Shown in pieces: positions 1 to 29,097 of a stretch of 29,097 nucleotides of DNA. A program made the position numbers and the translations under genes. Location: IMG/VR virus record IMGVR_UViG_3300010370_000171, positions 1 through 29,097 of that record; one strand, 5' to 3'. Below the pieces are notes generated by a model. That model was given only the letters and a program-made list of their open reading frames with translations, did no database searches and was not told where the DNA came from. Each line of letters starts with the position of its first letter. Position 1 is the first letter of the stretch. The stretch comes from a virus.

Positions 1-23
1 ACAGTTTGGTATTCGCCACGTGA

Positions 24-135
24 CCGAATCGGCGGCGTTGTAATACTTTTGGCAAGTTTGTGACCCGCCGTAAAGTTGTAACAGATAATCGGACGCCATG
101 ACGCACAGCAATGTGCCGAGCGAGTGACGCCGATT
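24..135. other. non-coding region with competing hairpins
   Basis: Positions 1-305 hold no reading frame I can support; all three forward frames are broken by stops within the first 130 bases. Inverted repeats are visible: 27-34 pairs perfectly with 128-135 (8 bp, AATCGGCG/CGCCGATT), 30-35 can instead pair with 65-70 (CGGCGG/CCGCCG), and 103-107 pairs with 112-116 around a GCAA tetraloop of the GNRA class. The first two helices exclude each other. It could be a structured untranslated RNA or the 3' end of a transcript from outside the window. I do not recognise an RNA family. Confidence 0.3.
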
Positions 136-209
136 GGAAGTTATTTGATAGCGGCGAAGGACCCAATGGCGAACCAGCCTTAGAACATAACTAACTAGGA
201 CAGCACATA

Positions 210-284
210 AATCCGAAACCGCGCGGCACTAAAAGTCGCGCGGTCTAGTGGCATTAATTGGCGCGCCACTACTGACGAGGACAG
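210..284 (+). ncRNA. type II hammerhead ribozyme, copy 1
   Basis: The whole hammerhead core is present in type II order (stem II open). 5' strand of stem II TCC (212-214), then GAAA (215-218), then stem III: A218-T244 closes it, followed by 219-225 with 237-243 (CCGCGCG/CGCGCGG) plus G226.T236 and C227-G235 around a 7-nt loop. The cleavage nucleotide is C245 in GTC. Stem I is 246-252 with 265-271 (TAGTGGC/GCCACTA) around a 12-nt loop. CTGACGA (272-278) matches the invariant CUGANGA, and GGA (279-281) closes stem II. Predicted cut lies between 245 and 246. The 3' product would start with the stem I hairpin 60 nt before the ATG at 306. Stem II is only 3 bp, the weakest part of the call. Confidence 0.85.
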
Positions 285-305
285 CCAAACAAAAGGGATA
301 AACAA

Positions 306-563
306 ATGACTAAGAAGCACTTCATAGCAATGGCAATTAAGTTCGCACAAGTTCGCCAAACAATCTGTAACAGCGATTGGGACGTGGACCAAAAAGCACA
401 ACAACTACTAGGCACAACTCAGGCAATTCAAGGTTTCTGCCAAGTAGCCAAAGAAGCAAATAGCAATTTTGACGCCGACTATTTCATTGATTTTATTGAT
501 GACATTGTGGCTGGCAAGCGTGACGCTAATGGCAAAGTAATCAAAACACGAAAGGCGGCATAA
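306..563 (+). CDS. conserved-looking small phage protein
   Basis: An 85-residue soluble protein, predicted mostly helical, with a basic C-terminus (KRDANGKVIKTRKAA). I do not recognise a named domain with confidence. The opening 'TKKHFIAMA' followed by a region that tracks 'SNFDADYF' resembles small hypothetical proteins often found in the early genes of actinophages and their plasmids. The ATG is preceded by AAAAGGGA at a normal distance, and it is the first gene downstream of the first hammerhead, so a self-cleaved transcript would begin about 60 nt upstream of it. It is followed after 3 nt by the next small gene. No membrane segment or cysteine pair suggests a function. Confidence 0.75.
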   Translation: MTKKHFIAMAIKFAQVRQTICNSDWDVDQKAQQLLGTTQAIQGFCQVAKEANSNFDADYFIDFIDDIVAGKRDANGKVIKTRKAA

Positions 564-566
564 CAA

Positions 567-734
567 ATGACACACAATCTATTAACACAGTTAGAAAATT
601 TAATTTCTAACTTACAAGATGACAAAGCCGATTACTACGCAGAAAACAACAATCGCACAGATGAACACATTATGTGGCTTGTTGGACAAATAGATGGAAT
701 CAAATCAGCAATTAACTTAATCAAGGGAGCATAA
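567..734 (+). CDS. hypothetical 55-aa helical protein
   Basis: A short protein of 55 residues starting MTHNLLTQLENLISNLQDD, not recognised. It is predicted almost entirely helical with leucine/isoleucine repeats at both ends (LLTQLENLISNL and IDGIKSAINLIKG), so a small helical bundle or dimer is plausible. The gene begins 3 nt after the preceding stop, ends 3 nt before the next ATG, and keeps the coding style of its neighbours. A weak AAAGG lies about ten bases upstream of the start. Its tight spacing in a run of co-directional genes is the main reason to call it real. Confidence 0.65.
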   Translation: MTHNLLTQLENLISNLQDDKADYYAENNNRTDEHIMWLVGQIDGIKSAINLIKGA

Positions 735-737
735 CAA

Positions 738-926
738 ATGGACGACAAAACATTACGCGAGGTTGAATACAAAGTAATCCGACCAGAAGCAGAGCCACGC
801 GCAGTTCAGATTGACGCATGGCTTGGCGATTTGTATTTGGGACAGCGCACGTTTTATGCGTCATCTATCAAGGACGCAAAGTATAACGCAAGACAGCGAA
901 TCAAAAAGTTTGGTTCGCTTAACTAA
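738..926 (+). CDS. hypothetical 62-aa protein
   Basis: A 62-residue protein, not recognised. It looks like a mixed alpha/beta fold: a strand-rich first half (VEYKVIRPEA, VQIDAWLGDLYLGQRTF) then a basic helix ending AKYNARQRIKKFGSLN. The 'DAWLGDLYLGQRTFYASS..DAKYNARQRI' stretch resembles small single-domain phage proteins with a double-stranded beta segment, but no function follows. AAGGGAGC upstream of the ATG is a good ribosome site. It is co-directional with close neighbours on both sides. Confidence 0.7.
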   Translation: MDDKTLREVEYKVIRPEAEPRAVQIDAWLGDLYLGQRTFYASSIKDAKYNARQRIKKFGSLN

Positions 927-953
927 CTAACAAGAAAAGGACAGGTAATAAAA

Positions 954-1193
954 ATGGCAACAACAAAGGCAGAACGTAACTATCAAGCAAACGCAAGTGA
1001 TATTGATACAGCACTTAAAGTGTTCCGTAAAACAGATGGCATGGAAACACTTATTCAGCACTTAGCGGCGTTTTTAACTCCCGACCAATTCCGCATGTTA
1101 TGGGTTTTGGAGTTAAACAAGATTCCGCTAGAAATTGTTTATGTAGATAAAGATGGCAACAAGATAGAAGAAAAGGAAAGCGCCAATGTCTAA
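954..1193 (+). CDS. hypothetical 79-aa protein
   Basis: A 79-residue protein, not recognised. The N-terminal half is helical (SDIDTALKVFRKTDGMETLIQHLAAFLTPDQFRMLW) and the C-terminal third is strand-like then charged (IVYVDKDGNKIEEKES). AAAGGACAGG upstream gives a clear ribosome site with the ATG at 954. Its last 8 bases overlap the start of the zinc-ribbon gene at 1186, suggesting translational coupling. It is the second-last gene before the second hammerhead. Confidence 0.72.
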   Translation: MATTKAERNYQANASDIDTALKVFRKTDGMETLIQHLAAFLTPDQFRMLWVLELNKIPLEIVYVDKDGNKIEEKESANV

Positions 1194-1341
1194 AGTAGAG
1201 GCAGATAAAGCGCCACAACGTTCAGGCAAAATACGTTGTGGCGCATGTGGTAAAGATGTAATAACTGGCACTTGGGTCAAACTTATGTTTTGTCCTGACG
1301 CCAAATGTATTAATAGCGAGGAAAGATACCTCACCGATTAA
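1186..1341 (+). CDS. small zinc-ribbon protein
   Basis: A 51-residue protein with two cysteine pairs: CGAC near residue 18 and CPDAKC about 20 residues later, the layout of a small treble-clef or zinc-ribbon knuckle. Such proteins bind DNA, RNA or protein partners; no specific role can be read. The ATG at 1186 sits inside the end of the previous gene and has AAAAGGAAAG upstream, so coupling is likely. The stop codon TAA (1339-1341) directly abuts the second hammerhead: its last A is the outermost base of ribozyme stem II. A ribosome finishing this gene would therefore sit on the ribozyme's 5' strand. Confidence 0.75.
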   Translation: MSKVEADKAPQRSGKIRCGACGKDVITGTWVKLMFCPDAKCINSEERYLTD

Positions 1342-1426
1342 GCCGAAACGTGCCAAATATGCGCAATTGTTTAAGCAACGCACATATTTGGCACGTCTAG
1401 TGGTAAATGCCACTACTGATGAGGCT
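1341..1426 (+). ncRNA. type II hammerhead ribozyme, copy 2
   Basis: A second complete hammerhead in type II order. Stem II is AGCC (1341-1344) with GGCT (1423-1426), 4 bp. GAAA is 1345-1348. Stem III runs from A1348-T1396 through 1349-1361 with 1383-1395, 13 further Watson-Crick pairs, with a long apical loop. C1397 in GTC is the cleavage nucleotide. Stem I is 1398-1403 with 1410-1415 (TAGTGG/CCACTA) around TAAATG. CTGATGA is 1416-1422. All invariant positions are present. Stems II and III differ in sequence from copy 1 while the pairing is kept. The 3' product would begin 55 nt upstream of the ATG at 1453. Confidence 0.92.
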
Positions 1427-1452
1427 CATCAGCACAAACAAAGGACAGGCAA

Positions 1453-1926
1453 ATGGAAACAAATACAGTAACAACACGTGAAAAAGCAGAACAACTAATT
1501 AACACTCTACAAGGCGAGGCGTTATTGGTTGAGATTGACAAACTATTGGCGCAAGTAGATTCTCTAAAGGAATCTAAGGAGTCATACACCGATAGATATT
1601 GGAAAGCAAGTGCCGAGATTGGCAATCTACGCAACACCGTTCGTGAATATTTCAAAGATGAAGTAGATGGCGACAAAAACGCCACAGTTGAAATGGACGT
1701 GGACGACATTAACGATTTACTCAATCGTATTGGCGCACAAGAACTCAAATTCACTTACTCAGCAAATGTAACCATTACATTTACTATTACAGGCGTTGAG
1801 GCAGATAGTGAAGAAGATGCCGAGCGCCAAATTCTTGACGCCATTAGTTATGAAGTAAGCAACAATTTGGAACACGATGGCACAGAAGATGACGATTACC
1901 AAGTAGATAACGTGGAGGCAGAATAA
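1453..1926 (+). CDS. hypothetical protein, coiled-coil plus beta domain
   Basis: A 157-residue acidic protein, not assigned to a named family. Residues about 8-65 look like a coiled coil (TREKAEQLINTL, LLVEIDKLLAQVDSLKESKE). The second half has a strand-rich segment (LKFTYSANVTITFTITGVEA) resembling a short domain common in actinophage early proteins, then a highly acidic tail (EHDGTEDDDYQVDNVEAE). AAAGGACAGGC upstream supports the ATG. It is the first gene after the second hammerhead, so it would be the first cistron of the self-cleaved 3' mRNA. It overlaps the next gene by 1 nt (TAATG). Confidence 0.75.
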   Translation: METNTVTTREKAEQLINTLQGEALLVEIDKLLAQVDSLKESKESYTDRYWKASAEIGNLRNTVREYFKDEVDGDKNATVEMDVDDINDLLNRIGAQELKFTYSANVTITFTITGVEADSEEDAERQILDAISYEVSNNLEHDGTEDDDYQVDNVEAE

Positions 1927-2213
1927 TGACAAGCACAGTTACAGATAGTTACGTGGTTTGTTCGCCAAATGGGCATTATCACGACTACGCAAAACTTGTT
2001 GGTTGGGTTAAATCTGAACAACATGCCGTTATTAAATTCTCAGAATTTACTAAATGGTATAACGAAGCAAGATTTTTAACCTCATCAGCAAAAATTATGG
2101 CAATTCTGCCAGCACCAAGTTTCGTTGGTAATACGTTTGAGATAGCGCAAACAGTTGCCAACGATTTAACGCAATACGCACAACAACTAACAACAACGAA
2201 AGGACAGAAATAA
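1926..2213 (+). CDS. hypothetical 95-aa protein
   Basis: A 95-residue protein, not recognised. The start region carries 'YVVCSPNGHYHDYAKLVGWV', strand-like, followed by helices and a Gln/Thr-rich tail (YAQQLTTTKGQK). No membrane segment. It shares single-base TAATG overlaps with the genes on both sides, so it is probably translated by reinitiation within one operon with the DUF932 gene. No function can be inferred beyond membership of the early block. Confidence 0.68.
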   Translation: MTSTVTDSYVVCSPNGHYHDYAKLVGWVKSEQHAVIKFSEFTKWYNEARFLTSSAKIMAILPAPSFVGNTFEIAQTVANDLTQYAQQLTTTKGQK

Positions 2214-3226
2214 TGGCACACAGACTAGAGGAGTTTGAAGATGGCACAACCGCTTTCTTCACCGCGCGAGAAGTAGCGTGGCACAAACTCGGCACAGTTA
2301 CAGAAGGCGCACTAACAGCGGAAGAAGCACTTAAAACCGCTTATCTAAACTGGGACGTAATCAAATCAGAAAACCCAGTTTCAACCATGATTCCAATGTT
2401 GGGCGATTCAGCAATGGAACAAGGTTCAATGGAAGAAGTTACGCACAGCGATAGATTCATTACTTATCGCCGTCACCCAAAAACTGGCGTAGCGGAAGCA
2501 CTTGGCGTGGTTGGTAATCGTTACACGCCAGTTCAGAACGCGGAAGCGTTTTCGTTTCTTAATTATGTGGCTGACGAATCAGGCGCAGTTTTTGAAACGG
2601 CTGGCTCAATTGATAATGGTCGTAAAGTGTTTATGACTATGAAAATGCCCGAAGGATTACAAATTGGTGGCGTGGATGCCATTGATATGTATTTGATGGC
2701 ATGGAACACACATGATGGCTCATCATCATTTAGTGTTTGTGTTACGCCAATCCGCGTTGTATGTCAGAACACATTAACGGCGGCACTACGCGCGGCTAAA
2801 TCTAAATACTCAATTCGCCATACACCTTCCGCTGGCGGCAAGATTCAAGCGGCACGTGAAGCACTTAAAGTTACATTTAAGTATTCGGCTGAATTTGAGA
2901 AAGAAGCGGAAACATTACTTAACCAATCAATGACGGACAAAGAGTTCGCCAAGTTAGTTGAGTATGTAGTGCCACTTGACCCAAAGGAAGAATCACCACG
3001 TGCCATTACTATGGCTACACAAGCACGTGGCGCGCTAATGGGCTTATGGAACGCACCAACACAAGCCAACATTAAGAATACTAAGTGGGCGGCTTACAAC
3101 ACGTTTGTGGAGTATTCCGATTGGGCAAAGCCAGTTCGCTCAAAGGACGCTGACATGGCACGTGCCGAACGTATTGTTAATGGAAGTGGCGATAGATTCA
3201 AGAATAAAATCTTGGCTCTTTTGTAA
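2213..3226 (+). CDS. DUF932 / TIGR03299 phage-plasmid protein
   Basis: A 337-residue protein matching the DUF932 family ('phage/plasmid-like protein TIGR03299'), common in actinophages, other phages and conjugative plasmids. Family hallmarks seen: N-terminal 'FTAREVAWHKLGT', 'YRRHPKTGVAEALGVVGNRYTPVQNAEAF', 'YLMAWNTHDGSSSFSVCVTPIRVVCQNTL' and a C-terminal 'WAAYNTFVEYSDWAKPV'. Length is typical. The biochemical role is not established in general; association with early replication or anti-defence regions is usual. AAAGGACAG precedes the ATG, and the stop is followed by the long hairpin at 3249-3335, making it the last gene of the early operon. Confidence 0.92.
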   Translation: MAHRLEEFEDGTTAFFTAREVAWHKLGTVTEGALTAEEALKTAYLNWDVIKSENPVSTMIPMLGDSAMEQGSMEEVTHSDRFITYRRHPKTGVAEALGVVGNRYTPVQNAEAFSFLNYVADESGAVFETAGSIDNGRKVFMTMKMPEGLQIGGVDAIDMYLMAWNTHDGSSSFSVCVTPIRVVCQNTLTAALRAAKSKYSIRHTPSAGGKIQAAREALKVTFKYSAEFEKEAETLLNQSMTDKEFAKLVEYVVPLDPKEESPRAITMATQARGALMGLWNAPTQANIKNTKWAAYNTFVEYSDWAKPVRSKDADMARAERIVNGSGDRFKNKILALL

Positions 3227-3248
3227 TTAACTAACCAGCCAAACTAAC

Positions 3249-3335
3249 CGATTAGGCGCGTTGGCTTTTATGTAGTGACACAAAGACACGCTACATAAAT
3301 GGCTAACGCGCCTATGACGTTCCTAATCGTTTTTT
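3249..3335 (+). terminator. complex hairpin with T-run, probable terminator
   Basis: An elaborate inverted repeat ends the early operon. Outer stem 3249-3255 with 3323-3329 (CGATTAG/CTAATCG), next stem 3256-3262 with 3305-3311 (GCGCGTT/AACGCGC), an internal loop with GGCT on the left and TGGCT on the right, then 3267-3275 with 3291-3299 (TTTATGTAG/CTACATAAA) around a 15-nt loop. An 11-nt bulge lies on the 3' side (3312-3322). Six T residues (3330-3335) follow directly, as in Rho-independent terminators. At over 80 nt it is much larger than an ordinary terminator stem, so it may also stabilise the 3' end or bind a factor. Confidence 0.7.
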
Positions 3336-3366
3336 CAAGTATCATCTACAACTGGAGGCAACCCAA

Positions 3367-3597
3367 ATGATAAGTAATGTAATAGCCATTTTATTTTCTA
3401 TGGCGTTCGCAAGTGGCGTAATGATTCTTATTCGCCTTAATAATGACAGCAAATTAACACTTAGAGGCAGACGCCTAGTTTTTGTCGTGTCTTTAGTGGC
3501 TGGCTTTTTCGTGGCGCAATTCTTCTTACATTTTAATGTGAATTGCGATTTACGACCAAACGCAACTACAACCGAGTGCCAAGTGGCGTGGTTTTAG
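3367..3597 (+). CDS. small two-helix membrane protein
   Basis: A 76-residue protein with two predicted membrane helices: about residues 3-23 (VIAILFSMAFASGVMILI) and 37-57 (LVFVVSLVAGFFVAQFFL), joined by a short basic loop (NDSKLTLRGRR). The positive loop between them would face the cytoplasm, placing both ends outside. The C-terminal tail has two cysteines (CDLRPNATTTEC) that could form a disulfide outside the membrane. GGAGG upstream is a strong ribosome site. Small size and two helices would fit a holin or superinfection-exclusion protein, but it lies in the replication block rather than with lysis genes, so this is only a possibility. Confidence 0.72.
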   Translation: MISNVIAILFSMAFASGVMILIRLNNDSKLTLRGRRLVFVVSLVAGFFVAQFFLHFNVNCDLRPNATTTECQVAWF

Positions 3598-3616
3598 GCG
3601 CAGTTGTTTAATCCGC
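3598..3616 (+). repeat. 19-bp intergenic repeat, copy 1
   Basis: GCGCAGTTGTTTAATCCGC occurs here directly after the stop of the membrane-protein gene and again, identical, at 8000-8018 in another intergenic gap. Its first 14 bases recur with one change in the stem III loop of the second hammerhead (1361-1374). A hairpin follows at once: 3613-3619 with 3625-3631, seven pairs including one G.T, loop AAATT. It may be a shared regulatory or protein-binding element; no known site is recognised. Confidence 0.6.
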
Positions 3617-3656
3617 CGCAAATTGCGGTGGTTATTTACCAAAGGAAGGCAAACCA

Positions 3657-3872
3657 ATGGCACGTATCAAAGTGAAGGCAATTATCGGAGTAGATATGCC
3701 TGAACCGAAAGAAGGCGCAGTAAAGCAAACACCAAAAGAACGCCGAGAAGAATTACGCGAACACGCAAGTGCCGTAATCATTGACGCGTTATCACATGCC
3801 GAACTAAATCCAACTGTTCATCGGTTGAATTTGTCACGCGAAAAGAAAACAAAGGGAGAAACAAATGAGTAA
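3657..3872 (+). CDS. hypothetical 71-aa protein upstream of recT
   Basis: A 71-residue basic, charged protein (KQTPKERREELREHASAVIIDALSHAELNPTVHRLNLSREKKTKGETNE), not recognised. The first 12 residues look like a strand (ARIKVKAIIGVDM), the rest helical. AAAGGAAGGC upstream gives a strong ribosome site. Its end overlaps the start of the RecT/Bet gene by 8 nt, so the two are likely translationally coupled. It could be an accessory to the annealase, but only the position suggests this. Confidence 0.7.
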   Translation: MARIKVKAIIGVDMPEPKEGAVKQTPKERREELREHASAVIIDALSHAELNPTVHRLNLSREKKTKGETNE

Positions 3873-4710
3873 TAACGCAACACTTGCCGTATCAACCGAG
3901 CAAGCGTTTTGGGACGATAAACAAATCGCCGCACTTAATCAATTAGGACTACAAGGCGCACCAAAAGGCGACTTGGCAGTTTTTCTACATTTCGCACAGC
4001 GAACTGGTCTTGACCCTTTCGCTAGGCAGATTTACATGATTAATCGCGGCGGCAGATACACAATTCAGGCAAGTATTGATGGATTACGTATCGTGGCGCA
4101 ACGTAGTGGCGAATACGCTGGACAGGCTGGACCATTTTGGTGTGGCGAAGATGGCGAATGGACAGACGTATGGCTTCAATCAACACCGCCTATCGCGGCA
4201 AAAGTCGGCGTATTCCGTAAAGGATTCTCCGAACCGCTTTGGGCTGTGGCGCGTTTTGATTCATATTGCCCACTTGGCAAGGACAACAAGCCAATGGGCT
4301 TATGGAACAAGATGGCTGACGTTATGTTGGCTAAATGTGCCGAATCGTTGGCGTTACGTAAAGCATTTCCAAATGATTTGTCGGGTATCTATACGGCAGA
4401 AGAAATGGAACAGGCTGACGTAACAAGCCAAACGCCAGTTATCGCAACAGTTGAAGTGCCTACAAAGCAATTTGTGGCAAGCGCAGAATTAACTGTTGAT
4501 TTAAGAAAGATATTGGACGAGGCAGACGCAATTGAATCTATTGAGGCACTAAAAGCGTTATATGAACGCCATAAAACCTATTTAGATTATCAATTTAAGC
4601 CAACGGACAATGATGAGCCGACAACTCTCAAAAACGAGATATTAATGCGGCGCACCAAACTAACGGCGTTACAAGCACTTAAAGATAATTTAGGCGCAAC
4701 TAATGTCTAA
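3865..4710 (+). CDS. recT: RecT/Bet-family single-strand annealing protein
   Basis: A 281-residue recombinase of the RecT/Redbeta superfamily (closest to the phage Bet type), which anneals complementary single strands and works with a 5'-3' exonuclease. Characteristic features: 'GDLAVFLHFAQRTGLDPFARQIYMI', 'RYTIQASIDGLRIVAQRSGEYAGQ', 'PLWAVARFDSYC' and 'LWNKMADVMLAKCAESLALRKAFPNDLSGIYTAEEME', all hallmarks of this group. The core fills residues 1-190; the variable C-terminal helical tail follows. Length is normal. The Cas4-like exonuclease at 5960 is the probable partner and the SSB at 10006 a likely interactor. It overlaps the next gene by 8 nt. GGGAG lies upstream of the ATG. Confidence 0.93.
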   Translation: MSNNATLAVSTEQAFWDDKQIAALNQLGLQGAPKGDLAVFLHFAQRTGLDPFARQIYMINRGGRYTIQASIDGLRIVAQRSGEYAGQAGPFWCGEDGEWTDVWLQSTPPIAAKVGVFRKGFSEPLWAVARFDSYCPLGKDNKPMGLWNKMADVMLAKCAESLALRKAFPNDLSGIYTAEEMEQADVTSQTPVIATVEVPTKQFVASAELTVDLRKILDEADAIESIEALKALYERHKTYLDYQFKPTDNDEPTTLKNEILMRRTKLTALQALKDNLGATNV

Positions 4711-5029
4711 TTCATTCCATAATTTGGAATTAAATCTAACTGGCGTCATATCACCTGCGGATAAGTTTGAAGAATTTCACAGACTTAATCCGCAGGTTTA
4801 TACGGCATTGGAATCAATGACTAGAGAAATGGTTAATCGCGGAAGGCGCAAAATCGGTATCAAAATGTTATTTGAGGTTTTGCGCTGGAACTATTACATG
4901 GAAACAGATGACCCCAATTCTGATTTCAAGATAAATAACAATTATGCGCCACATTATTCACGGCTCATTATTGCCAACAACCCACAATGGGAAAACGTGT
5001 TTGAACTACGAACAATTAGGAGTATGTAA
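4703..5029 (+). CDS. conserved phage hypothetical protein
   Basis: A 108-residue soluble protein. The stretch 'FHRLNPQVYTALESMTREMVNRGRRKIGIKMLFEVLRWNYYMETDDPNSDFKINNNYAPHYSRLII' is very like a family of unnamed proteins seen next to recombination and resolvase genes in many phages; I know no established function for it. It is mostly helical with an aromatic-rich centre. Its start overlaps the end of the RecT gene and its stop shares one base with the next ATG, so it belongs to the recombination operon. Confidence 0.82.
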   Translation: MSNSFHNLELNLTGVISPADKFEEFHRLNPQVYTALESMTREMVNRGRRKIGIKMLFEVLRWNYYMETDDPNSDFKINNNYAPHYSRLIIANNPQWENVFELRTIRSM

Positions 5030-5265
5030 TGGACATAGATAAAGAAACACTTGCCTTTTTTGAGCAAATCTACTCAAATGGCGCAACAAAAAGAACACAA
5101 ACAAAAATAACAATTAAGCCAATCGCAAAAGAAAAAGAGTTTGAATTGGCTATTCCAGTAGATAAATTGTTTGAGTTGTATGGCAATTTAATACTCGCTG
5201 GCTTCTCGCAAGATGAAGCACTAATTATCATAATTGGCGTAATTGCTCATGGAAAAAGTGAGTAA
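5029..5265 (+). CDS. hypothetical 78-aa protein
   Basis: A 78-residue protein, not recognised. A basic strand-like centre (KRTQTKITIKPIAKEKEFELAI) is followed by a hydrophobic helix (FELYGNLILAGFSQDEALIIIIGVIAHG). The last helix could be buried rather than membrane-spanning, since 'GFSQDEAL' resembles the ends of small phage proteins that pack helices. TAATG overlap with the gene before; AGGAGT upstream is a strong ribosome site. Its final 17 bases overlap a small zinc-ribbon gene. Confidence 0.68.
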   Translation: MDIDKETLAFFEQIYSNGATKRTQTKITIKPIAKEKEFELAIPVDKLFELYGNLILAGFSQDEALIIIIGVIAHGKSE

Positions 5266-5386
5266 CGAGCCATATCGCTGTTGGTATTGCGCCAACTGGA
5301 AAACAGACCCGTTGGCGCAATGTTCAATTTGTGGCAATACTGGAAAGGATAAGCCAAATGGTTACACCACAGGCTATAGAAAATAG
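5249..5386 (+). CDS. 45-aa zinc-ribbon mini-protein
   Basis: A 45-residue frame overlapping both neighbours (17 nt upstream, 29 nt downstream). It encodes CWYC at residues 11-14 and CSIC at 25-28, ten residues apart, the spacing of a one-zinc ribbon, with Trp next to each knuckle and a Gly/Tyr-rich tail. A chance frame giving this spacing is unlikely, so I call it real, but there is no clear Shine-Dalgarno sequence; translation could be coupled to the upstream gene. The ribosome site of the next gene (GGAAAGGA) lies inside it. Confidence 0.6.
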   Translation: MEKVSNEPYRCWYCANWKTDPLAQCSICGNTGKDKPNGYTTGYRK

Positions 5387-5696
5387 GCTGGCAACATTAT
5401 CTAAAGAGGTTGATGATTCACATGCCTATTTAGAACAAGCCGAACACGCCTATCACAAGGCAAAAGCCACTTATGAAATAGCGGTGGCTAAAACGCGGCT
5501 GTCATACATAAACGATAAGTTGCGTGTTCAAGACGTTAATGACCAAGCACTTGTTTTATGTGCCGAGCAGTATCAGGCACTAAACGTGGCAGAGGCAACC
5601 GTTAAAGCGGCGCGCGCTAATGCCACGCGTATTAGAACGCAAGTAGATATTGCACGTTCTATCGGAACTTCCGTTAGAGCCAGTTTAGAAATGTAG
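5358..5696 (+). CDS. hypothetical coiled-coil protein
   Basis: A 112-residue protein built almost wholly of helix with long alanine-rich heptad-like repeats (DSHAYLEQAEHAYHKAKATYEIAVAKTRL, LNVAEATVKAARANATRIRTQVDIARS), so an oligomeric coiled coil is likely. Not recognised otherwise. I start at ATG 5358, which has GGAAAGGATAAGCC just upstream; an in-frame GTG at 5331 would add nine residues but has no ribosome site. It lies between RecT and the exonuclease, so it may act with them, though nothing in the sequence proves it. Confidence 0.7.
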   Translation: MVTPQAIENRLATLSKEVDDSHAYLEQAEHAYHKAKATYEIAVAKTRLSYINDKLRVQDVNDQALVLCAEQYQALNVAEATVKAARANATRIRTQVDIARSIGTSVRASLEM

Positions 5697-5706
5697 GAAG
5701 GAAAAA

Positions 5707-5970
5707 ATGAAAGTAGGACAGTTAAAAGAAATAATAAAAGATATGCCCGACACGGCAGAATTGTGTTTAATCTTCTACGAAAAAGAAGAATTAAATGCCA
5801 TTTTATCCGAGATGGGCATAAGTGAAGCAACAAATTCCCAATGGTCATCTATTGTGGAACGTTTTAATAACAGTAAAGCAGTAAATCAAATTGCCGATGA
5901 AACGTTTAGCGAAATGGCTTACACATTGGCATACAAACTAGGCGGAAGGGAACATAGTTATGAAAATTGA
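5707..5970 (+). CDS. hypothetical 87-aa acidic protein
   Basis: An 87-residue acidic protein starting MKVGQLKEIIKDMPDTAELCL, a beginning found in a family of small phage and bacterial proteins ('V.eLk.iL..lpdda.V'), although the rest diverges. Mostly helical. AGGAAGG before the ATG is a strong ribosome site, and its last 11 bases overlap the start of the exonuclease gene, which implies coupling. No catalytic motif seen. Confidence 0.66.
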   Translation: MKVGQLKEIIKDMPDTAELCLIFYEKEELNAILSEMGISEATNSQWSSIVERFNNSKAVNQIADETFSEMAYTLAYKLGGREHSYEN

Positions 5971-6874
5971 TGAAGTGTTAATGAAAGCACTTACAAGTTA
6001 CGATAACAACCGCGAACGCTCACAACAAGAGCAAATCGGTGTATCGCAATTAGGCGGTTGTCGCAAACAAGTATGGCTACAACTCAACAAGGCAGAAAAA
6101 ACTAATACAAATACGTTACGCCTGCCAGCATTAATGGGAACAGCAATTCACAAAATGATTGAGGAAGCGTTAGTAAAAGAATCATGGGGTGAATACTGGC
6201 TGGAAGAAGAATTGGAATATGACGGCTTAAAAGGTCATGTTGATTTGTATATTCCCGAAATTGGAGCCGTTGTAGATTGGAAAACAACCAAGTTAAAAAA
6301 CTTAGATTATTTTCCAAGCAAACAACAACGTTGGCAGGTTCAAGTTTATGCGTGGCTTATTCAGAAGGCTGGCAACGCTACGCCAAAAACTGTAACTCTA
6401 GTAGCCATTCCACGTGACGGCGATGAACGCCAAATTAAGATACACACAGAGGAATACAACGAGCAAATTGCTTTAGAGGCAATTGCTTGGCTACGTGACG
6501 TTCAATCACGTGACACGGCACCCGAACCTGAACGCTACGCGGCACAATTTTGCCAACATTATTGTCCGTATTTTGGCGAGAAGTGTGGTGGCAAGGGAAA
6601 AGAATTTACAGGCGAAATTATTGAAGATACAACAGTAATTTCTGCCGTAAAGCGTTATTTGGAACTAGACAGCCAAATAAAAGAATTAACGTCACAAAAA
6701 GATGGCGTTAAAGCGGCATTGGAAAACGTTAATGGCGTAACGCCTGATGGCGTCAAAGTATCTTGGAGCCAAATCAATGGGCGCACAAGTGTTGATGAGC
6801 AAGAAGTCAAAAAACTCCTAGGTTTTGTTCCGACAAAGCAAGGAGATTCTTCTATGCGATTGACGGTGAAATAA
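5960..6874 (+). CDS. Cas4/AddB-like Fe-S PD-(D/E)XK exonuclease
   Basis: A 304-residue nuclease of the PD-(D/E)XK superfamily, Cas4/RecB-like group, expected to resect DNA ends for the RecT annealase. Visible motifs: Cys34 in LGGCRKQ, the conserved His64 in GTAIHKMIEE, Asp95 in GHVDLY, Asp106 and Lys108 in VVDWKTTK, and the motif IV-like Gln in QVQVYAW (126-131). Cys198, Cys202 and Cys209 with Cys34 would bind a 4Fe-4S cluster, as in Cas4 and AddB. The C-terminal 90 residues (helix then 'VSWSQINGRTSVDEQEVK') resemble phage exonuclease tails. It overlaps its neighbours by 11 nt and 1 nt. It is not a CRISPR component: no array or cas gene is near. Confidence 0.88.
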   Translation: MKIDEVLMKALTSYDNNRERSQQEQIGVSQLGGCRKQVWLQLNKAEKTNTNTLRLPALMGTAIHKMIEEALVKESWGEYWLEEELEYDGLKGHVDLYIPEIGAVVDWKTTKLKNLDYFPSKQQRWQVQVYAWLIQKAGNATPKTVTLVAIPRDGDERQIKIHTEEYNEQIALEAIAWLRDVQSRDTAPEPERYAAQFCQHYCPYFGEKCGGKGKEFTGEIIEDTTVISAVKRYLELDSQIKELTSQKDGVKAALENVNGVTPDGVKVSWSQINGRTSVDEQEVKKLLGFVPTKQGDSSMRLTVK

Positions 6875-7158
6875 TGCCATACACAAACGAAAATCTTTGC
6901 GTGGAATGTAATGAACATATAGCGGAAGCACATCAGCCGACTTGTTCCTCATACAACATGGAACGTTTTTTACCGCTAACAGAGCAAGAAGTGCGTGATT
7001 TGATTGAAAAACAACTAAGACAACGCGCCTCGGAATCTTGTTATTGGAAAGAAATGTTTGAAGATAAAAACATGACAGAAAGTGCCGAACATTGGAAAGT
7101 TATAGAGGCGATTTGGAATGAAGCCGCCGATATAGCACTAGGACTAAGAAAGGTTTAA
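6874..7158 (+). CDS. small cysteine-containing protein
   Basis: A 94-residue protein with CVEC at residues 9-12 and a further His-X3-Cys (HQPTC) about ten residues on, which could form one zinc site; a fourth Cys lies downstream (SCYWKEMF). The rest is helical and charged. Not assigned to a family. TAATG overlap with the exonuclease gene suggests it is co-translated and may act in the same pathway. It stops 2 nt before the ATG of the replication protein. Confidence 0.7.
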   Translation: MPYTNENLCVECNEHIAEAHQPTCSSYNMERFLPLTEQEVRDLIEKQLRQRASESCYWKEMFEDKNMTESAEHWKVIEAIWNEAADIALGLRKV

Positions 7159-7160
7159 TC

Positions 7161-7997
7161 ATGGCAACATGGGTAAAAATAGATGATGGATTCCCCGACC
7201 ACCCCAAAATTGTTGGACTATCTGACTTGGCATTTCGTGTTCATATAAGTGGCTTGTGTTACGCAGGTCGTTATTTGACAGACGGATTTGTGCCAATGTC
7301 AATAGCAAGCAGGCTGGCTAACGGAGATATGGCGGCGATTGCCGAACTATCAAGCGTTGGTTTATGGCTAGATGACGTTGAAAATAACGGATTTCGTATT
7401 CACGATTATTTGGCACATCAAACATCTAAGAGTGAAGTGGAACAAAAGCGGTCTTTAACACGTGAGCGCCAAAAGCGTTATAGAGAACGCCAAAAAACAC
7501 AAGAAAACACTAACGCGGAATCGGAAGGCGGTGATGACGATTGGGATAACGCGTTAGTTACGTCCTCAGAATACAGAATACAGAATACAGAGGACAGAAC
7601 ACAGAATACAGAGATAAATACTAAAGAACTACCTGCGCCGAGAGTGGCTAGTGCCAAACTTGCCGTAGAAAATATCTCAAACAAACTTGCTGAAGCGAGA
7701 GCCAATGGCATTAACGCATGGAATCTATCTCGGCTTGTTGAAGATGAGTGGGATAAGTTACACACCAATAACGATATAGGCGGCTGTATCGCACTAACCG
7801 CTTGGTATGTGGCTGAACTACAAACGCGCCAGTTATCAAGTCAAGAAATTGGCAGAATTGGGCAAATGACTAAGAGATTTGGTCGTATAGCCTTATTAGC
7901 AATTGATGAAGCGGCGAGCAAAGACTTAACTGATTTGGTTAGTTACGCTTACCGAGTGGCGCAAAACATGTATAAGGAAAAGGCGGCGCAAAATTAA
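7161..7997 (+). CDS. probable replication initiator / DnaD-like protein
   Basis: A 278-residue protein. The N-terminal 100 residues (WVKIDDGFPDHPKIVGLSD.., FRIHDYLAHQTSKSEV) match the winged-helix start of phage replisome-organiser proteins. A basic, Arg/Gln-rich linker follows (RERQKRYRERQK), then a low-complexity segment made by the 7-bp DNA repeat at 7568-7616, then a helical C-terminus (WNLSRLVEDEWD, IGQMTKRFGRIALLAIDEA) reminiscent of helicase-loader binding domains. Likely role: bind the origin and load the helicase. Placement beside RecT, exonuclease and SSB fits. The origin-inside-the-initiator layout recalls lambda O. Family assignment is moderate. Confidence 0.75.
   Translation: MATWVKIDDGFPDHPKIVGLSDLAFRVHISGLCYAGRYLTDGFVPMSIASRLANGDMAAIAELSSVGLWLDDVENNGFRIHDYLAHQTSKSEVEQKRSLTRERQKRYRERQKTQENTNAESEGGDDDWDNALVTSSEYRIQNTEDRTQNTEINTKELPAPRVASAKLAVENISNKLAEARANGINAWNLSRLVEDEWDKLHTNNDIGGCIALTAWYVAELQTRQLSSQEIGRIGQMTKRFGRIALLAIDEAASKDLTDLVSYAYRVAQNMYKEKAAQN
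7568..7616 (+). repeat. 7-bp tandem repeat, possible iterons
   Basis: Seven consecutive heptamers inside the initiator-like gene: AGAATAC three times (7568-7588), AGAGGAC, AGAACAC, AGAATAC (7603-7609) and AGAGATA. Four units are identical. An AT-rich stretch (AGATAAATACTAAAG) follows. In frame it encodes the low-complexity linker between the two domains. Position in the middle of a replication initiator gene is like the lambda O origin, so these may be initiator-binding iterons; equally it could be slippage in a tolerant linker. Confidence 0.55.
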
Positions 7998-7999
7998 TT

Positions 8000-8018
8000 G
8001 CGCAGTTGTTTAATCCGC
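8000..8018 (+). repeat. 19-bp intergenic repeat, copy 2
   Basis: Second identical copy of GCGCAGTTGTTTAATCCGC (other at 3598-3616), again directly after a stop codon. Here the flanks form a hairpin, TTGCGC (7998-8003) with GCGCAA (8017-8022), placing the conserved AGTTGTTTAATCC in the 13-nt loop. No T-run follows. It might be a protein-binding or processing element. Confidence 0.6.
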
Positions 8019-8049
8019 GCAACAAGGCGCACGGCAGAAAGGCGGCAAA

Positions 8050-8325
8050 ATGGAAAACAATTGTAAAGAAAATCATTGGTATGTTGAAGATGGGCAACTA
8101 CGCCTAGACACGCCAAACGAACAAGCCACAGACTTGGCAAAGCAAGTAATAAAAACACTTGAAAAACAAATACGGCTACAAATCTATAACGATATTTGCG
8201 ATTTTAAACCGTTAGAAAACCGCGCAAAGATAATGAAAATAAGTGGTGGCATTGATAACGCTTTACTCGGTGTTCAAGCCATTTGTGCCGATATAGCGTT
8301 AGGCAAAACGCATGGCGCAAATTGA
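8050..8325 (+). CDS. hypothetical 91-aa protein
   Basis: A 91-residue mainly helical protein, not recognised. The N-terminus carries 'CKENHWYVEDGQLRLDTPNEQATDLAKQVIKTLEKQIRLQIYNDIC', then 'IMKISGGIDNALLGVQAICADIALG'. Three cysteines are spread out and not in a zinc pattern. GAAAGGCGGC upstream supports the ATG. It follows the repeat/hairpin at 7998-8022 and overlaps the next small gene by 14 nt. Confidence 0.68.
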   Translation: MENNCKENHWYVEDGQLRLDTPNEQATDLAKQVIKTLEKQIRLQIYNDICDFKPLENRAKIMKISGGIDNALLGVQAICADIALGKTHGAN

Positions 8326-8473
8326 CCATTTTGAATTCATATCTAAACTGTTACGCGAGATTGAAGAATTACGCATAACAGATACGCCGGCAAATGAGTT
8401 GGCGTTTATTTACAAAGAAGGGCATGAAATGGCACTAGACCAAGCACTCAACGCACTAAGAAAGGAACTGTAA
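8312..8473 (+). CDS. hypothetical 53-aa helical protein
   Basis: A 53-residue protein starting MAQIDHFEFISKLLREIEEL and ending ALDQALNALRKEL, almost all helix. Not recognised. It begins 14 nt before the previous stop and its TAA shares an A with the next ATG (TAATG), the same coupling seen throughout this block. A weak AGG (AGGCAAAACGC) lies upstream. Overlap at both ends and neighbour-like codon use are the evidence that it is translated. Confidence 0.65.
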   Translation: MAQIDHFEFISKLLREIEELRITDTPANELAFIYKEGHEMALDQALNALRKEL

Positions 8474-8784
8474 TGTTAGGGACAAACGAAAATCATTGCC
8501 GTAAAGTTAATTGCCGTTGCACACATACTGATGGTTGCGAGCGCGGCTGGATTCACGTCCGTTATTCTGACACAAAAATTGTTACGCGTAACGGCGTGGA
8601 AACAAAAGTGGAAACTTGGTATGATGGCGTTCAATTCTGCTCGGTATGTGACCCTGAAAGAGCGCACATACAACGCACATCTGCCAGTAGTGAAGAAATG
8701 GCACAACGCCTAAGAGAGCGTTCATCATATAAAAATACAGAAAACTACGAAAAACAAGAGGCGAATAAAACTCGCACTCTGTAA
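8473..8784 (+). CDS. Cys/His-rich putative zinc-binding protein
   Basis: A 103-residue protein with an N-terminal cluster (NHCRKVNCRCTHTDGCERGWIHVRY) and a second pair, CSVC, about residue 56-59. 'C.CTHTDGCERGWI' resembles zinc modules of the DnaJ or DksA type found in small actinophage proteins; the pieces could together bind one or two zinc ions. The C-terminal 35 residues are charged and helical (RLRERSSYKNTENYEKQE). A nucleic-acid role in replication is plausible but inferred only from position. Couples to the previous gene by TAATG. Confidence 0.72.
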   Translation: MLGTNENHCRKVNCRCTHTDGCERGWIHVRYSDTKIVTRNGVETKVETWYDGVQFCSVCDPERAHIQRTSASSEEMAQRLRERSSYKNTENYEKQEANKTRTL

Positions 8785-8795
8785 GGAGTAGCAAT

Positions 8796-9197
8796 ATGAA
8801 ACACATCAAAAAAATCAAAGTATCGTTTATAGCAATAATCGGCATGTTTTTATCACTAGCCAGCCCTGCCGAGGCACAGGCGCCTAAAATGTCGCAAATT
8901 CAACTGTTACAGAATCTTGCGATGAATAATCCAAAAGATTACGCACGAATTGCGCTTAAAAAATACAACTGGAACAAAAAACAATATGTTTGCCTAGCAA
9001 GATTATGGGGCAAAGAATCAGGCTGGAATCATTTAGCCGATAATCCGCACAGCACAGCGTTTGGAATTGCCCAAATGTTAAAAGAGAAGAATAAGCACCC
9101 AATGGCTCAAATTAATAACGGATTGCGCTATATTGAGCACCGTTATGGAACCCCTTGTGCCGCGTGGCAACATTGGCAAAGAAGAAACTGGTATTAA
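8796..9197 (+). CDS. secreted lytic transglycosylase-like protein
   Basis: A 133-residue exported peptidoglycan-cleaving protein. Residues 1-29 are a classic signal peptide: basic start (KHIKKIK), hydrophobic core (FIAIIGMFLSLASPA) and an AEA or AQA cleavage site. The mature part is a compact SLT/lysozyme-like domain: Glu74 in LWGKESGWNHLA is the likely catalytic acid, followed by 'STAFGIAQML', 'INNGLRYIEHRYG' and a final 'PCAAWQHWQRRNWY'. Cys66 and Cys121 probably form a disulfide. This pattern is typical of actinobacterial and actinophage enzymes. AAGGAG precedes the ATG. A phage endolysin exported by the host Sec route, or a host-derived cell-wall enzyme, are both possible. Confidence 0.85.
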   Translation: MKHIKKIKVSFIAIIGMFLSLASPAEAQAPKMSQIQLLQNLAMNNPKDYARIALKKYNWNKKQYVCLARLWGKESGWNHLADNPHSTAFGIAQMLKEKNKHPMAQINNGLRYIEHRYGTPCAAWQHWQRRNWY

Positions 9198-9636
9198 AGC
9201 CGACTTTTTCGTAAGCGGCAGACCAGTTCCACAAGGCTCCCTAAAATTTATTAACGGACACGCTATTCATGTGCGCGCACAAGATTTAGCGTTATGGCGC
9301 GCTGATATTGCCAACAAAGCACGTTCGGCTATCTTTCAAAAAGCACAACAAGGCGTAGAAATTCATTTAACGTTTGTGCTTAAAAAACCAAAAACTGTAA
9401 CGCGCAATGAGCCATACATACGCCCAGACATAGATAAATTATCGCGCGCTGTGCTTGATGGTTTAACTGGCGTTGCTTATGAAGATGATGAGCAAGTAGT
9501 TAAATTAACTGCCGTAAAAGAGTATGGCGATAATGAAGGCGTATGGATTAAATTTACTGATAAAGAAAAGTTACGCCGCAGTTTGGCTAATGCCGAAGCC
9601 GTCATAGACGATTATTTCAATACTTATACCGATTAA
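9145..9636 (+). CDS. rusA: RusA-family Holliday junction resolvase
   Basis: A RusA-type endodeoxyribonuclease that resolves branched DNA during phage recombination and before packaging. 'FFVSGRPVPQGSLK' is the family's N-terminal signature and 'PYIRPDIDKLSRAVLDGLTGVAYEDDEQV' carries the catalytic acids (Asp95, Asp97 and Asp114/115 from this start). I take ATG 9145 (163 aa); it overlaps the transglycosylase gene by 53 nt and lacks a good ribosome site. The family usually starts only a few residues before 'FFVSGRP', so a non-standard start near 9190, after AAAGAAGAAACTGGT, is possible. A TTG at 9133 is less likely. Confidence 0.88.
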   Translation: MEPLVPRGNIGKEETGIKADFFVSGRPVPQGSLKFINGHAIHVRAQDLALWRADIANKARSAIFQKAQQGVEIHLTFVLKKPKTVTRNEPYIRPDIDKLSRAVLDGLTGVAYEDDEQVVKLTAVKEYGDNEGVWIKFTDKEKLRRSLANAEAVIDDYFNTYTD

Positions 9637-9665
9637 CCCATCTTCATAATCACAAAGGACGGCGC

Positions 9666-10016
9666 ATGACGGATTGGCAAGCATTACGCGATTTAATTCT
9701 GACACGTTGCCAACATTACTGTGAAAAATGTGGGTTTGGCTTAACTGAAGATTTTGCTTTACATCATAGAAAGTTGCGCTCGCGTGGCGGAAAAGATACA
9801 GCCGATAATTTAGTTGCGTTACATCATAAATGCCACAATCTCGGCACAGATAGTGTTCATCTGAATATAAAAGTTGCCACCGAATTAGGATTAATCGTGC
9901 CAAGACACGCAGAGCCGAGTGAATATCCATTAACACTTGCTAACGGCTCTGTTGTTACACTTAGCGCGGAAGGCACTTACGTTTATTTGGAAAGGAAGGA
10001 ACAATATGGCTGGTGA
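9666..10016 (+). CDS. HNH endonuclease
   Basis: A 116-residue HNH-family nuclease. The zinc-binding CEKC (about residues 19-22) and 'CHN' form the structural pairs, and 'ALHHRKLRSRGGKDTADNLVALHHKCHNLG' is the HNH signature with the catalytic His-His and Asn. The C-terminal 45 residues form a strand-rich tail (PLTLANGSVVTLSAEGTYVYLERK), seen in other phage HNH proteins. It stands alone between resolvase and SSB genes rather than beside the terminase. It may be a homing-type or defence-counter nuclease. AAAGGACGGC supports the start, and its end overlaps the SSB gene. Confidence 0.87.
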   Translation: MTDWQALRDLILTRCQHYCEKCGFGLTEDFALHHRKLRSRGGKDTADNLVALHHKCHNLGTDSVHLNIKVATELGLIVPRHAEPSEYPLTLANGSVVTLSAEGTYVYLERKEQYGW

Positions 10017-10407
10017 AGGAATTATTACTGTTACTGGCAATTTAGGCGGCGACTCTGAATTACGTTTAACACCAACTGGGGTAACCGTAACATCATTTAA
10101 TCTTGCCAACACTCCACGCGTTAAAAAAAATAACGATTGGCAAGATGGCGAAACAATTTGGTTTCGTTGTTTTGTGTGGGGTAAAGACGCAACTGGCGCG
10201 GCTAATGAATTGCGTAAAGGAACGCGTGTAATTATTACAGGTCGTTTTAGTGTTGAAAGTTTTACAAACAAAGAAAACGAAATTGTAAAATCGTTACAAA
10301 TTAATGCGGATTCTTACGGTATTGTTCCGCGTAACGTTGCTGAGCCACAAGTGGCGCACAACGAAAAACCAATTGAGGACCCAGTAGATGACCCTTGGGC
10401 AATCTAA
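10006..10407 (+). CDS. ssb: single-stranded DNA-binding protein
   Basis: A 133-residue SSB with an OB fold: 'GIITVTGNLGGDSELRLTPTGVTVTSFNLANTPR', 'IWFRCFVWGKDATGAANELRKGTRVIITGRFSVESF' and 'LQINADSYGIVPRN'. The C-terminus ends EDPVDDPWAI, an acidic tip that recruits replication and repair proteins, although the usual last residue Phe is Ile here. The ATG at 10006 has AAAGGAAGGAAC in front; a longer upstream frame starting at 9937 is not needed. It overlaps the HNH gene by 11 nt. It works with the RecT and replication genes upstream. Confidence 0.93.
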   Translation: MAGEGIITVTGNLGGDSELRLTPTGVTVTSFNLANTPRVKKNNDWQDGETIWFRCFVWGKDATGAANELRKGTRVIITGRFSVESFTNKENEIVKSLQINADSYGIVPRNVAEPQVAHNEKPIEDPVDDPWAI

Positions 10408-10418
10408 GAAAGGCAAAA

Positions 10419-10625
10419 ATGGAATTTAATGATGACGTTTCTGACGAGATAATTGATTCGGTGGCAACTGCCGAGTTTCTTGGAGTTTCAGCCGTTAATT
10501 TACGGCAACTGGTTTACCGCAAAATCCTTGTCCCATGTGGCAAGGAAAAACGCCGCTCGCTATTCAAAATGGCTGACGTGGCACAGGTAAAGGCAGCGCG
10601 AACTCCGTCCGTCCCTTCGGAGTGA
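10419..10625 (+). CDS. small helix-turn-helix DNA-binding protein
   Basis: A 68-residue protein whose middle, 'TAEFLGVSAVNLRQLVYRKILVPCGKEKRRSLFKMADVAQVKAA', is a MerR/excisionase-type winged helix-turn-helix. It could be an Xis-like or regulatory protein; no integrase is in the window. The ATG at 10419 has AAGAAAGGC upstream. The last codons lie in a GC-rich hairpin (10602-10607 with 10618-10623) that includes the stop region, followed immediately by the longer hairpin at 10636-10672. Confidence 0.75.
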   Translation: MEFNDDVSDEIIDSVATAEFLGVSAVNLRQLVYRKILVPCGKEKRRSLFKMADVAQVKAARTPSVPSE

Positions 10626-10635
10626 CGCGCGCAAT

Positions 10636-10672
10636 GAAAGAGTGCGCTCCCCTGTCCTGAGCGCACTCTTTC
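10636..10672. terminator. 14-bp perfect hairpin, probable terminator
   Basis: GAAAGAGTGCGCTC (10636-10649) pairs without mismatch with GAGCGCACTCTTTC (10659-10672) around a 9-nt loop. The 3' arm ends in CTCTTTC followed by TTAAAATT, a weak U-run, so it can act as an intrinsic terminator for the replication operon. The symmetric A/T ends would also work for the opposite strand, though no gene there needs it. It separates the replication block from the ParB-like gene. Confidence 0.75.
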
Positions 10673-10694
10673 TTAAAATTAACGAAAGGCTAAA

Positions 10695-11228
10695 ATGGAA
10701 AAAATAGAAACTGTGCTTTTAGATGAATTAAAACTTGATTCAAATAACGCACGTAAGCATAACGAGGCAAACATTGACGCAATTGCTGAATCGTTACGCA
10801 AATTTGGGCAACGTAAGCCAATTGTTGTAACAAAAGAAAATGTAGTGATTGCTGGCAACGGAACAGTTGAAGCGGCGCATAAAATAGGCTGGAAAGGCTT
10901 AGACGTTGTGCGTGTGCCTGAAAACTGGACAGAAGAACAAATAAAGGCTTATGCGCTCGCTGATAATCGCACGGCTGAAATGGCAACTTGGGATAGCACA
11001 ATACTGTTAGACCAATTGCGCGAATTAGATTTAGGCGATTGGGATATTAAGGCGCTTGGCTTTGGCAATTTTGAGTTAAACGAAAAAGAAAATTTGCCTG
11101 ATACTGATTACAAGGACTTAGGCGAACGTTATGAAGTAGTTATTGAGTGCGCAGATGAAAATGAACAAACGGCATTATTGTTACGCCTTTCTGAAGAAGG
11201 CTTGAAAGTGCGAGCAATAATCATTTAA
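10695..11228 (+). CDS. ParB/Srx-like nuclease domain protein
   Basis: A 177-residue protein with an N-terminal ParB/sulfiredoxin-fold domain: 'LKLDSNNARKHNEANIDAIAESLRKFGQRKPIVVTKENVVIAGNGTVEAAHKIGWKGLDVVRV' includes the family's phosphate-binding region and a 'AGNG' version of the usual GxRR/H loop, then 'ALADNRTAEMATWD'. The C-terminal 60 residues are a short helical/strand extension. Phage members of this family occur near DNA methylases and modification genes and may act as ATPase- or CTP-dependent nucleases. Here the neighbour is the ABC-ATPase/GNAT fusion. AAAGGCT lies upstream of the ATG. Confidence 0.85.
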   Translation: MEKIETVLLDELKLDSNNARKHNEANIDAIAESLRKFGQRKPIVVTKENVVIAGNGTVEAAHKIGWKGLDVVRVPENWTEEQIKAYALADNRTAEMATWDSTILLDQLRELDLGDWDIKALGFGNFELNEKENLPDTDYKDLGERYEVVIECADENEQTALLLRLSEEGLKVRAIII

Positions 11229-11232
11229 TAAA

Positions 11233-11333
11233 GTTGGGTCAGATACCCGACACCTCACTATCGCAAAGTGCGATAAGAGAGAGTGCTGGACAGAACCCTT
11301 ATGGCAATAAAACCATAAGGGTAATGTTCGGCA
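11233..11333 (+). ncRNA. three-hairpin structured leader RNA, candidate
   Basis: The 123-nt gap before the ABC/GNAT gene holds three hairpins. A: 11233-11239 with 11245-11251, 7 pairs (one G.T), loop CAGAT. B: 11259-11264 with 11270-11275 (TATCGC/GCGATA), loop AAAGT. C: 11284-11292 with 11325-11333 (TGCTGGACA/TGTTCGGCA, two G.T pairs), a symmetric GA/AA internal loop, then a perfect 10-bp stem 11295-11304 with 11313-11322 (ACCCTTATGG/CCATAAGGGT) around CAATAAAA. No T-run follows, so it is not an ordinary terminator. It ends 18 nt before the ATG at 11352. I recognise no riboswitch or ribozyme family. Confidence 0.6.
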
Positions 11334-11351
11334 AGTAATGAAAGGCAAAAA

Positions 11352-12485
11352 ATGAGTAACATTATTAGGCTTGAAAGTCCGATTATTCGCACACCACGCG
11401 TTATGCAATTAGAAGGCTTATTTGACATTGATAGCGAGGCGCGGTCTGTAACGGAAGTTCAAAATAACATTCCCGATTTGAACGAACGCGATTGGAACGT
11501 TGGATTAATTGTGGGTCCAAGCGGCGCTGGCAAAACAACAATTGCGAAAGAAAAATTTGGCGATATTTTGAAAAAATCGGAAACACTTGATTGGGATATG
11601 GAAAAGGCTGTAATAGACGCGTTTCCAACTGACATGGCTATGCGTGAAGTAACAGAATTACTCTCATCTGTTGGCTTTAGTTCGCCGCCCGCTTGGCTAC
11701 GCCCATATTACGCACTAAGTAACGGCGAACAGTTTCGGGTATCAATTGCGCGTTTGCTGGCGCAAAAAAATGACATAACAGTTGTTGATGAATTCACTTC
11801 CGTTATTGACCGCACAGTTGCCAAAATCGGCTCTGTTGCTATTGCTAGTGCTGTAAGAAAACGTAATCAGAAATTTGTTGCCGTAGGTTGCCACTACGAC
11901 ATTGAAGAATGGTTACAGCCTGATTGGATTTACGAGCCACATATTGGCTCCTTTAGATGGAGGTCACTTAGGCGACGCCCAGAAATTAACCTTGAAATCA
12001 TTTGGGCAAAGTATGAAGCGTGGCCCATATTCGCACGTCATCACTATTTAGATAAAAACTTGAATAAGACGGCGCACGTTTATGTTGGCTTGATTGATGA
12101 CCAGCCTGCTTGCGTTAGTGCCATGTTGCCATTACCAAACGCACATATTCGTAACGCTAGAAGATTTAGCCGTAACGTAGTGTTACCTGACTTTCAAGGC
12201 ATTGGATTAGGCAGAATTTTTCACGAAAGAATCGCAAGTGGCTTAATAGCGCAAGGCTTATCGGTTTATGCGACAGCCAGCCACCCAACGCAAGTTCATC
12301 ATCTAAACAAGTCGCCAAACTGGGAACTAATTCGCATGCCTAGCCGAGTGGCTAAACAAGGGAAAACATCTTCTCTATCAAGTCGCATGGGAGTGTCTAG
12401 GGCGCGCGTTACCACGTCATTTAGATACGTAGGCGCGCCCGATTATGAAGTTGCGAAAGTGTTAGCACCACTTCCGAAAAAATGA
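11352..12485 (+). CDS. ABC-type ATPase fused to GNAT acyltransferase (Mom-like?)
   Basis: A 377-residue fusion. Residues about 45-205 form an ABC-type ATPase: Walker A GPSGAGKTT (55-63), signature LSNGEQ (122-127), Walker B ITVVDE (142-147) and switch His181. No membrane segment, so it is not a transporter. Residues about 211-345 form a GNAT acyltransferase: 'IFARHHYLDKNLNKTAHVYVGLIDDQPACVSAMLPLP', then the CoA-binding loop VVLPDFQGIGLG (276-287). The N-acyl domain resembles the phage Mu Mom-like branch that modifies adenine in DNA; comparative genomics has linked such domains to ABC ATPases and ParB-like genes in phages. A DNA-modification role is therefore plausible but not proven. AAAGGC precedes the ATG. 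Confidence 0.8.
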   Translation: MSNIIRLESPIIRTPRVMQLEGLFDIDSEARSVTEVQNNIPDLNERDWNVGLIVGPSGAGKTTIAKEKFGDILKKSETLDWDMEKAVIDAFPTDMAMREVTELLSSVGFSSPPAWLRPYYALSNGEQFRVSIARLLAQKNDITVVDEFTSVIDRTVAKIGSVAIASAVRKRNQKFVAVGCHYDIEEWLQPDWIYEPHIGSFRWRSLRRRPEINLEIIWAKYEAWPIFARHHYLDKNLNKTAHVYVGLIDDQPACVSAMLPLPNAHIRNARRFSRNVVLPDFQGIGLGRIFHERIASGLIAQGLSVYATASHPTQVHHLNKSPNWELIRMPSRVAKQGKTSSLSSRMGVSRARVTTSFRYVGAPDYEVAKVLAPLPKK

Positions 12486-12526
12486 TTTAATTGGCACTTA
12501 TTCTATGAATATATGGCGGTGAAAAC

Positions 12527-12736
12527 GTGGAGAAAACAGTAGGCATATTGCTACAAGAGCAACGCGAACTGATAGCGGCACAGTTAGAGGCGCACAGTAG
12601 AACGTTCTCTCACGATACAAGTTGCCGTAGAACGTATTCATGGCTGGCAAATACTGGCGAAGATGATTCATGTAACTGCCGTTATTCAGAGTTTATTAAC
12701 ATAGTGAGGACTGGCAATGCCGAAGGGCAAAAGTAA
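12527..12736 (+). CDS. small Cys/His protein before terminase
   Basis: A 69-residue protein with a GTG start: no in-frame ATG exists because a TGA lies a few codons upstream. 'HSRTFSHDTSCRRTYSWLA' and 'CNCRYSEF' give two His and three Cys residues, which might bind zinc. The N-terminal 20 residues are helical (ILLQEQRELIAAQLEAH). It overlaps the terminase small-subunit gene by 20 nt. Not recognised. The weak start and lack of a clear ribosome site lower confidence. Confidence 0.6.
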   Translation: MEKTVGILLQEQRELIAAQLEAHSRTFSHDTSCRRTYSWLANTGEDDSCNCRYSEFINIVRTGNAEGQK

Positions 12737-13208
12737 ATTAAAACCTGAAACGTTAGAAAAAGAAGCAAAAGTATTAGAGTTAAGGCGCGGCGGATTGCCG
12801 TTTGACTTAATTGCTGTTCGTGTTGGCTACGCAAGTGCTAGTGGCGCCTACAACGCGTGGAAACGCGGCTTAGAGCGCATTGTGTATCAAGACGTAGTAG
12901 AAACACGCAACATGGAAATTGACCGCTTAGATATTGCTCAGGCGGCAATTTGGGGCGACATTATTAACACAAGTGCCACGCCTGAACAGCGAGCGCGAGC
13001 AATATTGACTTACATAAAGATTGCGGAAAGGCGAGCCAAACTACTTGGCTTAGATATGCCTACAAAGGCAGAAATTGAGGTAAATATTTATGAGCGCGAC
13101 ACAATTGACGCCGAAGTTAAAAGACTTGTCGCACTCCTTGATAGCGAGCAGGCGAGTGCGATGGACGCACCAACTGGCGCGCCAAGAGCAATTACCAACG
13201 GAGAATAA
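12717..13208 (+). CDS. terS: terminase small subunit
   Basis: A 163-residue DNA-recognition subunit of the packaging motor. The N-terminal half is a helix-turn-helix (ETLEKEAKVLELRRGGLPFDLIAVRVGYASASGAYNAWKRGLERIV) of a type common to phage small terminases, followed by a long helix for oligomerisation (IDRLDIAQAAIWGDIINTS, RAILTYIKIAERRAKLLGLD). Position directly before the large subunit confirms it. Its end overlaps the large-subunit gene by 119 nt, an unusually long overlap that constrains both proteins. GAGGACTGGC serves as ribosome site. Confidence 0.87.
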   Translation: MPKGKSKLKPETLEKEAKVLELRRGGLPFDLIAVRVGYASASGAYNAWKRGLERIVYQDVVETRNMEIDRLDIAQAAIWGDIINTSATPEQRARAILTYIKIAERRAKLLGLDMPTKAEIEVNIYERDTIDAEVKRLVALLDSEQASAMDAPTGAPRAITNGE

Positions 13209-14436
13209 CGATTGGCTTGTATGGCTTTACTTGGCAGGTCGCGGTGCTGGCAAAACAAGAACAGCGGCAGAGTGGCTGGCGTATGAAGCGTCAAGCCGAC
13301 CTAACACAAGATGGGCAATTGTTGCGCCTACTTATGGCGATGTTAGAGATACGTGCGCAGAAGGCGAATCAGGAATCATTAAGATACTTGAACAATACGG
13401 CACGTTACGAGAATACAATCGCACTTTTGGCGAAATATTTTTAACCAATCGGTCACGCATAAAGTTATTTAGCGGCGAAGAACCTGACCGCTTACGCGGA
13501 CCACAGTTTCACGGCGGTTGGTTTGATGAGTTGGCGGCATTTAAATATCCTGATACGTGGGACCAATATCAATTTGCGTTACGTTTAGGCACACACCCAC
13601 AAACTGTTGTAACAACAACGCCGCGACCAACTAAGTTAATAAAAGATTTAATAACGCGTGACAAAGTTGTAGTAGTGCGCGGCTCAACATTTGATAACGC
13701 CAAGAATCTTGCGCCATCTGCGCTCGCTGAACTTAAATTGCGTTACGAAAACACACGATTAGGCAGACAAGAGTTATATGGCGAAATTCTTGATGATGTT
13801 GAAGGCGCATTATGGACACGCCAAATGATTGAAACGGCTCGCGTTCAAAAATCTCCAGCACTTGTGCGTATAGTTGTGGCGATTGACCCTGCCGTGACAA
13901 GTAACGCCGATTCAGACGAAACTGGCATAGTAGCGGCTGGCTTAACGGCAGATGGTCATTACTATGTATTGGACGATAAATCTTTTAGAGCCTCGCCTGA
14001 TACATGGGCGCGCCAAGCCGTAAATCTGTATCACGAATTAAAAGCCGACAAGATAATTGCTGAAACAAATAACGGCGGTGATATGGTAATAAGCGTCATT
14101 AAGCAAGTTGATATGGCTGTGCCAGTTCAGAAAGTAACGGCAACACGTGGCAAACAGTTACGCGCCGAGCCAGTTTCTTCATTGTATGAACAAGGCAGAG
14201 TTCATCATGTTGGCTATTTTGAGCAACTAGAAACTCAAATGTGCGAATGGACGCCACTTAGTAAAGAATCGCCTGACCGATTAGACGCACTTGTGTGGGC
14301 TATAACAGAGTTAAATAGCGGCGGCAATAGTATGATTGCGTTAGCAAGTATGGCATTATTATGTTCTGTTTGTGGCATGCCATCGCCAAAAACGGCAGCA
14401 ACTTGTATTAAGTGTGGCAATAATTTGAGAGGTTAA
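13090..14436 (+). CDS. terL: terminase large subunit with C-terminal zinc ribbon
   Basis: A 448-residue packaging ATPase-nuclease. Walker A LAGRGAGKTRTAAEW (about 49-63), Walker B WFDELAAF (about 138-145), coupling motif TTTPRPTK. The nuclease domain has RNase H-fold acids: Asp in VVAIDPAVTSNADSDETG, Glu in IIAETNNGGDM and Asp in DRLDALVWA. The last 24 residues hold C425, C428, C439 and C442, a Cys4 zinc ribbon that is not part of the usual family. The first 40 residues are coded inside the small-subunit gene; a later start is possible but ATG 13090 is the only ATG before the ATPase core. Confidence 0.95.
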   Translation: MSATQLTPKLKDLSHSLIASRRVRWTHQLARQEQLPTENNDWLVWLYLAGRGAGKTRTAAEWLAYEASSRPNTRWAIVAPTYGDVRDTCAEGESGIIKILEQYGTLREYNRTFGEIFLTNRSRIKLFSGEEPDRLRGPQFHGGWFDELAAFKYPDTWDQYQFALRLGTHPQTVVTTTPRPTKLIKDLITRDKVVVVRGSTFDNAKNLAPSALAELKLRYENTRLGRQELYGEILDDVEGALWTRQMIETARVQKSPALVRIVVAIDPAVTSNADSDETGIVAAGLTADGHYYVLDDKSFRASPDTWARQAVNLYHELKADKIIAETNNGGDMVISVIKQVDMAVPVQKVTATRGKQLRAEPVSSLYEQGRVHHVGYFEQLETQMCEWTPLSKESPDRLDALVWAITELNSGGNSMIALASMALLCSVCGMPSPKTAATCIKCGNNLRG

Positions 14437-14440
14437 TGTA

Positions 14441-16264
14441 ATGGGTTTAATAGACCGATTTGCTGAACGAGTAGCAAAAGAGATTACTAAAGCACCTAAT
14501 CTTCCAGTAGGCGCAGTTTCAATGACAGAGCAACAAATGCGGCAAGCACAAAGCGCCAATACAACTTATGGGCAATCAGACCCTTTGCCACGTAATCCAA
14601 TTACGCCAACTGTGCCGTTTAGTCCGGGCATGCCAATTGTGCCGGGCGCAATTAATCCGCCAATCGCAGATAGTGGCAGACCAGCGCCACGTCAATACGA
14701 ATTTCAAGTAGCACAAAACATAAATGTAACTGAAACACGTTTAGTGCCGTTTAAAACATTACGCGCGGCGGCAGACCAAATAGATATATTGCGCCGTTGT
14801 ATTGAAGTATTAAAATCTAAAATCATTGGCTTAAATTGGGATATTGTTTTGGCAGAAGATAGTGCCGAAAAGATTATTACAGAAATAGGCGGCACTCATG
14901 TGCGCGCTATGACAGTTGCGCGTGAAAGATATACTGAAGAAATCTCACGCATGCGCCAATTTTGGGAACAGCCTGATAAAGCAAACGGCTTATTGTTTAA
15001 CGATTGGTTAAATATTGCGCTAGAAGAAATTCTTGTGCTTGACGCGTGGGCTGTATGGCCTCAAGCAACAGTAGGCGGCGAATTACACGGCTTACAGATA
15101 CTAGATGGCTCAACTATTAAGCCACTTATTGATGACCGCGGCATGCGCCCTACACCGCCAAATCCTGCCTATCAGCAAATTCTTTTTGGTTTTCCTCGTA
15201 GTGAATTTGCCGCGCCAACTGAAGGCGAATCGGCAGATGGCGAATTTACAAGTGATGAACTTTCTTACATGATACGCAATCGCCGTTCAATGTCTGTTTA
15301 TGGTTATTCGCCAACAGAACGCGCACTCGCAGTTGCCGATATTTATTTACGCCGTCAGCAATGGTTACGTGCCGAATATACAGATGGCGTAACGCCTGAA
15401 TTGTTAATGGCAACTGACGCCAACTTTGGTAATAATCCTGATTTGTTACGCGCCTATGAAAACATTTTTAATGATGATTTGGCAGGGCAAACACAGCAAC
15501 GTAAGCGTGTGCGTTTATTGCCAGCAGGCATGACGCCAATTCAATTTGATGGCTACGGCGAAAGATTTAAAGATACGTTAGATGATTATTTAGTAAATAG
15601 CATTTGCGGTCACTTTGGAGTTTTGCCATCAGAGATTGGCTTTAATCCAAAAAGCGGCTTAGGCGGCGCAGGTTTCCAACTTGGACAAGCCGAATCTTCA
15701 GAAGTTATTGGCGCAATTCCGTTAGCAACATGGATTGCCAAAATGATTTCTAACTTGTCTTACACATATCTTGGCATGCCACGCGAACTTGAATTTAAGT
15801 TTATGGAATCAGGACGCCAAGATTTAGAATCAATTGCGCGCACACGTGATTTGGAAATTAAATCAGGCTCACTAACAATTAATGAGGCGCGTTCTCGTTC
15901 AGGCTTGCCACTTATTGAGGCGCCTGAAGCCGATATGCCAATTATTTCTGTGGCAACTGGTTCTTATTTCATAACAGAATCAGGCATAAAGCCTTTTGAG
16001 GACGCAGTTGGCGGTCTTGGCTTAGAAGGCGAAAATCTTGTAACGCCTGAACTACAAGAAGAAACAGTAGTAACGGAGGACGTTACTAATGGCGAAAAAG
16101 CGGCACAAGAGTTGAAGAAGTTTTTGCGATTCTTGAAGCAAGAGCCTGAACGCCAGTTTAATTTCAAAGAAGTGCCAGTTGTGTATGCCGAAGTGTTAAA
16201 TAAATTCGTATCTGTTAAAGATTACGAAAGCGCACGTTGGTATGCCGAACGCTATTTGGCGTAA
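14441..16264 (+). CDS. portal protein
   Basis: A 607-residue portal that forms the dodecameric DNA channel at the head vertex. Supporting parts: an N-terminal proline-rich stretch, 'LVPFKTLRAAADQIDILRRCIEVLKSKIIGLNWDIVL', 'EEILVLDAWAVWPQ', 'LQILDGSTIKPLIDDRG', 'SVYGYSPTERALAVADIYLRRQQWLRAEYTDGVTPELLMATD' and 'FGVLPSEIGFNP', all usual in siphovirus portals. The C-terminal 90 residues are an acidic linker and a helix (AAQELKKFLRFLKQEPE) that may contact the MuF protein. It starts 4 nt after terL, with GAGAGG upstream of the ATG. Confidence 0.9.
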   Translation: MGLIDRFAERVAKEITKAPNLPVGAVSMTEQQMRQAQSANTTYGQSDPLPRNPITPTVPFSPGMPIVPGAINPPIADSGRPAPRQYEFQVAQNINVTETRLVPFKTLRAAADQIDILRRCIEVLKSKIIGLNWDIVLAEDSAEKIITEIGGTHVRAMTVARERYTEEISRMRQFWEQPDKANGLLFNDWLNIALEEILVLDAWAVWPQATVGGELHGLQILDGSTIKPLIDDRGMRPTPPNPAYQQILFGFPRSEFAAPTEGESADGEFTSDELSYMIRNRRSMSVYGYSPTERALAVADIYLRRQQWLRAEYTDGVTPELLMATDANFGNNPDLLRAYENIFNDDLAGQTQQRKRVRLLPAGMTPIQFDGYGERFKDTLDDYLVNSICGHFGVLPSEIGFNPKSGLGGAGFQLGQAESSEVIGAIPLATWIAKMISNLSYTYLGMPRELEFKFMESGRQDLESIARTRDLEIKSGSLTINEARSRSGLPLIEAPEADMPIISVATGSYFITESGIKPFEDAVGGLGLEGENLVTPELQEETVVTEDVTNGEKAAQELKKFLRFLKQEPERQFNFKEVPVVYAEVLNKFVSVKDYESARWYAERYLA

Positions 16265-16272
16265 GGCGCACA

Positions 16273-17118
16273 ATGAACCGCGCATGGAAGCAACGTAATG
16301 GCGCAAAAGTCAGATTAGCGGCACGTAACGCAAAACTGATTAGAAACGCCATTAAAGAATCATTTAATACAAGTGCTGTTGTAGATGATTTTGTTGCCAT
16401 GAACTTTCAGACTTTAACGCCTGAACAGGCACGTTCATGGGCTAGAACACATGTGCGCACAAATGATGACGCGTTAAGTGCCGCATTACGCCGTGTTTAT
16501 TTAGAAGGCTACGCACTAGGCGAAGATGTTGGCATGAGTTCAATTGCCAAAGCCAAGATAAGTAAAGCGCCTACATTAGACCAATTACGCCGCGCCACTA
16601 ACATTAACTGGGCTACATGGCGAGCAGGCAATAAACCAGCGGCATTGTTAGTCAGAAAGCCGCGTGGCTTATCTACGCTTTTGGATAATCGCGGTGTAAC
16701 AATTCAAGGCATTAATCGCACAACACTTGACCGATTAGGCACAATATTGGCAAGAGCATTAGAAAAGGGTTGGGCGCCATCTAAAATCAAAGATGAAGTG
16801 GCAGATTTAATTGATAGCGACAGCGAGCGCGCATTAACGATTGCTCAAACAGAAACTAGCCGCGCCGTTACAACAGCAAGTAGGCAACTTTATGAAGAAA
16901 GTGGCGTGGAACTGGTAGAGTGGCTAGTTGCCGACCCTTGTGATATTTGCGAGGAAAACGAAAGTGTGTCGCCTATCCGTATTGGCGAAACATTTCCAAG
17001 TGGAGATACGGAACCGCCAGCACACCCAAATTGTGTTTGCGATATTGCGCCGTATGTAGTAGATACACGCGATATAGGCGAGGACGCACTTAGTATGATT
17101 TTAGGAGATGAAGATTAA
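16273..17118 (+). CDS. SPP1 gp7/MuF-like minor head protein
   Basis: A 281-residue head morphogenesis protein packaged or attached near the portal. The C-terminal part holds the family signature: 'ALTIAQTETSRAVTTASRQLYEESGVELVEWLVADPCDICEENESVSPIRIGETFPSGDTEPPAHPNCVCDIAPYV', with the paired cysteines DPCDIC and the HPNCVC motif. The N-terminus is basic and helical. I choose ATG 16273, which has AAGGCGCAC upstream, over an in-frame TTG at 16237 that lies inside the portal gene. TAATG overlap with the next gene. Confidence 0.88.
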   Translation: MNRAWKQRNGAKVRLAARNAKLIRNAIKESFNTSAVVDDFVAMNFQTLTPEQARSWARTHVRTNDDALSAALRRVYLEGYALGEDVGMSSIAKAKISKAPTLDQLRRATNINWATWRAGNKPAALLVRKPRGLSTLLDNRGVTIQGINRTTLDRLGTILARALEKGWAPSKIKDEVADLIDSDSERALTIAQTETSRAVTTASRQLYEESGVELVEWLVADPCDICEENESVSPIRIGETFPSGDTEPPAHPNCVCDIAPYVVDTRDIGEDALSMILGDED

Positions 17119-17396
17119 TGGCACAGCCACAAGTTGGACATAGCACAACAACAATTGGCACAACTCCAGTAATGTTATTTGAAGCGCCAACTACTTACGG
17201 CAAAGTTAGTTTATACATATCAAATGAAGGCGGAAGTAAAGCGTATTTAGGTGACGCAACTGTAACTGTCACAGGAGATTTAGAAGGTTACAACTTAAAT
17301 AACGGAACAGTATTAGGTATGGAACTTAATGGCGGCGAACAAATTTGGTGTGTAAGTGCCTCATCTTCAAAACTTTGCCTACTTTGGACACTCTAA
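17118..17396 (+). CDS. small beta-rich virion-region protein
   Basis: A 92-residue protein predicted mostly strands (HSTTTIGTTPVMLFEAP, YGKVSLYISNEG, LGDATVTVTGDL, LNGGEQIWCVSASSSKLCLLWTL), the profile of a small beta-sandwich such as a head decoration or cement protein. Equivalent small open frames occur between the MuF and protease genes of other actinophages. Not assigned to a family. It overlaps the genes on both sides by one base (TAATG), with AGGAGATG upstream of its ATG. Confidence 0.72.
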   Translation: MAQPQVGHSTTTIGTTPVMLFEAPTTYGKVSLYISNEGGSKAYLGDATVTVTGDLEGYNLNNGTVLGMELNGGEQIWCVSASSSKLCLLWTL

Positions 17397-19471
17397 TGCC
17401 GTATCACATTGGCAAAAAAGGCTCACATGATTGCGCTGGATATCCTGTTGTCAATAATGAAACTGGCAAAGTAATGGGTTGCCACAACACCGAACAAGAC
17501 GCAAAAGACCAGTTAGCGGCACTTTACATACACGTAGAGGACGCCAAAAAAGCCGAAGAACCTGATTACGAAAACATTAATACAGGCGGCGGCGATTCTG
17601 AGCCGTCTGATAAAGATTTGTATAACAGAATCAAGCGTGAAGCCAAAGAAAAGTTTGACGTGTATCCGTCTGCCGTTGCTAACGCTTGGGTTGTCAGAGA
17701 ATACAAGAAACGCGGCGGCGGTTATCGCAAAAAAGAGAGTGGCAAAATGATTACAAAAGCAGATGGATTTACACCGCCTAAAACAGTTCAACAAAACGCC
17801 GCGCGTGGGTTAGAATTACGCCGCGAATTTGGCAGAGGCGGCACAGAAGTTGGCGTGGCGCGAGCAAGAGATTTGTCTAACGGCAAGTCTTTACCGTTAG
17901 AAACCATCAATCGTATGGTAAGTTATTTCGCACGACATGAAGTGGATAAAAAAGGAGAAAACTGGGGAAACGCCTCAAATCCATCTAAAGGCTACATAGC
18001 GTGGCTGTTATGGGGCGGTGACGCAGGCAAAGCGTGGGCAAACAGTATCGCCGAACGAGAAAAGAAAAAGGAAAAATCTATGGCACTTGATATAACTAGC
18101 GCGTTTGCTCAAATCATTAAGCAAGAAAAATTGGAAGATGGCACATTATTGGTTTATGGCAAAGCAACAGATGATTCGGTTGATATTGACCAACAAATTT
18201 GTGACGCGTCATGGTTAGAAAAAGCCATGCCTGAATGGTTCAAAACAGGCGGCAACATTAGAGAACAACACAGCAATATTGCGGCTGGCGTTGCCAAAGA
18301 ATTAAACAGCACAAATGACGGACATTATATTTCGGCACTTGTTGTGGACCCAGTTAGCGTTAAGAAAGTTGAAACTGGCGTATTGAAAGGTTTCTCCATT
18401 GGTATTCGCGCGCCACGAATTGTGCGCGATAACAAAGCGGCAAATGGCAGAATCATTGATGGACAAATTGTTGAGGTTTCGCTAGTAGATAGACCAGCGA
18501 ATCCAAACGCCAAACTTATGTTGGCAAAGTCAGATGATGGCAAAGAATTAGTTCAAGTAGAAGAACTAATTGAAACCATTGATGAAACCGTAAAAGGAGA
18601 AAAAATGGAACACGAAGATGAAAAAGCGGTTTCAGAGAAGCCGTCTAAAGAAGAAATGCTAAAGCAATACGAAGATGCCAAAAAGAAATACATGATGGCT
18701 AAAGAAGCACTTGATGAGTGCAAGTCAATGTGTAAAGAGGCTGGCATTGAAATTGAAATTGACGAAGATGAAGAAGATGAAGTTGAGGAAAAACGCCAAT
18801 ATGGCGAAACTGCCGAGGAAGAAACTGAAGAAGGCAGCAAACCAACTGCGGCTGAAGAAGAAGTTGAAGAAGCCGAAGGCAAGAAGCCTGTTCCTCACAA
18901 ATCTGCCGATACAGAAAAATGTTTAGAGTGTGGCTGTAACTTAGTAGGCAATTCACACGGCAAAACAACTGTTGAAGTAACAGGCGGAGTTCCAAATAAC
19001 GAAACTGCCAACGTTTCAACAGCAACAATGATTTCACCTACACAAACTCCAAAAAGCACAATCGTGCCGCCAGCAACAATTGAAGAAATTGGCACAGTAA
19101 TTGGCGATGAAGGAGATGTGTTTGATGATGAAGAAGATTCTGCTTTCAATGATAAGGCAATTGCCGCTATCATTAAGAAAGCCGTAAAGAGTGCTACTGA
19201 ATCCGTAACTAATGAGATTAGTTCCTACAAAGAGGAGATTAATAAGTTACAAGATGAATTAGCAACGGCTAAGAATAAAGCAGTAGCAGGTGGTCCAAAG
19301 CGCACAGCACTTAAAGCCGATGTAGAAACTTATAGCGAGTTTCTTGTAAAGGCTGTTGAGTATCGCGCCAAAGCCGCCAACACCAGCGACAAGAAATTGG
19401 CGCAAGGATACAAGGAATTGGCTCAAGATTTTGAAGCCAAAGCCTTAGCAATTAAACCAACCGATAAGTAA
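17396..19471 (+). CDS. prohead protease-scaffold fusion with N-terminal domains
   Basis: A 691-residue head-maturation protein. Residues 1-45 form a short Cys/His module (GSHDCAGYPVVNNETGKVMGCHN). About 75-110 ('DLYNRIKREAKEKFDVYPSAVANAWVVREYKKRGG') resembles a DUF5872-type domain, and 128-215 is the 'FGRGGTEVGVARARDLSNGKSL..WLLWGGDAGKAWA' module. About 229-385 is an XkdF/HK97-like serine protease with probable His292 (REQHS) and Ser334 (KGFSIGI). From 404 on comes an acidic, coiled-coil scaffold with CLECGC near 540. Two good internal starts (18080, 18605) suggest nested products. It normally cleaves itself and the scaffold during capsid expansion. Confidence 0.85.
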   Translation: MPYHIGKKGSHDCAGYPVVNNETGKVMGCHNTEQDAKDQLAALYIHVEDAKKAEEPDYENINTGGGDSEPSDKDLYNRIKREAKEKFDVYPSAVANAWVVREYKKRGGGYRKKESGKMITKADGFTPPKTVQQNAARGLELRREFGRGGTEVGVARARDLSNGKSLPLETINRMVSYFARHEVDKKGENWGNASNPSKGYIAWLLWGGDAGKAWANSIAEREKKKEKSMALDITSAFAQIIKQEKLEDGTLLVYGKATDDSVDIDQQICDASWLEKAMPEWFKTGGNIREQHSNIAAGVAKELNSTNDGHYISALVVDPVSVKKVETGVLKGFSIGIRAPRIVRDNKAANGRIIDGQIVEVSLVDRPANPNAKLMLAKSDDGKELVQVEELIETIDETVKGEKMEHEDEKAVSEKPSKEEMLKQYEDAKKKYMMAKEALDECKSMCKEAGIEIEIDEDEEDEVEEKRQYGETAEEETEEGSKPTAAEEEVEEAEGKKPVPHKSADTEKCLECGCNLVGNSHGKTTVEVTGGVPNNETANVSTATMISPTQTPKSTIVPPATIEEIGTVIGDEGDVFDDEEDSAFNDKAIAAIIKKAVKSATESVTNEISSYKEEINKLQDELATAKNKAVAGGPKRTALKADVETYSEFLVKAVEYRAKAANTSDKKLAQGYKELAQDFEAKALAIKPTDK
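18080..19471 (+). CDS. possible nested start: protease plus scaffold
   Basis: An in-frame ATG at codon 229 of the long fusion, at the exact junction between the N-terminal modules and the protease domain. AAAAGGA (18066-18072) lies 7 nt upstream, a usable Shine-Dalgarno sequence. The product (463 aa, MALDITSAFAQII..) would be a normal-sized protease-scaffold protein without the N-terminal modules. Other phages encode these modules as separate genes, so the frame may produce two proteins. Supported only by position and spacing. Confidence 0.4.
   Translation: MALDITSAFAQIIKQEKLEDGTLLVYGKATDDSVDIDQQICDASWLEKAMPEWFKTGGNIREQHSNIAAGVAKELNSTNDGHYISALVVDPVSVKKVETGVLKGFSIGIRAPRIVRDNKAANGRIIDGQIVEVSLVDRPANPNAKLMLAKSDDGKELVQVEELIETIDETVKGEKMEHEDEKAVSEKPSKEEMLKQYEDAKKKYMMAKEALDECKSMCKEAGIEIEIDEDEEDEVEEKRQYGETAEEETEEGSKPTAAEEEVEEAEGKKPVPHKSADTEKCLECGCNLVGNSHGKTTVEVTGGVPNNETANVSTATMISPTQTPKSTIVPPATIEEIGTVIGDEGDVFDDEEDSAFNDKAIAAIIKKAVKSATESVTNEISSYKEEINKLQDELATAKNKAVAGGPKRTALKADVETYSEFLVKAVEYRAKAANTSDKKLAQGYKELAQDFEAKALAIKPTDK
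18605..19471 (+). CDS. possible nested scaffold protein (Nu3-like)
   Basis: An in-frame ATG at codon 404, just after the protease domain, with AAAAGGAGA directly upstream (AGGAG at 18595-18599, 5 nt before the ATG), the best internal ribosome site in the gene. The 288-residue product (MEHEDEKAVSEKPSKEEML..) would be the acidic, coiled-coil scaffold alone. Lambda makes its scaffold Nu3 from an internal start in the protease gene C in just this way, so a scaffold made in excess over protease is plausible. Confidence 0.55.
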   Translation: MEHEDEKAVSEKPSKEEMLKQYEDAKKKYMMAKEALDECKSMCKEAGIEIEIDEDEEDEVEEKRQYGETAEEETEEGSKPTAAEEEVEEAEGKKPVPHKSADTEKCLECGCNLVGNSHGKTTVEVTGGVPNNETANVSTATMISPTQTPKSTIVPPATIEEIGTVIGDEGDVFDDEEDSAFNDKAIAAIIKKAVKSATESVTNEISSYKEEINKLQDELATAKNKAVAGGPKRTALKADVETYSEFLVKAVEYRAKAANTSDKKLAQGYKELAQDFEAKALAIKPTDK

Positions 19472-19493
19472 AACTCTTTACGAAAGGAAAGAA

Positions 19494-21203
19494 ATGGCTC
19501 TCAACGCCCCAAAGGCTTCTGAACTATTTTCTGACGCAGGTTCCGCAAAAGACGCGGCACTACGTCAAGAAGAATATTCAGCAGAACTTAACAAGTCCAT
19601 GGGCAATGCCGTTACCGACCCATCTGCCATTATGGCAATCAAGTCAGGCAACGCCACATTTGGACAAGCAAGCGGCAACGCAGTTGCTGTTCTTGAAAAC
19701 GCAGTAGCAAACAAGTCATTAACACCTGACGCAGTTTCTGCGCTCAACAACGCACTTGCTTCACAACGCCTTGCTATGCAAGATATTCAGAAAGACATTA
19801 CTCTCACAAGCCCACTAAGCACTTCTTTTGCGGCTTTTGACCTAGAAGCACCTTCCAAGTTGCTTACACCACGTCCAACACCTCTACGTAACAAAATGCC
19901 TCGTAAGAAGGGTGTTGGCACAAGCCACCGCGTAAAGCGCATTACTGGTTACACAGGTACTGGCACAGGTGGAATTGGAAATACATGGCCGGGAATTACT
20001 GAAAGCACAACAACTGCTTTTGGTTCAATCAACTACGAGCGTGGACCAAAGATTTCTTACGCCGCAGATGACCTAGTGTTGCCATACAACTCTTACTCAC
20101 TATCTGACAGCGTTTCATTTGACGCAAACTTCTCTGGTCTTGGTTACCAAGATTTGCGCCAACTATCAAGCACAAGCACTCTCTACGCAACAATGTTGAT
20201 GGAAGAGCGCATGATGTTGATGGCTCGCGGAACTGCTTCAGGATATTCAGGCGCACTTTCAGCGCCAACATTTACATTGGCTTCACCAGTTGCTTCAGGT
20301 TCTCAGACAGCACTTGCCGCAACTACTTACTATGTAAATGTAACCGCAGACGCAGGTATTTCAGGCGCAGGTTTCGGTGAATCTATTCTCGGAACTGAAG
20401 CCTCAACCGCTGTTGCTTCAGGCGATGTTCTAACAGTTACTGTTGGAACTGCCGTAGCAGGCGCACTTGGCTACAACATTTATGTTGGAACTGCTACTGG
20501 CGCGGCAAATCTAAAGTATCAGGGAACCCTAAAGGGAACTGGCACTTTCACAATTCAAGGTGCTGGCGCTTCTGGTCTAACTGGAAACAACGCCGCATTT
20601 ACAACAACTGGCGCTGCCGCTACACGTGCTTCTGCTGATACTTCCGCTTACGCAACTGGATATGATGGAATTCTTCCAACTGTTCTTGGCGCAAATAGCG
20701 GATACAACAACGCAATCAACAGCACATTTAGCACAAGCAACCCAGGAAATGAATATCAGGTCGTATTTAGCCGTCTATATGACGCAGTTAAGGCTGACCC
20801 TGATGAAATTTTCCTAAACGGCGCAGACCGCAAGCAACTCTCAGACGCAATCAAGAACGGCTCAACTGCTAACTATCGTATTAATCTCTCTCAGACAGAG
20901 GTTGGCGATTATGTTGGCGGCGCTGTAATTGGTGCGCTTAACAACGAAATTACTGGAAAGATGGTGCCACTAACGGTTCACCCATGGTTGCCACAAGGCG
21001 TATCACCAGTTGTTTCTTACACTTTGCCAATTCCTGATACAGAGGTTTCTGATGTTTGGTCAAACTTCTTGGTTCAGGATTACATGGGAATCCAATGGCC
21101 TGTAACTCAGTTTGCTTATGAGTTCAGCACATACTTCCGTGGAACCTTCTTCTGCACCGCTCCAGCATGGAACGGCGCAGTTTCAGGAATCGTTGGCGCG
21201 TAG
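19494..21203 (+). CDS. major capsid protein with inserted beta domain
   Basis: A 569-residue HK97-fold capsid protein: N-terminal helical region (cleaved or delta-like, to about residue 100), then 'LYATMLMEERMMLMARGT' (spine helix), 'YQVVFSRLYDAVKADPDEIFLNGADRKQLSDAIKNG' and C-terminal 'GKMVPLTVHPWLPQGVSPVVSYTLPIPDTEVSDVWSNFLVQDYMGIQWP'. Residues about 254-385 are an extra Thr/Ala/Gly-rich beta domain (Ig or fibronectin-like: TYYVNVTADAGISGAGFGE, LGYNIYVGTATG) likely on the capsid surface. Codon use differs from neighbours, with more C-ending codons (AAC, TTC, TAC, CTC), as expected for the most abundant protein. AAAGGAAAGAA precedes the ATG. Confidence 0.92.
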   Translation: MALNAPKASELFSDAGSAKDAALRQEEYSAELNKSMGNAVTDPSAIMAIKSGNATFGQASGNAVAVLENAVANKSLTPDAVSALNNALASQRLAMQDIQKDITLTSPLSTSFAAFDLEAPSKLLTPRPTPLRNKMPRKKGVGTSHRVKRITGYTGTGTGGIGNTWPGITESTTTAFGSINYERGPKISYAADDLVLPYNSYSLSDSVSFDANFSGLGYQDLRQLSSTSTLYATMLMEERMMLMARGTASGYSGALSAPTFTLASPVASGSQTALAATTYYVNVTADAGISGAGFGESILGTEASTAVASGDVLTVTVGTAVAGALGYNIYVGTATGAANLKYQGTLKGTGTFTIQGAGASGLTGNNAAFTTTGAAATRASADTSAYATGYDGILPTVLGANSGYNNAINSTFSTSNPGNEYQVVFSRLYDAVKADPDEIFLNGADRKQLSDAIKNGSTANYRINLSQTEVGDYVGGAVIGALNNEITGKMVPLTVHPWLPQGVSPVVSYTLPIPDTEVSDVWSNFLVQDYMGIQWPVTQFAYEFSTYFRGTFFCTAPAWNGAVSGIVGA

Positions 21204-21215
21204 TTAATTGACGAG

Positions 21216-21240
21216 GTGTGGCGTTGAAGGCGCGCCACAC
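21216..21240. terminator. hairpin after major capsid gene
   Basis: GTGTGGCG (21216-21223) pairs with CGCCACAC (21233-21240), eight perfect pairs around a 9-nt loop, 13 nt after the capsid stop. No T-run follows (TTAGTTAAAG), so it is more likely an attenuator or mRNA 3'-end stabiliser that lets capsid message accumulate relative to the connector genes than a full terminator. Confidence 0.5.
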
Positions 21241-21263
21241 TTAGTTAAAGAGAGAAGGGGAAA

Positions 21264-21551
21264 ATGGCACGATTAATAGCACCCGATGGCGGCGTTCGTG
21301 GCGTTGATGTTAGAACGGAACGGCGAACTTACAAATATAACCCTGATAAAAAAGGCGTTATTAATGTAGAGAATCCAAAACACGCGGCTCAAATGAAAGC
21401 AGAAGGCTTTTTTGAGGCTTCGTTAATGGGTCCAGCCACTAATGGCGAGAATCTTGGCTTTACATGCTCAGAGTGCGGTTTTGGTTCATGGTTTATTAAG
21501 TGTGGTCGTTGCGGTCATGTAAATGAACGCATTATGAAAGATGGTGACTAA
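21264..21551 (+). CDS. zinc-ribbon protein between capsid and connector
   Basis: A 95-residue protein. The first 50 residues form a strand-rich module (GGVRGVDVRTERRTYKYNPDKKGVINVENPKHAAQMKAEGFFEAS), similar to short proteins found after capsid genes, and the last 25 hold CSEC and CGRC pairs (GFTCSECGFGSWFIKCGRCGH), a Cys4 zinc ribbon. Such post-capsid proteins may act in head completion, but the role is unknown. GAGAAGGGG is the ribosome site, and it overlaps the connector gene by one base. Confidence 0.75.
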   Translation: MARLIAPDGGVRGVDVRTERRTYKYNPDKKGVINVENPKHAAQMKAEGFFEASLMGPATNGENLGFTCSECGFGSWFIKCGRCGHVNERIMKDGD

Positions 21552-22441
21552 TGGCTACTGGCATTTCAAGTATCACGCCATTTACAGAAAATCCTTATCT
21601 GACAATTGCTGAATACAAAAACGCACCAACTTCGATTGATGTAGATAATTTAGTTGTTGGCGGAAACTCAACGGCGCAAGACGCTGAATTGGCTCGCGTT
21701 ATATTAAGAGCAAGTTCTTTTCTTGACGAATACTTGAATCAAAATTTGTGCGCGCAAACTTATACAGAAACGCAACGCACACGTTTTACGCCTAACGGAT
21801 TCATTGCGTTACACCCTAATAACAGCCCAATAATTTCATTACAAAGTTTTGAATATGGCGCAGACCCAAATAATCTTGTAACACTATCTGATTGCTCGGT
21901 TTCATGGTTTGAAAATCAACAAGTTATTATTCCGATTAGCCAACTATCATTAACATATTCTTCACAGGGACCACTTTCGTTTGGCGGCGCTGGCAGTAAC
22001 GCCTATCCCATTTTTACAAAATACAATTACACGGCAGGCTATGTAAATAACGCAATAGCAACAGCAACAGCCGCCGCAACAAGCATGACAGTTCAAGACG
22101 CTAGTGGAATTACAGCAGGCGGCAAATATCGCATTTATGATGGCGCAAATTCTGAAACAGTAACAGTTGCCAGCAATTACACATACGGCTCAACAACTGT
22201 GCCGCTTACTTCAGCACTACTTTACACTCACGCGTCAGGCGTAACTTTTGGTAATTTGCCAAACGCAATTAAAGAAGCCACTATTTTGGTAACAACGGCA
22301 TTTTTGCGTGTTCGTGGCGATTCTTCTATGACTATGAGTATTACCACTTTCCCACAAGCCAACGTAGGCGGCGACCAACGTTATGGCACAGATATAAAAA
22401 TGGCGCTAGATATGGTTAATCTTTACCGAAGGATACGTTAA
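21551..22441 (+). CDS. head-tail connector (gp6-like) with inserted domain
   Basis: A 296-residue protein. N-terminal 'YLTIAEYKNAPTSIDVDNLV' and 'ILRASSFLDEYLNQNL' plus C-terminal 'LPNAIKEATILVTTAFLRVRGDSSMT..IKMALDMVNLYRRIR' are features of head-tail connector proteins of the HK97 gp6/SPP1 gp15 type. These are usually 100-200 residues; the extra length includes a beta domain around 155-232 ('TSMTVQDASGITAGGKYRIYDGANSETVTVASN'). TAATG overlaps at both ends. It joins portal to tail. Confidence 0.82.
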   Translation: MATGISSITPFTENPYLTIAEYKNAPTSIDVDNLVVGGNSTAQDAELARVILRASSFLDEYLNQNLCAQTYTETQRTRFTPNGFIALHPNNSPIISLQSFEYGADPNNLVTLSDCSVSWFENQQVIIPISQLSLTYSSQGPLSFGGAGSNAYPIFTKYNYTAGYVNNAIATATAAATSMTVQDASGITAGGKYRIYDGANSETVTVASNYTYGSTTVPLTSALLYTHASGVTFGNLPNAIKEATILVTTAFLRVRGDSSMTMSITTFPQANVGGDQRYGTDIKMALDMVNLYRRIR

Positions 22442-22929
22442 TGGCAGGTCGCGTTGGCGTTCGGCAAACGTTATACAACTTTTTACTTACTCCGCCGATA
22501 GCAAATCTTAATCAGGTTTTTACGTCTTTTCCAAAACGTATAAATTTTCAAGTAGGCGCGTCAGCAGGGCAAATGTCTAGGGCGGCGGCTGTAATTTTTA
22601 TTCAATCTGAAAATGAAACACGCTTGGCAATTGGCGGCGCCACTAACGGTTGGAAACGCGTTGATTACGGCATTGTGCTACAAATTTACCAACACTCTCT
22701 ACACCGAAATGCCGAAAATGTTATGGCAGACTTTGATACACTTATTGATAATATTAAGACTAGACTACGTTCCGACCACAACTTTGGTGATACAACAGGC
22801 ACTTTAGTGTGGCAAGGCGCAGAGCCTATTATTAATGCCTCATACGGTGAGCCAGCAACTAATGAGGAAGGCGCTACGGAGTTATTTGCTGAATTACAGT
22901 TTGACGTTACAGAAATGATTCAAGCATAG
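22441..22929 (+). CDS. probable tail terminator / head-closure protein
   Basis: A 162-residue protein whose place between connector and tail tube genes, size and 'DYGIVLQIYQHSLHRNAENVMADFDTLIDNIKTRLRSDHNFG..LVWQGAEP' pattern fit a tail terminator (lambda gpU type) that caps the growing tail. 'TELFAELQFDVTEMI' is the usual final strand. A head-closure role is the alternative. Starts with TAATG overlap on the connector gene. Confidence 0.72.
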   Translation: MAGRVGVRQTLYNFLLTPPIANLNQVFTSFPKRINFQVGASAGQMSRAAAVIFIQSENETRLAIGGATNGWKRVDYGIVLQIYQHSLHRNAENVMADFDTLIDNIKTRLRSDHNFGDTTGTLVWQGAEPIINASYGEPATNEEGATELFAELQFDVTEMIQA

Positions 22930-22937
22930 GAGCACAA

Positions 22938-23129
22938 ATGAAATACAAATACATTGGAACAGATGAACGCGTGATTCCATCGCTTGGAATTATTGTCAAA
23001 TCAGGCGAAGAATTTGACGCGCCTGAAGGTTTTAGCGCGGCTGATGTTACTGCGGCAAGCGGAACAAAAACAGAAACAAAACCAGTAGCACAACCAGCGT
23101 CTGTAACAGACAAGAAAGTAGGAGAGTGA
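22938..23129 (+). CDS. small protein before tail tube gene
   Basis: A 63-residue protein: 'MKYKYIGTDERVIPSLGIIVKSGEEFDAPEGF' is a short beta module seen in phage proteins near tail genes, and the second half is a Thr/Ala/Lys-rich tail (TAASGTKTETKPVAQPASVTDKK), likely unstructured. AGGAGC precedes the ATG. Function unknown; possibly a minor virion or chaperone component. Confidence 0.72.
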   Translation: MKYKYIGTDERVIPSLGIIVKSGEEFDAPEGFSAADVTAASGTKTETKPVAQPASVTDKKVGE

Positions 23130-23133
23130 ATAA

Positions 23134-24120
23134 ATGGCAGTCCAAAGTTCCGTTCGTTCCTATGTGGGTATCGCCAAAGAAGCCACAAAAGGAACAGCAG
23201 TAGCGGCAACAGATTTTATTCCTGTTGCTAAAGATTCATTAAAAACAGAAAACGTAATTGACGCGCTTTACGATACAGGCTTGCGCGGTTCTAATGTTGT
23301 TAATTACAACTACATTCCGGGTCGCACACGCTCAACGTTTGACTTTGGCGGCGCAGTATTTGCTGACACTATCGGCTATGCGCTCGCAGGAGTTATGGGT
23401 TCGGTAGCCACAACAGGCGCCTCAGCACCATATACGCACACAATTTCGCTAAAGAATTCTGCCGCAGTAGCCGCAGATGACCAACCAATTTCTTACACAT
23501 TAACCGATTTTTATGCGGCAAACGTAAGACAATACCCAGGTTGCCAATTTAGCGATTTTTCATTGAAATTTAATGCCGATGGCATGTTGGAGTTTGACGC
23601 TAAATCAACTGGTTGGGAAAGTGCCACAACAAGCGCACCAACTCCAACTTGGAGCACAGTATTGCCTACTCCTGTTTGGCAAGGAACTGTTTCTATTGGC
23701 GGTTCATCAGTATCTAATGCCATTGAAGGCAGTATTGAAATGAAGCGTGGCGTAACTCCAATTTATGGAATTTCGCAAACACAAGACCCATATCAGGTTT
23801 ATCTTGGGCCACTAGAAGTAACTGGCTCATTTAAATTTATTATGGAAAACGATACAGAATTAACACGCTTCCTAAATAACACACAGCCAGCCATTGTTCT
23901 TAACTGGGCATACGGCGCAGGCGCAACAGCAGTTCAAATTCAAGCAACAATTACTAAAGGCGCTTACACAGCGGCAGTAGTAGAACGTGGCGATGATTTT
24001 GTTTCTGTATCTGTAACACTCAACGGACAAGGCAATACAACAGACGCTGGTTCAACTGGCGGCTTTGCGCCAATTAAATGGGTGCTACAAAACGCAAAGG
24101 CTTCAGGAACTTACGCATAG
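23134..24120 (+). CDS. major tail tube protein
   Basis: A 328-residue tail tube protein. Support: 'SSVRSYVGIAKEATKGTAVAATDFIPVAKDSLKTEN' (typical start), beta-rich body, 'FSLKFNADGMLEFDAKSTGWE', 'IEMKRGVTPIYGISQTQDPYQVYLGPLEVTGSFKFIMENDTE' and the terminal 'DDFVSVSVTLNGQGN'. It forms stacked hexamers around the tape measure. The position before the tail assembly chaperones fits. A long hairpin follows its stop. Confidence 0.9.
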   Translation: MAVQSSVRSYVGIAKEATKGTAVAATDFIPVAKDSLKTENVIDALYDTGLRGSNVVNYNYIPGRTRSTFDFGGAVFADTIGYALAGVMGSVATTGASAPYTHTISLKNSAAVAADDQPISYTLTDFYAANVRQYPGCQFSDFSLKFNADGMLEFDAKSTGWESATTSAPTPTWSTVLPTPVWQGTVSIGGSSVSNAIEGSIEMKRGVTPIYGISQTQDPYQVYLGPLEVTGSFKFIMENDTELTRFLNNTQPAIVLNWAYGAGATAVQIQATITKGAYTAAVVERGDDFVSVSVTLNGQGNTTDAGSTGGFAPIKWVLQNAKASGTYA

Positions 24121-24133
24121 TTTCTGAACAAGT

Positions 24134-24185
24134 GTGCTAGAGAGTTGGTTGAGCAGTCGCCTTCCCTGTTCCCACTCTCTAGCAC
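24134..24185. terminator. hairpin after tail tube gene
   Basis: GTGCTAGAGAGT (24134-24145) pairs with ACTCTCTAGCAC (24174-24185), twelve perfect pairs around a 28-nt loop, 13 nt after the tail tube stop. No T-run follows (CTCTAAATTAAAAAA), so it is probably a 3'-end stabiliser or weak terminator giving more tube mRNA than chaperone mRNA. Confidence 0.55.
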
Positions 24186-24235
24186 CTCTAAATTAAAAAA
24201 CTGGAAGGCAAATACCTCTAATGGAAGGAAACAAA

Positions 24236-24595
24236 ATGGCAAGCAAGAAAATTAAACTACCAAAAAGTGGAGCAGAAGTTGTTCTACGTGACCCAAATGA
24301 TTTACGCGTAAAAGACCGCAAAAAGATTTATGCCGCGGCTTCTAAGGAAGATGAAGGCATTATGCAAGCGTTATCTTTTACAGATGGCTTAATTGCCGTT
24401 TTAATTGAATCTTGGACTTTAGACTTAATTTTGCCTTCTGTTCGTATTTCTACACTTGAAGAATTAGAGATGGCAGATTATGACTTTTTGGTAGAACAAA
24501 CCAAAGACGCACAAGAAGTTCTATTTCCTAAATTAGCCAAGACCGAAGAAACCGAAAAGGACGCCGATAGCCCTTTCGGAAACTCCAAAGATTAA
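24236..24595 (+). CDS. tail assembly chaperone, short form
   Basis: A 119-residue chaperone corresponding to lambda gpG: it coats the tape measure during tail assembly. 'KKIKLPKSGAEVVLRDPNDLRVKDRKKIYAAA' and 'GLIAVLIESWTLD', then an acidic C-terminus ('KLAKTEETEKDADSPFGNSKD'), are typical. I choose ATG 24236, which has GGAAGG at 24223-24228; an earlier in-frame ATG at 24221 is less well placed. It contains the slippery site for the long form near its end. Confidence 0.85.
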   Translation: MASKKIKLPKSGAEVVLRDPNDLRVKDRKKIYAAASKEDEGIMQALSFTDGLIAVLIESWTLDLILPSVRISTLEELEMADYDFLVEQTKDAQEVLFPKLAKTEETEKDADSPFGNSKD

Positions 24596-24789
24596 AATGG
24601 ATACTTGAAGGCGGCGAACGCCATGAAGCCTTTACGTATCCCGATGAAGAATGGTTTTATTATCTTTGCGCCAAAGAATTTGGCTGGACGCCTACTGAAG
24701 TAGATGAACAGCCAGCAAATTTGGTTGAATGGGTAATTGGTATCTCAACAATAGTAAAGCAGGTGGAAAATGATTACAACAAACCTTAA
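24236..24789 (+). CDS. tail assembly chaperone, -1 frameshift long form
   Basis: A 184-residue product like lambda gpGT: reading to 24577, stepping back one base, then resuming at 24577 to the stop at 24787-24789. The -1 frame encodes 'LKWILEGGERHEAF', 'PDEEWFYYLCAKEFGWTPTEVDEQPANLVEWVI', a well-known T-domain pattern of these proteins, with no start of its own. The -1 frame is closed by TAG at 24568-24570, immediately before the slippery site, which pins the shift to that point. The T part recruits the tail tube. It overlaps the next gene by 20 nt. Confidence 0.87.
24571..24577 (+). promoter_or_regulatory. -1 ribosomal frameshift site CCCTTTC
   Basis: The heptamer C CCT TTC (zero-frame codons CCT 24572-24574 and TTC 24575-24577) fits X XXY YYZ with X=C, Y=T, Z=C. 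Both tRNAs can re-pair as CCC TTT. It is 15 nt before the zero-frame TAA (24593-24595) and lies directly after the -1 frame stop at 24568, the region in which a shift can work. I see no strong downstream stem or upstream Shine-Dalgarno stimulator. Confidence 0.82.
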
Positions 24790-25213
24790 ATTGGTTCGTG
24801 AATCATTACAGAAAGCCGAGCAGAGCATTGGTTCAGGCGCAGAAGCGTTAGCAAGCGAAGCAATGACTATTTTGATTCAATTATCCAAAAACGAAATACA
24901 AGGCAGGCGTGGCAAAACAGATGGCGTTTGGGATAAAGCAACTGCTGGACAACCGCCAATGAACAGAACAGGAAATTTACGGCGTTCTATAACAGGTCAA
25001 AAACGTAAAGTTGGTTTTGGTCAATATCAAGTTATAGTTGGTCCCACGATTGAATATGGTCGTGCCGTAGAATTAGGCGGTGCGTATGCGCCACGCTCTT
25101 GGAAAGGAACATCAGCCATGAAAGGTTTCCCATACATGGCTCCTGCTTACATTAAATTTAAGCCAATGTTGCCTGCTCTTGTTCGCAAACATTTATCTGT
25201 TGGCGGTAAATAA
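24770..25213 (+). CDS. HK97 gp10-like protein
   Basis: A 147-residue protein of the HK97 gp10-like family (minor head-tail or tail completion protein). Features: an N-terminal helix, 'PPMNRTGNLRRSITGQ', 'YQVIVGPTIEYGRAVELGGAY', and 'GFPYMAPAYIKFKPMLPALVRKHL'. It starts within the chaperone long form and has AGGTGG upstream. The location, after the chaperones and before the tape measure, is not the usual one (normally before the tail tube gene). Confidence 0.85.
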   Translation: MITTNLKLVRESLQKAEQSIGSGAEALASEAMTILIQLSKNEIQGRRGKTDGVWDKATAGQPPMNRTGNLRRSITGQKRKVGFGQYQVIVGPTIEYGRAVELGGAYAPRSWKGTSAMKGFPYMAPAYIKFKPMLPALVRKHLSVGGK

Positions 25214-28110
25214 TGGCTAATTTTCTTCCACCAGCAATTATTGAAATTAAAGCCCTTGCCGATAAAGCCATTTCTGAGTTAAAAGAAGTTAATAAAGAAT
25301 TAGAAAAAATGGAAGGCGCAGGCGGTAAAGCAAGTGCTGGAATTGGCAATATGGAAAAGGCTTCTAAATTAGCCACAGGCGCTTTACTTGGGCTAGGTGC
25401 GGCATTTGCTGGTTTTGCTGCTATTGGCGTTAAAGAGGCGATGGAAGCAGAAACAGCATTAAATAAACTTGGCGCAACAATGAGTGCTGTTGGCGTTAAT
25501 ACTGCCGCCAATAGAGAACAGATTAAAACATTAACGGATAGTTATGTAGATTTAGGATTTTCAGGAGATTCTGCCGCACTTGGTTTTGAAAACTTGTTAC
25601 GAGTTACTGGCGATATTGATGAATCACAAAAACTATTAGCCCTATCGGCTGACTTGGCGCGCACTAAAAATATTGGTTTAACAGAAGCGGCTGGAATCTT
25701 GGCTAAGGCAAGTCAAGGAAACGCCAAAGCGTTCAAGGAAATGGGAATTACTTTAGACACTACTTTGCCTAAATCTGAAGCCGTTGCCAAAGCAATGGAC
25801 GAGTTAAATGGCAAAATTGGAACACAGGCAGAAAACGCCACAAAAACATTTGCTGTTCAATTACAGATTGTTAAAGAACGTTTTAACGATACTGCGGAAT
25901 CTTTAGGCGCGGCTTTATTGCCACTAATTAAAGAAACTTTGGACAAAATCAATGAAGGCGTTGAGTTTATTAAGAAGCACTCTGAAGCATTTAAAATTCT
26001 TGGTGGAATTATCATAACAGTAGGCGTGGCTTTAGCGTCATATAACGCCGCAGTTAAAATTCAAATGGCACTAACAAAAGCGTGGAGCATTATTACTGGC
26101 ATACAAGTCGCAGTGACTAAATTATTAACAGGTCAGCAATTAGCACTTAATGGAGCAATGAAACTTAATCCAATTGGTCTTGTAGTGAGTGCCGCCATGT
26201 TACTTGTTGGCGCATTTGTAATGTTATGGAATAAATCAGAAACTTTCCGTAAAGGCGTTATTCAAGTTGGAAAAGTTGCGCTTACGGCATTTGCTTCAAT
26301 TATTCCAACTTTAGGCGATGTAGCAGAAGCAATTTTAAAATTTGTTTTAACGCCATTAAAAACAATGCTTACAGTATTGTCCAAATTGCCCGGTGTTGGT
26401 AAATTTGCCAAAGCAGGCTTAGATATTTTAAATAAAGGTTTAGATGGCGTATCAGATTTTGCCGATAAGGCTGCCGCTAAAGCCAAATCGTTAGCGGCTA
26501 ATCTTGATAAGTTAAACAAGCCAATTAAAATTGGTGGCGGTAAAGGTTTAGAAATACCAGAATTAGAAAATACTGGAAAAGGCGCCAAAGGAAAAGGCGG
26601 TCTTACTGCTGAAGAAAAAAAGGCGATAAAAGAAAAAAACGACCAAATTAAAAAAGCAACTGAAGAAGCAGACGAAATTCTTGGCAAGATGAACAAGATT
26701 TATGCCGACCAAGCCAAAGATTTGGCTAAAGTTGCCGCTAAACGTGACGCAGAAATTGAAGAAGCATACATGCGCCACAATGACACAGTTGTTAAATTAC
26801 AAGACCAATACAACGAGCGCATGTCAAAGGCGCAAGAAACATATAACGAAAAAGTTGCTGACGCTAATGCCGCATATTACAAAGCAGAAATAGCCGCGCG
26901 TAGTGCTTATGCCAAAACTATCGCAGATATTGAATCTGATTACGCGAGCAAAACAATGGATATTCAAGCAGATTATCAAAAACAAATTAGCGACCTTCAA
27001 GGAAATGCCGCCAACGCAAGAATAGAAGCACAAAAATCTGCCGCCGAAAAAGAAAAATCTATTATGCAACAATCCATAGATAGATTACGTAACGCTTTTG
27101 CTAGCGGTTTAAAGTTTGACCTTAAAGTTGGTTTTGAAAAAGGTGGCGTTGAAGGCATTATTGATGATTTTAAAAAGAAGTTACAAGCCGCTAAACAGTT
27201 ACAAGAAAATGCCGCCAAACTTGCTGGCGCAGGTTACTCACAAACATTTATTGAACAAATAGTTGCCAATGGTCCCGAAATGGGTAATCAGATGGCAGAA
27301 GCGTTACTAAAAGCAAATCCTGAAACGCAAGCCGAATTAAAACAATTATTTTTAGATTCTGAAAATGTATCTGAAAATGGTTTAAATTCATTGGCAGAAA
27401 CAATGAACGCTGGCGGAAATCTTGCCACAAAACAATTACGTGACGCATATAAGCAAGTTGCCGTTGATTTAAAAGACGCGTTACAAAAAATTGATTCCGA
27501 TTTACAACGAGGCTTAACAGAAGCAAATCAATCGTATATGCGCCGCATGCAAGAAGCGGCGGAAGAACGCATGCGCCGAATGGCTGAAGCGCAAGAAAAA
27601 CTTAACGAGGCTCTAAAAGAAGCGCAAGACCGCTTAAACGAGGCTTTGGCTGAGGCTGATAAAAACTTAAAAGACGCACAAGGTGACGCCAAAAAAACGC
27701 TTGATGAAGGCTTGGCAGACGCCGCTAAAACGTTGGCTGAAAGATTAGAAGAAACACAAAAGAATTATGAAACAGCCGTTACGGAAATTTTGGAATCTAC
27801 AAAAGAAAAAATTGCCGAGTTAAAGATTAAACTTGTTGAAGTGGCAAATCTTCTTGTTGAATTAGGCGCTCGCCAAGCCGCCGCTAACGCTATGGCGGCA
27901 AGTATTGCGGCACAAGAAGCGGCAAACGCGGCAGCGGCAGCGGCTCTTGCTAATGGAAGTAGTGGAACTCAAGGTTCAACTACTGGCAACACAAATACAA
28001 ATACAAACATTAACGTTACAAATAATGTTTCGGGCAGTTTAGATGTGGACGCCATGAACAACTCATTGCTTGGCGTTATTCGTTACGGATTAGCGATTAG
28101 AGCAAAATAA
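25213..28110 (+). CDS. tape measure protein
   Basis: A 965-residue tail length-determining protein. The N-terminus is helical (IEIKALADKAISELKEVNKELEKMEG) then Ala/Gly-rich; two hydrophobic stretches, about 256-277 (ILGGIIITVGVALASYNAAV) and about 316-338 (IGLVVSAAMLLVGAFVMLW), may insert in the host membrane. From about 470 to 900 it is mainly coiled coil, with runs such as RRMQEAAEERMRRMAEAQEK and AEADKNLKDAQGDAKKTLD. The C-terminus has Ala-rich then Thr/Asn-rich segments. Tail length would be near 145 nm by the usual 1.5 A per residue. TAATG overlaps with both neighbours. Confidence 0.93.
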   Translation: MANFLPPAIIEIKALADKAISELKEVNKELEKMEGAGGKASAGIGNMEKASKLATGALLGLGAAFAGFAAIGVKEAMEAETALNKLGATMSAVGVNTAANREQIKTLTDSYVDLGFSGDSAALGFENLLRVTGDIDESQKLLALSADLARTKNIGLTEAAGILAKASQGNAKAFKEMGITLDTTLPKSEAVAKAMDELNGKIGTQAENATKTFAVQLQIVKERFNDTAESLGAALLPLIKETLDKINEGVEFIKKHSEAFKILGGIIITVGVALASYNAAVKIQMALTKAWSIITGIQVAVTKLLTGQQLALNGAMKLNPIGLVVSAAMLLVGAFVMLWNKSETFRKGVIQVGKVALTAFASIIPTLGDVAEAILKFVLTPLKTMLTVLSKLPGVGKFAKAGLDILNKGLDGVSDFADKAAAKAKSLAANLDKLNKPIKIGGGKGLEIPELENTGKGAKGKGGLTAEEKKAIKEKNDQIKKATEEADEILGKMNKIYADQAKDLAKVAAKRDAEIEEAYMRHNDTVVKLQDQYNERMSKAQETYNEKVADANAAYYKAEIAARSAYAKTIADIESDYASKTMDIQADYQKQISDLQGNAANARIEAQKSAAEKEKSIMQQSIDRLRNAFASGLKFDLKVGFEKGGVEGIIDDFKKKLQAAKQLQENAAKLAGAGYSQTFIEQIVANGPEMGNQMAEALLKANPETQAELKQLFLDSENVSENGLNSLAETMNAGGNLATKQLRDAYKQVAVDLKDALQKIDSDLQRGLTEANQSYMRRMQEAAEERMRRMAEAQEKLNEALKEAQDRLNEALAEADKNLKDAQGDAKKTLDEGLADAAKTLAERLEETQKNYETAVTEILESTKEKIAELKIKLVEVANLLVELGARQAAANAMAASIAAQEAANAAAAAALANGSSGTQGSTTGNTNTNTNINVTNNVSGSLDVDAMNNSLLGVIRYGLAIRAK

Positions 28111-28967
28111 TGCCAATAACAACTCTTTATCAATTTTCATTTGACGGACAAACATTTGGCGGCGCTGGTTCTCCTTATCAGATACAGAGCGTAGATGGGC
28201 TTGAAAGTTTGCCTGCCATTCGTAATCAAGATGATATTCGCGGCTATCAAGATGGTATGTTTTCAGGGCGTGACTTTCTTGGCGGTCGCACAATTTCAAT
28301 TACATTTTTAACTTTAGGCGCAGGCGCATATAGCGCGCAAGAAAACTACAACATTATTCAACAAGCGTTATTGCCACAAACAACAGGCACTACGCCTTTA
28401 TATTTTAGATTATCTTCGGCTGGCGGAGAACAGTTTGTAAATGCTCGCGTTCGTGCTTTACGCACAAATATTGACCCTAACTACACTTATGGTTATATAG
28501 TTTCGCAAGTGGAGTTTTTTTGCCCTAATCCATATTATTTTGATTCAACTCAACAAACGGCAACTCTTAACGTATCTGCCGCACCGGGCAGAACCTACAA
28601 TCGCACTTACAATTTAACTTACGGCTATGGCTCGCTTTCCACCACAACTTCTGTAACAAATAGCGGTTGGGCTACGGCATATCCAACAATTACGATTACT
28701 GGACCTTTATTTAACACAATTGTTGGAAACGTTACAACAAATCAATATTTATATTTTTCAGGCACTTTGGTGGATACAGACACTCTTGTAATTGATTTAT
28801 ACAACAAAACCATTACACTTAACGGCAATCCTGCGCGAAATTTATTGGTCGGTAACTCGGAGTGGTTTGATTTGCCACCTGGCACTTCCCAGTATTATTT
28901 GACAGGCTCGTTGTCGGTTGCTGGCACAACTTCTTGTAGTGTTACTTGGTATAACGCGTATATTTAG
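28110..28967 (+). CDS. distal tail protein (Dit-like)
   Basis: A 285-residue tail tip component. 'YQFSFDGQTFGGAGSPYQIQSVDGLESLPAIRNQDDIRGYQDGMFSGRDFLGGRTISITFLTLG' is the N-terminal beta-barrel pattern of siphovirus Dit-like proteins that link tube and baseplate; the C-terminal galectin-like half has 'VEFFCPNPYYFDSTQQTATL' and 'GNSEWFDLPPGTSQYYLTGS'. Starts with TAATG overlap on the tape measure gene, a usual order. Called as probable; a minor tail protein of another type is the alternative. Confidence 0.83.
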   Translation: MPITTLYQFSFDGQTFGGAGSPYQIQSVDGLESLPAIRNQDDIRGYQDGMFSGRDFLGGRTISITFLTLGAGAYSAQENYNIIQQALLPQTTGTTPLYFRLSSAGGEQFVNARVRALRTNIDPNYTYGYIVSQVEFFCPNPYYFDSTQQTATLNVSAAPGRTYNRTYNLTYGYGSLSTTTSVTNSGWATAYPTITITGPLFNTIVGNVTTNQYLYFSGTLVDTDTLVIDLYNKTITLNGNPARNLLVGNSEWFDLPPGTSQYYLTGSLSVAGTTSCSVTWYNAYI

Positions 28968-28975
28968 GAGAAAAA

Positions 28976-29097
28976 ATGGCATTAAGAACACCGCCTAGTT
29001 GGTTACAAAACGGCTCACACCCTGCCGAAAATGACCGCTTAACTATGCAAGGCATTATTGCCACTTCAGGTATTTTTACAACTGGTTCTTTAGCCGT
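28976..29097 (+). CDS. tail-region protein, truncated by window end
   Basis: The first 40 codons of a gene that runs off the right edge. It begins 'MALRTPPSWLQNGSHPAEND', with GGAGAAAAA as a strong ribosome site, 8 nt after the Dit-like stop. This opening resembles minor tail or base-plate associated proteins that follow Dit in actinophages, but the family cannot be fixed from so little sequence. Confidence 0.75.
   Translation, partial: MALRTPPSWLQNGSHPAENDRLTMQGIIATSGIFTTGSLA

Follow-up and report, generated by a model that had tools for sequence, protein, structure and literature searches.

The bacterial and phage hammerhead ribozymes are said to have an open or unknown role in passages of two papers (PMC6155905, PMC10085705). 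In the present window, which is the whole 29,097-base virus record, a hammerhead between two small genes begins exactly where the first reading frame ends. Because it carries genes for RecT, an exonuclease, replication initiation, terminase, portal, and tape-measure proteins, the window is a tailed phage. The best 30 annotated phage relatives of its DUF932 protein, from 567 records, are phages of Microbacterium, Arthrobacter, and Gordonia with identities below 60%; the host is therefore probably an actinobacterium, as judged from these protein relatives. A DNA-similarity search with window positions 1-8000 gave no match among 50,697 records of isolate phages.

A type II hammerhead that begins in a stop codon

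As judged from its sequence, the segment from 1341 to 1426 is a complete type II hammerhead ribozyme (copy 2, Table 1). It has the CUGANGA and GAA core, an H17 that is not G, and the closing A15.1-U16.1 pair. Its topology is the permuted one, with three stems and all core bases present, in which stems I and III are closed and stem II is open to both flanks. Each element named for this segment in a sequence-only reading (the stems, GAA, a stem III of 14 pairs, stem I, and CTGATGA) was confirmed. Stem I pairs TAGTGG (1398-1403) with CCACTA (1410-1415) and adds a T-G at the seventh position. The U at position 1.7 of stem I, which we take to be a likely tertiary contact, is present in copy 2, in 40/40 rows of alignment A1, and in 216 of the 306 listed contexts described below. 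This U corresponds to column 36 (loop I) of the alignment and occurs in every row, though it was never a selection criterion.

The same reading had placed the ribozyme in contact with a stop codon, and indeed the third base of TAA 1339-1341 is the first base of stem II. The ORF that ends there (ORF calls are mechanical) resembles the Pfam family Zn_ribbon_4 with an E value of 0.0035, weaker than the Pfam cut-off.

Table 1. Coordinates of the ribozymes, their parts, and the neighboring reading frames in the window
Feature	Positions	Strand	Basis or remark
Type II hammerhead copy 1	212..281	+	Motif scan and covariance model; no adjoining ORF stop
Loop I UUGGC of copy 1	258..262	+	One side of a pseudoknot of the published type; read from sequence
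GCCAA tail of copy 1	284..288	+	Other side of the pseudoknot; read from sequence
Zinc-ribbon-like ORF, 51 aa	1186..1341	+	Stop TAA 1339-1341; last base also in stem II
Type II hammerhead copy 2	1341..1426	+	Motif scan, shuffles, covariance model
Stem II, first strand AGCC	1341..1344	+	Motif
Core G12 A13 A14 (GAA)	1345..1347	+	Motif
Stem III hairpin	1348..1396	+	14 contiguous pairs from A1348-T1396; one mismatch, then further pairs; long loop
C17	1397	+	Predicted cleavage between 1397 and 1398, from motif position
Stem I hairpin	1398..1415	+	U at position 1.7; predicted 5′ terminus of the RNA released downstream
Catalytic core CUGAUGA, C3 to A9	1416..1422	+	Motif
Stem II, second strand GGCT	1423..1426	+	Motif
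Anti-core strand UCAUCAG	1426..1432	+	Pairs with 1416-1422 in the alternative fold
Shine-Dalgarno-like AAGGA of the next gene	1441..1445	+	Read from sequence
157-aa ORF, gene 3′ of copy 2	1453..1926	+	ORF list and comparison of relatives

A covariance model was built from 40 other copies of 111 eligible ones, with the window and its close relatives left out. With a rough calibration, this search, which had been proposed along with the claim of a second and independent hammerhead, located copy 2 at 1341-1438 (58.6 bits, E 9e-15) and also matched copy 1 (39.9 bits, E 2e-9). In 150 dinucleotide shuffles of the window, scanned on both strands, there were no matches with at least 6, 6, and 3 pairs in stems III, I, and II, and a looser setting yielded six weak matches in all from 150 shuffles.

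Neither copy was found by Rfam at gathering thresholds. Under relaxed limits, copy 1 reached 35.0 bits, short of the RF02276 gathering score of 37 bits, and no hammerhead match for copy 2 was reported up to an E value of 5. Rfam recognizes 3/24 scanner hits in the loci of 12 relatives, and one copy with the anti-core helix described below is among those that it recognizes (L034, 40.4 bits). The RF02276 threshold is therefore narrow for this group, and its gathering score is no defining feature of a type II hammerhead. Because the thresholds miss 21/24 of these hits, such ribozymes are probably under-annotated. Rfam matches of the stem III hairpin to miRNA families were far under gathering and were rejected; the feature is a simple long hairpin.

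Copy 1 and the region upstream of it

Copies 1 and 2 lie on the same strand with five small ORFs between them. The pairing between loop I and the 3′ tail of copy 1 was also computed for a similar copy in L004. A hairpin 5′ of copy 1 (window 82-140) has the outer helix ATCGG/CCGAT in the window and L021, and GTAAA/TTTAC in L019 is, by eye, a paired change of this helix; nine further aligned relatives, inspected by eye, showed no similar hairpin. Rfam reports a sub-threshold c-di-GMP-II-GCG riboswitch here (23.9 bits against a gathering score of 47.9, E 0.58). The riboswitch name is probably wrong, and it seems likely that the segment is a structured RNA.

The region of L018 that corresponds to window 1-305 (L018 2982-4093) extends for about 1.1 kb before the first gene, contains copy 1, and has no plus-strand ORF of at least 60 aa. 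Minus-strand ORFs are listed in it, and the corresponding region of L034 has one 72-aa plus-strand ORF. L018, L019, and L021 resemble one another over the last ∼360 nt 5′ of copy 1. The region is possibly a noncoding RNA or control region that is cut by copy 1.

Conservation in related viruses

A search with the DUF932 protein, which imposed no ribozyme requirement, returned 32 loci. The covariance model, some of whose 40 building ribozymes came from these loci, matches 31/32 of them, with 64 matches in all up to an E value of 0.1; the sole locus without a match, L031, holds just 536 bases 5′ of the gene. Drift of the core and stems among relatives, which the sequence-only reading had named as the outcome that would speak against it, was thus not seen. 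Most loci have two or three matches, with neighboring copies ∼0.4 to 2.1 kb apart. Among the relatives' loci listed, the copy that comes first typically lacks an ORF stop beside it and in many cases has the pseudoknot between loop I and the tail, and the last copy is at a stop codon.

In 30/32 loci, a copy is located at most 2.6 kb upstream of the DUF932 gene, which amounts to 20 unique copies. Stems I, II, and III of these copies are changed on both sides with pairing kept, under a scanner that itself requires paired stems, and the comparative support claimed earlier is thereby borne out. Alignment A1, whose rows were picked for paired stems, has 210 cells with a two-sided change. Stem II is AGCC or AGGC in these loci, except for GAAC in L048, which has a different downstream gene. 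By eye, the downstream gene is often alike, and the upstream gene encodes a zinc ribbon, a different CPxCP protein, or others; proteins like the 51-aa ORF precede the ribozyme in L018-L021, L034, L036, L038-L041, and L049. The differing upstream genes of 30 loci end 4 or 5 nt before G12, with 9 nt in L042.

Among isolate phages, the DUF932 regions (7 to 13 kb) of Appa, Sonali, Jawnski, and Clawz (4/567 records) gave no model match up to an E value of 1 and no scanner hit, and positions 1-20000 of Microbacterium phage Big4 gave no scanner hit. In Streptomyces phage Amethyst (NC_054664.1, L315), the scanner found five type II hammerheads at 36000-49372, where no ribozyme is annotated. Two of the five are 3 to 9 nt after an ORF stop, and by eye these hammerheads look like members of the pseudoknot class. 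Amethyst, being cultured, is a possible experimental system for these ribozymes.

Arrays were also observed in actinobacterial genomes. Two adjoining 8-kb stretches of Lentzea sp. NEAU-D7 (L302 and L307) contain 8 and 3 type II hammerheads, Saccharothrix sp. ALI-22-I (L294) has an array of 7, and Cellulomonas sp. SG140 (L285) has an array of 4. L260, L003, and L086 contain five to eight hammerheads in stretches of 8 to 11 kb, and a single phage can combine several different stem II sequences. The set in L260, which had no match when compared to phages, comprises GGAC, GATC, GACC, and AGAC, as if stems diversify inside one genome.

Ribozymes tend to follow a stop codon in a preferred register

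Viral contigs were scanned for the ribozyme pattern alone and, together with the DUF932 loci, provided 282 sequences among the matches listed, of which 257 contain the 417 ribozymes that passed filters. Ribozymes with less than 60 nt upstream or downstream, fewer than 5 pairs in stem I or III, or long inserts were left out, as were L016 and L017, which are copies of the window. Merging of contexts that share >25% of their 8-mers resulted in 306 distinct upstream contexts, referred to here as the listed contexts. Each scan pattern fixed the stem II letters, and the stem II classes are therefore no census.

In 120/306 (39%) of the listed contexts, the last base of a stop trinucleotide lies exactly 4 nt before G12. 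The corresponding number is 54 (18%) at -5 and 27 to 35 (9 to 11%) at each of -6 to -9; it falls to 5% at -3, one context at -2, and none at -1, and each offset from -40 to -10 has a stop in ∼2 to 8%. At -4 in the GACC class, TAG (46 listed copies) is dictated by the G with which the stem begins and was therefore not used as evidence. The longest upstream ORF ends 3 to 9 nt before G12 in 218/306 listed contexts, and the remaining 88 are without this register; in 39/306, no ORF of at least 40 aa ends between -60 and +20. The 218 stop-adjacent listed contexts represent 174 upstream protein families (blastp), with a modal offset of -4 in 69 families and -5 in 31. Scanner hits were present in 12/27 bacterial genome loci, where 23/38 ribozymes have the stop register. 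Individual loci range from 7/7 copies in register (L239) through 6/8 (L260) and 2/7 (L069) to 0/8 (L086). The stop register is thus a tendency, not a rule. A pseudoknot of at least 5 pairs between loop I and the tail is found in 24/88 copies away from stops versus 23/218 stop-adjacent ones (p 0.0007, listed contexts).

When a stop codon occupies the A site, the ribosome extends over about ten bases more and would therefore cover the first strand of stem II, GAAA, and the foot of stem III. The earlier statement that a terminating ribosome lies over the 5′ strand of stem II and GAAA follows from this geometry, given the general footprint size. That a single register stands out so sharply after upstream genes of many unrelated kinds fits, rather than proves, translation coupling, by which translation might delay cleavage, as that reading had suggested.

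The 3′ flank can pair with the catalytic core

The core CTGATGA (1416-1422) is followed by GGC and then by the flank TCATCAG (1426-1432), which matches the reverse complement of the core at every base. The resulting anti-core helix and stem II are mutually exclusive in copy 2. This competing helix had been missed in the sequence-only reading. Relatives with the core CTGACGA have the flank CGTCAG (L034, L036, L039, and L049) or CGTCAA (L013). Covariation was examined among the matches listed after removal of copies with the same stem II and flank; 53 of those left contain TCAG no more than 16 nt past stem II. Core position 7 pairs with the base before TCAG in 50/53 copies (U:A in 29, C:G in 16, and U:G in 5), the misfits being two U:C and one U:U. 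When position 7 was permuted within stem II classes in 5000 trials, the Watson-Crick pairs averaged 25.2 and reached a maximum of 39, versus 45 observed, a tree-free comparison in which relatedness as a cause is reduced, not removed, by the de-duplication and the within-class permutation. Switches of position 7 together with the flank were seen by eye in separate lineages: L013 versus the window, L034/L036/L039/L049 versus other AGGC copies, pairs inside L074, and L073/L093 versus L003. Since position 7 is free in hammerheads, catalysis does not explain its covariation with the flank. Complementarity and covariation together point to two mutually exclusive conserved folds, one of the features expected of a translation-coupled attenuator.

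With stem II bases allowed, a helix of 6 or 7 pairs is possible in 70/306 listed contexts versus 8.7 expected from shuffled flanks, and a helix of at least 6 pairs lies wholly beyond stem II in 40/306; the long anti-core helix is thus confined to a subset of type II hammerheads. A G is present opposite C3 in 45/59 listed cases, and the helix, which normally takes in C3 and starts there, is therefore flush against stem I. At least 6 pairs are found in 4/86 listed contexts with a pseudoknot of at least 4 pairs versus 36/220 without one (p 0.005), and the anti-core helix tends to replace the pseudoknot.

A chance origin of the match was considered and rejected: CATCAG is the commonest of its 180 permutations in the flanks (15 listed contexts versus a mean of 1.07). 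CGTCAG ties for first among the permutations of its own letters in the flanks of the listed contexts. In the GACC class, an AG after stem II is kept in 85/99 listed copies. This AG may reflect a tertiary contact instead of anti-core pairing and was not counted as proof of the latter, because some GATC copies keep the AG with a mismatched position 7.

Predicted folding of the cleaved, uncut, and growing RNA

Folding energies were taken from a nearest-neighbor model with tertiary contacts left out. The minimum-energy fold of the 3′ product of the window comprises stem I and the CUGAUGA/UCAUCAG helix with nothing between them (-18.06 kcal/mol at 30°C). Predicted pairing between core and flank in the 3′ product is 0.936 in the GACC class (0.543 with shuffled flanks; n=99 listed), 0.701 in the AGGC/AGCC/TGGC class (0.385; n=67 listed), 0.466 in the GGC class (0.384; n=52 listed), and 0.553 in the remaining classes (0.429; n=88 listed). 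In the uncut RNA, the anti-core fold is predicted to beat the hammerhead by a median of 4.3 kcal/mol and to be more stable in 36/40 listed anti-core copies; it could therefore block cleavage rather than follow it.

Growing transcripts were folded as well. In 8 of 20 copies listed, stem II is favored (0.6 or more) as long as the transcript ends at stem II or at most 4 nt from it, and the anti-core helix displaces it after a further 2 to 8 nt; the other 12 do not show this order of stem II first and anti-core helix later. In the window copy, folded with 20 nt of upstream sequence included, stem II is predicted to be weak (0.03 or less) and never dominates, which either counts against easy cutting or reflects limits of the model.

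Interpretation of the locus

The best reading of these results, held with moderate confidence, is an intercistronic self-processing module that would cut just after translation ends and then lock its core. An active type II hammerhead would cut the polycistronic phage mRNA between the small zinc-ribbon gene and the next gene, and because the ribozyme begins at the stop codon, whole reading frames would be kept in both RNA pieces. At its 3′ end, the upstream mRNA would carry the long hairpin of stem III, and the downstream mRNA would begin at a 5′-OH with stem I. The 3′ flank would then pair with the spent catalytic core, so that the downstream mRNA starts with two adjoining hairpins, an arrangement that would prevent reversal of the cut and protect the new 5′ end. 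The sequences themselves show a conserved ribozyme motif, the stop register, and core-flank complementarity that covaries; that the RNA is cut in cells, locked afterwards, and protected at its 5′ end is what we infer. The predicted stability of the anti-core fold, the weak predicted stem II of the window copy, the presence of the helix in just 40/306 contexts, and a register that is not universal all count against cutting followed by locking.

A translation-gated ribozyme switch is a bolder reading and, in our estimate, rather unlikely. If a ribosome at the stop codon lay over GAAA and the first strand of stem II as the 3′ flank was being made, the core would be trapped in the anti-core helix, and cleavage would fail; without ribosomes, the hammerhead would form first and cut, so that cleavage would report translation of the upstream gene. 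The coincidence of the stop register with a covarying, mutually exclusive helix agrees with such a switch, as do the 8/20 copies in which stem II is favored first and then lost to the anti-core helix, and passages of PMC2817708 indicate that engineered downstream competitors can inhibit ribozyme assembly. The long anti-core helix is found in 34/218 stop-adjacent versus 6/88 other listed contexts (Fisher p 0.04), but this association is weak (p 0.06 at a threshold of at least 5 pairs), and 184/218 stop-adjacent listed copies are without the long helix. With ribosome-covered bases masked, the window copy is predicted to be 0.98 to 0.99 anti-core once 6 nt of the flank are out; however, the unmasked copy also goes anti-core (0.84 to 1.0), and the ribosome is therefore not needed in the folding model. 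Masked folding shows no dependence of the fold on ribosome position, and the ribosome argument is one of geometry. The 12/20 copies that lack the order with stem II first, together with the weak stem II of the window copy throughout, likewise speak against the switch. Cutting first and locking afterwards is thus preferred over a gate set by translation. It is doubtful that this is a natural phage ribozyme under the control of translation termination, spread as a cassette between genes and with its core captured by its own 3′ flank.

Genome packing alone, in which the ribozyme fills an intergenic gap, stop adjacency is mere compactness, and the flank complementarity has no role, is an improbable explanation. 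Close packing of genes would likewise place a ribozyme at a stop codon, offsets from -3 to -9 are all common with almost nothing intruding into the core, and start codons are also tightly spaced (25 to 35 nt after the core in 140/208 listed contexts with a start found). The sharp peak at -4 relative to -5 and to each of -6 to -9 speaks against packing, which also leaves the covariation at position 7, which is free in hammerheads, unexplained.

Hammerhead cleavage leaves 5′-OH and 2′,3′-cyclic phosphate ends, and RtcB-type ligases join such ends. Release by the two ribozymes of a 1152-nt RNA (246-1397) with these ends, which such a ligase could circularize, would suit two copies on one strand that flank five small ORFs but is very improbable, and passages of Perreault 2011 state that spliced or circular products could not be detected in that study (PMC3088659).

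Comparison with known systems

The stop register and the covarying competing helix together suggest a concrete mechanism for these RNAs, a cut after translation ends followed by a lock, or else a gate. If this is true, these RNAs process phage mRNA at the boundaries between genes, and the anti-core helix would be a naturally occurring means of controlling a ribozyme. The layout is common to many related virus sequences, and the job of such RNAs becomes testable.

In the glmS ribozyme, self-cleavage leaves a 5′-OH on the downstream mRNA, and this product is degraded by RNase J1. Copy 2 is predicted to leave the same 5′-OH on its downstream mRNA; in contrast to glmS, its product would start with two adjoining hairpins, and no ligand is implied. 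Viroid hammerheads are silenced by an alternative fold except during the period of cleavage, which keeps circles intact. They share with copy 2 an alternative structure that captures the hammerhead strands, but their purpose is intact circles, whereas copy 2 adjoins a stop codon where one gene of an mRNA gives way to the next.

The closest system is the type II hammerhead itself (RF02276), for which passages of Perreault 2011 describe clustering around single phage genes and a pseudoknot between loop I and the tail, and propose transcript processing by multi-hammerhead arrays, with three tandem arrays cleaved in vitro (PMC3088659). The window ribozymes share with this type, as described in those passages, the permuted order, the opening at stem II, the core, the phage setting, and the occurrence of more than one copy around small genes. 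The pseudoknot of copy 1 is of the published kind, whereas copy 2 lacks it by inspection and has a 3′ tail that is complementary to the catalytic core and could pair with it. In the main text of PMC3088659 that was searched, none of the terms stop codon, translation, and ribosome occurs, and in the portions of the open-licence literature consulted, there was no mention of stop-codon placement or core-flank pairing. Multi-hammerhead phage transcripts were already published (Perreault 2011).

Engineered ribozymes offer a parallel for the competing helix. According to passages of PMC2817708, downstream competitors hurt less than upstream ones during in vitro transcription, and exchange is faster in cells. 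These ribozymes share with copy 2 a downstream helix that excludes the ribozyme fold, so that the order of synthesis and the rate of exchange decide the outcome. They differ in being inserted in yeast mRNA with designed competitors, whereas the phage arrangement is natural and covarying.
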